Below, piece by piece: positions 1 to 64,000 of a stretch of DNA of 64,000 bases. How positions within the stretch are numbered: the stretch's first letter is position 1; every line of letters starts with the position of its first letter. The notes beneath the pieces were generated by a model. It saw nothing but the letters and a program-made list of their open reading frames with translations. It was not told where the DNA came from and searched no databases. Both the position numbers and the translations under genes were made by a program. Source of the DNA: Sphingorhabdus sp. Alg231-15 (GTDB taxonomy: Bacteria > Pseudomonadota > Alphaproteobacteria > Sphingomonadales > Sphingomonadaceae); assembly GCF_900149705.1 (NCBI RefSeq), contig NZ_LT703001.1, forward strand, positions 2,542,001 to 2,606,000. The letters are read 5' to 3'.

Positions 1-940
1 AGTCTGTCTGCCCGGCCAGTAGCGCGCAGACTGCATCCACAATCGGCATGTCGATACCGCGCGCTTTGGCGTCACGCTGGAGCACGGCTGCGGTCGATGC
101 CCCCTCCGCAACCGTGGCGCGATTGGACAACAGTTTGTCCGCCGATTGGCCTTCACCTAGTCCCTTGCCCAAAGAAAAGTTACGCGAGCTGGTGGAAGAA
201 CATGTCAGCACCAGGTCACCCAAACCGCAAAGACCTGACAATGTTTCCCTGCGTGCTCCCCGCGCAGCGCCATAGCGCAGCATTTCGGCAAAGCCGCGGC
301 TGATTATCGACGCACGCGCATTTTGTCCAAGGCCAGCGCCTTCAACCACACCGCAGCCAATGGCGAGGACATTTTTCACTGCACCACCAATTTCGGCTCC
401 GGCAATGTCGTCAGAATAATAGGGTCTGAACGATGGTTTCGAAATGAGCGGATTGAGCTTGTGCCAAAGCTCCTCACTGTCGCAGGCCAGCGTCAGCGCC
501 GTCGGGAGCCCTTGCACGACTTCATGCGCAAATGTGGGGCCAGAGAGTACCGCCAGCGGGCTATCCGGTCGCAGCTCTGTCACAATTTCGCTCATCAGCT
601 GCTGCGTAGCTTCCTCAATGCCCTTGCTGCAGAGGATCAGTGCAGCATCGTTCTTGGGGAGGTTGTTAATCGTTGCGCGCAGATGCTGTGCTGGCGTGAC
701 GATCAAAATGCCTTCGCATGTCTCCAACGCGTCCATATCCGCAATCGCACGGATATTGTGCCGCAGCGGGTAGCCGGGCAGAAAGGCCCGGTTCTCGTGA
801 TTGCTGTTAATTTGCTCGATAACCTCGGTCTCGCGCGCCCAAAGCAGCAATTCTTCGTGCCCTTCAGAAAGTACATGCGCCAGAGCGGTGCCCCATGCAC
901 CGGCCCCAACCACGCCGATTTTTCTCTGCTTTTCGCTCAT
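1..940 (-). CDS. gpsA: NAD(P)H-dependent glycerol-3-phosphate dehydrogenase, 3'-truncated by window edge
   Basis: Reduces dihydroxyacetone phosphate to sn-glycerol 3-phosphate, the backbone precursor of phospholipids; cytosolic. Reading the minus strand from the ATG at 938-940 gives a protein starting [20 protein letters not shown], with the Rossmann loop GAGAWGTA at residues 11-18. About 313 residues are visible, and the frame is still open at base 1, so the C-terminus lies outside the window. The segment [13 protein letters not shown] carries the family's conserved catalytic lysine, and [12 protein letters not shown] is also typical. The start overlaps the stop of tsaD by ATGA, so the two are translationally coupled; tsaD-gpsA order is common in alphaproteobacteria. 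Identification is secure. Confidence 0.95.
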
Positions 941-1971
941 GCCTTAACTCCAGCGCCGCGCGCCTTTTCTGCCGAGGGGTCCAGTGGCCAGCGCGGGCGA
1001 GCCGCGAAATCCAGCGGATCGGTCAATCCATCGGCAAAACGCTCCGCACCGGCCCAAGCGATCATTGCGGCATTGTCCGTGCAAAGCCACTGCGGCGGCG
1101 CAGTAAACTGCATATCATGATCGCTAGCGAGCTTTTCGAGCATTGCGCGTATTGAGCCATTCGCGGCAACACCGCCGGCAACAACCAGGTGAGGCACGGT
1201 TCCATGGTCGCTTAACGCTTTTAAGAGGCGATCTTCCAGGCAATCAACGGTCGCTTGCTGAAAGGATGCCGCAATGTCTTCGGGCCGATAAGCACCACCT
1301 TGATGTGCACGAACAACCGCACTTTTGAGCCCGGCGAAAGAAAAATGCGGCTCTTTTGATCCTTTGAGCGGACGCGGCAGTGGAACCGCATCGGCATCAC
1401 CGGTTTTTGCCAGGGCTTCCACCTTGGGGCCGCCAGGATAGCCAAGACCCAATATTTTCGCTGTTTTATCAAACGCTTCGCCAGCAGCATCATCAATTGT
1501 TGTGGCGAGGCGGCGATATTGCCCAACACCGTCAACGCGCAAAATCTGGCAATGTCCGCCCGAGGCCAGCAGAAGCAGGTAAGGAAAATCCAGATCCGGA
1601 TTGGCAAGCCGTGGGGACAGTGCGTGGCCTTCTAAATGATTGACCGCAACCAGCGGTTTATTCGCAGCCATGGCCAGTGCCTTGCCGGTCACTAGCCCGA
1701 CCATAACACCGCCAATCAATCCTGGCCCGGCCGTTGCGGCAATCGCGTCCACATTATCCAATGTCAGATCAGCTTCGGCAAGCGCCGCTTCGATGAGCGG
1801 CGTGATTATCTCGGCATGGGCACGGGCGGCGATTTCCGGGACCACGCCGCCGTAAGGGGCATGCTCTTCCTCTTGGCCCGCAAGTTTATGGGCCAAAATC
1901 TCGCGATCCGACGTAACCAGCGCAGCGGCTGTCTCGTCGCAGCTCGATTCAATGCCCAAAATTATACTCAT
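937..1971 (-). CDS. tsaD: tRNA N6-adenosine threonylcarbamoyltransferase TsaD
   Basis: Transfers the threonylcarbamoyl group to A37 of ANN-decoding tRNAs (t6A synthesis), acting with TsaB/TsaE in the cytosol. The 344-residue length is normal for the Kae1/Qri7/YgjD family. Visible signatures are the N-terminal [13 protein letters not shown], the metal-binding [11 protein letters not shown] (HxxxH, around residue 112), the ASGGHCQ loop and the C-terminal [11 protein letters not shown]. It is divergent from hemC with only 41 bp between the two starts, so the promoters must be very close or overlapping. Its TGA overlaps the gpsA start. Nothing looks damaged. Confidence 0.97.
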
Positions 1972-2012
1972 ATTCCTTTTACTTAAGCCATGGCGGGATT
2001 AGGACAAGTGGC

Positions 2013-2972
2013 ATGACAGCGAATATTGATCCGAAACAGAAATTATTGGCCGGTATTGATCGGCCGTTGCGAATTGGCACGCGGCAATCTCCGCTGGCCA
2101 TGGTGCAAACGGAATTGGCAGCTTCGGCAATATTGGCTGCACATGGGTGGCACCCCGATCGGGTTGAGTTGGTGCCGATGGTGGCAACAGGCGATAAAAT
2201 TCAGGATCGAGCCCTGGCAGAGGTTGGCGGAAAGGCCTTATGGACAAAGGAGCTCGACAGAGCGCTACATAGAGGAGAAATCGACTGCGCTGTTCACAGC
2301 ATGAAGGATGTTGAAACGGTGCGACCGGACGTGTTTACAATCGCAGCCATAATGGAACGAGCGGACGTTCACGATCGTATCGTGGGCACGGAATCGATTG
2401 CCGCGCTGCCGATCGGTGCGGTGGTGGGTACGGCCTCGCCGCGGCGCAAAGCGCAATTGTTGCGACAGCGTGCTGACCTTGATATCCGGCTTATTCGCGG
2501 GAATGTTCAGACCCGTTTGCAGAAAATAGAGGATGGTGAATTTGCAGCGACCATGCTGGCCGCCGCCGGACTGGACCGCTTGGAAATGGGCGATATCGGA
2601 CACAAGATTTCCGAAGATGTTATGCTTCCTGCCCCGGCACAAGGTGCGGTCGGCATCGAGACGCTGGCTGATGATAATCATGTACGCCGCCTGGTCCGGG
2701 AAATCTCGTGTTCGAACACCTCTCGGGCGGTGACCGCAGAACGCTTGTTTCTCAAAGAACTGACCGCGGATTGTCACAGCCCCGTTGCTGCGCTCGCCTC
2801 GGTAGAAGGACTTGAGACCCAATTACAGGCGGAAATCCTGCTACCCGACGGCAGTGAGAGTGTCCGCGATTCTTCCAGTTTTGAAAATGGTGATGTGCGA
2901 GCGCCTGCCCGTCTCGCCAAGAAGATGCTGGGAAGGGCGAGTCCCGCATTACGTGCTGTTTTTGGCCGATGA
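2013..2972 (+). CDS. hemC: Hydroxymethylbilane synthase (porphobilinogen deaminase)
   Basis: Condenses four porphobilinogen units into hydroxymethylbilane in tetrapyrrole/heme synthesis. The 319-residue protein shows RIGTRQSPLAMVQT near the N-terminus, VHSMKDVETV, VGTASPRRKAQLL (substrate-binding arginines) and PAPAQGAVGIE. The dipyrromethane-cofactor cysteine is probably the Cys of TADCHSPVAA; this loop differs from the E. coli GGCQVP form. The stop overlaps the start of hemD by ATGA, giving a coupled hemCD pair. Confidence 0.97.
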   Translation: MTANIDPKQKLLAGIDRPLRIGTRQSPLAMVQTELAASAILAAHGWHPDRVELVPMVATGDKIQDRALAEVGGKALWTKELDRALHRGEIDCAVHSMKDVETVRPDVFTIAAIMERADVHDRIVGTESIAALPIGAVVGTASPRRKAQLLRQRADLDIRLIRGNVQTRLQKIEDGEFAATMLAAAGLDRLEMGDIGHKISEDVMLPAPAQGAVGIETLADDNHVRRLVREISCSNTSRAVTAERLFLKELTADCHSPVAALASVEGLETQLQAEILLPDGSESVRDSSSFENGDVRAPARLAKKMLGRASPALRAVFGR

Positions 2973-3691
2973 CACCTTCGATTCTCATTCTGCGGCCGAA
3001 TGATAGCGCTCGCGAAACGGCTCAGCGCGCTGCACTACTTGGTTTGACGAGCATTATTGATCCACTGTTCGTTGTTGAACCACTGAAATGGTCAGCGCCG
3101 CCGGCACAAGAATTTGATGCCTTGATGCTGACAAGCGCCAATGCAGTGACCTTTGGTGGCAAAGCGCTTGATGCCTATAAAACCTTGCCTGTGCTTGCGG
3201 TCGGTTCGGCAACGGCAGCCGCGGCGGAGCAAGCGGGTTTTAATGTCGCCGTAACCGGGGATCGCGGTGCGGATGATCTGTTACGGTCGTTAGCCGACGA
3301 CCAATATTCTCGCATTTTAAGGCTTACCGGCAAAGACCATGTGAGGCTTGCACCATCAGGTCGAAGGATAGCGCTGCAACAAGTTTATCAGGCGCGTGCA
3401 TTGACCTTGGGTGACACGGCGCAGGCCGCCTTGAGGAAAGGACATGTTGTTCTGCTTTATTCGGTGCGGGCAGCCAGAATACTGAGCGATGAGATGGAAC
3501 GTGTCGGCCTTGATCGCTCGGTCAACCACATCGTCGCTCTGTCGGCCAATATCGCGGCCGCCGCCGGGGAGGGATGGAAAAGCATCCAGACAGCGGAAGA
3601 GCCAACCGACGACGCTTTACTGTCTCTGGCGGGGCGACTATGTCTAGATAAAGAGATCGGGAAGGGCGAAGCGCCCACAAATAGCATCTAA
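2969..3691 (+). CDS. hemD: Uroporphyrinogen-III synthase
   Basis: Cyclises hydroxymethylbilane to uroporphyrinogen III with inversion of ring D. The 240-residue protein has the expected two-lobed HEM4 layout. The N-terminus SILILRPNDSARETAQ and the segments LMLTSANAV and VLLYSVRAARIL fit the family, which is otherwise poorly conserved. Its position overlapping hemC by 4 bp is the strongest support. The stop is 9 bp from the next gene, so the three genes are probably one transcript. Confidence 0.93.
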   Translation: MTPSILILRPNDSARETAQRAALLGLTSIIDPLFVVEPLKWSAPPAQEFDALMLTSANAVTFGGKALDAYKTLPVLAVGSATAAAAEQAGFNVAVTGDRGADDLLRSLADDQYSRILRLTGKDHVRLAPSGRRIALQQVYQARALTLGDTAQAALRKGHVVLLYSVRAARILSDEMERVGLDRSVNHIVALSANIAAAAGEGWKSIQTAEEPTDDALLSLAGRLCLDKEIGKGEAPTNSI

Positions 3692-3700
3692 GGAACTGGA

Positions 3701-4672
3701 ATGAACCGGGACTATGAAAAAATTGCGTCGTCAGGCGGTAAGAGCAATTTGACGCGCAATGTTCTCGTCCTGATGGTTGTCGCTTTTGTTGGCGGCGCAA
3801 TACTGACCGGCTGGGTTTTCTCACGTTATAATCCATTTGAAAGTGCTGAGGCGGAAAGCACGACTGTTGAAGGGGCGGCGAAAGAACAAACGGCGGTTCC
3901 GGCCGATCCAGCTGCTGCGTTGGCAAAGCGGATCGATTCGGATGGCACGGTGCTTCCGCCGCCAGTCGAGCCGGTACCAACCGAAATTCCATTGATCACA
4001 CCAGACAAGGAACGGGCGCTGGCTGTCCGCGTTGCCGATCTTGAAGACAGGTTATCCCGCATCAATGTCCAGGCCCAAGCGGCATCAGGCAATGCCGCAA
4101 GGGCAGAAGGCCTGCTCATTGCCTTTGCAGCACGTCGGGCTCTCGATCGAGGATCACCGCTGGGATATATAGAATCGCAGCTGAGACTGCGTTTCGGCGA
4201 TGCACAACCCAAGGCTGTGACGACAATCGTCAACGCATCGCGCGAACCGGTCACGCTGGAAGAATTGGCAACCGGACTTGATGATATCGGTCCTGCCTTG
4301 ACCAGCGGCTCAAGCGGTGAAGGTTTCTGGACCGATTTCAAACGCGAAATGTCCGAGCTATTTGTTATCCGGCGGGATGGAACCCCATCGCCAATCCCTC
4401 AGCAGCGGTTGATACGCGCCAAGCGCTATGTGGAAAATGGCAATGTCGATGCTGCGATTGCAGAGATTGATAAAATGCCCGGCAGCACAAATGGCGATGA
4501 ATTGACCGGCCAATGGGTTGAGAAAGCCCGACGTTACAACGAAGCGCGCCGTGCATTGGATGTCATTGAAACGGCCGCGATACTGGAGCCGCAACAGTTA
4601 CGAACAGCGGAAGGCGAGCGGGTTGATCAACCCTCGCCACTGGCCCCAGTGACGCCGATCCCTGCTCCCTGA
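3701..4672 (+). CDS. Mitofilin/COG4223-like inner-membrane protein
   Basis: A 323-residue protein with a short cytoplasmic N-terminus, one transmembrane helix at about residues 22-42 (NVLVLMVVAFVGGAILTGWV), an acidic and proline-rich linker, a short helical segment (ERALAVRVADLEDRLSRINV) and a helical C-terminal half. In alphaproteobacteria the gene after hemD usually encodes a mitofilin (Mic60)-type protein implicated in envelope shaping; the topology and position match, but this copy is short. The assignment is by synteny and topology, not by a catalytic motif. It sits 9 bp after hemD and converges on the thioesterase gene with only 3 bp between the stops. Confidence 0.75.
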   Translation: MNRDYEKIASSGGKSNLTRNVLVLMVVAFVGGAILTGWVFSRYNPFESAEAESTTVEGAAKEQTAVPADPAAALAKRIDSDGTVLPPPVEPVPTEIPLITPDKERALAVRVADLEDRLSRINVQAQAASGNAARAEGLLIAFAARRALDRGSPLGYIESQLRLRFGDAQPKAVTTIVNASREPVTLEELATGLDDIGPALTSGSSGEGFWTDFKREMSELFVIRRDGTPSPIPQQRLIRAKRYVENGNVDAAIAEIDKMPGSTNGDELTGQWVEKARRYNEARRALDVIETAAILEPQQLRTAEGERVDQPSPLAPVTPIPAP

Positions 4673-4675
4673 TTT

Positions 4676-5074
4676 TCAGCCTTCGGGCAAAAACAGTTCT
4701 GCCAATTCCGCGGGCACGCGGACAGGCCGGCCGCTGGTCTGGTCGATAATCGCCCAATTGGTCTTGGCGGATACTTTCAATTTACCGTCATCGCCTGCGA
4801 AACTGACATTGCGCCAGAACCGGGCGCCCTTGGGCGGCTCTGAGATCCACGTTCGTCCGGTGACGGTTTCGCCAGCATTGACGTTCCCGCGATAGTCAAT
4901 TTCGTGCCGGGTCACGACCCAGATATAGCGGTCAATATATTCCTGTGGCGCGGTCGCCTGCCAATGGGCTGTGGCCATGTCCTGTATCCAGCGCACCCAC
5001 ACCGCATTGTTGACGTGACCTAGCTCGTCAATATCTTCTGCCTGAGCAGTAATTTCGAGGAAATGTTCATTCAT
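4676..5074 (-). CDS. Acyl-CoA thioesterase, 4HBT hotdog fold (YbgC/FadM-like)
   Basis: A 132-residue single hotdog domain. The signature helix DIDELGHVNNAVWVRWIQD contains the Asp-x-x-x-His-x-N pattern of 4-hydroxybenzoyl-CoA-type thioesterases. It probably hydrolyses acyl-CoA or aryl-CoA thioesters in the cytosol; the true substrate cannot be read. Its start overlaps the stop of the S9 peptidase gene by 4 bp, so the two are co-translated, although a functional link between them is not obvious. A second, distinct 4HBT protein lies at 9198-9683. Confidence 0.88.
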   Translation of the reverse strand: MNEHFLEITAQAEDIDELGHVNNAVWVRWIQDMATAHWQATAPQEYIDRYIWVVTRHEIDYRGNVNAGETVTGRTWISEPPKGARFWRNVSFAGDDGKLKVSAKTNWAIIDQTSGRPVRVPAELAELFLPEG

Positions 5075-7233
5075 TTCACAGAATCAGTCCCACTCATTTG
5101 CCACAGAATAAATGCAAATTCTTCTGCGACCTCCTCAATCCGGTTCCAGCGTCCCGACTTGCCGCCATGGCCCGCGCCCATATTGGTTTTGAGCAGCAGA
5201 ATATTGTCATCCGTCTTGGTTGCGCGCAGTTTTGCGGCCCATTTGGCGGGCTCCCAATAGGTTACGCGCGGATCGTTGAGGCCGCCCGTGATCAACATCG
5301 GCGGATAGTTCTGCGCGCTCACCTGATCATAGGGGGAATAGCTGCGGATATATTCAAAGGCCGCTTTGTCGGTGATCGGATTGCCCCATTCCGGCCATTC
5401 GCCGGGCGTGAGCGGCAGGCTTTCGTCCTGCATCGTATTGAGGACGTCGACAAAAGGCACATGTGCGACAATAGCGCCCCATAGATCGGGATCGCTATTG
5501 ACAATTGCACCCATCAACTCTCCGCCAGCAGACCCGCCAGAGGCACTTATGCGGCCCTTGGCGGTATAGCCTTTGCCGGCGAGACCTTTGGCGACGTCGA
5601 CAAAATCGTTGAACGTATTGGTTCGCTGCATCAGCTTGCCCTGCAGATACCAGTCACGGCCGAGATCATCGCCGCCACGGATATGGGCGATAGCGTACAC
5701 GAAGCCGCGATCGACGAGCGATAGCCTTGTGGTCGAAAAGCTAGGCGGGACCGCATAGCCATAAGCGCCATAAGCATAGAGATGCAGCGGCGCACTGCCA
5801 TCCAGTTTTGTGCCATTTTTATAGACCAGCGAAACCGGAACCATCGCCCCGTCCCGTGCCTTTATGCTCAGGCGTTCAGTGGTGTACTGGCTTGCATCAT
5901 AGCCCGAGGGAATTTCCTGAACCTTCAGCGTTTCGAGACTTTTGTCGGCCAGCGTGTAGTCATAGACCGTATCCGGCGTGACCATCGACTCATAACTGAG
6001 CCTTAGCTTGCTGACATCATATTCCGGATTATCGTCGAGTCCGGCATTATAGCTAGCCTCGGGAAAAGCGATGCGCTCTATCTTCGTCGGATCGGCATAG
6101 GAGCGGATCTCGACTTGATCGAGACCATTGTCGCGGCCTTCGGTGACAAAGAAATCCTTGAATGCCGTCATGTCGGTCAGATAAAATTCGTCTGAACCGG
6201 CGATAAGCGTTACCCACTCGCCGGGCTTATCCAGCGATGCCGTCGCTAGCCGGAAATTCACATGATCATCATTGGTGAGAATATAGAGCGAGCCATCATG
6301 TTCCTCGACCGAATATTCGCGGCCCTTTTTTCGCGGGGAAATCAACAGCTGCTCAGCTGTCGGATTGTCGGTTGGGACCAAACGTACTTCACTGGTCTCA
6401 TTGTCGCCGGTTGCGATGACGATGTATTTTTCCGATTGGGTGAGGCCAATGCCAACGGTAAAGCCGTCCTGATTTTCCTTATACAGCTCGATATCGTCTT
6501 TGGGGTCGCTGCCGATCACATGCAGACGGGCATTGTCGGTGCGCCAGTTTTCATTGGCGAGGCCATAGAGAAGGTTTTTGGAATCCGCTGACCAGACTAG
6601 ACTAGAGAGGGTACCGGGAATGACGTCCGTCAGCATTTCGCCGGTTTCAAGATTCTTGACACGCGCCTCAAATCGCTCGGCACCGGTATCATCGACAGAA
6701 AAGGCCAGCAGCTTGCCGTCAGGACTGACCGCCATGGCGCCTAGCCGGAAATATTCCTTATCCTTGGCCAGCGCATTTTCATCAAGGATCAGCTGATCTG
6801 CGCCACCGGAAACAGATTTCCGGTAATGCTGCTTATATTGCATGCCCTCTTCAAACTTCGCCCAATAGACCCAGTCGCCATCTTTTTGCGGGACCGAGCT
6901 TTCATCCTCTTTGATCCGCGCCTTCATCTCTTTGAACAGCTCGTCGGTGAGCGTCTTCTGCCCAGCCATATTCTGTTCAAACCAACGATTCTCGGCCTTC
7001 AGATAATCAAGCACATCCTCATCATCGACCTTGGGATAACTTTGATCCTTCAGCCAGTGATAGGGGTCGCTGACGGTATAGCCATGGCGCTCATAACTAT
7101 AGGGCCGCTGTTCTGCGACAGGCGGTTTTTCGAGTTTTTTTGTCATAGTCTCTTCTGTTGTTTCAGATGCGGCAAAAGTGGATGTGGCGGCCAGGCTGAT
7201 GGCCAATATCAGGGGACAAATTATCTGTTTCAT
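5071..7233 (-). CDS. Exported S9 family oligopeptidase (oligopeptidase B / prolyl oligopeptidase type)
   Basis: A 720-residue serine peptidase cutting short peptides. Residues 1-22 form a Sec signal peptide, so it acts in the periplasm. A beta-propeller domain (about 40-430) precedes the alpha/beta-hydrolase domain. The catalytic Ser is S568 in GGSAGGELMG, with Asp D654 in GGLNDPRV and His H689 in GAGHGGKSGR. Sequence style (YAYGAYG, HIRGGDDLGRDWYLQGK) favours the oligopeptidase B branch over true prolyl oligopeptidase. It is divergent from the aminopeptidase P gene, so the roughly 90-bp space between them should hold both promoters; together they suggest peptide scavenging. Confidence 0.93.
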   Translation of the reverse strand: MKQIICPLILAISLAATSTFAASETTEETMTKKLEKPPVAEQRPYSYERHGYTVSDPYHWLKDQSYPKVDDEDVLDYLKAENRWFEQNMAGQKTLTDELFKEMKARIKEDESSVPQKDGDWVYWAKFEEGMQYKQHYRKSVSGGADQLILDENALAKDKEYFRLGAMAVSPDGKLLAFSVDDTGAERFEARVKNLETGEMLTDVIPGTLSSLVWSADSKNLLYGLANENWRTDNARLHVIGSDPKDDIELYKENQDGFTVGIGLTQSEKYIVIATGDNETSEVRLVPTDNPTAEQLLISPRKKGREYSVEEHDGSLYILTNDDHVNFRLATASLDKPGEWVTLIAGSDEFYLTDMTAFKDFFVTEGRDNGLDQVEIRSYADPTKIERIAFPEASYNAGLDDNPEYDVSKLRLSYESMVTPDTVYDYTLADKSLETLKVQEIPSGYDASQYTTERLSIKARDGAMVPVSLVYKNGTKLDGSAPLHLYAYGAYGYAVPPSFSTTRLSLVDRGFVYAIAHIRGGDDLGRDWYLQGKLMQRTNTFNDFVDVAKGLAGKGYTAKGRISASGGSAGGELMGAIVNSDPDLWGAIVAHVPFVDVLNTMQDESLPLTPGEWPEWGNPITDKAAFEYIRSYSPYDQVSAQNYPPMLITGGLNDPRVTYWEPAKWAAKLRATKTDDNILLLKTNMGAGHGGKSGRWNRIEEVAEEFAFILWQMSGTDSVK

Positions 7234-7322
7234 AACGCCTCTTATCAGGGAAATTGGTGGCGGAAATCGTCTGAAACACCTATGTGTTTGCTAAGCAGCT
7301 AATTCAAGGAGTTTTACGGCCG

Positions 7323-9110
7323 ATGTTGATGTCCACTTATGAAGCAAGGCTCGCTGCCCTGCGCGAGCAAATGGCAAAAGACGGTCTTGATGGTTTTGTC
7401 GTTCCGATCTGTGATGAACATATGAGCGAATATGTCGGCGACTATGCCCAGCGCTTAGCCTGGCTTACAGGCTTTGGTGGCTCCGCTGGTTCTGCCGTTG
7501 TGCTCAAGGACAAGGCCGCGATTTTCATAGACGGGCGCTATACGATTCAGGTGCGCGATCAGGTTGACGGCAATCTCTATGAATATGTCGGCACGGCGGA
7601 TCAGAGTGTTATTGACTGGCTCGGAGCCAACGCACCCGAGGGTTCTACTATTGGCTATGATGCGTGGTTGCACACGCAGGATTGGGTCAAATCAGCAGAA
7701 AAGAAACTCACGAAACAAAAGGCTAAACTGATCGCGGTAACGGCCAATCCGATTGATTCGGTTTGGGAAGATCAGCCAGAGCCATCATTGGCCAAATTGG
7801 ATGTGCAACCGGATGAGTTTGCCGGAAAAAGTGCGGCGGACAAGCGTGCAGACATTGCCGGATGGTTGAAGGAAGAAGGACTCGATGCAACCGTGATTGC
7901 AGCGCTCGACTCGGTCGCCTGGGCATTTAACATTCGCGGCAAGGATATTAGCAATACTCCGGTTCCGCGTGGCTATGCGATCATCAAAGCGGATGGCAAT
8001 GCAGAACTGTTTGTTGCACCAGAAAAATTGACAGACGATGTCCGTGTGCATCTCGGCAACGCGGTTGCATTGCGGGACTATAGCGAATTTCCCGATGCGC
8101 TGTCCGAATATGATGGCCAGAAGATCGGTGTTGATCCGGAACGTTCTGTAGCCGCAATATTTGGGCAGCTCGAAGGGGCTGGCGCCACAATATTGAAGCG
8201 GCGCGATCCCACCATACTCGCCAAAGCAATCAAGAATGAAACCGAAATCAACGGCCACAAAGCTGCGCAGGCGCGCGATGGTGCTGCGCTAAGCCAGTTT
8301 CTGCACTGGTTTGCACAAGAGGCCCCCAAGGGCGGTCATGATGAACTGTCCGTCGCAGCCAAACTTTTCGAGTTTCGCGGGCAATCCGACAAGCTGATGG
8401 ATCTGTCCTTCCGCACCATTTCGGGTGCCGGTCCAAACGGCGCGTTATGTCATTATAGCGTGAACGAGGAAACCAATCGCAAGATTGAAACCGGTACGCT
8501 CTATCTTGTCGATAGCGGCGGGCAATATCGTGATGGCACCACCGACGTGACCCGGACCATGGCGGTTGGCGAGCCCTCTGCGGAAATGATCAAGCGCTAT
8601 ACCCAGGTTCTACAAGGTCATATCGCACTCGCCACAGCTTTGTTTCCCAAAGGGACTACAGGCGGGCAGCTCGACATATTGGCGCGGCAATATCTTTGGG
8701 CGGACGGTGTCGATTATGCGCATGGCACAGGCCACGGTGTCGGTGCCTATCTTTCCGTTCATGAAGGCCCTCAGAGAATTGCCGCTTTTGGTGGCTTCAA
8801 CGAGCCGCTGGTTGCCGGGATGATCTGCTCGAACGAGCCGGGCTATTACAAGACCGATGCCTTCGGGATCCGCATCGAAAACCTTATTCTGGTCGAAGAG
8901 CGCGCGGTTCCTGGGGCGGAGCAGGATATGCTGGGTTTTGAAACGCTGACCTTTGCTCCGCTCGAACGGTGCTTGATTGATATCGGAATCCTGTCTGATG
9001 CACAGCGCCAATGGGTGGATGATTATCATATACAGGTGCTTGAAACGGTTGCGCCCCAATTGGAGGGCGACGCACTGCATTGGCTTAAGGAGCAATGCGC
9101 GCCTCTATAG
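7323..9110 (+). CDS. Xaa-Pro aminopeptidase (aminopeptidase P, M24B, long form)
   Basis: Removes N-terminal residues preceding proline. About 595 residues with three parts: two creatinase-like N-terminal domains and a C-terminal pita-bread M24 domain, the layout of eukaryotic-type APP1 rather than short bacterial PepP. Metal ligands are visible: D397 and D408 in DSGGQYRDGTTDVTRT, the His of HGTGHG (H467/H471 region), the Glu of NEPGYY (about 505) and the Glu of IRIEN. The ATG at 7323 is preceded by AAGGAG at 7306-7311; a GTG at 7284 in frame is upstream of that site and less likely. No signal peptide, so cytosolic. Confidence 0.93.
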   Translation: MLMSTYEARLAALREQMAKDGLDGFVVPICDEHMSEYVGDYAQRLAWLTGFGGSAGSAVVLKDKAAIFIDGRYTIQVRDQVDGNLYEYVGTADQSVIDWLGANAPEGSTIGYDAWLHTQDWVKSAEKKLTKQKAKLIAVTANPIDSVWEDQPEPSLAKLDVQPDEFAGKSAADKRADIAGWLKEEGLDATVIAALDSVAWAFNIRGKDISNTPVPRGYAIIKADGNAELFVAPEKLTDDVRVHLGNAVALRDYSEFPDALSEYDGQKIGVDPERSVAAIFGQLEGAGATILKRRDPTILAKAIKNETEINGHKAAQARDGAALSQFLHWFAQEAPKGGHDELSVAAKLFEFRGQSDKLMDLSFRTISGAGPNGALCHYSVNEETNRKIETGTLYLVDSGGQYRDGTTDVTRTMAVGEPSAEMIKRYTQVLQGHIALATALFPKGTTGGQLDILARQYLWADGVDYAHGTGHGVGAYLSVHEGPQRIAAFGGFNEPLVAGMICSNEPGYYKTDAFGIRIENLILVEERAVPGAEQDMLGFETLTFAPLERCLIDIGILSDAQRQWVDDYHIQVLETVAPQLEGDALHWLKEQCAPL

Positions 9111-9197
9111 AGAATCTGATCAACACCGACTGTCTCGGCGTCCTGAAATTAATTCAGGATGATGAGCGCCCATTTACCAAGGATTACGACCCCTAGA

Positions 9198-9683
9198 ATG
9201 ACAAATGAAACCAATGACCCTCGCGCCGGCTTTCGCCTGATCACGCCGTTGCGGGTGCGCTATGCCGAAGCGGATATGCAAGGCATCGTGTTCAACGCAA
9301 ACTATCTTGCCTTTGCCGATATCGGTGTGACCGAATATTTTCGCCAACTGGTGGGCGCGCAAGGTAATGAAGATTCTCCCGGCAAGTTCATGGAACTATT
9401 TGGCGGCGACAACTGGGTGCGCCATGCCGAGGTCGATTTCCGTGCACCGGCCAAGGCCGATGATCTGATTGACGTCTGTCTGCGCATCACCCGATTCGGT
9501 CGGACCAGCTATTCCGCCATTGCGCATATAATACGCGAAGATACGTTGCTGAACGTCGTGAAGCTGACCTATGTCTGGTTTGACCCGGCGACGGAAGAAG
9601 TAACACCGGTAGCGCAGAGCTTCATTGATGCGGTTACCGATTTTGAGATTATTGAGCCGGAAAGAGCTGTGGTCGCCGTCTAG
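9198..9683 (+). CDS. Acyl-CoA thioesterase, 4HBT hotdog fold
   Basis: About 161 residues from the ATG at 9198. The motif RYAEADMQGIVFNANYLAFAD is the hallmark of the YbgC/4HBT family, with the Asp in the position of the catalytic acid. Two further in-frame ATGs at 9159 and 9162 would add 12-13 residues without family similarity; an AAGGA at about 9179 slightly favours 9198 but is far upstream, so the start is uncertain. It follows the aminopeptidase on the same strand after about 90 bp. The substrate is unknown. Confidence 0.87.
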   Translation: MTNETNDPRAGFRLITPLRVRYAEADMQGIVFNANYLAFADIGVTEYFRQLVGAQGNEDSPGKFMELFGGDNWVRHAEVDFRAPAKADDLIDVCLRITRFGRTSYSAIAHIIREDTLLNVVKLTYVWFDPATEEVTPVAQSFIDAVTDFEIIEPERAVVAV

Positions 9684-9690
9684 CCAGCTT

Positions 9691-9828
9691 TTAATCCACG
9701 TTATCGCCCTGCAAATCCTTGGCCTGCGACTTGCGGCGCCGCAAATTGGCGCGCAACTGTTCAGCAAGGCGCTCAGCCTTTTCGGCTTCCTTGCGTTGTT
9801 TCTCGGACTTTGGTTGCGGTTTGGGCAT
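9691..9828 (-). CDS. Small basic hypothetical protein (45 aa)
   Basis: Reading from the ATG at 9826-9828 gives a 45-residue, highly charged, probably all-helical protein: MPKPQPKSEKQRKEAEKAER then an Arg/Lys-rich helix (LRANLRRRKSQAK). Small proteins of this style recur in sphingomonads by recall, which supports it being a real gene; a longer in-frame start at 9930 would add an unrelated 34-residue extension running close to tRNA-Thr and is rejected. Possible nucleic-acid binding is inference from charge only. It converges on the thioesterase gene, 7 bp apart. Confidence 0.65.
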   Translation of the reverse strand: MPKPQPKSEKQRKEAEKAERLAEQLRANLRRRKSQAKDLQGDNVD

Positions 9829-9940
9829 GGATAATATTTGCCAGCCTGCAATCAAAAATGCAACTCCGCTTGACAAGTCCTTAACCCTTTCGCCATAGGC
9901 GCGGGGCTTGGAGCAGATGGCTCCTCGCAATCAAAACAGT

Positions 9941-10015
9941 GCTGCTGTAGCTCAGTGGTAGAGCGCGTCATTGGTAATGACGAGGTCGGGAGTTCAATTC
10001 TCCCTAGCAGCACCA
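9941..10015 (+). tRNA. tRNA-Thr (anticodon GGT), CCA encoded
   Basis: Folds as a complete cloverleaf: acceptor GCTGCTG pairing with TAGCAGC (last pair G-U), D stem GCTC/GAGC, anticodon stem CGTCA/TGACG with loop TTGGTAA (anticodon GGT, reading ACC/ACU), T stem GGGAG/CTCCC with loop TTCAATT, discriminator A, then a genomically encoded CCA. It lies next to a serine-recombinase cassette on its 3' side, the usual place for integrated elements. Confidence 0.97.
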
Positions 10016-10223
10016 TTTTCCTTCCCGATTTTGTGAGTCTCTGGCGCTGCGGGTTGTGTGCAGAATTACTCCCTAAGTTTCCGTGGCTTAGCTAACCCGG
10101 TCCGAACGAAGCGAGCCGCAGAGACCATTTGGCAGCGGCGATATGAGCCCAAACTGGCGAAGTGTCTCGATGGCCCGAAACGTGGATCCCAGATGCATAT
10201 TTGAGATTTCGGATATTTTGGCG

Positions 10224-11831
10224 TTATTGGAGCCCGAACATGGCTCGTTGTTCGTCCCACGCAAGCGGAACAGTTCCTGCCCGCAATAGCTTTCGTCCAG
10301 TTAGACTGACTGGTTGTGAACCCTGAACAATGGTCTTGATGATGTCTGGTGCAAGGTAGCTTAGTTTGGCAAGTCTGTTTAAGTGCCGCTTGGAATAATC
10401 TGATACAATGGATGACTGTTGTCCATCGACCAATAAATCTCTGGCCGCAAAAGCTTGCGCGATTAATCGCAGAAGTACCGGATCTGGTTTGTGTTTTGCC
10501 AGCCCATTGTCGGGCGCGATGGCCAGTCGTAGCTCTGATCCTTTGCGAACCAGCGTAGTTTCCACCGATATGGTGAAGTAATCCAGTAGCTCCGTTAGAT
10601 GCAATCTGATCTCAACGGTATCGGCATTCACTTGGATTGCCGCCTTATGTCCGAGCAGGAACTTTCGTCGTCCCACAATATTCAGTGACGGAAGCTCCTT
10701 CACCAACTTTCGATATCGCGCAATCGTGTCTTCATTCGCCGTTTTGATCAGTTCAGTTTCAAGATTGCTAGCGATTGCGTCGATGACCGTGGTTTCCAGG
10801 TCACCCGCAGGTAGATGCCATGCCGATGCTTTATCCTCCAATGGTTCGAGGCGCGTTGAGTAATAGCGATAGCATTTGGATTCTTTGTTTGCCTGCGTAG
10901 GAGACATGGGCCTTCCATCGGGATCGGTGACAATACCGGTTAGCAAACTAGGATTGCGGGTTCTTTTGCCGAGCTTAATATCGCGACGGTTGGCAGCGAA
11001 GATTGCTTGCACGTTCTCGAACAGTTCCCTGTCAATGATTGGCTCATGTTCACCATCATAAACATTCTCTTTATGACGGATTTTGCCAATGTAGATGGGA
11101 TTATGAAGCATCAGGGTTACGGCACCTGTTCTGATGTGCTCATCACCCAGTATCTTTCCATTGGACAGGACACGTTTACGCGTCCTGAAATCTCGGGCCG
11201 CCAGATCATCAACAAGTTTGGGAACAGATTTGAGCTGTGCGTAACGATCGAAGATGTATTGAACTTCTTTCGCTTCATCGTCTCGCACTAGCAGCTGCCG
11301 ATCTTCTACCTTGTACCCATGCGGAATAGCACCACCCATCCACATGCCCTTTTTCTTGGACGCAGCGATCTTGTCGCGGATGCGCTCGCCAGTGACCTCG
11401 CGCTCGAACTGAGCGAAGGAGAGAAGAACGTTCAGCGTCAATCGACCCATGCTGTTGGTGGTGTTGAAGCTTTGCGTGACGCTGACGAATGAAGCTTCCT
11501 GCTCGTCCAGTATCTCAACAATCTTTGCAAAATCTGCGAGACTGCGGGTTAGCCGGTCCACCTTGTAAACCACAATGACATCGACTTTATTGGCCGTAAC
11601 ATCGTCCAACAGCTGTTTGAGGGCAGGACGCTTCATGGTGCCGCCAGACCAGCCGCCGTCATCGTATAGCTCCGGAACTGCCTCCCAGCCTTCGCTTGCC
11701 TGGCTGAGGATATAGGCGGAACATGCCTCTCGCTGCGCATCAAGACTGTTAAAATCCTGCTCAAGACCATCTTCGGTAGATTTGCGTGTGTAGATGGCGC
11801 AGCGTTTTCGCTTCGGTTTGTTATCAGGCAT
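10224..11831 (-). CDS. Large serine site-specific recombinase
   Basis: A 535-residue recombinase of the resolvase/invertase superfamily, presumably the integrase of a mobile element. The N-terminal catalytic domain (about 10-155) starts CAIYTRKSTEDGLEQDFNSL, with S18 in the position of the nucleophile; VYKVDRLTRSLADFAKIVE carries the family arginines. A Recombinase domain follows (about 170-280, GYKVEDRQLLVRDDEAKEVQ). The zinc-ribbon region seems to keep few cysteines. The C-terminus overlaps no other gene; the N-terminal end overlaps DUF2924 by 8 bp. In other alphaproteobacteria (recall) this recombinase travels with DUF2924 and DUF3489, as here. Confidence 0.93.
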   Translation of the reverse strand: MPDNKPKRKRCAIYTRKSTEDGLEQDFNSLDAQREACSAYILSQASEGWEAVPELYDDGGWSGGTMKRPALKQLLDDVTANKVDVIVVYKVDRLTRSLADFAKIVEILDEQEASFVSVTQSFNTTNSMGRLTLNVLLSFAQFEREVTGERIRDKIAASKKKGMWMGGAIPHGYKVEDRQLLVRDDEAKEVQYIFDRYAQLKSVPKLVDDLAARDFRTRKRVLSNGKILGDEHIRTGAVTLMLHNPIYIGKIRHKENVYDGEHEPIIDRELFENVQAIFAANRRDIKLGKRTRNPSLLTGIVTDPDGRPMSPTQANKESKCYRYYSTRLEPLEDKASAWHLPAGDLETTVIDAIASNLETELIKTANEDTIARYRKLVKELPSLNIVGRRKFLLGHKAAIQVNADTVEIRLHLTELLDYFTISVETTLVRKGSELRLAIAPDNGLAKHKPDPVLLRLIAQAFAARDLLVDGQQSSIVSDYSKRHLNRLAKLSYLAPDIIKTIVQGSQPVSLTGRKLLRAGTVPLAWDEQRAMFGLQ

Positions 11832-12282
11832 TGGCTGGAATTCTGGGTTTATACTCGCTCCGCTTTCTCAAACCAAAGAAACGAGGTCCCGACCAATGGG
11901 CACCGGTTATCTCGCGTGCGATATGACTGAGACTGGCATATTGGCGACCCTCAAACTCAAATCCAGCATCACACACCAGCACGTGATAGGTTTTGTTCTT
12001 CCATGATCGAACCAGCCGTGTTCCAGTCTTGAGTGAGATGGCATGCATATGACCAGCCTTACCGGTTCGTTCGACCCGTTTGCGTAGCCGGTCAATTTCA
12101 CGTTTGGTCGCGCCGGTGAGGCTACCGTGGACACGTTCCTGCAGCCGGTTTGCAATGCCGCGCCGAAGGAGGTCAGGTGCAATATCAGGAGCGCGTGTCT
12201 TGAATGTATCACGCCACAGTGAACGAAGCCGGGCAGGGGACATCGCCTTTAGCTCGGCGAGCTGTTGATTCAGCGATGTCAT
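11824..12282 (-). CDS. DUF2924 domain protein
   Basis: A 152-residue basic protein matching DUF2924 in style: an N-terminal MSPARLRSLWRDTF helix, LLRRGIANRLQERVHG, and the C-terminal LVRSWKNKTYHVLVCDAGFEFEGR plus SLSHIAREITGAHWSGPRFFGL. Its biochemical role is unknown; the family is found with serine recombinases in alphaproteobacterial mobile cassettes and may help DNA recognition or directionality (inference). It overlaps the recombinase start by 8 bp and DUF3489 by ATGA, so three genes form one tightly coupled operon. Confidence 0.88.
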   Translation of the reverse strand: MTSLNQQLAELKAMSPARLRSLWRDTFKTRAPDIAPDLLRRGIANRLQERVHGSLTGATKREIDRLRKRVERTGKAGHMHAISLKTGTRLVRSWKNKTYHVLVCDAGFEFEGRQYASLSHIAREITGAHWSGPRFFGLRKRSEYKPRIPANA

Positions 12283-12521
12283 GATGCCGATGCCTTATCA
12301 TCTTTGGAAGGCCCTTCGGTGATGCGGTAGGCCGTTCCTTCATCACCGCGTTGTTCACGCGCGAACACAAAGCCCTTTTTGCGAAGACCGGTCAGGAACG
12401 CTCGAACGCTATGCGGTTTCCAGTTTGTCGCTTTGCATATCTCATCGATGCTCGCGCCTTTGCCGCGTTCAAGCAGTGCGATCACTTTCGCTGATTTGGT
12501 TTGAGGATTTGATTTTGCCAT
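12279..12521 (-). CDS. DUF3489 domain protein
   Basis: An 80-residue protein from the ATG at 12519-12521 (MAKSNPQTKSAKVIALLERG). The remainder, ASIDEICKATNWKPHSVRAF then LTGLRKKGF, is a winged-helix-like DUF3489 domain, consistent with DNA binding. An upstream in-frame start at 12602 adds 27 residues lacking family features and is not preferred. As first gene of the operon with DUF2924 and the recombinase it could be a regulator or recombination directionality factor; that is inference from context. Confidence 0.85.
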   Translation of the reverse strand: MAKSNPQTKSAKVIALLERGKGASIDEICKATNWKPHSVRAFLTGLRKKGFVFAREQRGDEGTAYRITEGPSKDDKASAS

Positions 12522-12708
12522 TCTGGGTCTCCAGCTTGACGCTGGATAATCCAGCGCTTCCACTGATCCAAGCCGCAGATCGCTCGATGAGGCTTGCGGC
12601 ATGTCGCGGCTGTGATGTGCGACAACAACAGCATTGCTCGAACAAGCAGCGAAGTCCAGTCGTTTATCTGAGTAAATTCAAAAGCTGCATGTGGATTTCT
12701 TGAGCGAG

Positions 12709-12939
12709 ATGAGCGTTGTTTGGCGCATGATCAATTTGGATGAAATCGATCCCCGAAAAGCGCGATCAGGGCTGTTTGCTCTTCTCACCGCGCGCATAGA
12801 AGATGCTCATGAATTGGCGGTTCATGGACAACGTAGCGAGATTGATCAATCTGAGGCCATGAAGATGTTAGATGACTTGGTTGATCAAACAAACCAGATT
12901 GAAATCTTGTTGATGGCAATCGGAACTATTCGAGAATGA
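12709..12939 (+). CDS. Small hypothetical protein of the recombinase cassette
   Basis: An approximately 76-residue acidic, helical protein divergent from the DUF3489-DUF2924-recombinase operon. The body (ARSGLFALLTARIEDAHELA, then a run ending IEILLMAIGTIRE) looks like a two-helix protein, and its coding character is plausible. Start is uncertain: GTG 12691, ATG 12709 or ATG 12727 are all in frame, none with a strong Shine-Dalgarno. I do not recognise a family with confidence. Its placement at the outer edge of the cassette suggests it belongs to the mobile element. Confidence 0.55.
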   Translation: MSVVWRMINLDEIDPRKARSGLFALLTARIEDAHELAVHGQRSEIDQSEAMKMLDDLVDQTNQIEILLMAIGTIRE

Positions 12940-12974
12940 CTGCTTTGCGCCCCAGTTTCGGACGTTCCGATCGA

Positions 12975-12998
12975 GTCCGCAATATCCTTAAAGCGGAC
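12975..12998. repeat. Dispersed hairpin repeat, copy 1
   Basis: GTCCGC at 12975-12980 pairs with GCGGAC at 12993-12998 around a 12-nt loop. The trailing AAGCGGACACTAG recurs in close form at 48808-48820 and in degenerate form near 59600, defining a small intergenic repeat family. Confidence 0.5.
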
Positions 12999-13064
12999 AC
13001 TAGAGCACCAACAAAATGCCCCGAAAAATTGCTCCGACAAGGCTATCTGTTCTGTTTCGCCTAG

Positions 13065-14576
13065 TTACGCTTGCGACGCAGCAGGGCAATATTGATCAAG
13101 GAATTCCTTGTGTGTCGGCATATGCTTGACGAGGAAGGAAATTGATTTTTCGATTTCATCGACTTCGGGTTTCAAGGTTGCAAGATCGATCGCATCTGCC
13201 ATCGCGTTGTGACCCTGCATTTCCAGGCCCTGCCCCATCATGACCGCCGCCCAGCTGGTTTCCGTGAAGAGCTCGTCATCTTCTCGAAAAATCTGGCCGT
13301 TGGCGCGGAAAAGTTCGATCTTTTCTGTCAGGCTGTCGGGGATGCTCATGGTTCTGCAATAGTTCCAGAACTCGCTGTCATCCCGGCTAGTCTGACAATA
13401 GTGCAGGATTAGAAAATCGCGAATGCGTTCATACTCCTTGCCGGTCAGCCGATTATACGCATTTTGCTGAACCTCAGTGATATCGTTCAGAGATAATAGT
13501 GCAATCAGCTTGTTGATACCGGAGTTGATGAGATGGATCGACGTGGATTCGAGTGGTTCCATAAAACCGGCGGAGAGACCGATCGCGACCACATTTTTGT
13601 TCCAGAATTTTTTTCGTCTGCCTGTTACGAAGCGCAAGAAATTTGGGTCTGCTGATGGCTTGCCGGCGAGATTGTTGACCAGAATATCATGGGCCTCGTC
13701 ATCATCCATATATTCATTGCAATAGACATGTCCGTTTCCGTTCCGATGTTGCAACGGAACCTGCCACTGCCATCCCGCCGAATGGGCCGTCGCGCGAGTG
13801 TAGGGTAGCGGCGGGCTGCCGTCATCGCGATTACAGGGGAGTGCGACGGCCCGGTTGCACGGCAGCCAGTGGGTCCAGTCCTCATATCCGGTTTCGAGTG
13901 CCTGCTCGATCAACAGGCCGCGAAAGCCCGAACAATCGATGAAAAGGTCACCGGATATGGTTTCGCCATTGTCCATGGTGACGGATTCCACAAACCCGCT
14001 ATTGCCATCCAGAGCAACATCGGAAACCTTGCCCTCTAGCCGTGTGACCCCGCGCTTTTCAGCATAGCCACGAAGGAACTGAGCGTAGCGGCCAGCGTCA
14101 ATGTGATAGGCATAGTTGATGGGCGGCAGATCTTCACGCTGTTGCTCGGGGGTGCGGGCAAAGCGTCCGAAATAGGCAGCCATGGTTTCCGGATTGAAAA
14201 CCTGTATTGGTCGTTTGTCACCTGCTTCGCGGATCCGGTGCCAGATATGGTGGAAGTTCAAGCCTTCGATCTGATAGCCATAATTGCCGAAAGGGTGGAT
14301 ATAGCTGTCGCCTACTTGTCCCCAGTTCACAAATTGGATGCCGAGTTTGAACGTGCCCTGGATAGCGCTGAGCATTTCGCGTTCGTCGATTTCGAGGAGC
14401 CGGTTAAATTCGACGATCGGCGGGATTGTCGCCTCGCCAACGCCCACTGTTCCGATTTGTTCTGATTCCACCAATGTGATGGAAACCTTGTTGGCCTGGT
14501 TTAATTTCGATAATGCAGCCGCTGCCATCCAGCCGGCAGTACCGCCACCGACGATCACGATCTTGTTAATTGGCAT
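13065..14576 (-). CDS. Flavin-dependent tryptophan-halogenase-family protein
   Basis: A 503-residue FADH2-dependent halogenase-family enzyme. Visible: the FAD loop GGGTAGW (residues 10-16), the active-site lysine candidate K77 in FKLGIQFVNW (equivalent to PrnA Lys79), the halogenase signature WQWQVP (WxWxIP type) and the late conserved GFMEPLESTSIHL, whose Glu matches the second catalytic position. All residues expected for halogenation are kept, but the substrate is unknown; free tryptophan is unlikely given its pairing with a TonB receptor, a recurrent arrangement in sphingomonads, Caulobacter and Xanthomonas. The ATG at 14576 has GGGGAG 8 nt upstream. It is divergent from the receptor and shares the LacI-type operator region. 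Confidence 0.92.
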   Translation of the reverse strand: MPINKIVIVGGGTAGWMAAAALSKLNQANKVSITLVESEQIGTVGVGEATIPPIVEFNRLLEIDEREMLSAIQGTFKLGIQFVNWGQVGDSYIHPFGNYGYQIEGLNFHHIWHRIREAGDKRPIQVFNPETMAAYFGRFARTPEQQREDLPPINYAYHIDAGRYAQFLRGYAEKRGVTRLEGKVSDVALDGNSGFVESVTMDNGETISGDLFIDCSGFRGLLIEQALETGYEDWTHWLPCNRAVALPCNRDDGSPPLPYTRATAHSAGWQWQVPLQHRNGNGHVYCNEYMDDDEAHDILVNNLAGKPSADPNFLRFVTGRRKKFWNKNVVAIGLSAGFMEPLESTSIHLINSGINKLIALLSLNDITEVQQNAYNRLTGKEYERIRDFLILHYCQTSRDDSEFWNYCRTMSIPDSLTEKIELFRANGQIFREDDELFTETSWAAVMMGQGLEMQGHNAMADAIDLATLKPEVDEIEKSISFLVKHMPTHKEFLDQYCPAASQA

Positions 14577-14687
14577 TCCACCGCTCCCCTGCGCATTTAT
14601 TATCTTTTATTCGAGCTATCGCAACTTGAACTCGATGGATAGTGATTGCTTCACTAGCATGCGCAGGTCTATCACAATGAATATCAA

Positions 14688-14703
14688 TTGTGAACGTTCA
14701 TTT
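14688..14703. promoter_or_regulatory. LacI-type operator, copy 1 (half degenerate)
   Basis: TTGTGAACGTTCA, with an intact left half and central CG, but a right half ending TTT instead of CAA. It sits 22 bp (about two helical turns) from copy 2, so two LacI dimers could bind the same face between the halogenase and receptor genes. Confidence 0.7.
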
Positions 14704-14708
14704 TTATG

Positions 14709-14726
14709 ATTGTGAACGCTCACAAT
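14709..14726. promoter_or_regulatory. LacI-type operator, copy 2
   Basis: ATTGTGAACGCTCACAAT is a palindrome with one mismatch per half and a central CG, the classic LacI/GalR-family operator form. The same sequence recurs before the GH3 gene at 21534-21551. The LacI protein encoded at 19251-20309 is the obvious candidate to bind it. Confidence 0.8.
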
Positions 14727-14801
14727 TTCATATAGAGCGTGCAACATAATAAGCGCGAATCACGGAATTCGGGTAGATTTGTTGAAAAAGGGGAGGGTCG
14801 C

Positions 14802-17800
14802 TTGACCAACGAAAACGATATTTGGGGTATATTCCGGGCCAATCGCATGAAAATGCTTGGCGCGGCGTCGTCGATGGCAATGGGTATGGCAATGAGTAAT
14901 GTTGCCTATGCACAAACAAGTGAACAACTTGTGCCTGCCGAGGAGTCCTCAGAAGCCGAGGTGGTAGATGATGAAAATACCATCGTCGTTACCGGATTTA
15001 GAGCGGCATTAAACGATGCCCAGGAGATCAAGCGTAAATCTGATACGTTTGTTGATGTTATATCGGCAGAAGATATCGGTGCTCTTCCGGATCGATCTGT
15101 AGCCGAGTCTTTGCAACGTGTACCTGGCGTCAATATCGGGCGCTTTGAAAAAGCCTCTGATCCCGATCGCTTCTCGGTCGAAGGAACCGGCGTTATCATT
15201 CGCGGCCTTCCTTATGTTCGCTCCGAACTGAATGGTCGGGAAATTTTCTCGGCAACAGGCGGACGCGTGCTAAGCTTTAATGATGTCTCTCCTGAGTTGC
15301 TCGGTCGTGTCGAGGTTTTCAAAAACGTCACATCGGATATGGTCGAGGGCGCAATCGCCGGTACCGTCAATCTGGTCACCCGCAAACCTCTGGATACCAA
15401 TGGCTTCAAAATCGCAGGAACCATTGGCGCCAACTATGGTGATCTTCGTGAAAAATGGTCACCCGAATTTTCGGGTTTGGTTTCCAACAGCTGGAACACA
15501 GACGCGGGTAGTTTTGGTATCCAGCTCGGCTATGCCTATTCGGAACTGAAGAGCCGGACCGATGCTTCTCAGGTTGCGGATCCATGCTATCGCCTCGACA
15601 CGTTCGACCAGCCCTGCTTGCGCGCAGTTACTGTCGGGTCGGGCGGTTTCGTTGGTGATCCAAATTTTGATGCCGCAAATTTCCCGCCGGCAAATACCTT
15701 GGTCGTGCCCAAAGGTGCAGGGGTTCGCACGACGGACCTGGACCGCTCCCGCGAAGCATTTTCGGCGGTTGGTCAATATGAAAGCGTCGATGGTCGTTTT
15801 GTTGCGACAGTGGAATGGCTGCGCTCTGAAACGAGTTTCGAGACCGAGGAATATGCTCTGATTGCCCGCGTTGATGATGATGGATTGTTCCCGGTGCCAG
15901 CCGCTGGTAGCACATGGCAGTTTGATCATAACGGGGTGTTCGAAAGTGGTGTCCTGACGCAGCGTCCGGGCGACGCTTATGCGACGCCATTTGGTCGCGG
16001 CGGTATTCCGGTGGACTCTCTCCGCTTCCTGCGGGGCCTTGATTCGACCACCGAAGATATTTCGCTGGATCTGAAATTTGAGGCCACTGATCGCTTGCGG
16101 TTCAATTTTGAAGCGCAGCATATCAGTTCGGACCTTGAGCGAAACTCAGTATTCGGTGCGCTGAGTACCTTCGCGAATTTGGATCTCGACCTGACAGGCA
16201 AAACGCCGCAAGTTGCATTTCTAGCACCACCGGGATCACCTGCTGACTATTTTTCATCCGGCTTGAATACCTATTATTGGTTTGGCCTCGACAGCCGCGA
16301 GAAGAACGAGGGCAATCTGGACAGCCTGCGTTTCGATGCTGAATATGACATCAGCGACGAGGGCTTTTTCAAGAGTGCCCGCTTCGGCGCGCGCTGGGCT
16401 GATCGCGATCGTACCACGCGCAATACGGATTTCAGCACCTGGGGCAACCTGTCGGCGCCTTGGGCCGGTCGTGCGGGCTGTGCCCCGTGGGGTGAAGGTC
16501 CCGGATGCGGCGCAAGCGGTCCAGGGCCTTTCGGCAACGGGTTCATCCCGGGCCGCTTTTATACCGGGCTGCCAGGTCAGGAATTTGCCATTGCTGGTGG
16601 TGCCTTTACCGACGAATTCCCGGACTACTCACAATATCGCAATCCATTTGCCAATGGTTTCCAACGCGGTAATGCGCAAACGCCAATTGAAAATGGTTCG
16701 GCTTGGTTTTTCGGTGGTGATGACTTCCTCGCAGAATATCTCGACGGAATCACTGACGAACAATTTGCGGAAATTCAGGAATTTGGCCAATCGCCAGAGC
16801 GTTTCAACTACGGCGTAAATGGCCGCTCTCGCCCTGATCCACTGACCGGTGATCTAATCGCATGCGATATCGAAGGCGTCTTTTGCCCCGGTGAGGTGTC
16901 AACTGTTTCAGAGGTCACGAAGGCAGCTTATGCCCGTGTTGATTTCGGCCATGAGTTTGATGGTGGTGTAAGTATTGAGGGCAATATTGGCTTGAGATAT
17001 GTTGAAACCGAGGTGACCAGCGGTGGTCGGGTCGGCTTCCCGGATGCTGCTCGCTTCGATGACCCAGCCAACGGTTTCGGGAATGGCGATGGTGTTGTGC
17101 AGGTGGCTGAAATCAACGCCAATTGCGCGGGACCACCGATCCCAGGCATTGATCGAGGATATTGCGACCTGTCCGATGCGCGCAAATCAGAATTTGCAGC
17201 GGTCCATACAGGTGAAATTCTGGTCGACAATCGCAAAATCCGTTTCGACAATTGGCTGCCGAGTTTTAACGCGAAGCTAGACGTCGGCGACGGACTATTG
17301 TTCCGTGTCGCGGTTTCAAAAGGTCTATCAAGGCCGGACTTGCAGTTGTTCCGCGCAGGCGGAGGTATTGCGGACAATACCAATGCGCTTTTACAAGCGG
17401 GCACTCTTGAATCAGGTCCGTTATTTGCGCTTTCCACTGGTAACCGCAATTTGCGCCCGGTCACGTCTTGGAATTATGATCTATCGGCGGAATGGTATTT
17501 CGATGATGTTGGGTCACTCACATTCTCGGTATTCCTGAAGGACATTAAGGGAATTGTGAACACCGGTTTCGAGACCGTCAATTACACCGGCGACAGCGGT
17601 GTTTCGACGGACGTGCAGGTCAAGGGTCCGGTAAACGACCAAGGCGGAACCCTGAAAGGTTTCGAGGTCACTCACCAACAGACCTATGACTTCCTGCCGG
17701 GATTGTTGAGCGGGTTAGGAACACAGGTCACGTACACCTATGTGGATGGCAATGACTTCTCGAACCCGAATCTGGCCAATCCGGGTGAAGCATCGGTAAC

Positions 17801-18188
17801 CACGGGTGGCGATGAGTTGGGCGGCGGTTCATTCGCTTTCCTGCAACCGCTGGCAGGGCTTTCGAAGCATACCGTCAACGCGACGATATTCTATGAAAAA
17901 GGACCTTTGGCGATGCGGGCGGCCTATAACTGGCGCTCTTCATTCCTGGTCACGCCGCGCGATGACATTTTCCCATTCTCGCCAATTTGGCAGGAATCAA
18001 CGGGTCAGCTGGACGCGTCAATTTTCTACAGCTTAACCGATCAAATCAAGTTGGGCGTTCAGGCCGTGAACTTGCTGGATGAGGTGACCCGGACATCCCA
18101 GGTCGTCAATTTCGACGGGCTTAGAGTTCCGCGATCGGCATTCAGAAATGACCGTCGATTTACTTTTCTGGCGCGCTTCGACTTCTAG
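14802..18188 (+). CDS. TonB-dependent outer-membrane receptor (glucan locus)
   Basis: An outer-membrane TonB-dependent transporter of about 1128 residues. A signal peptide (KMLGAASSMAMGMAMSNVAYA) is followed by a TonB-box-like stretch (ENTIVVTGF), the plug domain (VISAEDIGALPDRSVAESLQ, IIRGLPYVRSELNGREI, GAIAGTVNLVTRKPL) and a long beta-barrel ending in FLARFDF with the terminal aromatic. I chose the TTG at 14802 because GGGGAGGG lies about 5 nt upstream; an in-frame GTG at 14739 would place the start beside the operators. It presumably imports beta-glucan oligosaccharides for the GH16/GH3 enzymes downstream. Two LacI-type operators upstream indicate repression. Confidence 0.92.
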   Translation: MTNENDIWGIFRANRMKMLGAASSMAMGMAMSNVAYAQTSEQLVPAEESSEAEVVDDENTIVVTGFRAALNDAQEIKRKSDTFVDVISAEDIGALPDRSVAESLQRVPGVNIGRFEKASDPDRFSVEGTGVIIRGLPYVRSELNGREIFSATGGRVLSFNDVSPELLGRVEVFKNVTSDMVEGAIAGTVNLVTRKPLDTNGFKIAGTIGANYGDLREKWSPEFSGLVSNSWNTDAGSFGIQLGYAYSELKSRTDASQVADPCYRLDTFDQPCLRAVTVGSGGFVGDPNFDAANFPPANTLVVPKGAGVRTTDLDRSREAFSAVGQYESVDGRFVATVEWLRSETSFETEEYALIARVDDDGLFPVPAAGSTWQFDHNGVFESGVLTQRPGDAYATPFGRGGIPVDSLRFLRGLDSTTEDISLDLKFEATDRLRFNFEAQHISSDLERNSVFGALSTFANLDLDLTGKTPQVAFLAPPGSPADYFSSGLNTYYWFGLDSREKNEGNLDSLRFDAEYDISDEGFFKSARFGARWADRDRTTRNTDFSTWGNLSAPWAGRAGCAPWGEGPGCGASGPGPFGNGFIPGRFYTGLPGQEFAIAGGAFTDEFPDYSQYRNPFANGFQRGNAQTPIENGSAWFFGGDDFLAEYLDGITDEQFAEIQEFGQSPERFNYGVNGRSRPDPLTGDLIACDIEGVFCPGEVSTVSEVTKAAYARVDFGHEFDGGVSIEGNIGLRYVETEVTSGGRVGFPDAARFDDPANGFGNGDGVVQVAEINANCAGPPIPGIDRGYCDLSDARKSEFAAVHTGEILVDNRKIRFDNWLPSFNAKLDVGDGLLFRVAVSKGLSRPDLQLFRAGGGIADNTNALLQAGTLESGPLFALSTGNRNLRPVTSWNYDLSAEWYFDDVGSLTFSVFLKDIKGIVNTGFETVNYTGDSGVSTDVQVKGPVNDQGGTLKGFEVTHQQTYDFLPGLLSGLGTQVTYTYVDGNDFSNPNLANPGEASVTTGGDELGGGSFAFLQPLAGLSKHTVNATIFYEKGPLAMRAAYNWRSSFLVTPRDDIFPFSPIWQESTGQLDASIFYSLTDQIKLGVQAVNLLDEVTRTSQVVNFDGLRVPRSAFRNDRRFTFLARFDF

Positions 18189-18216
18189 GGGGAAAGCGAA
18201 CGTGCTTAGTGTAAAG

Positions 18217-18255
18217 CGGGCTCTTGCTTTTTTGGCAGGGGCCCGTTTTCTTGTT
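18217..18255 (+). terminator. Hairpin with U-rich tail between receptor and GH16 genes
   Basis: CGGGCTC (18217-18223) can pair with GGGCCCG (18239-18245, one G-U pair), followed by TTTTCTTGTT. This may terminate or only attenuate transcription from the receptor, giving high receptor and lower enzyme levels, because no separate operator is visible before the GH16 gene. Confidence 0.5.
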
Positions 18256-18275
18256 ACCGATATGCAGAGATTCAA

Positions 18276-19244
18276 ATGATGCGATTCTGTCTTAAATTTG
18301 TCCCACTGGCTCTCCTCACCGCTGGTTGTGCGGCCGATGATGCTGTTGATGCATTCACTAGCCCGAGCGATATGGAGGGTTGGGACCTGATTTGGTCAGA
18401 CGAATTTGACGGATCATCGATTGATGGCTCCATATGGGGGTTCGACATCGATTGCTGGGGCGGCGGTAACAATGAACGGCAATGCTATACTGACAATATC
18501 AAAAATGCATCGCTTGAAGACGGTAAATTGGTCATTACCGCGCATAAAGAGGAATCGGCCGGCCCGGCTTTGCCAACCCATCTTCGAAAAACTGCCGAAG
18601 ACCGGAAGGCGATAAACACGAAACCATTTACGTCGGCGCGGCTCACAACCAAAGACAAGGCTTCATGGCGCTATGGCCGGATAGATGTGCGAGCGAAACT
18701 GCCGCAAGGTCAAGGAACGTGGCCAGCCATTTGGATGCTGCCGGAAGATAATGACTATGGCAGCTGGGCCGCATCGGGCGAAATCGATATCATGGAAGCC
18801 GTCAATTTGGGCATAGCCTGTAAAGAATGCCCGGGCGGGCTTGAAAATACGATTATGGCAGCATTGCATTTTGGCGGGCTCTGGCCCGACAACAAAAAGG
18901 CGGATACGGAAGTGCCTTTGCCCGGCTCACTGGATGATTTCCACACCTATACTATTGTCTGGAGCGAAGGCAGGTTCGACTGGCTCGTCAACGGTCGCCA
19001 TATTGCCACCAAGACAGCAGAAGACTGGTTTACCACCGCCTCTGACGATCCCCATGCCCCGTTTGACAAGCCTTTTCACTTGATCCTCAATCTTGCCATA
19101 GGTGGCAGACTGTCCGAAGATCGGGGAGCTGGCGGTGTTTCTGAAGATGGTTTTCCCAAGCGATTTGAAGTGGACTTCGTCCGGGTCTGGCAATGTACCG
19201 AACGACCTGTTAACCCACATAACTGTATCGATTCAGGGGAATAA
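18276..19244 (+). CDS. GH16 endo-beta-1,3-glucanase (laminarinase), lipoprotein
   Basis: A 322-residue family 16 glycoside hydrolase that would cleave internal beta-1,3 (or mixed beta-1,3/1,4) glucan bonds with retention. The N-terminus ends in the lipobox LLTAGC, so the enzyme is membrane-anchored, facing the periplasm or cell surface. The catalytic motif GEIDIMEA places the nucleophile at E169 and acid/base at E174. WSDEFDGSSIDGSIW, AIWMLP and LILNLAIGG are further GH16 landmarks. Laminarinase is preferred over agarase/carrageenase because of the GH3 partner. Start: ATG 18276 or 18279. It is followed after 6 bp by the LacI gene. Confidence 0.92.
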   Translation: MMRFCLKFVPLALLTAGCAADDAVDAFTSPSDMEGWDLIWSDEFDGSSIDGSIWGFDIDCWGGGNNERQCYTDNIKNASLEDGKLVITAHKEESAGPALPTHLRKTAEDRKAINTKPFTSARLTTKDKASWRYGRIDVRAKLPQGQGTWPAIWMLPEDNDYGSWAASGEIDIMEAVNLGIACKECPGGLENTIMAALHFGGLWPDNKKADTEVPLPGSLDDFHTYTIVWSEGRFDWLVNGRHIATKTAEDWFTTASDDPHAPFDKPFHLILNLAIGGRLSEDRGAGGVSEDGFPKRFEVDFVRVWQCTERPVNPHNCIDSGE

Positions 19245-19250
19245 TCAGGA

Positions 19251-20309
19251 ATGGCACGGCTACGTCAGGCGGTTACAATCAAGCATGTCGCGGCTGATGC
19301 GGGGGTATCCCTGCAGACCGTTAGTCGGGTCATAAATGATGAACCGAATGTGCGCCCGGCAATGAAGAACAAGGTCCAGGCGTCGATAGACAAACTTGGT
19401 TATGTTCCATCCATTGCTGCCCAAAGGATGAGCGGGTCCAGATCGTATCTGATACTGGCCCTGAATGACCGGGAACGGACTATCGCTGATTGGCAAGCCC
19501 GGCAGGGAAGCGACTGGGTTGACCAGATGTTGCTCGGCGGAATGCTTAAATGCGCAGAACTTGGCTATCGGCTCATTCTGGAACTGGTGGACACCCGCAA
19601 CGAACATGTCGAGCGCGAACTCAAGGCCGCCATTGCCGCCTTGCAGCCGGATGGTGTAATTTTAACGCCTCCCCATTCTGACAATCCGCTCATTACCGAG
19701 CTGCTCAGCACGCATAATATTCCCTTTGCCCAAATCGGCTCGGCCGAACGTGGCGGCGGCATTCCACTCAAAATGGGTGATGAAGGCGCTGCGGAAATGG
19801 CGACACGATTTTTGATCAATCTAGGGCACAAGCAGATTGGCTTTGTCACTGGCCCTGGCAGTTACAAATTAAGCAGCTGGCGCAAAAACGGTTGGAAAAA
19901 TGAAATGGCGAAGGCCGGATTGTCGATCGAAGGCCTTTGTGCCGAAGGCGATTTTAGCTATGCGTCCGGGGTATCGGCAGCGCGTACATTGCTATCGCTA
20001 GAGCCCAGGCCAACAGCCATCTTGGCCAGCAATGACCATATGGCCATTGCCGCCATGGAACATGCCCATGAAATTGGCCTTTCGGTGCCAGAAGATCTCT
20101 CAATAGTGAGTTTCGATAACAGCCCAATGACGCGATTTACACGCCCGGCGCTGACGGCGATCGATCAGCCTGTCGCCGAAACAGCATCGCGGGCCGTTGA
20201 AATGATTGTCGCCGCGAAACGGGGTGAAAAATCCGCTGCGGGTCCAACGATTGTTGAGGCTGGATTTGTCGAACGCGAGTCCACTGCACCGCCGCCAAAA
20301 GGTGGCTGA
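19251..20309 (+). CDS. LacI/GalR family transcriptional regulator
   Basis: A 352-residue full-length LacI-type repressor. The helix-turn-helix and hinge helix lie at residues 8-65 (VTIKHVAADAGVSLQTVSRV, then LGYVPSIAAQRMSG), and a periplasmic-binding-fold effector domain fills the rest (DGVILTPP, GFVTGPGSY, AILASNDHMAIAAM). The TTGTGAACG-type operators at 14688, 14709 and 21534 fit this family and surround its operon. Effector is probably a glucan-derived sugar (inference). It overlaps the transporter start by 8 bp if the GTG at 20302 is used. Confidence 0.93.
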   Translation: MARLRQAVTIKHVAADAGVSLQTVSRVINDEPNVRPAMKNKVQASIDKLGYVPSIAAQRMSGSRSYLILALNDRERTIADWQARQGSDWVDQMLLGGMLKCAELGYRLILELVDTRNEHVERELKAAIAALQPDGVILTPPHSDNPLITELLSTHNIPFAQIGSAERGGGIPLKMGDEGAAEMATRFLINLGHKQIGFVTGPGSYKLSSWRKNGWKNEMAKAGLSIEGLCAEGDFSYASGVSAARTLLSLEPRPTAILASNDHMAIAAMEHAHEIGLSVPEDLSIVSFDNSPMTRFTRPALTAIDQPVAETASRAVEMIVAAKRGEKSAAGPTIVEAGFVERESTAPPPKGG

Positions 20310-21501
20310 CGCACATTCTCCAAAGCTGCAAAGCTATCGCTTTATGTTGCTCTATGCTCTGGCTGCAGCCGGAGGAGCAATAGCTTATGTGCCATTTTTG
20401 ACGATCGTTCTGCCTGCGCGTGTCACAGTATTTGCAGGTTATAATGATGTGGAATGGCTGGCCTATATCAGCTTTGCTGGCGCTATTTCAGCTAGCATTG
20501 GAAATATCGTTTTCGGTTGGTTGAGCGATATAACGAAGAACCGTCGTGGTTGGACGTTTTGCGGTCTGTTTTCATCCTGTATATTGCTCGTTTTGTTCAA
20601 TTGGACCGAGCAGCTGGAAGCGCTGATCGGACTGATGCTACTATGGCAACTCGCGCTTAACATGATGCTGGCTCCACTTGGTGCTTGGGCGGGTGATTGT
20701 GTGCCAGACCATCAGAAAGGATTGCTCGGAGGACTGCTCGCTTTCTCACCAGCATTGGGCGCCATGTCTGGGGCCATCGTAACCATCCCGGGATTGGCAA
20801 GTGACGAAGCGCGACTGTGGCTTTTGGCAGGATTGGTCTGTGTCTGCGTATTGCCGGTTCTGTTCTTTGCGAAACCTGTGCATTTTGCCGAACTCCATCG
20901 CAAGCCGGAGGATGAGGACAGAAACATTGGGTCTGATGGTGTCCAAACCCGTGTGCTTATGCGTATGTGGTCTGCGCGGTTGCTGCTGCAAATTTCGCAG
21001 GCGGCTCTGTTTTCATACTTACTCTACTGGTTTCGTTCGATTGACTCGGACATGGGCGAGAGCAGTACCGCGCAGGTATTGAGCTTTGTTCTGATAATAT
21101 CCATCCCGGTCGCGATGGTCATGGGCCGATGGACGGACTTGAAGAGCCGTCCCATATTTCCTTTGGTTTTGTGCGCCGGTTTTGCCGCTGCCGGGCTGGT
21201 GGGTATGGCGCTCTCATCGTCTTTGGCTGCGGCGGTCGGCAGTTATGTTATCTTCGGTCTCGCCACAGCGGTATTTCTCGCACTCCATACCAGTCAGACC
21301 CTGCGCGTGCTGCCAAAGCCAGAGCGACGCGGCCGCGATTTGGGGATTTTTAACCTGACCAACACGGCGCCATCGCTCATCATGCCATGGATCGTATTGG
21401 CCATGGTTCCAGTCTTTGGATTCCCAGCAATGTTGCTACTATTTGCCGGCCTCGCACTTCTTTCTTGTATTCTATTGGCGACCCTTCCCGAGGCTAGATA
21501 A
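20302..21501 (+). CDS. MFS transporter of the glucan locus
   Basis: A roughly 399-residue 12-helix major-facilitator (GPH/MelB-like) inner-membrane transporter, probably importing glucose or short gluco-oligosaccharides. Helices begin at FMLLYALAAAGGAIAYVPFL; the loop GWLSDITKNRRGWTF is the MFS motif A region, and GRWTDLKSRPIF its second-half counterpart. The GTG at 20302 lies inside the end of the LacI gene (translational coupling); an ATG at 20344 is the alternative, and neither has a strong Shine-Dalgarno. A longer open frame reaches back to 20206 within the LacI gene but is not credible as coding. Confidence 0.88.
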   Translation: MADAHSPKLQSYRFMLLYALAAAGGAIAYVPFLTIVLPARVTVFAGYNDVEWLAYISFAGAISASIGNIVFGWLSDITKNRRGWTFCGLFSSCILLVLFNWTEQLEALIGLMLLWQLALNMMLAPLGAWAGDCVPDHQKGLLGGLLAFSPALGAMSGAIVTIPGLASDEARLWLLAGLVCVCVLPVLFFAKPVHFAELHRKPEDEDRNIGSDGVQTRVLMRMWSARLLLQISQAALFSYLLYWFRSIDSDMGESSTAQVLSFVLIISIPVAMVMGRWTDLKSRPIFPLVLCAGFAAAGLVGMALSSSLAAAVGSYVIFGLATAVFLALHTSQTLRVLPKPERRGRDLGIFNLTNTAPSLIMPWIVLAMVPVFGFPAMLLLFAGLALLSCILLATLPEAR

Positions 21502-21533
21502 TCCCTTGCATTTAGTCCCCGGACTAGATAACA

Positions 21534-21551
21534 ATTGTGAACGTTCACAGA
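21534..21551. promoter_or_regulatory. LacI-type operator, copy 3
   Basis: ATTGTGAACGTTCACAGA, a near-perfect palindrome around a central CG, 21 bp before the GTG start of the GH3 gene. It matches the two sites before the receptor, giving the GH3 gene its own LacI-controlled promoter inside the locus. Confidence 0.8.
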
Positions 21552-21571
21552 GATTCGGGGGAGGCTTGGAA

Positions 21572-24052
21572 GTGCGCAAGCAAATAATCACAATGGCGAG
21601 CATCGTTATGCTGGCTGCATGCGTTCAAAATCAATCTGAAGACGCCGTTTCGGGATCGGTTGCGGCAGCGGAAAACTGGCCGAAAGCCAAGAGCCCCGAA
21701 GCACTCAGCGATGCTGAAACGGAAAAGCGGATTGATGGCTTGCTCGCACAAATGACGATCGAGCAAAAAGTCGGTCAACTTATCCAGGCTGATATCGGCA
21801 CGATTGAACCGGAGGACTTGCTTACCTATCCGCTGGGGTCTTTGCTGGCCGGGGGAAATAGCGGTCCTTATGGGAACGAACGCGGGTCGGCCGAAGATTG
21901 GGATCGGATGGTGCGGGAATTTCGAGCCGCGTCGTTGCAATATGGCAAGGGCGATGTGGCCATCCCGATTATTTTCGGTGTTGATGCGGTTCATGGGCAC
22001 AACAACGTCCCGGGCGCGACAATATTTCCACATAATATTGGACTGGGAGCCGCGCGCGATGTGGACCTCATCCGTCGCATCGGAGCTGTGACTGCAAAAG
22101 AAATTGCCGCTAGCGGCATAGAATGGACCTTCGCTCCCACATTGGCCGTTCCGCAGGACCAGCGGTGGGGCCGGACATATGAAGGCTATTCGTCCGATCC
22201 GGCCATCGTCGCCGAATATGCAAGCGCGATGGTCTATGGATTGCAAGGCCAGCTGGCGAATGGCCAGCCTTTGCAAGCGGGAAAAGTCGCGTCAACAGCA
22301 AAGCATTTTCTGGCCGATGGCGGTACCCTGAATGGTAAGGATCAAGGCGATGCGGTTATTGATGAGGCCGAACTGGTCGAAATTCATGCTGCCGGATATC
22401 CGCCGGCCATAGAAGCGGGCGCGTTGACCGCAATGGCCAGTTTTTCTAGCTGGAACGGCGTCAAAAACCACGGCAATAAATCGCTTCTAACCGATGCTTT
22501 GAAAGACCGAATGGGATTTGAAGGATTTGTCGTCGGGGATTGGAATGGCCACGGTCAAGTGGACGGTTGTACGGTGACGAATTGCCCGCAGGCTATCAAT
22601 GCTGGGCTCGACATGTTCATGGCCCCCGATAGCTGGAAAGAGCTTTACAAAAACACGCTTCAAGATGCGCAAGATGGGACTATCCCAATGGAACGGATCG
22701 ATGACGCTGTGCGCCGCATTTTGCGTGTGAAAATAAAGCTGGGTCTGCTTGATGATCCGATGCGGGATCGCAGCAGCTATTCCGACATTGGCGCGTCAGA
22801 CCATCTGGCCTTGGCCCGTGAAGCCGTCGCAAAATCGCTTGTATTGCTCAAGAATAACGGGTCGATTTTACCTATACGGCCAGGGACGAATGTGTTGGTG
22901 GCTGGACCCGGCGCAGATAGTCTCGCGATGCAATCCGGTGGCTGGACGATAAGCTGGCAAGGCGCAGATGTTACGCGATCCGATTTTCCCAATGGACGAA
23001 CGATCTGGCAAGGGCTTTCTGATGCCATCCGTGCAGCTGGTGGAAGCGCTGAATTATCAGCCGATGGGGATTATGTAAGCAAACCAGACGTCGCGATCGT
23101 CGTGTTTGGTGAACAACCTTATGCAGAGTTCCAGGGAGACGTCACAACCCTTGATTACCAACCTTCCGGAGCCAAGGATTTGGCGCTCCTAAAGAAGCTA
23201 AAAAGTCAGGGCATCCCTGTGGTTTCTGTTTTTCTTTCCGGCCGGGCCATGTTCACTAGCCCAGAGATTAATGCTTCGGACGCATTCGTAGCCGCTTGGC
23301 TTCCCGGGACCCAGGGTGACGGTCTGGCCGATGTCATGGTCGCGCAGCAAAACGGTAAATCATCACGTGACTTTAACGGAAAACTGCCATTCCATTGGCC
23401 GGTTGATGCCAACTCGCCGATTGAAAAACCGCTTTTCAAGCGCGGCTATGGCCTGAGTTATGGAAGTTCTGCCACTCTATCCCCTTTGTCAGAAGATCCG
23501 GGCATCGACCTTGAAAAGGCAATGAACGCAGCTGATTTCTTTTCGAATGGGCGCGCTCAGAAACCTTGGACGCTTTACATCTCTGATTTGGGCGGAAAAC
23601 GACCGGTTGCAAGCGGTTCGGCCGAAAGCCCATCTGGCTTGCTTTCTGTCCGATCCATCGACGTTGCGGCTCAAGAAGATGGCAAGGCGTTCGTTTGGAC
23701 GGGGGCAGGCTCGGTCAGCATCGAAGGACCAATGGCTAACATGACCGACCAATATCAAAAGTCTTTGGCCCTCGCGATAGACATGCGGGTGGATGCAAAG
23801 GGCGTAGGCGGCGCTGTGCTGGCTTTTCATAACAGCCGAATGTCGCTGACGCGATGGTTTCGACAAGCCGAAATCGGCAAAGTTCGGAGCCTCCAAATCC
23901 CGCTACGATGCCTTGGAACAGCTGAAAGTGATTTTGAAAGCGTCGGGAACGCCTTCCGGTTGGAAGGAGAAGCGGGTTTGGCGGTGACTTTATTGAGCGC
24001 GACGATCGATGAAGCCGACGAACCAACACCGTGTCCGGCATTGTTGGATTGA
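21572..24052 (+). CDS. GH3 beta-glucosidase / exo-glucan hydrolase, lipoprotein
   Basis: An 826-residue family 3 glycoside hydrolase releasing glucose from beta-gluco-oligosaccharides. The GTG at 21572 is preceded by a GGGGGAGG tract at the right distance and yields a lipoprotein signal with lipobox LAAC (C17). The N-terminal TIM barrel carries the nucleophile D323 in GFVVGDWNGHG; a flavodoxin-like second domain follows, and the last 200 or so residues form an extra beta-sandwich of the ExoP/CD4-type GH3 subgroup. Together with GH16 it would complete extracytoplasmic laminarin breakdown. It has its own LacI-type operator. Confidence 0.93.
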   Translation: MRKQIITMASIVMLAACVQNQSEDAVSGSVAAAENWPKAKSPEALSDAETEKRIDGLLAQMTIEQKVGQLIQADIGTIEPEDLLTYPLGSLLAGGNSGPYGNERGSAEDWDRMVREFRAASLQYGKGDVAIPIIFGVDAVHGHNNVPGATIFPHNIGLGAARDVDLIRRIGAVTAKEIAASGIEWTFAPTLAVPQDQRWGRTYEGYSSDPAIVAEYASAMVYGLQGQLANGQPLQAGKVASTAKHFLADGGTLNGKDQGDAVIDEAELVEIHAAGYPPAIEAGALTAMASFSSWNGVKNHGNKSLLTDALKDRMGFEGFVVGDWNGHGQVDGCTVTNCPQAINAGLDMFMAPDSWKELYKNTLQDAQDGTIPMERIDDAVRRILRVKIKLGLLDDPMRDRSSYSDIGASDHLALAREAVAKSLVLLKNNGSILPIRPGTNVLVAGPGADSLAMQSGGWTISWQGADVTRSDFPNGRTIWQGLSDAIRAAGGSAELSADGDYVSKPDVAIVVFGEQPYAEFQGDVTTLDYQPSGAKDLALLKKLKSQGIPVVSVFLSGRAMFTSPEINASDAFVAAWLPGTQGDGLADVMVAQQNGKSSRDFNGKLPFHWPVDANSPIEKPLFKRGYGLSYGSSATLSPLSEDPGIDLEKAMNAADFFSNGRAQKPWTLYISDLGGKRPVASGSAESPSGLLSVRSIDVAAQEDGKAFVWTGAGSVSIEGPMANMTDQYQKSLALAIDMRVDAKGVGGAVLAFHNSRMSLTRWFRQAEIGKVRSLQIPLRCLGTAESDFESVGNAFRLEGEAGLAVTLLSATIDEADEPTPCPALLD

Positions 24053-24096
24053 AATGACCCAGTTCGACTTTCTCAGGAGTGCAGGAGGATAAATTC

Positions 24097-24783
24097 ATGG
24101 CAACTGTCCATAAGATCGCATCAGCAACCAATGTGCGTCCCATCGAAAAAAAGCGGGCGCGTAATCAAAAGGCTGTGAACGAGGGATCGGCCCCGGTCTT
24201 GAACAGCGCTCCCAAAAAGGCGGTGACTTCGATTGACGTAGCGAAGAAAGTCGGATGTGCCCCTACGACGGTTTCGCGTGCTTTGCGTGGCAGCTCTCAG
24301 GTCAGTGATTTTCTGCGGGACAAGATAATCCGTATCTCCGAAGAGATGAATTATCATCCCAATACAGCAGCATCGAGCCTGCGAAAAAGCGCGTTCAAGA
24401 ATATTGCAATTATCGCCGGCGACAAGTTGACGGGTATAAGAAATACATCGGCAAACCGCATATTCCGCGTTTTGGAAGCGTTACGGGAAAATGCCCAACG
24501 TCATGGGTATACCGTATCGCTCCATATAGTTGACGATGATGATTTCAGAAACTCAAAAAGCCTTCCAGACTATTGTGATGCCGCGCTTCATCTCGACTAT
24601 GATATGAGCCTCGATAACGAGCGGTTCGGTGTTGGAGCCAAAGCCAATAAGGTCGCTTCACTCAGCAGTTTTGCGGAATTGAAAGGCGCGACAATCGCAT
24701 CCCTGAGAAACCATGATATCGCAGAATATGCGAAACAATCGATCGATAAAATATGCCTGTGTTTGGGACGCAAGGACGAGTAG
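24097..24783 (+). CDS. Short LacI-like DNA-binding protein with reduced effector domain
   Basis: A 228-residue protein (ATG 24097, AGGAGG 8 nt upstream). After a basic 43-residue N-terminal tail, residues 44-100 form a LacI-type HTH and hinge (SIDVAKKVGCAPTTVSRALR, NYHPNTAASSLRKS). Only about 125 residues follow, less than half of a normal LacI effector domain; the beginning of the first subdomain is recognisable (IAIIAGDKL, FRVLEALRENAQRHGYTVSL) and then degenerates. It may bind DNA without sugar sensing, or be a remnant. It follows GH3 after 44 bp and is probably co-transcribed. Confidence 0.8.
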   Translation: MATVHKIASATNVRPIEKKRARNQKAVNEGSAPVLNSAPKKAVTSIDVAKKVGCAPTTVSRALRGSSQVSDFLRDKIIRISEEMNYHPNTAASSLRKSAFKNIAIIAGDKLTGIRNTSANRIFRVLEALRENAQRHGYTVSLHIVDDDDFRNSKSLPDYCDAALHLDYDMSLDNERFGVGAKANKVASLSSFAELKGATIASLRNHDIAEYAKQSIDKICLCLGRKDE

Positions 24784-24839
24784 AAATAGCGAGAGTTGGC
24801 AACCTAGATTTCCAACGTCCGCTTTTTTCGCCCAAAGCA

Positions 24840-24866
24840 GCCGGCAGCGGACAGTCCGCTGCCGGC
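24840..24866. terminator. Strong hairpin between convergent genes
   Basis: GCCGGCAGCGGAC (24840-24852) and GTCCGCTGCCGGC (24854-24866) are perfect complements, giving an 11-12 bp GC-rich stem with a tiny loop between the short LacI gene (+) and the GST gene (-). No U-run follows on either strand, so it is a likely bidirectional barrier or RNA-protecting stem rather than a textbook intrinsic terminator. Confidence 0.6.
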
Positions 24867-24942
24867 CCAGTTCCAGACTTAACAAAAATAAGACTATCGC
24901 CGCCCTGACGCCCGCTATGTCCCGAAAGCGTAGGTCTGTTGA

Positions 24943-26085
24943 TCAATCCGCCCAGACTTCCAGGTGGTTCTTCCGTTCAACTCTGCGGCTGGTTTTCAGG
25001 TCGAGAATTGGTTCGAGGCCGGTTTCGGCAAAAAGCGCACGAACGGACTGTTGATCTGGCCCGTCCAGGCCCTCGATCCAGTCAGTCAGGCGCTGGAGCA
25101 GGAAGAAACGATAGGGCATTACCGCTGTCGTGATCTCATGTCCGCGCCAGTTAAAACTGGTCATGCCGATTCCCCGGCCAAGTCGCATTTTGCTGGGATC
25201 GACTTCCGAATTTTTCTCCAGCCAATCATTGGCGAACTCAACATGGGCCGTAATTTCGCCAAGATATTCCTCTGCGACAAAATACATCAGTGATTTCAGC
25301 GTGTCGGAAATCTCGTCATCAGCGAACAGCTTGTCGCCAACCCGCTCCGCCTCTTCGTCGATAAATATCTCCGGCATGTTCATCCGTTCTGTCCAGCGGA
25401 ACACCCTTGGAGCGGTCGTTTGCATCAGGTGGAGCGGCTTGGGATCGCGTGCCAGGTGTGGATAGAGCGGTCCGAACAACCCAAAATCGCCGATGGTTGC
25501 ATGACCACCAAGCAGAAAGGGTGTCTGCTGCAAATGTGCGTTATAGCGACCGAGAAAATCGGCATAGCTTTCTTCCACCGTCGTGAAGGTTTCTGGCGTC
25601 ACGCCAAAGGCCACCGCCGCTTTGCGCATACGTCCACTGGCATGATCAAAGACAGCTTTTTGCGCTTCGGGATCAAGGCCATTGGGCAGGACATCGCGAA
25701 ATACATCGCGGATAAACGGCAAGTTCACATCATCAAAATTCCAGCGATAGTGCATCGCGGGGCGCAACAAGCCCTCACCGCCAAACAGCTCGAACAGATG
25801 TGCCACTGCGCGCATGACCGGCGTTTGCGGATAGATGGATTTTACACTCGCGCCATTGGCTTCAAAATGATCGAGAATGACCGTGCCATCCTGAATCAAT
25901 TCTCCTTCCGGTGTTTCGACAACCGGAATGATCCAGCGACCAACTTTGGGCACAATCTGCTCGGTAAACCGCCTGCTGCCTGCCTTGTGCTCTACAAACG
26001 GGATATGATTCTGCCGCATATAGGCGCGCACCTTACCGGTGTAGAGTGAACCGGCCATGCCATAGAGAATATGGGGTGTGGTCAT
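24943..26085 (-). CDS. Glutathione S-transferase family protein, long form
   Basis: A 380-residue protein with an N-terminal thioredoxin-fold GST domain (ILYGMAGSLYTGKVRAYMRQ at residues 6-25; GRWIIPVVETP with the cis-proline; ELIQDGTVILDHFE for glutathione binding) and a long helical C-terminal part, about 150 residues more than a standard GST. Clearly paralogous in style to the 330-residue protein at 37058-38050 (shared GS-Y-T/S-K-x-R-A-x-M-R pattern). Presumably it conjugates or uses glutathione on the substrate of the TetR regulon. It follows the acyl-CoA synthetase after 27 bp and is probably in the same transcript, driven from operator A. Confidence 0.85.
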   Translation of the reverse strand: MTTPHILYGMAGSLYTGKVRAYMRQNHIPFVEHKAGSRRFTEQIVPKVGRWIIPVVETPEGELIQDGTVILDHFEANGASVKSIYPQTPVMRAVAHLFELFGGEGLLRPAMHYRWNFDDVNLPFIRDVFRDVLPNGLDPEAQKAVFDHASGRMRKAAVAFGVTPETFTTVEESYADFLGRYNAHLQQTPFLLGGHATIGDFGLFGPLYPHLARDPKPLHLMQTTAPRVFRWTERMNMPEIFIDEEAERVGDKLFADDEISDTLKSLMYFVAEEYLGEITAHVEFANDWLEKNSEVDPSKMRLGRGIGMTSFNWRGHEITTAVMPYRFFLLQRLTDWIEGLDGPDQQSVRALFAETGLEPILDLKTSRRVERKNHLEVWAD

Positions 26086-26112
26086 TGATGCAATTCTTTC
26101 GATTGAGTGAGA

Positions 26113-27891
26113 TTAGAAGCGATAATCACCATTGTTGATACGGTCATGCTGGTCGGCGCCGAGTTTGATGAAGTTCTGTTGTCCTGGCTCAAGGAACCAA
26201 ATCTGATCGTCAACCGCCTCAATATCAAAGCCTTCCTTCACCAGCTCGACCTTGCGGAATTTGAACGTGCCAGTGGTCTCTGCTTCCGGCTGAATACGAA
26301 TGAACAGCGGTACTGCGTAGACGGGAAGATGCGCCGCCAAATGTTCGCGCAGCCCGCCAATATCAAATCCATCGCCTACGGTAATGGCAGCCATGCCCGC
26401 ACGTCCTTCTGTTTCAGGAACCTCCACGCCGTAAACATTGGCGAGATCAATTGCTGGATATTTGGAAAGCGCGTCGCATACTTCATTTGTTGCAACATTC
26501 TCGCCTTTCCAGCGAAATGTGTCGCCAATGCGGTCAACAAAATAGACGTAACCTTCAGCATCGCGGCGCATCAGGTCGCCAGTCCGAAACCAGCGGTCGC
26601 CTGGTTCAAACACGTCAGTGAGAATTTTGGACTCGGTGGCCTTCTTTTCATGATAGCCGGAAAATGACTCGCGCCCGCTGGTTCCAATTCGCCCGAGCGC
26701 TTCTCCGGGTTCGTCAACACCTGCCTTGATGCAAAATCCGTTTCCATCGCGGATAGGCTGTTCCTCGACGACATCAAATTTCACAAGAGCAACGCCCATC
26801 TTCTTTTCAATCCATTTGGGCATCTGGCCAACAGCCCCAATTTTTCCATCAAAATTGACGAACGCGACATTACCTTCCGTTGAGCCATAAATCTCGTGCA
26901 TGGTTGGAATCTCGAACCGATCAATGAAGGATCGCCATACGTCACCACGCAAACCGTTGCCAAAACCGGCACGCATTTGGTGACTGGTCTCTTTGGGATG
27001 CGGGTCAGCATTGATCAAATAGCGGCAGAGCTCACCAATATAGACGAACAAACTCGCTTCATTGTCAGTCGCGTCATCCCAAAAAGCGGAGGCGGAAAAT
27101 TTACGCCGCAATATAACAGTCGCGCCCACGTAAAGCGGGCCGGTAATGCCCATGCCTCCGCCGGTAATATGATAGAGCGGGAGAACATTATAGACGCGGT
27201 CTCCGGCTTTAACTCCGCTTAACGCAATCGCTGTACGCGATGTCCCGCGGATGCGCATTTGCGTGATTTTGGCCGCTTTCGGCAGACCGGTGGTGCCCGA
27301 TGTATAGATATAGAGACAAGTGTCTGATCCGCGAATATGCGAACGAATTGCAGGATCGGGGCGATCTTGGCTATGTTTTGCAAGCTGGGCTTGCAGGTCC
27401 TCTCCTGTTTTGCCGTCAAAGTTCCAGATCACTATGTCATCAGCAAGCGTATCCCTTATGGCTTCAGCTCGCTGGGCCTGAACGCCGGCTGCAATGATTG
27501 CATTGCTGTTCACAATATCGATGCAATGTTTGAGCCCGGCGCCTTCCAGATTGGTATTGATCAGTGCGGTAATCACACCAATTTTTGAAAGACCGAACCA
27601 GATCGCCACAAAGTCGGGACAATTTTCCATGATTAGCGCAACGGTGTCGCCAGATTTAAAACCTTGCTCGATGGCCCAGTTAGCAATCTGGTTAGCGCGC
27701 CCATCAAAAGCGCGATAAGTTAGAGTTTGTCCTTCAAAGACGAAAACGGCGGAATCGGGGGATCGATCGACGGTGGCTTCAAACTCATCGGCCATTGTTA
27801 CAGGCGAGTCCGGTTGCAAATCCTTTATGCTGCGTAGAACACTGGAAATGCGTCTCGCAAATGCAAAGTTTCTCTTGAGGGTTTTCAGCAT
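26113..27891 (-). CDS. Long-chain / very-long-chain acyl-CoA synthetase (FATP-like AMP-binding enzyme)
   Basis: A 592-residue adenylate-forming enzyme activating a carboxylic acid to its CoA thioester with ATP. Motifs: P-loop YIYTSGTTGLPKAAK, EIYGSTEGN, WFRTGDL and the C-terminal FKFRKVELVKEGFD. The sequence style (SDTCLYIYTSGTTG, LPLYHITGG) fits the FATP/SLC27 group acting on long-chain or steroid acids. The ATG at 27891 has GGAG 8 nt upstream; an ATG at 27936 lacks one. It is the first gene leftward of operator A, divergent from the DJ-1/sulfatase operon, so it likely activates an intermediate of this pathway. Confidence 0.9.
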   Translation of the reverse strand: MLKTLKRNFAFARRISSVLRSIKDLQPDSPVTMADEFEATVDRSPDSAVFVFEGQTLTYRAFDGRANQIANWAIEQGFKSGDTVALIMENCPDFVAIWFGLSKIGVITALINTNLEGAGLKHCIDIVNSNAIIAAGVQAQRAEAIRDTLADDIVIWNFDGKTGEDLQAQLAKHSQDRPDPAIRSHIRGSDTCLYIYTSGTTGLPKAAKITQMRIRGTSRTAIALSGVKAGDRVYNVLPLYHITGGGMGITGPLYVGATVILRRKFSASAFWDDATDNEASLFVYIGELCRYLINADPHPKETSHQMRAGFGNGLRGDVWRSFIDRFEIPTMHEIYGSTEGNVAFVNFDGKIGAVGQMPKWIEKKMGVALVKFDVVEEQPIRDGNGFCIKAGVDEPGEALGRIGTSGRESFSGYHEKKATESKILTDVFEPGDRWFRTGDLMRRDAEGYVYFVDRIGDTFRWKGENVATNEVCDALSKYPAIDLANVYGVEVPETEGRAGMAAITVGDGFDIGGLREHLAAHLPVYAVPLFIRIQPEAETTGTFKFRKVELVKEGFDIEAVDDQIWFLEPGQQNFIKLGADQHDRINNGDYRF

Positions 27892-27962
27892 TTTTCGATC
27901 TCCAGAATTTTCATAGAAGAAACTGTTTAGCGTCATCTGTGGGAATTATGAGAGGAAATATT

Positions 27963-27987
27963 ATATTGACACTATGTGTGTCATATT
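27963..27987. promoter_or_regulatory. TetR-type operator, site A
   Basis: TGACAC (27967-27972), 5-bp centre TATGT, GTGTCA (27978-27983): perfect 6-bp arms within AT-rich flanks. It lies between the divergent acyl-CoA synthetase and DJ-1/sulfatase operons and can control both. One of seven copies of TRRCAY-N5-RTGYYA in the cluster. Confidence 0.8.
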
Positions 27988-28028
27988 GGATTAGAAGGGT
28001 CAAGAGAATCCCAACCACAAGGCTCGCC

Positions 28029-28916
28029 ATGAAAAAGAAACTGCTCACTATCTTCGGCTTGTTAGCCCTGACCATCGTCATATTGGCAATGGCTGCTCCA
28101 TCGATCGTCCACGCGCTGGGCTTACATCCCGACTATGATGGACCGAGTTACAAGTTGCCTGGGAAAAAGGCGCTGATCATCGCAACCAATCACGGCGTGC
28201 TCAACAAGCCGGGTGAGACAACGGGCGATCCAACCGGAGTCATGGCATCGGAGTTTACCCATCCCTATTATGGATTTCTTGACGCCGGGATGGATGTCGA
28301 TATTGCCAGTATCAAGGGTGGTGTGATTCCCGTTGATCCGCAGACCCTCAGCCGGATGGCCATCACGCCGGAGGATAAACGCTATCTCGAAGACCCGGTT
28401 CTACGGGGCAAGATCAAGAACAGTATCAAGATTGATGACCTCGATTTCACGCAATATGACGCAATCTTCATATCGGGCGGCTGGGGCGCTGCTTATGATC
28501 TCGGCTATTCTGAAAAGCTGGGAGAGAAAATCAGCGATGCCTATTTTGCCAAGAGGCCAATTATCGGTTCGGTATGTCACGGCGCATTAGGCTTAATCAA
28601 CGCCAAGGATGAGGATGGAAAACCAATCATCGCTGGCAGAAAAGCTACGGGTGTCAGTGATAAACAGATCAAAGAACTGGGCGTAAGCATGACCCCGATG
28701 CATCCGGAAACGGAGCTTCGCAAAGCGGGTGCGCTCTATGAAAGCAGCACCGCCTTTCGCGACATGTTTGCAACCCATGTTGTGATCGATGACGAGAAAC
28801 GTTTTGTGACTGGGCAAAACCAGAATAGCGGCCATGTCACAGCCCATAAGATGATGGAGATTATTTCCAAACTGCCTGCCGCCCCGGCATCGAAAGATGA
28901 GGAAACTACAGAATGA
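28029..28916 (+). CDS. Membrane-anchored DJ-1/PfpI-family protein
   Basis: A 295-residue protein of the DJ-1/PfpI (class I glutamine-amidotransferase-like) superfamily. A single hydrophobic segment at residues 5-28 precedes the domain, so it is probably anchored and exposed to the periplasm. The nucleophile elbow GSVCHGALGL has C183 followed by H184; E75 in ASEFTHPY may complete the triad. ISGGWGAAYDL is the Hsp31-like oxyanion region. It could be a glyoxalase-like hydratase, chaperone or amidase. The GTG at 27939 lies upstream of operator A and is rejected; ATG 28029 is used. It overlaps the next gene by ATGA. Confidence 0.85.
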   Translation: MKKKLLTIFGLLALTIVILAMAAPSIVHALGLHPDYDGPSYKLPGKKALIIATNHGVLNKPGETTGDPTGVMASEFTHPYYGFLDAGMDVDIASIKGGVIPVDPQTLSRMAITPEDKRYLEDPVLRGKIKNSIKIDDLDFTQYDAIFISGGWGAAYDLGYSEKLGEKISDAYFAKRPIIGSVCHGALGLINAKDEDGKPIIAGRKATGVSDKQIKELGVSMTPMHPETELRKAGALYESSTAFRDMFATHVVIDDEKRFVTGQNQNSGHVTAHKMMEIISKLPAAPASKDEETTE

Positions 28917-29317
28917 AAAAGGCGCTGCGTACCGTACTTTGGGTGCTGACCGGACTGATTGCCCTCAATTTTCTCGTCATGGGCCTGCGGTGGGCAGTTG
29001 CGCCATCTGGTGCGGCGGAAGCCCTGAACATGTCCCTGTTCAACGGCGCGGCGCTTAGCAGCCAGATTGGCGATGTCGGTGGTTTGTTTCTTTGTATGGG
29101 ACTATTTGTCTTGTTTGGCATGGTCACGAAAAAGCGCGAGTGGTTCCTCGCCACATCGTTGCTGGTCTATGCGATCGCGATCTTCCGCATATTGGCCTGG
29201 CTGTTTCATGGCGCGTCTCTGGTGATACCGTTGATCGTGCCGGAAATTGTCATCGGCACCTTACTTTTGATTGCATCCAAAAAACTGACCGCTGATCAAT
29301 CGCAAAAGCCAGAATGA
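28913..29317 (+). CDS. Four-helix membrane protein (DUF4345-like)
   Basis: A 134-residue integral membrane protein with four predicted helices (VLWVLTGLIALNFLVMGLRW; GDVGGLFLCMGLFVLFGMV; FLATSLLVYAIAIFRILAWL; LVIPLIVPEIVIGTLLLIAS). The pattern resembles DUF4345; function unknown. It overlaps both neighbours by 4 bp, so it is translated together with the DJ-1 protein and sulfatase. Confidence 0.75.
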   Translation: MKKALRTVLWVLTGLIALNFLVMGLRWAVAPSGAAEALNMSLFNGAALSSQIGDVGGLFLCMGLFVLFGMVTKKREWFLATSLLVYAIAIFRILAWLFHGASLVIPLIVPEIVIGTLLLIASKKLTADQSQKPE

Positions 29318-31110
29318 AAAAGCGCACTTTCATTCTATTCCGCACCGCTCTCGCCAGTGTGCTTTTGATTGCTTTTAGCAATGCAGCCAGCGCCCAATCT
29401 TCCCGGCCCAATATTGTTTTCATCCTCGCCGATGATTTGGGTTTTACCGATACCGCGCCCTATGGCAGCGAGATCAACACGCCGACCATATCTGCGCTGG
29501 CGGCCAAGGGCTTGCGCTTTTCCAACTATCACACCGCAGGCAGCTGCGCGCCCTCGCGTGCGATGCTGCTGACCGGTGTGGATAGTCATCGGGCGGGGGT
29601 TCCGAATATCCCTGAAATGCTCCCGCCCGAGCAGACACAATACTCCCATTATCGCGGCGTTTTGGGCCGCAATGTCGTGACCATCGCGACGCTTTTGCAG
29701 GATCAGGGCTATCACACCTATATCGCCGGCAAATGGCATCTCGGGATGACGCCCGATTTGCTGCCCAGCGCGCGCGGCTTTGAGCGCAGCTTCATCATGG
29801 CCGATTCCGGCGCGGATAATTGGGAGCAGAAACCCTATCTGCCAATTTATAAGCAGGCCAACTGGTTCGCCGATGGCAAGCGGACCACGCTCCCCGATGA
29901 TTTCTATTCCTCGCGATTTCTGATCGACAAGACCATAGAATTTATCGATGAAAATGCGGGCGATGGCGCACCGTTTCTGGCCTATGTCCCATTTCAGGCG
30001 GTGCACTTGCCAGTGCAGGCGCCGCAGGAGTTTATTGACCGTTATATGGATACTTATGACGGCGGCTGGGATGAACTCAGGCGGCAGCGCTATCTGAGGG
30101 CGGTGGAACTTGGCTTGGTTCCCAAAAACAGCGCGATGGTTGATATGCAAACCACTGCGGATTGGGACAAGCTCACGCCAAAGCAGAAAAAATACCAGGC
30201 CAAACGCATGGCGGTCTATGCGGCGATGGTCGAGGCTATGGATTTTCACATCGGCCGTCTAATCGCGCATCTCAAAAGCATTGGTGAATATGAGAATACG
30301 ATATTTGTTTTCACCTCAGACAACGGTGCGGAACCCAGCGGTCCTGCCGACCCCGATACGGCGCTGACTCGATTTGCGCTTACGCGGCAGGACTATAAAA
30401 ATGACTATGAAACACTCGGCCTGAAAGGCAGTTTCAACAGCATCGGTCCCAGCTTCGCAAGCGCTGCCGCTTCGCCTTTGTCCTACTACAAATTCTATTC
30501 CGGCGAAGGCGGTATGCGCGTGCCGCTGATCATTGCCGGTGAGGTCCTGCCATCGCAATCTGCTATGACCAGTGCCTTCGCTTTTGCCACCGATATCGCG
30601 CCCACCATCCTCGAGCTGGCCGGTGCGGAGAAACCTCTGCCAAGATTTGGTGCCTTGCGTTATGGAGGCCGGGAAGTGGAGGCCATGACCGGGCGCAGCC
30701 TTGTCCCGCTGATCAACGGTGAACAAGACCGCATATACGAGCCGGATGAACCGATTGGCTATGAACTGGGCGGAAACAGTGCGCTGTTTCAAGGGGATTA
30801 CAAGATTGTCCTCAACCGGGGCCCGGTAGGCGATGGACAATGGTATCTCTACAACATTGTGGACGATCCCGGTGAAACGCGGGATCTGTCAAAAAGCGAG
30901 CCGAAGCGCTTTCAGAAAATGCTTAATGCCTATGTCCGGTACACGAAAGAAAATGGTGTGCTTCCTGTTCCAAAGGGCTTCAATGCGCAGCAGCAAGTCG
31001 CTCTCAACGGACTGCGCGAACAGGCGGGGCCTGCGATCCTGATCAGCATTCTCTTGTTACTGTTTGTATCGCCATTCGTCCTTTACGCACGCGCAAGACG
31101 CAAACAATGA
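29314..31110 (+). CDS. Exported FGly-type sulfatase, C-terminally anchored
   Basis: A 598-residue type I sulfatase hydrolysing a sulfate ester. Signal peptide to about residue 28 (LLIAFSNAASAQ), calcium ligands D40/D41 in ILADDLGF, and the formylglycine site CAPSR with C78 to be converted by an FGE. Further ligands: GKWHLG, FTSDNGAEP. A hydrophobic segment near the C-terminus (ILISILLLLFVSPFVLYA) followed by RARRKQ would tether it to the inner membrane with the active site in the periplasm. Arylsulfatase-like; substrate unknown. Third gene of the operon from operator A; a matching FGE is encoded at 40545-41471. Confidence 0.93.
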   Translation: MKKRTFILFRTALASVLLIAFSNAASAQSSRPNIVFILADDLGFTDTAPYGSEINTPTISALAAKGLRFSNYHTAGSCAPSRAMLLTGVDSHRAGVPNIPEMLPPEQTQYSHYRGVLGRNVVTIATLLQDQGYHTYIAGKWHLGMTPDLLPSARGFERSFIMADSGADNWEQKPYLPIYKQANWFADGKRTTLPDDFYSSRFLIDKTIEFIDENAGDGAPFLAYVPFQAVHLPVQAPQEFIDRYMDTYDGGWDELRRQRYLRAVELGLVPKNSAMVDMQTTADWDKLTPKQKKYQAKRMAVYAAMVEAMDFHIGRLIAHLKSIGEYENTIFVFTSDNGAEPSGPADPDTALTRFALTRQDYKNDYETLGLKGSFNSIGPSFASAAASPLSYYKFYSGEGGMRVPLIIAGEVLPSQSAMTSAFAFATDIAPTILELAGAEKPLPRFGALRYGGREVEAMTGRSLVPLINGEQDRIYEPDEPIGYELGGNSALFQGDYKIVLNRGPVGDGQWYLYNIVDDPGETRDLSKSEPKRFQKMLNAYVRYTKENGVLPVPKGFNAQQQVALNGLREQAGPAILISILLLLFVSPFVLYARARRKQ

Positions 31111-31128
31111 ACAACATGGGAACTTGAT

Positions 31129-31830
31129 ATGAAAAAATGGATGCTCCGCATTTCAGGCACTTTGCTGCTGCTCTTTCTGTTCCTGTTCTGGCTTGCTTTT
31201 TTCTCACCGAGGCCACCGCTTACAACTGATCCGGAAACATTGGCGGGGGACGGCAGCACCATCAACTATTGCGAAATGCCCGAACTCGATGGCAGCGGGA
31301 AAATGGCGGCGGACATCGCCAAAGGGAATACACCGGGCTGTGCCTATGATCATTTCCCGCTTCCCATATTGGCCGAATGTACCGAGCCCCTTGTCGAGGG
31401 TGCGGACGATATGCGCGGACTGTGGATTGGTACAGGTGGCGGCGAAAATGCCAAGATCGGCCATCTTGAGCGCGTCGAGCAATGCGGCGACCGGACGGTC
31501 ATAACCGCTGCCGGGATCATTCACGATGCTGGAACCAACAAGACCGGCGGGCTAAATTCCAACGATACCGAAGGCTCGGTGCTCTTTACCCTAGGTGGTA
31601 AAGAATATTGCAACCGCACCTCTGCCAGCATGAAATGGCGCGATGGCAAGCTGGATTTCAATGTCTTCGGATGGGGACCGGTCGTTGTGCGCCGCTACCT
31701 GGATGGCAAGCAACTGGTGTGGGAATATGCCGATGGTTCGGTGACAAAAATGAACCGGCTTTGCAAATTGCCAGAGGAACATAAAACTCCCAAGCCAAGA
31801 GGCCCGCGCTATTCGTTTTTTGGTGATTAG
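31129..31830 (+). CDS. Periplasmic-facing hypothetical protein with six cysteines
   Basis: A 233-residue protein not assigned to a family. An N-terminal hydrophobic anchor (TLLLLFLFLFWLAFFS) is followed by a soluble domain rich in Gly/Asp with six cysteines (YCE, GCA, ECT, QCG, YCN, LCK), suggesting disulfides in the periplasm. Segments such as MRGLWIGTGGG, DRTVITAAGIIHD and KQLVWEYADGSVTKM suggest a beta-rich, lipocalin-like fold, which is a weak inference. It follows the sulfatase after 18 bp in the same operon and converges on the GST gene. Confidence 0.7.
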   Translation: MKKWMLRISGTLLLLFLFLFWLAFFSPRPPLTTDPETLAGDGSTINYCEMPELDGSGKMAADIAKGNTPGCAYDHFPLPILAECTEPLVEGADDMRGLWIGTGGGENAKIGHLERVEQCGDRTVITAAGIIHDAGTNKTGGLNSNDTEGSVLFTLGGKEYCNRTSASMKWRDGKLDFNVFGWGPVVVRRYLDGKQLVWEYADGSVTKMNRLCKLPEEHKTPKPRGPRYSFFGD

Positions 31831-31839
31831 GTCTCTAGC

Positions 31840-32457
31840 CTAGGTTCCCATTGTAATCGCCTTGGCAAAGGCCGGTCTTTCAGTAATCCGCTGCACATAG
31901 GCCTTCAGGTTCGGCATATCATCGGTCACGCAGCCCAGGCGGTTGCTCATAAAAGCAGCATGGCCGAGCATGATATCCGCACCGGAGAAATTACCGATCA
32001 GATAATCCTTTCGTTCGAGGGCTTCGTCCACCGGTTTCCAAGCCTTGGTCAGCAGGCGCTTGGCCTGCTCACGCACGGTTTCGTCCTGTCGATCGGGCGG
32101 CAGCAATAATGTGTGAACCACGATGGTGTTGACCGGCGGCATCACCATGCCTTCGCAATAGTGAAACCATTGCAGGTAATAGGGGTAGTTCGGATCATCG
32201 ACCGCCGGTTTCAAACCTCCGTTTTTGTGGCGCTCGAGGATATATTCGACGATCGCACCGGACTCATAAATCGACACATCGCCATCCTCTAGCACCGGAA
32301 TACGCCCCAGCGGATGGCGACCGCGATGCTCATCCGATTTCAGATCCTTGGGATGAAAAGCCATGGCGTTAAGCTCATAGGGCAGTTCCAGCTCTTCAAG
32401 CAGCCAGCTGATCCGGCTGGCTCGGCTGTTCGGGGCGAAGTGCAGTTTGAGTGTCAT
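31840..32457 (-). CDS. Glutathione S-transferase, standard length
   Basis: A 205-residue canonical GST: N-terminal thioredoxin fold (LHFAPNSRASRISWLLEELE, with Ser in the catalytic Ser/Tyr region), LGRIPVLEDGDVSIYESGAI containing the cis-Pro and glutathione-binding Glu-Ser, and a helical C-terminal domain (YLIGNFSGADIMLG, the N-capping box). It is last in the leftward operon from operator B and is only 4 bp from the EF-hand gene. Presumed role: glutathione conjugation, dehalogenation or ether cleavage in the regulon's pathway. Confidence 0.92.
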   Translation of the reverse strand: MTLKLHFAPNSRASRISWLLEELELPYELNAMAFHPKDLKSDEHRGRHPLGRIPVLEDGDVSIYESGAIVEYILERHKNGGLKPAVDDPNYPYYLQWFHYCEGMVMPPVNTIVVHTLLLPPDRQDETVREQAKRLLTKAWKPVDEALERKDYLIGNFSGADIMLGHAAFMSNRLGCVTDDMPNLKAYVQRITERPAFAKAITMGT

Positions 32458-32461
32458 GATA

Positions 32462-32764
32462 TTATTTCCCTTGTGAAGCGGCGAGTTCTTTTGGAGTTAC
32501 AAGGCCATCCTTGTTCGCGTCTACTCTTCCAAAGGCTGTGTCATAGGTGCCGAAGCGTTTGATCATCGACGCCCTGCCAATATCGTCGGCCGCATTGGCA
32601 TCGATGAATTTTCGAAACTCGGACTTTGTCAGCTGGCCGTCTTTATCGCCATCGGCCTGACTGAAATTTTCCTGGGCGGCTTTGCTGTCTGCGGCGGCGT
32701 TTAGGGCGAGAGCCGGAGCTGCCATGGCCAGGGTAGAAATTGACACTAGAATTGAAAGACGCAT
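32462..32764 (-). CDS. Exported small EF-hand protein
   Basis: About 100 residues starting MRLSILVSISTLAMAAPALA, a clear signal peptide; the ATG at 32764 has AGGAGAG 5 nt upstream and is preferred over a frame start at 32800. Two EF-hand loops are visible: DGDKDGQLTKSE and DANKDGLVTPKE, each with Asp/Asn at positions 1, 3, 5 and Glu at 12. It should bind calcium in the periplasm. As the regulon's sulfatases are calcium enzymes, a role in calcium supply is an attractive guess only. Confidence 0.85.
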   Translation of the reverse strand: MRLSILVSISTLAMAAPALALNAAADSKAAQENFSQADGDKDGQLTKSEFRKFIDANAADDIGRASMIKRFGTYDTAFGRVDANKDGLVTPKELAASQGK

Positions 32765-32789
32765 AGCTACTCTCCTTTGTTGGACATGA

Positions 32790-33875
32790 TTAGATCGCAA
32801 TCATGATTCCGCGGCTTGGTGAAACATTGTTGTCAAGCATCTCCCTCCAGATCGCGGCGACTTCACTCGCACCCGATATCCTCTCGACCGCAATCTGGTC
32901 CGACACCGATTTGGCAATTTCGGCGCCGGCCTCAGAACCGCGTCGCCATATCTCGCCTGCACCCCATTCGGCATCGCGCTTGGCAATGTGTCCAGGGGCA
33001 AAGAAGAAGGTGGGCAAAGCACCCGGCAAGTTCTTGTCGCGTTTGCGCTCCGCCTCCCAGTGAGTAGCGCCGACGATACAGCTTTCAACCATGTTGTCGC
33101 CCATCAGTCGATGCAGTTCACCGGTGAGCGGGCCGTCGCCTGACATATCGATCCACGCTGATGGAAGGCTCCTGTCGATATCGTCTGCCTCGCCATAGGT
33201 CACAATCTGGTCGCAACAGCCCAGGTTTTCGACAAAGCCCACATTGCCGGACGATGTTAGACCCACAACTTTCTGGCTCACCTCTGGATCATTCTTGAGC
33301 AGGTGGGTTAGACCGAAGCCGGTCTTCGATGATACCGAACCGATAATGATCTGCTGCGCGCCGAAGAATGCGTTGTCGATCAGGTAATCGTAGAGAACAA
33401 AGGATGTGACGAAGAGCGGGAACAGAAGACAACGCTCATTTTCGAGGGATTGCAGAAATTCCGGTTCGCTCCGCGTCCGGCGATACTGATTGTAGAGCGC
33501 AGGAAGCTCGGCGCGGTGCGGCGCCTCGTCCATGAAGAAATCATCTGCCGTGCGACCGGGTTCCAGGATCACCTCGCTGGCCATCGGGAAGAAACCATAT
33601 AGCCGTTCGCCTTCAGAAATGGCGTCGCTGCGTGATTCGACCACGTCCGCCATCGCCCAGCCGGGGACTTTGCCCCATGCGCCTTCGGCCGGAAAATATT
33701 TCCAATATCCGATCGCGTCACCAGAAACGGCATAGCTGACGTTATTCGCGGTCAGCCCCATCTTGTCGATGGCAACGCGGATCTGGCCGTTTTCAAGGGG
33801 TTTTTGGTCGCTTTCGACAATCCTTGTTTCGCGCAATTTGTCGCGGGTTACCCATAATTCAGTGACTTTAGTCAT
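32790..33875 (-). CDS. DUF2855 family protein (MDR-like fold)
   Basis: A 361-residue protein matching DUF2855 in pattern: LTANNVSYAVSGDAIGYWKY near the N-terminus and a degenerate nucleotide-binding segment QQIIIGSVSSKTGFGLTHLL in the middle. The family is distantly related to quinone-oxidoreductase-type MDR enzymes and has no established reaction. It is packed 1 bp from the dehalogenase-like gene and next to a true MDR reductase, so it probably acts on the same compound. Confidence 0.85.
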   Translation of the reverse strand: MTKVTELWVTRDKLRETRIVESDQKPLENGQIRVAIDKMGLTANNVSYAVSGDAIGYWKYFPAEGAWGKVPGWAMADVVESRSDAISEGERLYGFFPMASEVILEPGRTADDFFMDEAPHRAELPALYNQYRRTRSEPEFLQSLENERCLLFPLFVTSFVLYDYLIDNAFFGAQQIIIGSVSSKTGFGLTHLLKNDPEVSQKVVGLTSSGNVGFVENLGCCDQIVTYGEADDIDRSLPSAWIDMSGDGPLTGELHRLMGDNMVESCIVGATHWEAERKRDKNLPGALPTFFFAPGHIAKRDAEWGAGEIWRRGSEAGAEIAKSVSDQIAVERISGASEVAAIWREMLDNNVSPSRGIMIAI

Positions 33876-33876
33876 A

Positions 33877-34821
33877 TCACCCGGTCTCCACTGATTTGAG
33901 GAAATTCAAGGCCTCGGCGGTATATTCTTGTGGCACATCCTCAAGCAGGAAATGGGACCCATCCTTGAGGATGACTGGTTCATGGTTCCGGGTTCCCGGA
34001 ATGATTGGTCGCACACTATTGAAGCCCTGTGGGGCAACCTGGTCTTTGTCAGAGAAAAGATTGAGGAATGGCTTTTCAAGGTTTTTGAGCCTTTGCAATG
34101 CCTGCCAGTTTTCCGTCAAAATGGGATTGTCGTTGCGAGTTGGCAGCATCTGGGTGAACTGGCGGTTCCCGGTTAGATATCTTTTGTCGGGATATGGTGC
34201 TGCAAACCCTGCCACATCTGCATCGGGCATTTCGGACAGCACTAGCTTGCGCAGCGTTTTCCAATGTTCCCAGTTCTTCCGGAACCGAATATAGAGCTGA
34301 AAGCCCCGCAGCATCTTTGCGCCCTTACGTGCCATTTGTGTGATAGCCTCATCCGGGTCGCGTACAGGAAAGCCGGTGTTCGACATGATAACGCTGGCAA
34401 TTCGGTCCTGATTATCGGCAATCGCGCGCAGACCGATAATCCCCCCCCAGTCATGCAGGATAAAATGGGCATTCTCCAAGTCGAGCTTTTCGAAGAGCGC
34501 TTCCTTCACCCATGCTTCGTGACGAGCGATTGTGTAGTCCCTCATCCTGGCCGGCTTGTCCGATCGCCCCATGCCGATCAGATCGATGGCAATGGCGCGG
34601 TATCCGTTCTCGGCGAGCACCGGGATCAGCTTACGCCACATATAGGACCATGTCGGATTGCCATGGATCATCACAACTGGCTGCCCATCGCGTGGCCCCT
34701 CATCGACATAAGCCAAACGCAGGGTGCTGCCTTCAAAATCCGATACATCCACGTAGTTCGCGGCGAACGGGTAGTCTGCCAGATTTTCAAAACACTCGTC
34801 TGGTGTGCGTAGAAACTCCAT
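33877..34821 (-). CDS. Haloalkane-dehalogenase-type alpha/beta hydrolase (copy 1)
   Basis: A 314-residue hydrolase of the haloalkane dehalogenase/epoxide hydrolase group. Nucleophile D124 followed by W125 in LHDWGGIIGL is placed exactly as in DhlA; the oxyanion segment is HGNPTWSYMWRK (N55 in the halide-binding position), acid Asp in FSDKDQVA and base His in KDGSHFLLEDVP. Halide release is plausible; epoxide hydrolase cannot be excluded without checking the cap residues. No signal peptide, so cytosolic. It lies between DUF2855 and the MDR reductase in the operon from operator B, and resembles the hydrolase at 39490-40482. Confidence 0.88.
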   Translation of the reverse strand: MEFLRTPDECFENLADYPFAANYVDVSDFEGSTLRLAYVDEGPRDGQPVVMIHGNPTWSYMWRKLIPVLAENGYRAIAIDLIGMGRSDKPARMRDYTIARHEAWVKEALFEKLDLENAHFILHDWGGIIGLRAIADNQDRIASVIMSNTGFPVRDPDEAITQMARKGAKMLRGFQLYIRFRKNWEHWKTLRKLVLSEMPDADVAGFAAPYPDKRYLTGNRQFTQMLPTRNDNPILTENWQALQRLKNLEKPFLNLFSDKDQVAPQGFNSVRPIIPGTRNHEPVILKDGSHFLLEDVPQEYTAEALNFLKSVETG

Positions 34822-34826
34822 ATCCG

Positions 34827-35834
34827 TTACCCTAGTTTAAGCAGCAATTTGCCGTGGTTTTTGCCATCAAAGATCATATCGAAGGCATTCGGAAAGTTTT
34901 CTATTCCCTCCACGATATGCTCACGAAATTTGATCCGACGCTCTTTCCATGCCGGAACAAGCCAATCGAGCGCTTCCGGAACGCGGTGCATATAGTCACG
35001 CATTGTAAAGCCGCGCATGGAGAGGCTGTGGGTTACAACAGTCATGAAGTTGGCCGGGCCGGCTGCGCTCGCGAAATCGCCATATTGAGAAATGCCGCCG
35101 CACACGACAATTCGGCCCTGATAATTCATCTGGTTCAATACAGCACTCAGAATGTCACCACCAACATTGTCAAAATAGAGGTCGATGCCGTCCGGGCAAT
35201 TTGCGTTTAGCGCGGCACTGATATCCCCCTTTTTGTAATCAATTGCAGCGTCCAGACCCAGTTCATCAATCAGATAGCTGCATTTGTCCGGACCACCGGC
35301 AATGCCGACAACCCGTGCACCGGCCAGCTTGGCTATCTGGGCTGCAATACTGCCAACAGCACCTGATGCCGCAGATACTACCACCGTTTCGCCCTCTTTG
35401 GGTTGACCGATATCTGTCATGCCAAAATACCCGGTGTAGCCAGTCATGCCGAGACCAGAGAGAAATGTATGCGGAGGAACGCCGGGAATTCCGACCTTCC
35501 GCAAGTTCTCCTGTTTGAAAACACCATGCGTCTGTACACCGGTGAATCCTGTAACCTGATCGCCCACAGCAAGTCCTGTCGCCCGAGATTCGACTATCTC
35601 ACCCACACCAAAGGCGCGCATGACGCCGCCCGGTTTTACTGGTGGCATATAGCTGCGCTTGTTGGTGATCCAGCCACGCATGCCTGGATCAATGGAAATA
35701 TAGTCGAGCCGAACCAACACTTCCCCATCTTCAACGGGGCGAAGGGAATCATGGGTGACTCGCCAAATATCGCGTGCATTCCCGGTAGCTGGATAGTCTG
35801 ACATCCGGATTTGTACTGGCTTTTTGTCTGTCAT
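34827..35834 (-). CDS. NADP-dependent MDR oxidoreductase (CurA/prostaglandin-reductase-like)
   Basis: A 335-residue zinc-independent medium-chain reductase that probably reduces an alpha,beta-unsaturated carbonyl with NADPH. N-terminal YISIDPGMRGWI and SYMPPVKPGG are typical of the leukotriene B4 dehydrogenase/CurA branch; the NADP site is VVSAASGAVGSIAAQIAK. I use the ATG at 35834; the ATG at 35858 is in frame but abuts operator B1. First gene of the leftward operon MDR - hydrolase - DUF2855 - EF-hand - GST. Confidence 0.9.
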   Translation of the reverse strand: MTDKKPVQIRMSDYPATGNARDIWRVTHDSLRPVEDGEVLVRLDYISIDPGMRGWITNKRSYMPPVKPGGVMRAFGVGEIVESRATGLAVGDQVTGFTGVQTHGVFKQENLRKVGIPGVPPHTFLSGLGMTGYTGYFGMTDIGQPKEGETVVVSAASGAVGSIAAQIAKLAGARVVGIAGGPDKCSYLIDELGLDAAIDYKKGDISAALNANCPDGIDLYFDNVGGDILSAVLNQMNYQGRIVVCGGISQYGDFASAAGPANFMTVVTHSLSMRGFTMRDYMHRVPEALDWLVPAWKERRIKFREHIVEGIENFPNAFDMIFDGKNHGKLLLKLG

Positions 35835-35861
35835 TCCGTTAGTCCGCGGCCTATTCATATA

Positions 35862-35880
35862 TTGACACTATTAATGCTAT
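35862..35880. promoter_or_regulatory. TetR-type operator, site B1
   Basis: TGACAC (35863-35868), centre TATTA, ATGCTA (35874-35879). The right arm is degenerate but keeps the RTGYYA form. It sits at the start of the leftward MDR operon; site B2 serves the rightward operon about 52 bp (five turns) away. Confidence 0.65.
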
Positions 35881-35912
35881 AATAGCCGAAATTCCGCATA
35901 TGGCAATTTCTT

Positions 35913-35935
35913 AATGACATTTATAGTGTCATATT
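35913..35935. promoter_or_regulatory. TetR-type operator, site B2
   Basis: TGACAT (35915-35920), centre TTATA, GTGTCA (35926-35931), followed by TATTATAAT that could serve as a -10 element for the rightward MBL-fold operon. A strong copy of the shared palindrome. Confidence 0.78.
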
Positions 35936-35977
35936 ATAATTTCATCCGTCATTGCCGTCCGAGGTTGGAGAAATTCC

Positions 35978-37048
35978 ATGTTTAGAAAGATAAGTCTGGT
36001 TTTCGGTATTCTCATGCTCGTCGCGGTTGCATCTGTTTTCCTGTTCCAGAAACAAATCGGGCTGAGCCTGTTTCAGCGCGGACTGGATGCACGTATCGGC
36101 ACGGACAATCTGGCCGGACTGGAAGATGGTCTGCATGTCGGTCTGTGCGGTACCGGGTCACCGTTGCCCAATCCGGATCGCGCCGGGCCTTGTAATATCG
36201 TGATTGCGGGTGACCAGATGTTTATCGTGGATATCGGCGAAGGCGGCGCTCGCAATCTTAATCTGATGGCGATTCCAGCTCCCGACGTGGAGGGCGTGTT
36301 GCTTACCCATTTCCATTCCGATCATATTGACGGCATGGGGCCGTTGATGCTGGCCTACTGGGTTCAGGGTGCATCGACGGCACCTCTTCCAGTACATGGC
36401 CCGACGGGTGTTGAAGCAATTGTGGAAGGCTTCAACGCTGCCTACACAACCGATAACAGCTACCGCACCGCTCATCATGGTGAGAAAATTGCTCCATCAA
36501 CAGGCGGCGGCGTGGAAGCGCGTCCTTTTGAGATGACCGGCAGTACCGTGGTTATACTGGAAAAGAGCGGTCTCAAAATCACCGCTTTCAAGGTTGATCA
36601 TGATCCGGTCGCACCCGCCGTCGGTTATCGGTTTGACTATAAAGATCGTTCTGTCTGCATCAGCGGGGACACAGCCAAATCTGATAATCTGGAACGCGTC
36701 TGCAAAGGAGTTGATCTGTTGGTCCATGAAGCGCTGGCGTCTCATATGGTCAAGCAGATGACGGGAGCATTGGAAAAGCGTGGATTGGAAAATGCTGCAA
36801 TCATAACAAAGGACATATTGGACTACCATGCTACACCCGCTGAGGCGGCGGAATCAGCGCAGGCGGCGGGCGTGAAACAGCTGGTACTCAGCCATTTGGT
36901 CCCTCCCCTGCCAAGCGCTTATCTCTATCCCGCCTTTCTGGCAGATGCGCCGGAGAAATTTGACGGAGAAATTACCGTTGGTGAAGATCGTATGCTGTTC
37001 AGCCTGCCAGCAAACAAAACCAATATCGAACAGACACAGCTGAAATAG
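35978..37048 (+). CDS. MBL-fold metallohydrolase (RNase Z/arylsulfatase-like), membrane-anchored
   Basis: A 356-residue metallo-beta-lactamase-fold protein. A hydrophobic N-terminal segment (residues 7-24) indicates export or anchoring. The metal motif HFHSDHIDG gives H111, H113, D115 and H116; later ligands are probably in ISGDTA and LSHLV. The closest recognisable style is RNase Z/AtsA-type hydrolases, some of which cut alkyl or aryl sulfates and lactones; for an exported protein tRNA processing is unlikely. It is first in the rightward operon from operator B2, 9 bp before a GST gene. Confidence 0.87.
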   Translation: MFRKISLVFGILMLVAVASVFLFQKQIGLSLFQRGLDARIGTDNLAGLEDGLHVGLCGTGSPLPNPDRAGPCNIVIAGDQMFIVDIGEGGARNLNLMAIPAPDVEGVLLTHFHSDHIDGMGPLMLAYWVQGASTAPLPVHGPTGVEAIVEGFNAAYTTDNSYRTAHHGEKIAPSTGGGVEARPFEMTGSTVVILEKSGLKITAFKVDHDPVAPAVGYRFDYKDRSVCISGDTAKSDNLERVCKGVDLLVHEALASHMVKQMTGALEKRGLENAAIITKDILDYHATPAEAAESAQAAGVKQLVLSHLVPPLPSAYLYPAFLADAPEKFDGEITVGEDRMLFSLPANKTNIEQTQLK

Positions 37049-37057
37049 GATACGGAC

Positions 37058-38050
37058 ATGTACACAATTCACGGCGCACTCGGTTCTCCTTATTCGATGA
37101 AAATGCGGGCGTTGATGCGCTATCGCCGGATCACGCATGCCTGGAGCCATGGCAGTCACGTGCAGCAATTGGCGGCGGAGAAATCGCTCCCACCGGTCAT
37201 TCCGGTTATCGAATATCCCGATGGCAGCTTCAAAAATGACAGCACGCCCGTGCTTTATGATCTGGAAGAGCGCCACAAGGAACGCGGCGTTGTGCCACCC
37301 GATCCTGCACAGGCGTTTATTGCACATTTGCTGGAGGATTTTGGCGATGAGTGGTTGACCAAAGCGATGTTTGGCTATCGCTGGCTAGAGGAAGTGGACC
37401 AAATCCAGATGAGCCGCTGGCTATCCTTTGACGCTTTGAAAGGCGGCAATTTGAAAACGAGCCAAAGCATGGCAAAGATTTTCCGCGAGCGGCAGGTAGG
37501 CCGGATGGGAATGGTCGGCTGTACGCGCGAAAATTTCCCGTTGATCGAAGACTCCACCCGCAGGGTTATGAAGGCGCTCGAAGACCATGTGGTGAACGAA
37601 CATTACCTGTTTGGTTCGCGGCCTTCTTTGGCCGAAATCAGCATTTATGGACAGTTTTCCCAATTGGGTGTCGATCCGACAGCGCAAGCGATGATGCGCG
37701 CCGATTTTCCCTATACATTTCGTTGGTTACTCCATGTCGATGATATGTCGGGGATCGAGGGTGAATGGGATGATGCCAATGCACCGATCAAACCCGTCGC
37801 CTTAAAACTGTTGGCAGAGTTTGGCCGTGTCTATGTGCCGTTCCTTCTTGCCAATGAGGCAGCGATGGAAGCAGGCGAAGAAACGTTCAGCATGGAGGTT
37901 GACGGGCTTCCTTACTCACAAGGCACATTCAAATATCAGCTCAAATGCCTGAGAGAATTGCGTTATCGATACAGCAAGCTGGACGCCGATGCGCGGGCGA
38001 AGGTTGATCCGATATTGGATGAAAATAACTATTTGGAATTCTTGCAATGA
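37058..38050 (+). CDS. Glutathione S-transferase family protein, long form (paralogue)
   Basis: A 330-residue GST-like protein: thioredoxin-fold N-terminus (IHGALGSPYSMKMRALMRYR, PPVIPVIEYPDG, STPVLYDLEERH), then a long helical domain containing DEWLTKAMFGYRW and EHYLFGSRPSLAEISIYGQF. It resembles the 380-residue protein at 24943-26085 in length and motif order, so the two probably arose by duplication and serve one pathway. Its stop overlaps the next gene by ATGA. Confidence 0.85.
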   Translation: MYTIHGALGSPYSMKMRALMRYRRITHAWSHGSHVQQLAAEKSLPPVIPVIEYPDGSFKNDSTPVLYDLEERHKERGVVPPDPAQAFIAHLLEDFGDEWLTKAMFGYRWLEEVDQIQMSRWLSFDALKGGNLKTSQSMAKIFRERQVGRMGMVGCTRENFPLIEDSTRRVMKALEDHVVNEHYLFGSRPSLAEISIYGQFSQLGVDPTAQAMMRADFPYTFRWLLHVDDMSGIEGEWDDANAPIKPVALKLLAEFGRVYVPFLLANEAAMEAGEETFSMEVDGLPYSQGTFKYQLKCLRELRYRYSKLDADARAKVDPILDENNYLEFLQ

Positions 38051-38562
38051 TGCGGCTTCAATCAACTCAGCTGCTCAAGATTTTTCTTGCATTCCTGATG
38101 TTAACAATCGCTTCCATGGGCACGACCGCCACTGCAAAGGCAGAGCAGATAGCGAATGACGCACGCGATGCAGTAATCATGCGAGTGTTGGACAAGTTCA
38201 TGGATGGCTTGAACGAACTTGACCTTCAGAAGCATTTTGAGACCTATCACTTTCCGCATTTCCGTTATGCCAGTGGTACAATCAATATCTCTGAAAATGC
38301 CGAAGAGGCCATGCCATTCCTCAAATTATCGAAGGAACAGCAACGGCAAAATCTGTTAAAATTTCTTGGTCCCGAATGGGATCACAGCGCGTGGACTAGG
38401 CGCGATATTGTACAGGGAGATGAGTCCAAGGTTCATGTTGCCACCACCTTTGTGCGATTCCGTAAGGATGGCTCAAAGATCCAGGCTTATGAGTCTCTCT
38501 ATGTCATTGTTTTTGAAAATGGTCGTTGGGGCATCAAAGGCCGGTCGAGTTTCGCGCCTTGA
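38047..38562 (+). CDS. Exported NTF2-like protein
   Basis: A 171-residue protein with a signal peptide (to about residue 34, ending in TATAKA) followed by an NTF2/SnoaL-like cone domain: VLDKFMDGLNELDLQKHFET, a middle region and the closing strands HVATTFVRFRKDGSKIQAYE and YVIVFENGRWGIKGRSSFA. Members of this fold are either ligand-binding proteins or isomerase/dehydratase-like enzymes; which applies is unknown. Coupled to the GST gene upstream by a 4-bp overlap. Confidence 0.78.
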   Translation: MMRLQSTQLLKIFLAFLMLTIASMGTTATAKAEQIANDARDAVIMRVLDKFMDGLNELDLQKHFETYHFPHFRYASGTINISENAEEAMPFLKLSKEQQRQNLLKFLGPEWDHSAWTRRDIVQGDESKVHVATTFVRFRKDGSKIQAYESLYVIVFENGRWGIKGRSSFAP

Positions 38563-38598
38563 CACGAACATCATACGTATTGGTTCGGATCGATTATC

Positions 38599-39069
38599 AT
38601 GAGTAACAGTTTTACTGCCCGCCTCTTCCCGGCGCAATTCGACAATGTTTTTCGCGGACAGAAAATCGCCCTTTGGGTTTTCTATCCGTTCACCGCAATC
38701 ACCCTGTGGCGCAGCCAGCATCATATGCTTGCCGCCGATGGCGGCGCGCAGAGTATTGCGACTATTCCGCTCGACAATTATTCTGATGGAGCAACCGCCA
38801 CGATCATCGCCATTTTTGCGCAATGGGGCCTGATCCAGTTATTGCTGGGCATGCTGATGTTGCTGGCGGCTGTCCGTTATAAATCCATGGTGCCACTCTT
38901 GTGGCTGATTGTGCTTATGGAATGGATTGGGCGCGGATTGATCGGCCAGTTCAAACCAGTCGAAACTCTCGGCACTGCACCGGGCCAGATTGGCAATCTT
39001 GTCCTACCATTTGTCGCGTTGATGATGCTGGTTTTGGCGCTTTGGCCGGGAAAAAATGCCGAGAGCTAG
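38599..39069 (+). CDS. Four-helix membrane protein, hypothetical
   Basis: A 156-residue membrane protein with about four helices (QKIALWVFYPFTAITLW; TIIAIFAQWGLIQLLLGMLM; MVPLLWLIVLMEWIGRGLI; NLVLPFVALMMLVLALW). No catalytic motif is visible; it is comparable in size and topology to the DUF4345-like protein at 28913-29317. Last gene of the rightward operon; its stop overlaps the stop of the convergent DUF1330 gene by 4 bp. Confidence 0.72.
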   Translation: MSNSFTARLFPAQFDNVFRGQKIALWVFYPFTAITLWRSQHHMLAADGGAQSIATIPLDNYSDGATATIIAIFAQWGLIQLLLGMLMLLAAVRYKSMVPLLWLIVLMEWIGRGLIGQFKPVETLGTAPGQIGNLVLPFVALMMLVLALWPGKNAES

Positions 39070-39479
39070 AGAGATCCTGGCTTAGTCTTGATATTCAGCT
39101 GACCTTCAAGGCCCGCTACGCGGTGAACCGCAATCTTCTGATATTCGGGCGACATGATCATGGTCTTCATAGCTTCCAGCGACGGATATTCTGCCAGCGC
39201 AACCATATCCCAATTTTCCTCAACCTCGCCCAGCATCAATCCGGTGACCGGTCCGCTATAACGCGGCTTTGCACCAACGGCCGCAAGGCGTTCCACCACA
39301 GCAGCTCCATATAGAGCATAGGCTTCTGCCCCGCTAAGATCGGTGTCGCGGCCATCGGCATATTCAGCTTTGTCCTTGAATTTGAGCAGGTTGACCATGA
39401 CGAACGCACCATCTTCTTCACCGCCGAAAAATTCCTGCATAAGTTCTGGCGAGGGGTTGACCTGATTGAAAACTTTCAT
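39066..39479 (-). CDS. DUF1330 family protein
   Basis: A 137-residue cytosolic protein with the dimeric alpha/beta-barrel DUF1330 pattern: FVMVNLLKFKDKAEY near the start, GAKPRYSGPVTGLMLG, WDMVALAEYPSLEAMKTM and a final MSPEYQKIAVHRVAGLEGQL. The reaction is unknown; relatives include small isomerase-like and monooxygenase-like domains. It follows the second haloalkane-dehalogenase-type gene by 10 bp, in the operon from operator C. Confidence 0.88.
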   Translation of the reverse strand: MKVFNQVNPSPELMQEFFGGEEDGAFVMVNLLKFKDKAEYADGRDTDLSGAEAYALYGAAVVERLAAVGAKPRYSGPVTGLMLGEVEENWDMVALAEYPSLEAMKTMIMSPEYQKIAVHRVAGLEGQLNIKTKPGSL

Positions 39480-39489
39480 GGGCGTGCTC

Positions 39490-40482
39490 CTATGACTTCA
39501 TAAAGTTGATAATGGCTTTGGAAAGCTGTTCGGGTTGGTCTTCCTGAAGAAAATGGCCACCGCCTTTGATGGTAACATGATCGACGCCTTTCGCGCCGGG
39601 GATCCGTTCCTGAAATTGGGTTTCACCGCCCTTGGTCACGGGGTCGCCATCGCTGAAAGCTGTCAGCACAGGCCCCTCGAATTTTTCCAGCACGTCCCAC
39701 GCCCGGTCATTGGCTTCGCGGTCGGGTTTATGATGCGGCATGAACGGGACGCAGGAGGGGAATTTTCGGGCCGCGGCACTATAGGTTTCGTCCGGATGCG
39801 GCGCGGTATAGCCGTCTAGGATCGCTTGATCGTCTATGCCGGAGAGCAGATTAAATACCTCGCCAACTGAAAATTCGGGGCTTTCTGCCGCATATTTGAC
39901 CCAGAACATAAACGCGCCGGGCGAGCCACTTTCAAACTGTTCGCGTACCATTGCGGCGTCCGGCACCGGAATAGATTGATAGAGATTGCCCATCATCTCC
40001 GACATTTCTTCGCTGATCATCGCGGAAGACGGCAATCCGGTATTGGCAATGACCAGCCTGGCAAATCGATCGACATTATCAGCCACCACGCGCAGCCCGA
40101 TGAGGCCGCCCCAGTCTTGACACATCAGGGTCACGTCCGAAATATCCATCGCCCGGAACCACTGGTTCATCCAGTCAACATGGCCTTGATAAGCATAATC
40201 ATCGATATGTGATGGTTTGTCCGACTTGCCAAAGCCGATCAGGTCCGGTGCGATTACCCGGAAACCAGCACCGGTCAGGATCGGGATCATTTTCCGGTAC
40301 AGATAGGACCATGAAGGCTGCCCGTGCATGCACAGGATAATCTCACCATCTCGCGGCCCTTCGTCGAGATAATGCAGCCGCAATGTGGTGCCATCGGCAG
40401 CGGTAATTTCAGAATAATGAGGTTCAAAATCGTAGCCGGCAAGATTTTCAAAACAGCTATCGGGAGTGCGCAAGACTTTCAT
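39490..40482 (-). CDS. Haloalkane-dehalogenase-type alpha/beta hydrolase (copy 2)
   Basis: A 330-residue hydrolase closely related in layout to that at 33877-34821. Nucleophile D123 and W124 in CQDWGGLIGL; oxyanion segment HGQPSWSYLYRKMIP is strikingly like DhlA (Gln where DhlA has Glu56); acid in FSDGDPVT and base His in GGGHFLQED. The ATG at 40482 with AGGAA 8 nt upstream is chosen; a TTG at 40500 is in frame but touches operator C. Compared with copy 1 it differs in the halide-site residue, suggesting two substrates or successive steps. Confidence 0.88.
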   Translation of the reverse strand: MKVLRTPDSCFENLAGYDFEPHYSEITAADGTTLRLHYLDEGPRDGEIILCMHGQPSWSYLYRKMIPILTGAGFRVIAPDLIGFGKSDKPSHIDDYAYQGHVDWMNQWFRAMDISDVTLMCQDWGGLIGLRVVADNVDRFARLVIANTGLPSSAMISEEMSEMMGNLYQSIPVPDAAMVREQFESGSPGAFMFWVKYAAESPEFSVGEVFNLLSGIDDQAILDGYTAPHPDETYSAAARKFPSCVPFMPHHKPDREANDRAWDVLEKFEGPVLTAFSDGDPVTKGGETQFQERIPGAKGVDHVTIKGGGHFLQEDQPEQLSKAIINFMKS

Positions 40483-40503
40483 GGTTAGTTTCCTATTCAA
40501 TTA

Positions 40504-40526
40504 TATTGGCACTATATATGTCATAT
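40504..40526. promoter_or_regulatory. TetR-type operator, site C
   Basis: TGGCAC (40507-40512), centre TATAT, ATGTCA (40518-40523), AT-rich flanks. It lies 22 bp upstream of the second dehalogenase-type gene and downstream of the FGE gene, giving the hydrolase/DUF1330 pair its own promoter. Confidence 0.75.
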
Positions 40527-40544
40527 TTTTCGAGTCAAATTTAT

Positions 40545-41471
40545 TCAGCTTTGTGGCGCCGGCTTTTCATTGTCCACCAACCGGAATCCGATATGATTGG
40601 TGCCTAGCCCTCGCTCCTGAAACTGCCGTGCAGAGGGGCGATAGCGGGCGCAATAATTGGCGGCGCAAAGGAAGGATCCGCCTTTGATTACTTTCACACC
40701 TTCACTGGCATCGGCGCGCACGCCGTCTCCACTGGTCCATTCCCAGACATTACCCAGCATATCGTAGAGCCCGTAGCCATTGGGCTTGAAGCATCCCACT
40801 GGCGCGCGCGTTGTGAACCCATCTTCACCCAGATCCCTGGCCGGAAAAACACCCTGATAATAGTTCGCCTGCGGTGCTCCATTAGCATCTTTGGGTTCTG
40901 CGCGTGCAGCTTCGCCGCCGCGCGCAGCATATTCCCATTGCTCTTCGCTGGGCAGCTTCTTGCCCGCCCAATTGGCATAGGCTTGTGCATCGTCATAGGC
41001 GATCTGTACTACTGGCACCTGGTCTTTGCCGGTGATATTCTTATCTGATCCCGAAGGATTGCGCCACTGCGCCCCGGTTTCCCAGCGCCACCAGCGCGGA
41101 TCATCATCGCTTGGCACATTGAATACAGCGGAACCCGGCACCAGCATTTCCGGTGGCGCGCCTTTTAACTTCGGGGGATCGCGTTCAGCTAGCGTCTTGT
41201 AGCCCGTTTCCTTCGCAAAGGCCGCGAATTCGGCATTGGTGACTTCGTGACTATCCATCCAGAAGCCATCCACACGGATTTCGCGCGGCGGGCCTTCTTC
41301 ACGGTAACGCGGATTTTCTCCCATGGTAAAACTGCCGCCAGGAACCCAGATCATCTTGTTAGTGATCAGGCCCTGACATTGGCTGACTTCGACCGCTTCC
41401 GTGGACTGATCATCTTCCGCGGCACCGCAACCGACAATCAGAAACGTTACCACCGCTATCCAGCAACGCAT
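40545..41471 (-). CDS. Formylglycine-generating enzyme (SUMF1 family), lipoprotein
   Basis: A 308-residue FGE-sulfatase domain protein oxidising the sulfatase-site cysteine to formylglycine. It has the opening ITNKMIWVPGGSFTMG, DGFWMDSHEVTNAEFAAF, LPSEEQWEYAARGG, GNVWEWTSG and, decisively, the catalytic cysteine pair C269 and C274 in LCAANYCARYR (CxxxxC as in FGE). The N-terminus has lipobox LIVGC, so it should be exported and anchored, unlike usual cytosolic bacterial FGEs. It is last in the operon from operator D, after the TetR gene (3 bp apart), in the same transcript as a sulfatase. Confidence 0.92.
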   Translation of the reverse strand: MRCWIAVVTFLIVGCGAAEDDQSTEAVEVSQCQGLITNKMIWVPGGSFTMGENPRYREEGPPREIRVDGFWMDSHEVTNAEFAAFAKETGYKTLAERDPPKLKGAPPEMLVPGSAVFNVPSDDDPRWWRWETGAQWRNPSGSDKNITGKDQVPVVQIAYDDAQAYANWAGKKLPSEEQWEYAARGGEAARAEPKDANGAPQANYYQGVFPARDLGEDGFTTRAPVGCFKPNGYGLYDMLGNVWEWTSGDGVRADASEGVKVIKGGSFLCAANYCARYRPSARQFQERGLGTNHIGFRLVDNEKPAPQS

Positions 41472-41474
41472 GAC

Positions 41475-42098
41475 TCAATCGTCAATCTGCGCAGCAAGAT
41501 CACTGACCATTTGCGACATGGTGGCAATAACCCGCTTGTTGCTGAGCCCTTCATCCTGACGAAAAAGCCGCCAGCTATCAAAGCTAGTCGCGAGCAATAT
41601 CGCGTGACTGCGTTGCTTGTCTTTCTGAACAAATTTGGGCAGAATCCTGTTTAAAGAATCCTTCTCAAATTTCAGCAATCGCTTGTAATTTGACATTAAT
41701 AATTCCGAGCGAAACCGGGCTATTGAGGTCATGATCCGGTGGGTATAAGTGGCCTCGTTCACTTTCGCGCGGCGCGCGATCAATTCGATCAATTGTTCCT
41801 GCCAATCGCCCGACTTATAAGGCGCGGTCAGAAAAGACCCCCATTTTGCGTTCAAAATGCCATCAATCTCTGCATATAGTGAGTCCATGTCGTCAAAATG
41901 GCGAAAGACCGACCGCAATCCAACACCCGCACGTTTTGCAACCCTCGCAGCACTGGGCGATGGATCGCCAGACTCAATCAATTCCATGAAAGCTTTGACG
42001 ATTTTTGCGCGGCTCGCCTGGCTGCGTTGACGGCGGCCATCGGGATGGGGTTTTTCATGCTCTGTTTGCATCTTCTTCGATGTGGTTTGCTTTGCCAT
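41475..42098 (-). CDS. TetR family regulator of the catabolic cluster
   Basis: A 207-residue TetR-type repressor. After a basic tail of about 25 residues, the HTH lies at 30-75 (AKIVKAFMELIESGD, ARVAKRAGVGLRSVFRHFDD). The ligand domain is not family-specific. It is the only regulator between 24.9 and 48.7 kb, and seven copies of one palindrome occupy the promoter regions of this cluster, so it probably binds them and is itself controlled by site D as part of the sulfatase operon. The inducer would be the substrate or a metabolite (inference). Confidence 0.92.
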   Translation of the reverse strand: MAKQTTSKKMQTEHEKPHPDGRRQRSQASRAKIVKAFMELIESGDPSPSAARVAKRAGVGLRSVFRHFDDMDSLYAEIDGILNAKWGSFLTAPYKSGDWQEQLIELIARRAKVNEATYTHRIMTSIARFRSELLMSNYKRLLKFEKDSLNRILPKFVQKDKQRSHAILLATSFDSWRLFRQDEGLSNKRVIATMSQMVSDLAAQIDD

Positions 42099-42170
42099 AG
42101 TCTTCCTTTTGATTGGGCTCTAGCAATGGCCAGCCACTGTGCCAAAATATTTATTGGCTCTCATTGCTGA

Positions 42171-43523
42171 TCAAGTTCTAAGTGCTGCAGCGCGCCTCCG
42201 GATTTCGGCGGAGATCAGCCACAGCCTGTCCTGCCCCCATACGGCCAGATCAGGCTCGCGATCTGGACCGCTTAACTTATAACTCGGCACACCCCAAAGC
42301 CCCAGGCCATCAACCATTTCATCCTGATGACGTTCCACCATTGGTTTCCACTCATCGCTGCCGAGATATTTTGATGCTTGATCCCAATCTAGGCCCGCCG
42401 CTTCGACAGCTTGCTTCAACCCTTTTGTGGTGTGCAATGGCAGGCCTTGTGAAAAGGCATGATGCAGCAGGGATGACATCAATGCTTCATCCTTGCCCTG
42501 TTTCATCGCCCAGGGAAACAGCGAGTAAGCAAGCCTGGTTGGCTCGCCAATCGGTGTCATCACCGGACCAAAATTCACCCCCAGAAATTGCCCTTCGCGC
42601 CAGGTATCAAACATGATGTACATGCCCTTGGCGCGGGTCGCAGGTACACCGCGCATAATCATCGGCAGGACGGGTTTGTGATTGAACCGGATGCCGCATT
42701 CGTTTTTGAGCGCTATCGTGCAGTCATAGATGATCGAGGTGTAAGGCGAGTTGAGCGAGGGATAGAAATCGAGCGTCAATCCGCTGGCATCCACGCCGCT
42801 GACATTAATATCGGGGCGCGGGCAGATGAAAGGCAGATCGGGGGCTTCGCAAACACCCAGATCGCGCAGGCGTTGTTCCAGATGGAACAACCGGTCCACG
42901 CCCCAATACCATTCACCTGCATAATAGAATGTCGCACCGGAATAATGCCCGAGTTCAGCGAGGCGCTCACTACCCTTCTTCAAAATCTCATCCATTGTAG
43001 AACCGCCAAGGCCAATCTTGGTCTTTCCACTCCACAGCTCTGTGCTTTCATCGAACAGCGCGGCTGTAAATTTTTCATCTGATTTGTTGGACAACGACAG
43101 GGCACTTGCCATTTGACTACCGATATTCGGCTGAACCGGCGCTTCGTGGGGGAACTCTAATCCATAATAGGGCGCAATCAATTCCGCATCACGCCGTGCC
43201 CATGCCGCGAGTTTCTCCGCTTCCGGCTGGTTCTTGCCGCCAGATGCGCGGATCAGATGCGGCTTGATCACGACGTCATAGCGCTCCGCAAAGATCGCCA
43301 GCACTTGTGCGGTCAAATGCGAATAGGGGTCATCCAGCTGGTGGAAATATTCCACCACATGCGGATCACCGCTACGCTGCCGCTTCTTTTCCGCTTTCGC
43401 GCGGCGTTTGTTGACATGCTTGAGGTCAGAGACGCTATCAAACTGCCGCCGCATCAGGTGACGCAGCCAGCCCGGCGGATCGACCATCAGACGGGGATTG
43501 GGATTTTTGTCAGGCTCCAGCAT
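42171..43523 (-). CDS. Tandem DsbA-like / HCCA-isomerase-like (kappa-GST) fusion
   Basis: A 450-residue protein made of two DsbA-type thioredoxin-fold modules. The first starts near YFHQLDDPYSHLTAQVLAIF and the second near LDFYPSLNSPYTSIIYDC; both carry the DxxSPY-type N-terminus of 2-hydroxychromene-2-carboxylate isomerase and kappa-class GST rather than CxxC, so a glutathione-dependent isomerase/transferase is more likely than a disulfide oxidase. The second ends with WGVPSYKLSG, the cis-Pro loop. The ATG at 43523 is used; a GTG at 43532 is possible. It overlaps the upstream gene by 14 bp. Confidence 0.82.
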   Translation of the reverse strand: MLEPDKNPNPRLMVDPPGWLRHLMRRQFDSVSDLKHVNKRRAKAEKKRQRSGDPHVVEYFHQLDDPYSHLTAQVLAIFAERYDVVIKPHLIRASGGKNQPEAEKLAAWARRDAELIAPYYGLEFPHEAPVQPNIGSQMASALSLSNKSDEKFTAALFDESTELWSGKTKIGLGGSTMDEILKKGSERLAELGHYSGATFYYAGEWYWGVDRLFHLEQRLRDLGVCEAPDLPFICPRPDINVSGVDASGLTLDFYPSLNSPYTSIIYDCTIALKNECGIRFNHKPVLPMIMRGVPATRAKGMYIMFDTWREGQFLGVNFGPVMTPIGEPTRLAYSLFPWAMKQGKDEALMSSLLHHAFSQGLPLHTTKGLKQAVEAAGLDWDQASKYLGSDEWKPMVERHQDEMVDGLGLWGVPSYKLSGPDREPDLAVWGQDRLWLISAEIRRRAAALRT

Positions 43524-44148
43524 CGGTGTCACGTTTCCTGTTCTGTCGCAAGCCGATCAGCTTCCAACCGACAAAACCCAGGATCAGAAAAAGCATTCCC
43601 AGCATCAAACGCACCTGTACAAAAGTGATTGTCGGCCGCGTTATAAACACCTCTGTATGCGCCAGCGATGCGCTTTTATACTTGTTGCCCCCGACCATCC
43701 GCTCGTCACCGACCATATCAAGCAGATCGCGCAAGGAACGGTATCGCACCACGGCAACCCGATCGATCCGTTCACCATATTTACCAAGCATCAATCCGGC
43801 ACGTTCGCTCACAAAAACCGGATGACCACCGCGTTTTAACAGCAAGGGAATGACAATCTCACCATATCGCGCCTCGGCTTCCTTTGCCTTCGCGCCCTTG
43901 TTGCGGATTTCCAGATTAACCGCGTAAAATTCCTTGCCGTCATCATGGGGCAGCATGGTCCTTAGATTGCGGCTCATACTACCTTCGGGGGTGTCTTCGA
44001 ATTTGACGCCGTGTACATGCTCAATTTGATTGAGCATCTTTTCACCCTCGGCCTGCGTGATCGGATCGCCATTGCCGCCATACCAGACCCAGAAGCTACA
44101 ATAGAGCAGCGCTAGCGTGCCCAGCCAGATCCCTTTTGCTCTATTCAT
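43510..44148 (-). CDS. Membrane protein with a DUF1330-like domain
   Basis: A 212-residue protein with an N-terminal helix (IWLGTLALLYCSFWVWYGG) and a C-terminal helix (FVQVRLMLGMLFLILGFVGW). Between them EFYAVNLEIRNKG, KRGGHPVFVSERAGLMLG and DRVAVVRYRSLRDLLDMV follow the DUF1330 order seen in the protein at 39066-39479. This reading is by eye. It probably places a small alpha/beta-barrel domain in the periplasm beside the sulfatase gene, with which it is co-transcribed (35 bp apart). Confidence 0.7.
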   Translation of the reverse strand: MNRAKGIWLGTLALLYCSFWVWYGGNGDPITQAEGEKMLNQIEHVHGVKFEDTPEGSMSRNLRTMLPHDDGKEFYAVNLEIRNKGAKAKEAEARYGEIVIPLLLKRGGHPVFVSERAGLMLGKYGERIDRVAVVRYRSLRDLLDMVGDERMVGGNKYKSASLAHTEVFITRPTITFVQVRLMLGMLFLILGFVGWKLIGLRQNRKRDTDAGA

Positions 44149-44183
44149 ATCGTTCTGCTCATATCGTCCTCGTAACGTCGCGC

Positions 44184-45854
44184 CTAATTCTGCCAGTAGA
44201 TAATTTCGTCGCCATCCTGATATTCTTCAGCCAGCGATTTATCGATCATTACCGGCATCGATGTTGCGGCGGGATATAGCAATTTACGATCTTTCAAATG
44301 CTTCACCAGCAATCCTTGTAAGCGCTTGGCCACAGCCGGTTCCTGTTTGATCAGATTTTTCTGTTCGGTGGGATCATCTGCCAGATTGAACAGCCATTTT
44401 TTGCCCTGCCTTTGGTCGGTCTGGAATTTCCAGTCTCCTGCTCGCACCGCCTGATATTTCCCGCTTTGCCAGAAAATCGCATTATCCGGCCTGTCGATAG
44501 GGCCGGTACCGCGCGCTATCGGAAGCAAATTTACGCCGTCAATCTCACGGTCCGGTAGAGACACGCCGGTCGCGGCCGCAATGGTCGTGAAAAGATCAAT
44601 ATGTGTCACGGGTTTTGATATTTCGCGCCCGCTGGGCAAACCTGCTGGCCAGCGGATCATCATCGGCACGCGCACTCCGCCTTCAAACAAAGACAGTTTC
44701 CAACCGCGATAGGGCGCGTTTACTTCAGGCAACCCGATATAGCCTGCTCCGCCATTGTCGCTGGTAAAAATCACTATTGTATTGTCCGCTAACCCTTCGG
44801 CCTCGAGCTTGTCGAGCACTTGCCCTACACTGCGGTCAAGCGCCCGGATCATCGCCGCATAGACGCGCAAACGATGCGGCTTGATATCGCCAACCGCTTC
44901 GTAATCGGCACGCGTCGCTTGAAGCGGGGTATGCGGGGCCCAGTGGCCCATATAGAGAAAGAATGGCCGGTTACGGTTTGCCTCAATGGCCTCAAGCGAT
45001 TCTTGCGTCCACCAATCGGTTAGATACCCTCCAGGCTGGAACAATTCGGAGCGATTGAATGAACCTGCAAAACGCTGCGAGGCCCAAAGGAAGCGATCGA
45101 TAGGGTCAAATTCGACCTTGGCATTGACGACATCAGGGCTATCCTCGGGCAAATAAAGCCCCTCGTTCATGAGCAAGCTTTCATCGAAACCTTGCGATCT
45201 AGCATCTAGTTTTTCGCTGCTTCCCATATGCCATTTGCCGATATGGATGCTGTGATAACCCTTGTTTTTCAGCATTTCTGCGACGGTAATTTCTTCAGAT
45301 GGCAGCCCCTGTTCTTCGTAAGACGGGCGCTGGGCCGCTGCATCGGCATCAAGACTTCCGGAAGGCATATCCGGTCGGATGTCACCGGAAACCGAATTGA
45401 CCACGCGCCCCATGCTGGCCGGCGTAGGTGTAAATTCAAATCCGGTATGTGTCGGATACCGCCCGGTCATCAACATCCCGCGTGACGGCGAGCAAGTCGC
45501 GTTACCAGCATAGCCTTGCGTAAAATTCACACCTTCCTTGGCAATACGGTCGATATTAGGCGTTGGCACCAGACCGCCCGCTACGCCGCCGCCATAAAGA
45601 GATATATCATTTATGCCAAGATCATCGGCAAGGATCAGGACAACATTGGGAGGCCTTTGATCGGCTGCCACGGCAGCGATATTCGGCCCTTGCTGCCAGT
45701 TAATGCTCGGCGTTTGGGTATTTATCTCTGGCTGGTCACGGTTCTTGACGCCCCAAAGGATCAAATCAGTTCGAAAAATATAGGCAAGCCCTGCGACCAT
45801 GGCCAGAACCAGAACAATGCTGCCCGTTATTTTCTGCCAGCGCTTCATAACCAT
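44184..45854 (-). CDS. Membrane-anchored FGly-type sulfatase
   Basis: A 556-residue type I sulfatase. An uncleaved-looking N-terminal helix (ITGSIVLVLAMVAGLAYIF) anchors it with the catalytic domain in the periplasm. Metal ligands D77/D78 (LILADDLGIN), formylglycine site CSPSRGMLMTG with C121, GKWHMGS, FTSDNGGAG. Sequence style matches arylsulfatase A/N-acetylgalactosamine-6-sulfatase-like bacterial enzymes; substrate unknown. First gene of the leftward operon sulfatase - DUF1330-like - DsbA-like - TetR - FGE from operator D, which links it directly to its activating enzyme. Confidence 0.93.
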   Translation of the reverse strand: MVMKRWQKITGSIVLVLAMVAGLAYIFRTDLILWGVKNRDQPEINTQTPSINWQQGPNIAAVAADQRPPNVVLILADDLGINDISLYGGGVAGGLVPTPNIDRIAKEGVNFTQGYAGNATCSPSRGMLMTGRYPTHTGFEFTPTPASMGRVVNSVSGDIRPDMPSGSLDADAAAQRPSYEEQGLPSEEITVAEMLKNKGYHSIHIGKWHMGSSEKLDARSQGFDESLLMNEGLYLPEDSPDVVNAKVEFDPIDRFLWASQRFAGSFNRSELFQPGGYLTDWWTQESLEAIEANRNRPFFLYMGHWAPHTPLQATRADYEAVGDIKPHRLRVYAAMIRALDRSVGQVLDKLEAEGLADNTIVIFTSDNGGAGYIGLPEVNAPYRGWKLSLFEGGVRVPMMIRWPAGLPSGREISKPVTHIDLFTTIAAATGVSLPDREIDGVNLLPIARGTGPIDRPDNAIFWQSGKYQAVRAGDWKFQTDQRQGKKWLFNLADDPTEQKNLIKQEPAVAKRLQGLLVKHLKDRKLLYPAATSMPVMIDKSLAEEYQDGDEIIYWQN

Positions 45855-45872
45855 CTCTGCCTCTATTTAATA

Positions 45873-45895
45873 TATTGGCACTTATAGTGCTATAT
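45873..45895. promoter_or_regulatory. TetR-type operator, site D
   Basis: TGGCAC (45876-45881), centre TTATA, GTGCTA (45887-45892), with symmetrical TATAT/TATATTA flanks. It is 19 bp upstream of the sulfatase start and would control the five-gene operon that includes the TetR gene itself. Confidence 0.78.
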
Positions 45896-46001
45896 TAGTA
45901 AACGCGTCAAGCGCCGATGGAACTCACTGCCCCGACATCCTTTGGGAGAGAATCTTTAGTCCGAGGCGACAAGCGAAGAGTAGGAAAGGCTTCATAACTT
46001 G

Positions 46002-46033
46002 ACAAAAAAGACGGCCGGTTCCCCAACCGGCCG
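46002..46033 (-). terminator. Intrinsic terminator of the second TonB receptor gene
   Basis: CGGCCGGTT (46012-46020), loop CCCC, AACCGGCCG (46025-46033): a perfect 9-bp stem. On the minus strand it is followed by TCTTTTTTGTC, a textbook U-tract, about 45 bp after the receptor stop codon. Confidence 0.92.
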
Positions 46034-46078
46034 CCTCGTTTGATCCAACGGGAGAGAAGGATCAAAATCCACTTCGGT

Positions 46079-48616
46079 TTAGAATTTGCCGCGGGCGGTT
46101 ACACCAAACATCCTTGGTTCCTGTGGGAAAGCCGAACGAGAGCCGGAACGCAATGTGGTACTAAAGGTAACACCGCGGGTAACTTCATTGGTCAAGTTGG
46201 TGACCCAGAATTCCAAGCCCCATGCATCTTCAGCGTCACCAATACCGGCACGCAGATTGACCTTGATATTGCCATCCTGAACATCAAACGGCAGCAATGG
46301 TGTGTTGCCGAGCGCTGCCGCAGTTGTTGGCGGTGTCGATGGCTGGGTTGACGTCCGGCGATCGCTTTCCATCCGGATTTGACCGTTCAGGAAGAAGTTC
46401 AGGCTATCGCCAATGGTGTTCTTGTACGTAGCACCCATGATACCGACATATTTTGGAGCATTGGTGAGCGGAGCATTACAAAGGTTTTGCACCCGCAAAG
46501 GATTAGCGGCTGTTGCACAGTCACCCGGATATTTCGCATCGACAATCGTCAGGCCGCCATTGATGGTGAAATGATCGCTGGGCCGAATAACTGTTTCAAT
46601 TTCAACACCAACAGATTCTGCTTTCGGTACGTTGAAGGTCTGGAATTGGGCACCGGTAAATTCAAGCACCTGGAAGTTCGAGAATTCTTCGATAAACGCT
46701 GCAACGTTGAGAGTAACCGCATTGTCAAGAAACTTGCCTTTGAAACCAATTTCATAAGCATCAACTTCCTCTGAGGCAAAGCGCGGGTCTGCCCCGCCAA
46801 TGGCAGCAGTGGTATCGAGGTTGAAACCGCCTGATTTATAACCATGGGTAAAGCTGGCATAGACATTGATCGGCGACGCAAATTCATAAGATACCTTGCC
46901 GGTATATATTAGCTCGTTGTCCTTAAATGTACCGTTGAAAGTCCGTGGCAACGGCAACACCGCCGATGCCGCCAGATCAGCTGGCGCGACAAACGGGAAA
47001 CAACCTGTGATCAAAAGGGTCGGCACCAATGCACCCGGAATTCTCGGCTGCCCCGGCGCCAGCGGCCCGCCAGCAACATTGTTGACAATGCCGCCACATG
47101 CGCCTGGATTAGAAGCCAGTTGTTCAAAACCGCCATCTTTGGTTTCGTCAGAATAGCGAAGACCAAGCGTTAGTTTCAAGCCTTCGGCAACTTCAAGTGT
47201 ATTATGCGTAAAGATCGACCAGCTCTGGCTGCTTTGGGTAAAGCGATTGGTTGAACTTGTGCCCGCAGGATTCAGGCCACCGGAAAATAACGCTATTGGC
47301 GCCGGGCCCGCCGAACCTTGCAACAAAGCACCAACAAACTGATCCCATTGCGTACCGAGGGTGCTGGTTGCCACCTGATCGATATCCTCATCAGAATAAT
47401 AGGCACCGACGAGCCAGTCGAGAGCACCGTCAAAAGCTTCGCCCTGAATACGTAACTCGTGAGTCATTGTATCGATACTGGTACCATTAGGTACAGGGCC
47501 TACCGCCGTACCAACATTGAACAAATCAAGAGCCGTAAAATCGGAGTCAGAAGTGTTGCTCGCATTAAACTCGCGATAGGAACCAATATAGATGATGTCG
47601 GCACTGTCACTGATCGGGAAATCGATCTCGCCAGTGATACCCCACTGGTCAATCGCGTTGGTTGGCACAAAGCTTTGAGAAGCAATGCGGTCATCTAACG
47701 CGGTCTCAGCTGCCGTAGTGTCAAACGGGCTTGTGGATCCATTTGGTTGGAAATTACCACCGGTTGCGCCGAGACCCGAAGCAGCGAATACACCGCCTGT
47801 CTCCAGAGGAGATCTCAGCAATTCAACTGGAGCACAGCAATTGCCATTAATCTCGGAATAATCACCGATCAAGCGAACTGTGAAACCGCTGTCGCTTTCA
47901 TAGCCAAGCTGGCCGCGAACCAAAAACTGATCAATTTCGTTAGATCGCCCAACTGTACCAGTTGCGTCTACAACACGAACAAAACCATCGCGCTGACGAT
48001 AAGCGCCGGTTACCCGAAGGGCCAAGGTGTCTTGAATCAGCGGTGCATTCACAGCACCTTGAACACTGATCAGATCATAATTGCCGTAGCTTGCATTTAC
48101 AAAGCCGCCAAACTCATTGAGATCGGGGCGTTTGGTGGTGATATTCAATGCGCCGGCCGATGTATTGCGCCCAAATAAAGTCCCTTGCGGCCCGCGCAAG
48201 ACTTCAACGCGCTCTACGTCCACAAACTCTGAAAGCGCAACGCCCGGGCGTGATTGATATGCGCCGTCGATAAAGATGCCCACAGCAGATTCAAAACCAA
48301 TGTTATTCGAAGTGGTACCAACACCGCGGATACGAAGCACGTTCGTGCCCGCTGTGTTTTGCGCGTTTGAGGTCGAGAAGCTGGCCGAAACCTGCGAAAT
48401 CTGTGTGACGTTAACAACGCCCTGCCGTTCCAGTTGAACCGGGCTAACCGCAGTCACGGCGAGCGGAATATCCTGCACGTCCTGCGCACGGCGCTGAGCG
48501 GTCACGATGATAACGCTATCATCAGTTTCTTCTGCGGCACCATCCTGTGCAAAGGCTGGTGTACTCATAGCGGTACTGCACAGTGCCGCCAAAACGAGTT
48601 GCTTTGTAAATTTCAT
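46079..48616 (-). CDS. TonB-dependent outer-membrane receptor (TetR regulon)
   Basis: An 845-residue transporter. The ATG at 48616 follows GGGAGAG by 6 nt and begins a signal peptide ending in TPAFA. A TonB-box-like DDSVIIVTAQRR, the plug (IPLAVTAVSPVQLERQG, VLRIRGVGT, VERVEVLRGPQGTLFGRNTS) and a barrel ending FGVTARGKF are all present. The plug type is that of sphingomonad receptors for small hydrophobic or aromatic compounds rather than the sugar-type receptor at 14802. It probably brings the regulon's substrate into the periplasm. Operators E1 and E2 lie directly upstream; an intrinsic terminator follows. Confidence 0.93.
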   Translation of the reverse strand: MKFTKQLVLAALCSTAMSTPAFAQDGAAEETDDSVIIVTAQRRAQDVQDIPLAVTAVSPVQLERQGVVNVTQISQVSASFSTSNAQNTAGTNVLRIRGVGTTSNNIGFESAVGIFIDGAYQSRPGVALSEFVDVERVEVLRGPQGTLFGRNTSAGALNITTKRPDLNEFGGFVNASYGNYDLISVQGAVNAPLIQDTLALRVTGAYRQRDGFVRVVDATGTVGRSNEIDQFLVRGQLGYESDSGFTVRLIGDYSEINGNCCAPVELLRSPLETGGVFAASGLGATGGNFQPNGSTSPFDTTAAETALDDRIASQSFVPTNAIDQWGITGEIDFPISDSADIIYIGSYREFNASNTSDSDFTALDLFNVGTAVGPVPNGTSIDTMTHELRIQGEAFDGALDWLVGAYYSDEDIDQVATSTLGTQWDQFVGALLQGSAGPAPIALFSGGLNPAGTSSTNRFTQSSQSWSIFTHNTLEVAEGLKLTLGLRYSDETKDGGFEQLASNPGACGGIVNNVAGGPLAPGQPRIPGALVPTLLITGCFPFVAPADLAASAVLPLPRTFNGTFKDNELIYTGKVSYEFASPINVYASFTHGYKSGGFNLDTTAAIGGADPRFASEEVDAYEIGFKGKFLDNAVTLNVAAFIEEFSNFQVLEFTGAQFQTFNVPKAESVGVEIETVIRPSDHFTINGGLTIVDAKYPGDCATAANPLRVQNLCNAPLTNAPKYVGIMGATYKNTIGDSLNFFLNGQIRMESDRRTSTQPSTPPTTAAALGNTPLLPFDVQDGNIKVNLRAGIGDAEDAWGLEFWVTNLTNEVTRGVTFSTTLRSGSRSAFPQEPRMFGVTARGKF

Positions 48617-48635
48617 GTTGTTCTCTCCCATATAA

Positions 48636-48656
48636 TATAGCATCGTTCGTGCCATT
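48636..48656. promoter_or_regulatory. TetR-type operator, site E1
   Basis: TAGCAT (48638-48643), centre CGTTC, GTGCCA (48649-48654). It overlaps the likely transcription start of the receptor gene; an in-frame start at 48655 lies inside it and is rejected for that reason. Confidence 0.65.
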
Positions 48657-48659
48657 ATA

Positions 48660-48682
48660 TATTGGCATGAATAATGTCGTTA
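48660..48682. promoter_or_regulatory. TetR-type operator, site E2
   Basis: TGGCAT (48663-48668), centre GAATA, ATGTCG (48674-48679). Paired with E1 at 25-bp spacing, so the receptor promoter, like the B region, has two sites. Confidence 0.62.
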
Positions 48683-48791
48683 CATGAGAATGTCAATAAA
48701 TATGGATAAGTGCGCTTGATGGCCAAAAATCAATCGCAGGGAATTTCAGGGAGCATCGAATCGCCCTGCATGTTTATCACTGGCGTCTCAT

Positions 48792-48815
48792 GTCCGCTTT
48801 CGGGATGAAGCGGAC
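48792..48815. repeat. Dispersed hairpin repeat, copy 2
   Basis: GTCCGCTT (48792-48799) and AAGCGGAC (48808-48815) form a perfect 8-bp stem over TTCGGGAT-like loop sequence. It sits right after the stop side of the XRE gene and may also act as its terminator. Related copies are at 12975 and 59583. Confidence 0.55.
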
Positions 48816-48816
48816 G

Positions 48817-49020
48817 CTAGTCGAGTAACTCCCCAGCCTTAACATCCAACGCTTGAGCAAGCTTTTCAACCACAGTGATGGTAGGATTGCGCGCGCCTCG
48901 CTCAAGATCACTGATGTAAGTACGGTGAATACCGGCCTCAAATGCGAACTCTTCCTGTGACCAGCCCTTGGCTTTGCGGAGCTTGCGAAGATTTTTGCCG
49001 AGGCGCTGTTGTATATCCAC
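48817..49020 (-). CDS. XRE-family HTH regulator (controller-like)
   Basis: A 67-residue single-domain Cro/CI-type DNA-binding protein: NLRKLRKAKGWSQEEFAFEA then GIHRTYISDLERGARNPTI. Its size and form are those of restriction-modification controller proteins and small phage regulators. The start is a GTG at 49020. It is divergent from the PD-(D/E)XK-like gene, and the 123-bp region between them holds nested palindromes that it could bind. Confidence 0.9.
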   Translation of the reverse strand: MDIQQRLGKNLRKLRKAKGWSQEEFAFEAGIHRTYISDLERGARNPTITVVEKLAQALDVKAGELLD

Positions 49021-49061
49021 GCGTCTGTAATGCGTGCGGTGTAGACGATTGATCTACAGAC

Positions 49062-49121
49062 TATCAGTGACATTATGCTTGACTGTTAGCGGTACCGCAA
49101 GCGAATGCGATGTCACTGATA
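49062..49121. promoter_or_regulatory. Nested inverted repeats between XRE and nuclease-like genes
   Basis: TATCAGTGACAT (49062-49073) and ATGTCACTGATA (49110-49121) are a perfect 12-bp inverted repeat. Almost concentric inside it is the perfect palindrome GCGGTACCGC (49089-49098), and a TTGACT -35-like element lies at 49079-49084. A further imperfect palindrome GTAGA/TCTAC spans 49041-49057. Likely operators for the divergent promoters. Confidence 0.7.
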
Positions 49122-49143
49122 AACGACAGCGAGTTTAGAACAG

Positions 49144-49665
49144 ATGCCCAAAACCCAATCGCAAAGCTATAAAGCAGCCGACCAAGCCAGTCTTTCATCA
49201 CATACGTTGGAATCGATCATCGAACATAAATTCCTGGCCGATTGCGGAACAACGCTTTGGGGAAGGGGCATCCATGATTTCGAGGTGCTACATTCAGAAT
49301 CGGACAACAGTGGATATGATATCGTTATCGAAGCAAACGGTGTGATGCGCCATGTCCAACTCAAAGCAATGCGCAAAGGCGGGACAAGAGCCCGCATCAA
49401 CGTCCACCAAACCCTAGGTAACAAATCATCGGGTTGCGTCATCTGGATCATCTATGATCCCGCAAGTCTCGATATTGATCACTACCTTTGGTTTGGAGGG
49501 GAACCCGGCGAGCCACTGCCAGATTTGGGCGACCGCGTTGTTAAACACAGTCGCGCCAATTCTGAAGGTATCAAGGCGGTCCGTCCTGCCTTGCGTAACA
49601 TTCCGAAGGGCTGGTTTAATAAGGTGCACAGCACGGCCGATCTGGTTAAAATACTGTTTGGTTAG
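49144..49665 (+). CDS. PD-(D/E)XK-like nuclease-fold hypothetical protein
   Basis: A 173-residue protein without an assigned family. The stretch SGYDIVIEANGVMRHVQLKA places D59 and the QxK pair Q72/K74 on adjacent strands, the core pattern of PD-(D/E)XK nucleases (here QxK variant), and E63 may assist. The upstream LESIIEHKFLADCGTTLWG gives the usual leading helix. It may be a restriction endonuclease-like or repair protein of the prophage-like fragment. Divergent from the XRE controller. Confidence 0.65.
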   Translation: MPKTQSQSYKAADQASLSSHTLESIIEHKFLADCGTTLWGRGIHDFEVLHSESDNSGYDIVIEANGVMRHVQLKAMRKGGTRARINVHQTLGNKSSGCVIWIIYDPASLDIDHYLWFGGEPGEPLPDLGDRVVKHSRANSEGIKAVRPALRNIPKGWFNKVHSTADLVKILFG

Positions 49666-49672
49666 AAGCGTT

Positions 49673-50074
49673 TCAATCGTCAGGCTTGCGCTCACGATAT
49701 TTGGCCTGATTTTGTTCTGCCTGCTTGATCCAGTCTTCCTCCGACACTGGTGGCGGCAAAACCAGAACGCCTTGCCGCTGGGGCTTACCGCCATCAATCC
49801 CAGCCTTCTGAAGTTTTTCTTCAAGCAGTTTCATGGCTCGTAAATCACCTTGCAGGGCCTTTTTCTCGAGTACCCGGAGCCATAACTCCAGCTTGGTCAT
49901 TTCTTTGCCGTCGACGACGACAGTTTCGGCAGAAATCTTTCTGAGAATCTCAGCCTCGGACGGGTTTGCCGGTTTTTGTTTGCGCGGCCGGCCGCGCGGA
50001 TTGCCGCTGCGTCCTTTCTTAAATTGATGTTCTTTAGGAGGTTTGCGATAACCAACTTTGGATGGATCATTCAT
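49673..50074 (-). CDS. DUF5681 domain protein
   Basis: A 133-residue protein whose N-terminus VGYRKPPKEHQFKKGRSGNP plus RGRPRKQ is the DUF5681 signature, a basic, Gly/Pro-rich DNA-binding-like tail, followed by a helical region (EAEILRKISAETVVVDGKEM). The family occurs beside methyltransferases and terminase-like genes in prophages and mobile elements. ATG 50074 has AAGGA just upstream. The stop faces that of the nuclease-like gene, 7 bp away. Confidence 0.85.
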   Translation of the reverse strand: MNDPSKVGYRKPPKEHQFKKGRSGNPRGRPRKQKPANPSEAEILRKISAETVVVDGKEMTKLELWLRVLEKKALQGDLRAMKLLEEKLQKAGIDGGKPQRQGVLVLPPPVSEEDWIKQAEQNQAKYRERKPDD

Positions 50075-50191
50075 AACTAGTCCTTTTTGTAGGGAATGAT
50101 TGCCTTATCGAATGGGTCAGCCAGAAACTCTCACATCAAAGCAGCACGCATTATGGTGAGAGGATTGGCACTGCCATGTCGCCCGGGATGA

Positions 50192-51508
50192 TTAGTTTGG
50201 CGGGGAACTGCGCAGATCATCGAACTTGGCATCAAGCCCGACATGAACGGCCTGTTTGCCCGTCATGGATTGCCAGCGCTTTATCGCGACGTCGCAGTAA
50301 TGCGGATCCAGTTCAATTGCCCGGCAGTGACGTCCGGTTTGTTCTGCGGCGATAATAGTCGTCCCAGAGCCTGAAAAGGCATCCAGGATGATGCCGCCAC
50401 GCTTGGAACAATCAAGGATTGCATCGGCAACAAGCTGCGTTGGTTTGACGGTTGGATGCATCGCCAGTTCTTCATCGCGGCCTTCCTTGAGGGAGTTTAT
50501 GCCGGCATAGTCCCAGACATTGGTCCGGTAGCGCCCGTGCTGTCCCAGCTCAAAATTGTTGATATGCTTGGCCGAACCGCTCTTGAACGCGAAGATTAAC
50601 TCGTGCTTGGACCGGTAGAATGAGCCCATCCCGCCATTATCTTTGTTCCAGACAATGAGGTTTTTGAGTTCAGTGTAGTGCGAGCCTCCGGCCGCCAGGA
50701 TTTCGCTCATATGACGCCAGTCCATGCAGATATAATGAATGGACCCATCATCACTATGTTTTGCCAGCTGCTTGAAACAGTTTTTTAGAAAGCCGGTAAA
50801 TTCTTCGGATGTCATCTCGCCAGAAGCCATTGCGAATTCATTATGTTTGATCTTGCCAAGACCACACACATGACCGCCGACAGGAACATTGTACGGTGGA
50901 TCAGTGAAGATCATTTGCGCAGTATCACCGGCCATAAGTGAGATGTAAGTTTGTTCCAGCAACGAATCGCCGCAAATCAGTCGGTGATTTCCAAGTTGCC
51001 AAATATCGCCCGACTTGGTGACTGCAGGAACGGTAGGATCAACATCCGGCACAGCATCTTCAGGTTCAACGGCTTCGAGCGGTTCCAGTATTTTGGTCAC
51101 CTCGGCATCGCTGAAGCCGATGCTGTCCGGATCAAAGTCCGGTTCCAGGTCCAAAATGCCTTCAAGCTCCAGTTTGAGCAGATCATCATCCCAGTCAGCC
51201 AATTCTGCGAGGCGGTTGTCGGCAATGATATAGGCCTTGCGATCTGCTTCACTAAGGCCGGTGATACAGGCGGTCGGAACGTCAGATATGTCCAACTTTT
51301 TTGCGGCGGCGATCCTACCATGGCCAGCGATGACGTTGTTATGTTCATCGACCAAGACCGGATTGGTGAAGCCAAATTGTTTGATGCTTTTGGCAATCTG
51401 GTCAATTTGTTTAGCGGAATGTTTGCGGGCATTGCCAGCATAGGGTTTGAGATCAGACAGTTTTTGACTGATGATTTTTTCGGCAAGTCGCCTTGTAAAG
51501 TGGTTCAT
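50192..51508 (-). CDS. ParB-like domain fused to DNA methyltransferase
   Basis: A 438-residue fusion. Residues 12-110 form a ParB/Srx-type domain (LKPYAGNARKHSAKQIDQIA, NNVIAGHGRIAAAKKLD). Residues 170-438 are a beta-class N6-adenine/N4-cytosine methyltransferase with the catalytic DPPY at 203-206 preceding the SAM-binding FSGSG at 378-382. This architecture is frequent in prophages and mobile elements, modifying DNA without a tight restriction partner. ATG 51508 is preceded by GGAGG. A PD-(D/E)XK-like gene nearby could be a partner, but that is unproven. Confidence 0.92.
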   Translation of the reverse strand: MNHFTRRLAEKIISQKLSDLKPYAGNARKHSAKQIDQIAKSIKQFGFTNPVLVDEHNNVIAGHGRIAAAKKLDISDVPTACITGLSEADRKAYIIADNRLAELADWDDDLLKLELEGILDLEPDFDPDSIGFSDAEVTKILEPLEAVEPEDAVPDVDPTVPAVTKSGDIWQLGNHRLICGDSLLEQTYISLMAGDTAQMIFTDPPYNVPVGGHVCGLGKIKHNEFAMASGEMTSEEFTGFLKNCFKQLAKHSDDGSIHYICMDWRHMSEILAAGGSHYTELKNLIVWNKDNGGMGSFYRSKHELIFAFKSGSAKHINNFELGQHGRYRTNVWDYAGINSLKEGRDEELAMHPTVKPTQLVADAILDCSKRGGIILDAFSGSGTTIIAAEQTGRHCRAIELDPHYCDVAIKRWQSMTGKQAVHVGLDAKFDDLRSSPPN

Positions 51509-51543
51509 ATAAACCTCCGTTGTGAAAGGAGGTTTTGTCGTGG

Positions 51544-52008
51544 CTATTTCTTGCGGTCTTTTCCGTCACCAAAAAGCGGGGCGCTTTTCTGTGATGAAAT
51601 ATCGTTGAGCAGACTGCGTCCGCTTTTGCGAAATCTGTATTTCGCAGCGATTTCATCTGCAGCTTGCTCCATCGGATCTTTCAGAGCTCTGGTTTCGAGT
51701 TTGCTTAAGCCTTTGCGCTCTTCGTGGATTTCTTTTGCTCGTGCTTGCACATCTTCTGCCGCCCAAAACACTCGACCTTTATACGAGAAACTGTCTTTGT
51801 GGTTCGGTCGCCCCCGTTTGGAATTCAAAAGTCCTTTATGTGAGGCAATGAGAATGGGAAGCATGCGAGGATCTTGAGCTGCTTCACCATCTTTCTCGAG
51901 CACCAAATCAATGTCGGCTTTTTCAATCCACATTTTATTGTCAAACTTATAGAATAGCGATCCCCTGCTTTCAGGATCAAATACAAAGAATGGTGAGCCT
52001 TCATCCAT
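51544..52008 (-). CDS. Hypothetical protein of the prophage-like fragment
   Basis: A 154-residue protein starting MDEGSPFFVFDPESRGSLFY; the ATG at 52008 has AGAGG 8 nt upstream, better than the TTG at 52062. Middle segments (KADIDLVLEKDGEAAQDPRM, LPILIASHKGL) and a charged C-terminus (FGDGKDRKK) give no family I recognise. It lies 35 bp upstream of the methyltransferase on the same strand and is probably the first gene of that transcript, directly downstream of the 21-bp repeat array. Confidence 0.68.
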   Translation of the reverse strand: MDEGSPFFVFDPESRGSLFYKFDNKMWIEKADIDLVLEKDGEAAQDPRMLPILIASHKGLLNSKRGRPNHKDSFSYKGRVFWAAEDVQARAKEIHEERKGLSKLETRALKDPMEQAADEIAAKYRFRKSGRSLLNDISSQKSAPLFGDGKDRKK

Positions 52009-52110
52009 CTCATTTTCCTCTCGTGATGAAAACAAACTAGGATTGATGAGGTATAATTCCAATCGGATATTTGAAGACCTGGAGCGAAATAACTATCAGC
52101 GTATCGAAAT

Positions 52111-52300
52111 TCCCTGTTTAGGAAGATAAACTCCCTGTTTCTGATTTTTATCCCCCTGTTACCGCACTAATGTTCCCTGTTATGCCGAGTAGGGAATTTG
52201 TGCCTGAAGTCCGCAGGAATGGGCGGTTGCAGGTTCTTGATTTGAGCGAAATTGCCGGAAAAGTGGATAATTTCCCTGTAAATTGCCCAATAACAGGGAA
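52111..52300. repeat. Iteron-like array, CCCTGTT every 21 bp, plus outlying copies
   Basis: CCCTGTT starts at 52112, 52133, 52154 and 52175, an exact 21-bp (two-turn) period, embedded in AT-rich DNA. A fifth copy CCCTGTA is at 52274 and an inverted AACAGGGAA at 52292-52300. Only the 7-9 bp core repeats, not the spacer. This is the form of protein-binding iterons. I recall similar TTCCCTGTT tracts in other alphaproteobacterial mobile regions, unverified. Confidence 0.75.
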
Positions 52301-52627
52301 TTGTCAGTTGAGACCCGTTCTCGAAGGACTGCACCCCGCACCATTTTTCTTCTATAATTTAGACGTCTCGAGGTCCACTCAATAGGGTCGGATGTTGTGC
52401 CCTCTTTTCCGTGAGTTAGCGGGCTGCAAAACCGGAACTGGAGCCAGGATCAATGTGGTAGCGCGCTGTGGGGTCGGATTGGCCATTTACCTCAGGAAAT
52501 GTAGTTACTGACTTCTTGGGCCTCAAACGAATAGTATGGCTCAGAGATAGGTATGATTCATTTCGCTTGGCCTACCCACCCGAAAGTGGTGCGCAGCTAT
52601 ATGTTAGTTAGGGATCAAAACTCGCCA
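52301..52627. other. Intergenic region without a supported gene
   Basis: Together with the array this makes about 620 bp between the hypothetical gene and the CPBP protease gene. No start/stop pair with a ribosome-binding site or recognisable protein was found; one 71-codon frame from 52170 overlaps the repeats and is rejected. It may contain the right-hand junction of the mobile fragment. Confidence 0.6.
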
Positions 52628-53344
52628 TTAATCTTCCCATCCGAAAAATCGGCTTGTCTGTGAAATGCTGTTGAAAATTCCATGCGCAAAAATCAGCGGC
52701 ATTATGTTTTTGCGCCCGAACCACAGATAGAGTGCCCCAAAAGCAAACCCTCCTGCTCCGGTGACCAGCGCTCCGTACATGCCTTGATAATAATAGTGTC
52801 GATAGCCGAAGAATACTGATGAGAAGAGGACGGCGATCCAATCCGCCTTAATGCCGCCGCCCATGAACCGGCTGGCATGGTTGATGACAAAGGCTCGGAA
52901 AAGCAGTTCTTCAAAAAATGATGCGTGGGTCCAGGTAAGCGCCATAATGATCATATAGGCTCCCAGATTGCCTTCAACATGATCAAACCTGCCGCTCGCT
53001 CCAACATGTTCAAACCATATTCCGGCGACCAATTTCATCAATAGAACTGCGATGATAAACACAACCATAGACAGAAGCGTCAGGCCGGCGGTCTTGAGCC
53101 AGTTGTCCGGCCATTGCAGTCCCATGTCTCTCCAGCCGAAGCCGCGACGTCGCAATAGAATTGTGGCGACTGCCATTGCACTGAATGTCGATGCAGGGCC
53201 TGCATATAGGAACGAATATGGCAATATCGACTGTTTCACGATAACAAGCACGGCCATGACGATTAGCAGATCGAAAAGCGCACCCAACCTGAATTGGGAT
53301 GCGCCTTCGCCGATGTCAATTCTTGTAGCTTGGGGTTCTGACAC
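52628..53344 (-). CDS. CPBP-family intramembrane metalloprotease
   Basis: A 238-residue membrane protein with about seven helices and the CPBP/Abi motifs: motif 1 FFEELLFRAF (EExxxR), motif 2 FFGYRHYYY (FxxxH-like) and motif 3 FAHGIFNS. Bacterial relatives process prenylated or leader peptides, or give immunity to bacteriocins; the role here is unknown. The GTG at 53344 has GGAG 9 nt upstream. It is followed upstream by an exported hydrolase gene on the same strand. Confidence 0.88.
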   Translation of the reverse strand: MSEPQATRIDIGEGASQFRLGALFDLLIVMAVLVIVKQSILPYSFLYAGPASTFSAMAVATILLRRRGFGWRDMGLQWPDNWLKTAGLTLLSMVVFIIAVLLMKLVAGIWFEHVGASGRFDHVEGNLGAYMIIMALTWTHASFFEELLFRAFVINHASRFMGGGIKADWIAVLFSSVFFGYRHYYYQGMYGALVTGAGGFAFGALYLWFGRKNIMPLIFAHGIFNSISQTSRFFGWED

Positions 53345-53382
53345 CTTGGAATTCTCCGATCCTGGTAACAGCTAAAGCTCAG

Positions 53383-54189
53383 TTAGTTCGCTGGATTTCT
53401 CGTTTCGATTTTTCCAATCCAATCAATCGCGGCAGCGGTGTAGGCTCGCGGCAATCGGTGTTTGCTGTCAAATTCCACCCGGTCGAGTTTTCCGCCGGCC
53501 GCTGCCATCAGGGCTTCGTTATCGGCCTTGTTTGAAAACTGGTCCTGACTTGCCGTTATCAGCAGCCAATTTGCTTTCACTTTCTTTGCGTGATTGACCG
53601 GAGCGACGATGGGCACACTTTTTGCCGCCGGCGGAACCATGGTCACTATATGCGTTATCTCTTCATGTTCTGCAGCGAACAGTACAGCCATTTGGGCGCC
53701 CATGCTATATCCGATGGCCAGGATGTGGCGTGGCTCACCAAATTGCTTTCTTACTTTGGCCAGCAGCACCTTATAGTCGCTTACCGTGCCATTGATCATC
53801 GACAGGTAAGGGCCGGTTTGGCCCGATCGCGCAAGCTTGAGGCGCTCCAGAGGTTTCATATCATCCTTGCGTGCCCCGTGAGCGCGGGCATCCAAGGCAA
53901 CAACCCGATATCCCCGGGCAATCAAGTCACGTACAACAATATCTCCATATGCGCCGTGATCATTCGCTAGCCACATCAGGCTTGATCCGGTCATTCCATG
54001 CATCAGTATCGCCAATGGTGCGTCTTTTTCCGTTTTTAGATTTTGATAGATAAAACCTGTAACCCGGTTGCCGTCATTTGCTTCCAATGCGATTTGCTGA
54101 ACATTGGTCTGAGCAAAAGCATTGCCGCCGCCAGTTAAAAGAGCAGCAGCCAAAATCGCCGCCATAAAGCTTGATAAATATTTTTTCAT
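53383..54189 (-). CDS. Exported alpha/beta hydrolase
   Basis: A 268-residue serine hydrolase with a signal peptide (ends GGGNAFAQ). The oxyanion region is LMHGMTGSSLMW, the nucleophile elbow GYSMGAQ, acid Asp in TASQDQFSN and base His in FDSKHRLPRAY. The form is that of S33/dienelactone-hydrolase-like esterases or lysophospholipases. ATG 54189 follows GGAG by 9 nt. Same strand as CPBP, 38 bp apart, so possibly co-transcribed. Confidence 0.87.
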   Translation of the reverse strand: MKKYLSSFMAAILAAALLTGGGNAFAQTNVQQIALEANDGNRVTGFIYQNLKTEKDAPLAILMHGMTGSSLMWLANDHGAYGDIVVRDLIARGYRVVALDARAHGARKDDMKPLERLKLARSGQTGPYLSMINGTVSDYKVLLAKVRKQFGEPRHILAIGYSMGAQMAVLFAAEHEEITHIVTMVPPAAKSVPIVAPVNHAKKVKANWLLITASQDQFSNKADNEALMAAAGGKLDRVEFDSKHRLPRAYTAAAIDWIGKIETRNPAN

Positions 54190-54294
54190 TTTATGAATCT
54201 CCAGACCATCTGGAGTTGGCCTAACAGGCAGTTCGTCAAAAGATTGTCAAGTTGACTTCGGCTTTAAGAAGCCTGCGGTTTTCCTGACAATTGA

Positions 54295-55518
54295 CTACCA
54301 GCTGATCACCGCCTCTGTACCGCCTTCGGGGCGAGCAGCGACGGTCAAGCCTAGCCCGAAATGGGCGGAAAGCCTTTGGACAAGCGACAGACCAACGCCA
54401 AAGCCGATTTCTGTATCAGATGCATTGCCATAACCGATACCGGTATCACGCACACAGACACCGCGATCCAATATGTTGACTTCAATCGATCCGGTTTCTG
54501 TATACCGAAAAGCATTGCGAATTAGATTTCCGACAATCACTTGCGCCACGGCAGATGGGACCGGGATGTCGGTATCGGTTTTGCCGGTTATTGCGACCGC
54601 AACATTTCTGTCACCCAATAGATGCTTATTGGTGCGAACGGACTGGTGACACGCCTCTTTCGCGCTACAATTTTCCCCTTCATTTGGTGATCTGCCAAGC
54701 CATAAAATTCCTTCGGTCAGCAACCGCATATCACCGAGCGATTTCACTAGCCGCTGGAGCGCTTCGCTTTTGCTGTCTTCCTTTTGGACAATCTCCGCGG
54801 CACCAACAGCAACAGCCAATGGCGTCCGGAGTTCGTGGCTTACATCCCGATTAAACTGTCGTTCGCGTTCCAGAAGACTCTCGATCCGGCCATCTTTCTC
54901 TGCAATCGCTTTGGCCAATATTGCAATCTCAACGGGTGTGTTATGGTTTTCAAGCAACGATGAATCGAGCGTTGCACCGGACGATGCTGCAGAAGCGATT
55001 TTTTCTATCGGCTCTGTCAATTTCTTGGTCATCCGCCGCAAGAAATATCCCGCAACCAGCAACATTAGACTTGTGAATATGACAAAGAATATAACGAGGT
55101 TTCGTACCTGCTGGGTCGATCGGATATAAGGCCTGGCATTGAATATCAGATAAAGCCTACTCGTTTGATCTTCTCCCCGGACTGCCAGGTGATAATGGCC
55201 CTTGTCGCCGCCGAACACCTCATATTCTCCTGCTTTCCAATCTGCCTGGACTTGGTTCCTCAACCAAGGTGGCATGGTGTCAGTGCCCACATAATATTGC
55301 ATTTCCAGACTGCGCACTGTGCCACTCGTTTTGCCATCCAGCGCCATTGTCTGTGATAGCTTATCTGCCTCCACACTGACCTGATTTTCAAATATGTTAT
55401 CCTCAAGGTCGAAGACAAACATCGCGGCCAATAACACAAAAAATGCAAAGCAGATGCCAATCGAGCTGACATAGTTTTTCTGGATCAGGCTGTTCACTTC
55501 TTGCGATTGTTTAGTCAT
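54295..55518 (-). CDS. Sensor histidine kinase
   Basis: A 407-residue inner-membrane kinase: helices at about 15-37 and 140-160 flank a periplasmic sensor of about 100 residues; a HAMP-like linker leads to the dimerisation box FNRDVSHELRTPLAV with phospho-accepting H228, then N-box VIVGNLIRNAFRYTE, G1 GVCVRDTGIGYG and a final VGLSLVQRLSAHFGLGL. The ATG at 55518 overlaps the regulator's stop (ATGACTAA), so it is coupled to it; an upstream ATG at 55653 would sit inside the regulator gene. It probably senses envelope conditions and controls the divergent ABC exporter. Confidence 0.93.
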   Translation of the reverse strand: MTKQSQEVNSLIQKNYVSSIGICFAFFVLLAAMFVFDLEDNIFENQVSVEADKLSQTMALDGKTSGTVRSLEMQYYVGTDTMPPWLRNQVQADWKAGEYEVFGGDKGHYHLAVRGEDQTSRLYLIFNARPYIRSTQQVRNLVIFFVIFTSLMLLVAGYFLRRMTKKLTEPIEKIASAASSGATLDSSLLENHNTPVEIAILAKAIAEKDGRIESLLERERQFNRDVSHELRTPLAVAVGAAEIVQKEDSKSEALQRLVKSLGDMRLLTEGILWLGRSPNEGENCSAKEACHQSVRTNKHLLGDRNVAVAITGKTDTDIPVPSAVAQVIVGNLIRNAFRYTETGSIEVNILDRGVCVRDTGIGYGNASDTEIGFGVGLSLVQRLSAHFGLGLTVAARPEGGTEAVISW

Positions 55519-56191
55519 CGATTTTTCTTTTCCTGAGTGCGTAGCCGTGTGATCGATCTGTCTCGATGACACAGGATGAATCCAAGGATGAAAGGAGTTT
55601 GCGCGCATTGTAGATATGGGTTCGCAGTGCGCCTGAATCCGGTGCATCTTCACCCCAGATACGGTAAATGATCGTTTGGCTCGTCACCACATTTGGTGCT
55701 GCTTCAATCAGAAGTTGAAAGATGACAGCCTCTTTCTTGTTCACGGTTTCCGACTTTGAACCAATGCAAATCCTATTGTCTGCGACATCAAGCAATAGAT
55801 CACCGTGCTTTAGAACTGCGCTATTCTTGATTTTCGGACGCTTAGCGAGCGCATCAATGCGCATCTTTAACTCGCGAAGTTCGAACGGCTTCACCAGATA
55901 ATCATCGGCACCGGCGGCGAAGCCCGTTTCCTTGTCTTCAAGAGTGTCACGCGCAGTCAACATTAGGATTGGCGATTGCAATCTGGCTTCGCCCTTGTAG
56001 CTTTTGCATAGATCAATACCGTCGCGACCTGGCAACATCAGATCAAGGACAATGACATCATAATCGTTGGTCAGCGCGAGCTCTAGACCTTGATCGCCGT
56101 TATAAGCGAAATCCAGCAAATACTCGTTCTCGAGAAATTCCGCGATATTGGCCTGAATATCAATATTATCCTCGACAATCAGAACGCGCAT
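55511..56191 (-). CDS. OmpR/PhoB-family response regulator
   Basis: A 226-residue two-domain regulator: receiver domain with acidic pocket E7/D8, phospho-acceptor D50 in VIVLDLMLPGRDG and conserved Lys in DYLVKPFELRELK; C-terminal winged helix (NKKEAVIFQLLIEA, IIYRIWGEDAPDSGALRTHI). The ATG at 56191 has GGAGG about 10 nt upstream. The C-terminal half is close to OmpR-type regulators that bind 11-bp direct repeats, and such a repeat (TGTCAA twice) is at 56275-56291 in the divergent promoter region. Confidence 0.94.
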   Translation of the reverse strand: MRVLIVEDNIDIQANIAEFLENEYLLDFAYNGDQGLELALTNDYDVIVLDLMLPGRDGIDLCKSYKGEARLQSPILMLTARDTLEDKETGFAAGADDYLVKPFELRELKMRIDALAKRPKIKNSAVLKHGDLLLDVADNRICIGSKSETVNKKEAVIFQLLIEAAPNVVTSQTIIYRIWGEDAPDSGALRTHIYNARKLLSSLDSSCVIETDRSHGYALRKRKIDD

Positions 56192-56274
56192 CTCACCAGT
56201 GCCTCCATTTCCACGCGGCGAAAACAACGTGTTTCGTAGCGCTACAGGTTAAAGCTTCTGTATAACAGTGCGAC

Positions 56275-56291
56275 TGTCAACCAAGTGTCAA
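56275..56291. promoter_or_regulatory. 11-bp-spaced direct repeat, probable response-regulator site
   Basis: TGTCAA at 56275-56280 and again at 56286-56291, exactly 11 bp apart, the spacing favoured by OmpR/PhoB regulators. Located between the divergent kinase/regulator and ABC exporter operons. Confidence 0.55.
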
Positions 56292-56403
56292 GCGCGACGC
56301 ATTTCTTCGCCAGCAGTTTTGCAATCTGAAAATATACCACTTCACAATCATTTGACATGTCCGGGGTTAGAGATGGCCCTCGATACTGAATTGAGAGGTC
56401 ATC

Positions 56404-57063
56404 ATGAAAAACCAAATAGCGCTGAATAATGTGAGCCACTATTTTGAGACGCCGCATGGCCGGATCTCATTGTTCGACGACCTGTCACTGAACATTAGCG
56501 GTCAATCTTCGCTGGCTATCACCGGGCCTTCGGGAGTCGGAAAATCCAGCCTCTTGTCGCTGGCGGCGGGTCTGGAACCTCCCCGGGATGGAGAGATTTC
56601 ATTCACCTGTGAAGGACAACAGATTTCGATTGTTGAACTGCGTCAGAAGTCGGGCTTTATCTTCCAACAGTTTCATCTTTTGGAGGAATTGGATGCGCTA
56701 GGAAATATCGCGCTTCCGCTGCGCTTGAAGGGCAACAGAAAGGCCAATGAGATTGCCCGCAACTGGTTAGATAAAATTGGGCTGTCAGACCGCGCGAACC
56801 ACAAGCCGAATCAATTGAGCGGCGGCGAACAACAACGCGTCGCAATCGCCCGCGCGTTTGTTACAGACCCGGTCTTTATTTTCGCTGACGAACCGACGGG
56901 CAATCTTGACGCCCAGACATCGACAGGCGTTTCAGATTTGATGTTCGATTTTGCCAAGCAGACGGGATCCGCGCTGGTCATCGTAACCCATAGTGAGGAA
57001 TTGGCCCAGCGAGCCGAGAAATGCTTTGCACTGTCAGATACAGGATTGGAGCAGATCAAATGA
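56404..57063 (+). CDS. ABC transporter ATPase (LolD/YbbA/MacB type)
   Basis: A 219-residue ATPase. Walker [10 protein letters not shown] (41-49), Q-loop FIFQQFHLL, signature [14 protein letters not shown], Walker B VFIFADEP with GNLDAQT D-loop, and H-loop VTHSEE. These are features of the MacB/LolD subfamily that powers mechanotransmission rather than ordinary import. GAGAGG is 5 nt from the ATG. Overlaps the permease by ATGA. Confidence 0.94.
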
Positions 57064-59540
57064 ACTTGCTCGGATTAGCCTTTGAGAGTTTCAAAAACGA
57101 TCAGAAAATGAGTGACAGCCGGTTGGTGCTTGTAACACAAATCGTCTTGATATTTTTTCTCGCAACGCTGTCCCTGACAAGCGCCTCTGTGCAGTTGTTT
57201 TTGAATGATAATCTCAACAATATGCTGGGTGCGGACCTTACCATATCCGGCAGCACGCAGCTGTCTGGAAATGGTGAGCAGATAATCGCAAATAACGCAT
57301 CCAAATTTGCCAAAGTGCAAACTCTTCCTCTGGCTATCTCTAGCGGGAACAACACCATCTCCGTTCAAATCAAGTTAGTTGATCAAAACTATCCATTGCA
57401 AGGCAGCTTGAAAATCGGTGATGCGAAGGATGCGGTAAATCAGAGAAGCGTCGAAACGGGTCCGAAGTTGGGCGAAATTTGGCTCGGACCGAGAGCCAGC
57501 GGGAAGCTGGGTGTTGATATCGGGGATATGGTGGAGATTGGCGAAGAACAGCTTCGTTTTTCAGCAACCGTGTTTCACGAACCTGATCGCATTATGGAAG
57601 GGCATTCGGTCGCCATGCGAGCATTGGTCAATACCGAATCGATCACAACAGATGCCTTTAAAAGTTCCAAAATACGTCACCGCTACCTTGTTGAAGCTTC
57701 GCCATCGCAACAGCGCTTTTTCGAACAGTGGGTGTCGGAAAAACTGGACGGTCACACGATCATGACTAAAACTGGTGGGGGTCACCCGTTATCGTCATTC
57801 TGGCAACGGACCGAGAATTTTTTGGGGCTGGCTTCGGTTATCCTGTTCTTCATGGCTGCAATTGCCATCGATATGGCCAATCGCCGGTATCTGGTGCGTC
57901 AGAAACATCGCTTGGCCATATATCTAAGTTTCGGTCAGACATTGGCATCATGCGTTAGGCTGTCTTTCCTGCAGTGGATGATCGGCTTCGCGATTTCGTT
58001 TTCTGCAGCGATATTCTTGGCCTATGGCGCGCAATATTATCTGGTTGGTCAATTGGCGCAGCAATTCCCTGGGATAGGCTGGGGCTGGCACCTGCAAAGC
58101 CTTTTGAAATCGGCAGGCATAACTTTCCTTCTTTTGCTTGCATTTCAAATTCCAATGTTTTGGCAGTTAACCCGCACTTCTCTTGTGAGTTTGATCCGCG
58201 CCATTGAATTTCCATCCGCACAGCTGCTCAGACTGTTTTGGATCTTTGCAAGCCTAACGATGCTTGCCGCCTATTATTCAGACAATTTTTTGCTCACCGG
58301 TTTAACGCTCGGTGCGCTAGGTGCAGCGCTGCTTTTGATGATAGTTCTAACATGGGTCATCCTGACCATAGGAGAATATTGGGGACGCAATCGTCCCGGC
58401 CTGTTGTCTTTCAACTTTTTCATCATGAAAAAACGGATTTTGACCAAGTCTTCGCAGATCCTCGGTCTGGGATTGTGTAGCCTGTTGCTGCTATTCACGC
58501 TGATGCTGATGAAAGATATTGGGGATTCCCTGGAGGGCTATACACGGTTGAACGATGGCAATCTGATGGTTGCTGAAATGCCGGCCCAGGACCTTCCGGT
58601 GCTGGAACAGTGGGCAGAATCAAACGAAAGCCAGATCAGGCAAATGCGCCCCTATTCCGGCGCGAAACTGTCCCACATTAATGAACAGCCTATTGATGAA
58701 GCGATCACTACCCCCAGTGACAGCCTCGCTACGGTCAAAAAGAATATCCGCCTGAGCTGGTCCGAAGCCGTGCCTGCCAACAACCGGCTTGTTGATGGAA
58801 TATGGTGGTCCGCCAGTGATGAAAACTGGCAGCAAATTTCAGCTGAACCCGAAGTTATGACGGACCTGAATTTGCAGTTTGGAGACAGGCTGACCTTTTT
58901 GGTGAATGGCAAGCCGTTTACCTTTACGCTGGTTGCCAGTCACGCTTATCGACCCGGCAAAGGATCCGTTACATTCTGGTTTCAAATCCCTGAAAAGGCC
59001 GCTCAAAAACTAAAGGCAGATATATTCTATATGGGCAGTATGGAGCTTCCGTCCGCCGCCTGGGACGAGCTGGGTCAGCTATGGAAAAACAATCCGGCAT
59101 TATCGCTGGTACCCCTGAAGGAACTCACCCAGCGGTTCGATGATACACTGGCAATTGTCACCAAACTGACTGTCGGTTACGCGATCATGATACTGATCAT
59201 GGCCGCACTGGTCATCGCGGCATCAATGAAAGGTTTTGAATCAGAGGATCGAAAGAAAAATGGGTTGCTAACGAGCATTGGCATCACAAAGTCTGCCTGC
59301 CTGAAACTCAACCTCTATGATTGGCTTACAGTATCGCTGATCGCCGGTGTTGGCGCAATTGCGGGCACGTGGGTCGCGGGATTACTGATCTATGAATCGC
59401 AATTCTCGATGCGTTACGCCCCCGATCCACTCTGGTTAGTAGGATTGATATTGGCGATTAGTTTCATCGTTTGCGCCGTCGGAACAATATTCAGCCGAAA
59501 AAGTCTTTCAGCATCCATCTATACTCTCTTGAAAGAGTGA
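57060..59540 (+). CDS. FtsX-family ABC permease (YbbP-like)
   Basis: An 826-residue permease with FtsX-type domains: first helix at about 20-45, a large periplasmic domain to about 260, helices near 265-285, 315-340, 360-380 and 395-430, a second FtsX module from about 480 with another periplasmic domain, and closing helices ([57 protein letters not shown]). The ten-helix, duplicated layout matches YbbP. With its ATPase it probably extracts lipophilic compounds or lipoproteins from the inner membrane, under the neighbouring two-component system. Confidence 0.9.
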
Positions 59541-59582
59541 AATGCAGGCAAATCTGGTTGGTCATGCAGCAGCCGATTAGCA

Positions 59583-59608
59583 TCCGCTTTCGGGATATAG
59601 CAGACACT
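59583..59608. repeat. Dispersed hairpin repeat, degenerate copy 3
   Basis: TCCGCTTTCGGGAT followed by ATAGCAGACACT matches the left arm and loop of copy 2 (48792) exactly and its right arm with changes. The hairpin is weakened; it lies after the YbbP-like gene. Confidence 0.45.
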
Positions 59609-59692
59609 GATGCAACCAAAATCACATCGTCGAAAACCACCAAAATAGTTGCGAGAACTGATTGATTTCGTCGTCATCATGCAGGAGCACCT

Positions 59693-60943
59693 TTAGGATG
59701 GTGGGACGAAACCCGGAAGGTCCTCCAGCAAGTCCCGATCAAATGGTTCATCCTTGAAGAGCAGCGGATAATGAAACCTTCTTAGTTCCGCATGAAAATC
59801 GCGCACCGAATCCTCATAGGTGATCATGGAGGCTGCATCCGTGCCCGCCAGTTTCTCGAACGATCGCTCGACAAGGGAGGTTGGTGAGAGAAATGCTAGC
59901 AGACCTGCCTCGTGATCGCGCGCCAGACGAGCCAACCGATATTGATCTACCAGGGGTTTGGACTTCAAATCACCAAGCTGTTGGAAAGCATAATACCATT
60001 TCCATTCAAAGGGCTGTTCAATCGTTGCATGTTCGCGCCATTCAGGATGTTCTTCGAGAAATGCGGTCATCGTTGCTTCCTTGGGCAGATCCCAGGCATC
60101 ATTCACCGTTTCTCTCTGAAGCAGCAAAATCTCACCGCCGTTCGGCAATGGCTGACGGGCTTCAATTGCGGCTTTGGAAAGTGCCGGGATTATAATCGCC
60201 AGGGCGAGCCACAATCCGATCATTGTAGTAAGCAGGACAGACGAAGAAGCGTTAATCCGGCTGATCAGTTCAATGATCAGCCACCACAACACAAGAGCGC
60301 CAACCAGGATGGCACTGGCTTGGATTGTGAAGCCAAGTGATGCACCTTCCACTACCGATGCGGCCCATAGCGGTATCAACAATAGGAGGGACAAAGCCAC
60401 CACCCGAACCAGCGCTCTGGGCAACCAGAGGTTTCTGGAAGCCCCTGCTGTGGCCACAAGCAGGTCATGACGCCTTGCTGTTCGTTCGGCCGAACGTAGG
60501 TCATAGAGTAACAATATCAGAAGCAGCGGCGCTACGGACGCTGCGAGAAAGGCGAAGTCAAACCGTCCGACCAGACCGAAATCGGCGTTTCTGGTGTCCG
60601 CCTCATGAATCTGGCCCTCAAGTGCCAGCATGCGCACACGGTTTTTCCAGGGACTGCTGTCACGTTGACCCAAGGCTGCAAAGGCAAATTCGGACGGCGG
60701 GACATAGGTGAGATGAAAGGCATAATAGGCAGCACCGCCCCAATCTTCCTGCCCTTTCAGCGCATTGATCCGGTCGGCCCTGTCTTCCTCCACAAGCTCC
60801 GCAATAGTTTGTCGCTGGTCGCGGACTTCCGCAACGCCAAATGCGACTGAAATGATGGACAGGACAAACGCCAGAACAAGCCAGAATAGCGCGCCGCGAT
60901 CCTTGGCAAGGAAACGTATCTCTCTAAACATATCTCTAACCAT
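59693..60943 (-). CDS. ABC-2 type permease with DUF3526-like domain (subunit 1)
   Basis: A 416-residue membrane protein. First helix at about 18-38 (LFWLVLAFVLSIISVAFGVA), then a large extracytoplasmic loop of about 110 residues, then five helices in the middle (LAASVAPLLLILLLYD; VVALSLLLLIPLWAASV and others), and a soluble C-terminal tail. The AERTARRHDLLVATAGA segment is the conserved cytoplasmic loop of DUF3526-type permeases. Starts 1 bp into the stop of the upstream permease (TGATG), so the two subunits are made together with the ATPase; last gene of this operon. Confidence 0.85.
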   Translation of the reverse strand: MVRDMFREIRFLAKDRGALFWLVLAFVLSIISVAFGVAEVRDQRQTIAELVEEDRADRINALKGQEDWGGAAYYAFHLTYVPPSEFAFAALGQRDSSPWKNRVRMLALEGQIHEADTRNADFGLVGRFDFAFLAASVAPLLLILLLYDLRSAERTARRHDLLVATAGASRNLWLPRALVRVVALSLLLLIPLWAASVVEGASLGFTIQASAILVGALVLWWLIIELISRINASSSVLLTTMIGLWLALAIIIPALSKAAIEARQPLPNGGEILLLQRETVNDAWDLPKEATMTAFLEEHPEWREHATIEQPFEWKWYYAFQQLGDLKSKPLVDQYRLARLARDHEAGLLAFLSPTSLVERSFEKLAGTDAASMITYEDSVRDFHAELRRFHYPLLFKDEPFDRDLLEDLPGFVPPS

Positions 60944-62379
60944 CAGACACGCACCTTCCGTGCTGCAAAAAATGCGATTGCGCTAACGAGAATGAGCCAC
61001 GTCATAAGCATCGCAAAGGGAAATGAAGCGCGGTTGACTCTGTCTGCAGCGCTATCTGGCGCGAACCGAAATTCGTCGAGCACGCGCCAGGCGGCGGAAT
61101 TGACCCTTGTTCGGCGTTCGGCCTCCGGATCGCTGCTACGATTGAGATCATCCGCGTAAGATAATTCATTGGCATGGACTGCATTGAGAGATTGGACAAA
61201 ATCAAAGCGAAGAGCTTCGCTTTCGCGCAAAAAACGATGGTGCGTTGCGAGATCTGTACCGGCAAGGGTGCGCGATACAGAGCCAACAGCAATAGTAGGT
61301 GACGCAAGGCCAAACAGATTGAAAAGCCCTGACTGGTTCGCCTCCCGCTCCATACGATTTTCGGCATAGCTGTTGAGAAGATCGGTCAGTTCAGCTTCGG
61401 AAAAGGAAGCGACAACACCGCGCCAGTTGATCGGCAAATCTTCAACATTTTCCACAGCATATTGCTCCAGCACCTCTTTTTGCAGTCGCTGAAAAGCTGG
61501 GTCCGCAGCGTTGTGGCCGTCGCCCAGTTTGCGCTGCTCGGCGAGCATCACAAGGTCGCTTTCAATCTTCCCTGGGGCATCAATTGCCGCGCTACTGGCA
61601 TTGATCGCAAAGCGTGGCACGATCAGTGCTGCGAAGAGCCATATGAATATCAACGCACCGAGCGAAACGGCGCGTTGTTTTAGAATGATTGATGCAGCCA
61701 GAACGATGGCACCCCAGACGCATAGATAGAGGAAATAACTGCCCACAAGCGAGGCCGCTGCCAGTGCCTTCTCTCCTTGGACAACCGAGTGGGCTGCGAC
61801 GGCAATCAGCGGCAGCATGAATATTACAATGACAGCGAGCAACGCTAGCGCCTTGCCCATCGCTAGCGATACACCTGACTGGCCCTGCGCCAGGATCACG
61901 GCCAAAGTACCGCTTTCACGTTCGCGCAGCAACAAGGCGTGGCCCAACACGATGAGAAGCAATGGCAGGAGCAATTGATACAGGTTTGCCGGCGTCAGGG
62001 ACGCAAAACCGCCAAGATCGGCGGCGGCCTTGGTATCAGCAAACATGGCTGTATTTTGCCGGTGCCCTTCGAGAAAGATCGATTGGCCGGTTACCGCATC
62101 GACACCGGGTTCGAAGGCCGCCAGCGGAGGAGGAGGACGAAAAGCGTAGTGGCCATAGTGGACCATGCGGTGCGGATGGCGATCCGGTTGGGCGAAGAAG
62201 GTTTCTTCAGCCGCGACCTGCTGCGCCAGACGTTGCGACTGTTCATTAGCGACGCGGTTGACCGTAAGCATGCTGGTCACCGCTAGCAGCGTTGCGACAA
62301 TCAGTGTCGCAACTACGATCACTTTTGAACGCAGCCAAAGCCGCCATTCTTCTTTGGCAATCCTGAACATTATACTCAT
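60943..62379 (-). CDS. ABC-2 type permease with DUF3526-like domain (subunit 2)
   Basis: A 478-residue permease with the same plan as its neighbour: first helix at 20-40 (VIVVATLIVATLLAVTSMLT), a large external loop, a helix cluster at about 130-260 (LLLPLLLIVLGHALLLRERE with the GTLAVILAQGQS loop) and a final helix (SFPFAMLMTWLILVSAIAFF). Overlaps the ATPase gene by ATGA and the other permease by 1 bp. Together they should form a heterodimeric exporter; the cargo is unknown. Confidence 0.85.
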   Translation of the reverse strand: MSIMFRIAKEEWRLWLRSKVIVVATLIVATLLAVTSMLTVNRVANEQSQRLAQQVAAEETFFAQPDRHPHRMVHYGHYAFRPPPPLAAFEPGVDAVTGQSIFLEGHRQNTAMFADTKAAADLGGFASLTPANLYQLLLPLLLIVLGHALLLRERESGTLAVILAQGQSGVSLAMGKALALLAVIVIFMLPLIAVAAHSVVQGEKALAAASLVGSYFLYLCVWGAIVLAASIILKQRAVSLGALIFIWLFAALIVPRFAINASSAAIDAPGKIESDLVMLAEQRKLGDGHNAADPAFQRLQKEVLEQYAVENVEDLPINWRGVVASFSEAELTDLLNSYAENRMEREANQSGLFNLFGLASPTIAVGSVSRTLAGTDLATHHRFLRESEALRFDFVQSLNAVHANELSYADDLNRSSDPEAERRTRVNSAAWRVLDEFRFAPDSAADRVNRASFPFAMLMTWLILVSAIAFFAARKVRV

Positions 62380-63095
62380 GCTGTTTCTCGCTCGGCAAAG
62401 GCCGCGTGCACGGTTTCCGTGTCAATTCGCTTTCCATTCTCTGCGGCAAAGCTGCCGACCAACTGACCACGCCGCAGCAATCCAACCCGATCTGCGACTT
62501 GGCATGCGCCGTAGACGTCATGGGTCACCATCAATATGGTCTGACCAGCACTGGCCAGATCCTTTACCAGATCATGAAACTCATCGATGGCAACCGGATC
62601 CAGACCGGAGGTTGGTTCATCAAGCAATAGGATCGGAGTTTCGCGCAATAGTGCAAGCGCGATCGCTGTTTTTTGCCGCATGCCTTTCGAGTAGGATTGC
62701 AAACGTCGTGAACTGGCTTCCTCTGGAAGCGCAACCCGTTTCAGCGCTTCGTCATAGTCCGCTTTGCTTGCTGATTTTCCCGCCAGATCAAGAAAGTAAT
62801 CGAGATTTTCATAGGCGGTCATGTGGCCATACAACGCCGCTGCCTCGGACAAATATGCAATTGCTGATCGCGCGGACGCAACATCCTTGCCGACGCCTTT
62901 GCCGTTGACCAAAACCTCTCCGCCGGAAGGATCCAGAAAGCCCAGAAAGGTAAGAAGGGTACTCGATTTTCCTGCTCCGTTGCCTCCAAGCAAAGCGAAA
63001 ATTTCCCCTTCAGCAACCGCGAAGGAAACATCGTTCAAGACAGCATTTCCTTCACGATTCAATGAGAGGGAGCGGGCTTCAAGTGGCGAGGTCAT
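62376..63095 (-). CDS. ABC-2 transporter ATPase
   Basis: A 239-residue ATPase: Walker A GGNGAGKSS (37-45), Q-loop region AYLSEAAALYGHMTAYENLD, signature YSKGMRQKTAIALALL (the MxQ-variant common in ABC-2 exporters), Walker B ILLLDEPTSGLDP, H-loop MVTHD. First gene of the operon with the two DUF3526-type permeases; ABC-2 systems of this type (NosFY-like) export small molecules or assist cofactor assembly. Confidence 0.93.
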   Translation of the reverse strand: MTSPLEARSLSLNREGNAVLNDVSFAVAEGEIFALLGGNGAGKSSTLLTFLGFLDPSGGEVLVNGKGVGKDVASARSAIAYLSEAAALYGHMTAYENLDYFLDLAGKSASKADYDEALKRVALPEEASSRRLQSYSKGMRQKTAIALALLRETPILLLDEPTSGLDPVAIDEFHDLVKDLASAGQTILMVTHDVYGACQVADRVGLLRRGQLVGSFAAENGKRIDTETVHAAFAERETA

Positions 63096-63194
63096 AATAT
63101 TGCTTTCCGTTGCTTAAGGAGTGAAATTGGTCAGGAGATGTACCGAGCAAGATGCTTGATTGGGAGGCCCATGCTAGTTGGGGAAAGCGCGCCA

Positions 63195-64000
63195 TCAGAA
63201 ATAGCTCAGCCAAGGTTTGTTGCGCTTTTCGCGATGCTTGTAGGCGGCAAAGACTTTTGCGATCGGATAGTGCACCGCGATCAACACCAACGCGCCAACC
63301 CAGATCCAGAATACACTGTCCAAGCCATAGCGTTCGCCCTGGGTTGCGCCGAATATTGTGTAGAGGATCCAATAGGCTGCCAAAAGAACATAAAGGTGGA
63401 GCACATAGATGAACATCGGAATGGACCCGAATGTCTGCATCAGATCCAGTGCCCAGTTTTGCTTTTTGACTGTCTCGAGCCCGGCGAGCATCAGCAGACC
63501 TATGCCGAGCGTGAGAAGTATGTAGTCGAGCGAAGGCGGGTATTTGGTGAAGTTGATGAACGACATCACCGTCTCTATGGTTGTTTCTTGCACCGACCAA
63601 GGGATGGTCTCGCCGTAAATGTTAAGCCCGCGCAGGACGAGCAAGAGAGCCAGGCATGAGGCACCAAGGCCGATGAGCCATCGCCGCCGCGTGAAAGCTG
63701 CCGTGGATCGCGCGAACAGAGGTCCAGCAAAATAGCCCAATAGAATCACGCCAAACCACGGCAGACTTGGATAGGACAGGCTGATTGTAAGCGGACCGAT
63801 CTGCCCCAACTCGCCACCATCATGAAGGATCGCCCATGGGACATAGCCAAGCTCGCCAGGTTGAAAATTGATCGGGACGAGAAAATTATGCCCCAAAATG
63901 ATCAGAAAACCCAATGCACCGATCAGCCAATAATTGAAGCGACACGCTACAGACAAGGCAACCATGCAAAGCCCAATGGCCCAGAGCACCTGCAGAAAGA
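63195..64000 (-). CDS. DUF1624/heparan-alpha-glucosaminide N-acetyltransferase-like membrane protein, 5'-truncated
   Basis: At least 268 codons are open from the window edge at 64000; a GTG at 63989 is internal rather than a real start, so the N-terminus lies outside. Seven or so helices are visible with LGHNFLVPIN, YVPWAILHDGGELGQIG and the late LYVLLAAYWILYTI, the order seen in DUF1624 acyltransferase-like proteins (COG3503). The missing part would hold the conserved ALRGL region. Separated from the ABC operon by 99 bp on the same strand. Confidence 0.8.
   Translation of the reverse strand, partial: FLQVLWAIGLCMVALSVACRFNYWLIGALGFLIILGHNFLVPINFQPGELGYVPWAILHDGGELGQIGPLTISLSYPSLPWFGVILLGYFAGPLFARSTAAFTRRRWLIGLGASCLALLLVLRGLNIYGETIPWSVQETTIETVMSFINFTKYPPSLDYILLTLGIGLLMLAGLETVKKQNWALDLMQTFGSIPMFIYVLHLYVLLAAYWILYTIFGATQGERYGLDSVFWIWVGALVLIAVHYPIAKVFAAYKHREKRNKPWLSYF

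Follow-up and report, generated by a model that had tools for sequence, protein, structure and literature searches.

A formylglycine-generating enzyme with a predicted lipoprotein signal in Sphingorhabdus sp. Alg231-15 belongs to a large clade of apparently exported bacterial enzymes and is likely to mature sulfatases in the periplasm

Prokaryotic formylglycine-generating enzyme (FGE) is described as residing in the cytosol (Holder et al, 2015; PMC4505483). The window analysed here, a stretch of 64,000 nucleotides from Sphingorhabdus sp. Alg231-15, encodes an FGE that begins like a lipoprotein, and it raises the question of whether the sulfatases encoded in the same window are matured before they leave the cytosol or after they have crossed the inner membrane. 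The gene and the residues on which the argument turns are the following.

40545..41471, minus strand: predicted exported FGE, 308 aa, ATG start (PF03781, 241 bits; model against human FGE, Z 34.4).
41430..41471, minus strand: predicted lipoprotein signal peptide, residues 1-14 (MRCWIAVVTFLIVG), satisfying the PS51257 rule.
41427..41429, minus strand: C15, predicted lipidated cysteine of the lipobox LIVGC.
41376..41378, minus strand: C32, between signal and core, putative disulfide partner of C227 (co-occurrence; model order from residue 31).
40791..40793, minus strand: C227 (APVGCF), putative disulfide partner of C32 (cysteine in 80/94 exported and 0/50 cytosolic FGEs).
40665..40667, minus strand: C269, copper-ligand cysteine by alignment (human C336).
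40650..40652, minus strand: C274, copper-ligand cysteine by alignment (human C341).

The open reading frame matches a single Pfam family, PF03781 (FGE-sulfatase), with residues 38-299 covering positions 3-254 of the 255 in the profile. Its cysteines are residues 3, 15, 32, 227, 269 and 274. The last two form the CxxxxC arrangement of the motif GGS-x-x-C-x4-C and are invariant in the FGE alignment; they line up with the human copper ligands, bearing out the original prediction that both catalytic cysteines are kept. The surrounding motif GGSFLCxxxYCxRYRPxAR is retained, and GGSFLCAANYCARYRPSAR aligns with the corresponding human motif. A search of the PDB returned the human, T. curvata and S. 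coelicolor FGEs with E-values near 1e-50. In structure alignments the AlphaFold model (pLDDT 85.9; ordered, with pLDDT above 50, from residue 31 on) matched human FGE with an rmsd of 2.1 Å over 249 residues, and the T. curvata and S. coelicolor enzymes with Z 33.1 and 32.1, respectively; scores were lower for proteins that use the fold for other ends, namely PvdO (Z 24.8), PorK (Z 24.7) and EgtB (Z 22.4). Assignment to these families was rejected, as the frame scored 86 bits for EgtB (TIGR03440; cut-off 360), 104 bits for PorK/GldK (TIGR03525; cut-off 350) and far under the NCBIfam cut-off for PvdO. Judged by its fold and by both copper ligands, the protein is a genuine aerobic copper FGE, with catalysis predicted.

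The N-terminus was read with the PROSITE lipoprotein rule PS51257, which the lipobox MRCWIAVVTFLIVG|C15 satisfies. When the first 40 residues were shuffled the rule was passed by chance in 0.9% of cases, and in 0.15% with random residues of the same composition; among the 50 open reading frames of at least 200 aa in the window, it was passed by the FGE and by one other protein, a GH16-like enzyme. Of 27 close sphingomonad relatives, 26 carry a lipobox that conforms to the rule; in the remaining one (L018), a hydrophobic stretch is followed by VSAC. The lipobox that had been proposed at the start of the protein is thus found throughout almost the whole group of close relatives, and export from the cytosol is predicted with near certainty.

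Candidate substrates and a candidate operon partner are encoded nearby.

29314..31110, plus strand: sulfatase 1, 598 aa, with a cleavable-type Sec signal, a C-terminal membrane segment and C78 in CAPSR (PF00884, 196 bits).
44184..45854, minus strand: sulfatase 2, 556 aa, with an N-terminal membrane anchor and C121 in CSPSR (PF00884, 192 bits).
41475..42098, minus strand: TetR-type regulator (PF00440), probable operon partner of the FGE.

Both of the Sec-exported or anchored sulfatases with which the enzyme was said to be encoded are therefore present, each with its signal or anchor, and each has exactly one cysteine, C78 or C121, which is the residue to be modified. Three nucleotides separate the TetR stop codon from the start of the FGE (TGA gtc ATG). 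Of the 14 named sphingomonad loci, 13 have a TetR match just upstream of the FGE, and all have a homologue of the N-anchored sulfatase within 6 kb of the FGE gene. In 13 of 15 genomes, which hold two or three Cys-type sulfatase genes in approximately 3 Mb, such a gene is found no more than 10 kb from the FGE, and the FGE-linked sulfatases bear Sec-type signals or anchors.

With just one cysteine, a sulfatase in the periplasm has no internal partner that could tie up this residue in a disulfide, and exported Cys-type sulfatases in genomes with an exported FGE have a single cysteine in 27 of 27 cases. It is compatible evidence at most, because 17 of 27 sulfatases in genomes with a cytosolic FGE share the trait. 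The same 17/27 weakens the idea that single-cysteine sulfatases are specific to exported FGEs, and the sulfatases represent few related families.

Other genes of the window were read alongside. A DsbA-like thioredoxin domain protein (PF01323; 42171-43532, minus strand) is encoded in the gap that separates sulfatase 2 from the FGE and TetR genes; it is conserved in L040 and L043, is of the isomerase type by reading and has no obvious signal. Around and between the sulfatases (24943-39479) are three GST-like proteins, an AMP-binding ligase, a DUF2855 protein, an ADH-type oxidoreductase, alpha/beta hydrolases and a metallo-beta-lactamase-fold protein, a set that suggests catabolism of a sulfated, lipophilic compound. 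The stretch 13065-24052, with an FAD-dependent halogenase-like protein, a TonB receptor, a GH16-like lipoprotein, a LacI regulator, an MFS transporter and a GH3-like enzyme, is likely by reading to be a beta-glucan utilisation cluster. A large serine recombinase-like protein (10224-11831, minus strand) and a ParB/DNA-methylase-like protein (50192-51508, minus strand) are possible mobile-element remnants near the island.

The reading would have been undone by a second, cytosolic FGE that accounts for sulfatase activity, and such an enzyme was looked for throughout the genome (G000; 3.62 Mb, 99.99% complete), which holds one FGE. The only other PF03781 protein was rejected as a cytosolic FGE; it is EgtB (TIGR03440, 520 bits), and its gene adjoins one for a methyltransferase resembling EgtD. 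For the anaerobic maturase anSME (TIGR03942), the best match in the genome scored 21 bits (cut-off 349), and none of the 15 sphingomonad genomes with an exported-clade FGE had a TIGR03942 match over the cut-off. In four genomes (G138, G193, G168 and G182) the exported FGE is the single match to PF03781, and TIGR03942 gives no match. Since the E. coli system that converts sulfatase cysteines is still unidentified (PMC6189696), the absence of another maturase here extends to the known kinds only.

That E. coli system also lends something to an alternative in which the FGE is exported and oxidises cysteines, but either acts chiefly on something other than the two sulfatases or serves as a back-up for sulfatase molecules that a cytosolic system has left unmodified. 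This alternative is likewise favoured by cytosolic Cys-type sulfatase-like proteins in genomes where the exported FGE is the only one identified: G138 and G193 encode signal-less choline-sulfatase-like proteins with CAPAR (L176 and L177), G043 encodes a similar one with CGPAR (L180), and no cytosolic FGE was identified alongside them. These proteins may be unmodified or matured otherwise, and low sulfatase activity without formylglycine has been documented (PMC6189696). Against the alternative, the TetR-FGE-sulfatase neighbourhood is conserved, sulfatase genes lie close to the FGE in most of the genomes, as given above, and no other exported CxPxR-type target was noticed in an unsystematic reading. 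We therefore regard a different principal substrate as unlikely, and sulfatases as the probable clients of the enzyme.

CxxxxC FGEs were then gathered across the family and the class and from named genomes, and classed as exported or cytosolic by a simple hydrophobic-segment rule; like the PS51257 assignments, these calls are sequence rules. Three cut or frameshifted copies were removed and two misses (L055 and L191) were corrected by eye. Of the resulting 144 proteins, 94 look exported and 50 cytosolic, a ratio that is not a census as sampling was centred on the Alg231-15 enzyme. The apparently exported proteins span Alpha-, Beta- and Gammaproteobacteria and Bacteroidota, with hosts that include Alphaproteobacteria, Acinetobacter, Azohydromonas, Algoriphagus, Dyadobacter and Flavobacteriaceae; an orthologue of the Alg231-15 enzyme is missing from the two genomes of its genus that were sampled. 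The exported proteins comprise lipoproteins, proteins with signal-peptidase-I-like signals and proteins with N-terminal membrane segments. Because other members have an N-terminal membrane segment or a signal without a lipobox, it is export that appears to be conserved and not one sequence.

In an unrooted tree of 137 rows, 84 of 85 exported rows fall into one 85-row clade with moderate support (SH-aLRT 88). The sole row of this clade labelled cytosolic, L055, is a miscall that has a signal peptide on inspection, and the one exported row outside it is long-branched and acidobacterial. Human FGE groups with the T. curvata and S. coelicolor enzymes, apart from the exported clade. Thus, by sequence the Alg231-15 FGE is no singular oddity: it falls within a large clade of bacterial FGEs predicted to be exported. 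The group is apparently unremarked: we found no exported or periplasmic catalytic bacterial FGE described in the open-access literature, and annotated plasmid records call the relatives only "formylglycine-generating enzyme family protein".

Most of the exported FGEs carry an extra pair of cysteines. Among the 94 exported FGEs, 80 have both a cysteine in the N-terminal extension and the cysteine at position 227, 12 have neither, two have the N-terminal one only and none has C227 only, and C227 is a cysteine in none of the 50 cytosolic FGEs; these counts come from related sequences, whose independence a Fisher test overstates. All rows with the pair lie in a subclade with SH-aLRT 95, and across the tree the C227 trait needs four changes and the export label three. 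In the Filomicrobium protein L055, the N-terminal cysteine is kept, serine occupies the position of C227 and a cysteine stands near the C-terminus, possibly as a swapped disulfide partner. From the co-occurrence, and from the order of the model from residue 31 on, C32 and C227 probably form a structural disulfide. As this is the likeliest meaning of the pair, it points to an oxidising compartment.

The relatives outside the clade bear on a different part of the argument. In 16 genomes of the same family that have only a cytosolic FGE, 61 of 77 Cys-type sulfatases bear signals (43 with a Sec signal or anchor, 18 Tat-like); one sulfatase with a Tat-like signal was also seen in G075. An exported FGE is therefore not needed to mature exported sulfatases, and both routes exist. 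A simple rule by which exported FGEs occur where sulfatases are exported and cytosolic FGEs where they are not was accordingly rejected, and the reading of this locus was amended: the exported FGE stands, but the export of sulfatases does not require it.

That exported sulfatases in sister genera are served by cytosolic FGEs could also mean that the leader has been misread or is ineffective here, and that the working enzyme is cytosolic, starting for example at the internal M40, and matures sulfatases before export. All characterised bacterial FGEs have been treated as cytosolic (PMC4505483), and a methionine does stand just before the FGE core (NKMIWVPGG), where cytosolic FGEs begin. However, Met40 is the sole plausible downstream start and is absent from Sphingopyxis relatives. 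Compared with L040 (88% identical), the leader has four nucleotide differences, of which three are synonymous third-position changes and one is nonsynonymous, while residues 16-38 are loose, with eight nonsynonymous differences and one synonymous, and still keep C32. The lipobox shared by all but one of the close relatives, the lipobox-free signals or N-terminal membrane segments used by other exported members, and the C32/C227 pair, which fits an oxidising compartment, likewise speak against a cytosolic enzyme, and we consider it very unlikely.

Maturation in the periplasm, after Sec translocation and by the exported FGE, is in our view likely for the sulfatases of this locus. The original prediction that the sulfatase cysteine is oxidised after translocation draws support from the intact FGE fold and copper site, the conserved lipobox, the absence of a second FGE and of an anSME match over the cut-off, the linkage to exported single-cysteine sulfatases and a cysteine pair confined to exported FGEs. 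From these features we infer where the enzyme is located, that it has the disulfide and acquires its copper in the periplasm, that the sulfatases are its substrates and when the reaction takes place. According to the model, the FGE would be made with a lipoprotein signal, cross the inner membrane unfolded via Sec, be lipidated at C15 and fold in the periplasm, where a C32-C227 disulfide would pin its N-terminal extension to the core and C269 and C274 would bind Cu(I). It would then capture C78 and C121 as the sulfatases emerge from Sec, before they fold, and with O2 would oxidise the captured cysteine to formylglycine.

Several known systems can be compared with this one. The enzymes of S. coelicolor (2q17) and T. 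curvata (6s07) have the same fold and copper-ligand pair, and presumably carry out the same reaction, but they are cytosolic, lack the signal, the lipobox and the C32-C227 pair, and lie outside the exported clade. Human FGE/SUMF1 (1y1e), which also shares the fold (Z 34) and the copper ligands, acts outside the cytosol on newly translocated sulfatases and possesses structural disulfides as well as a cysteine-containing N-terminal extension (PMC4505483); it differs in being a eukaryotic enzyme of the ER, with disulfides C218-C365 and C235-C346. Because human FGE groups with the T. curvata and S. coelicolor enzymes, the two exported forms look convergent. The maturase anSME/AtsB (TIGR03942) also makes formylglycine in sulfatases, but is a radical SAM enzyme. 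PorK/GldK, PvdO and EgtB share the PF03781 fold, and PorK/GldK are lipoproteins as well; although the FGE fold does occur in lipoproteins that do not catalyse (PMC12421860), it is most unlikely that the Alg231-15 protein is a repurposed structural lipoprotein of this kind, since it keeps both copper ligands and the motif around them, PorK lacks the cysteines, and the model is far closer to true FGE (Z 34) than to PorK (Z 25).

The Alg231-15 enzyme thus extends a known enzyme kind by an exported clade. It is likely that this whole bacterial clade, in Proteobacteria and Bacteroidota, works outside the cytosol, maturing Sec-translocated sulfatases with periplasmic copper and, in Proteobacteria, a disulfide of its own, having been exported independently of the ER enzyme. 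Such a clade would be a bacterial counterpart of ER sulfatase maturation and would tie the process to Sec translocation and to copper and oxygen in the periplasm; for many environmental bacteria, it would change the compartment to which sulfatase maturation is assigned. It suggests exported FGEs for aldehyde-tagging secreted proteins in the periplasm, and it makes an old question testable: whether conversion of the sulfatase cysteine is obligatory before translocation or possible after it.
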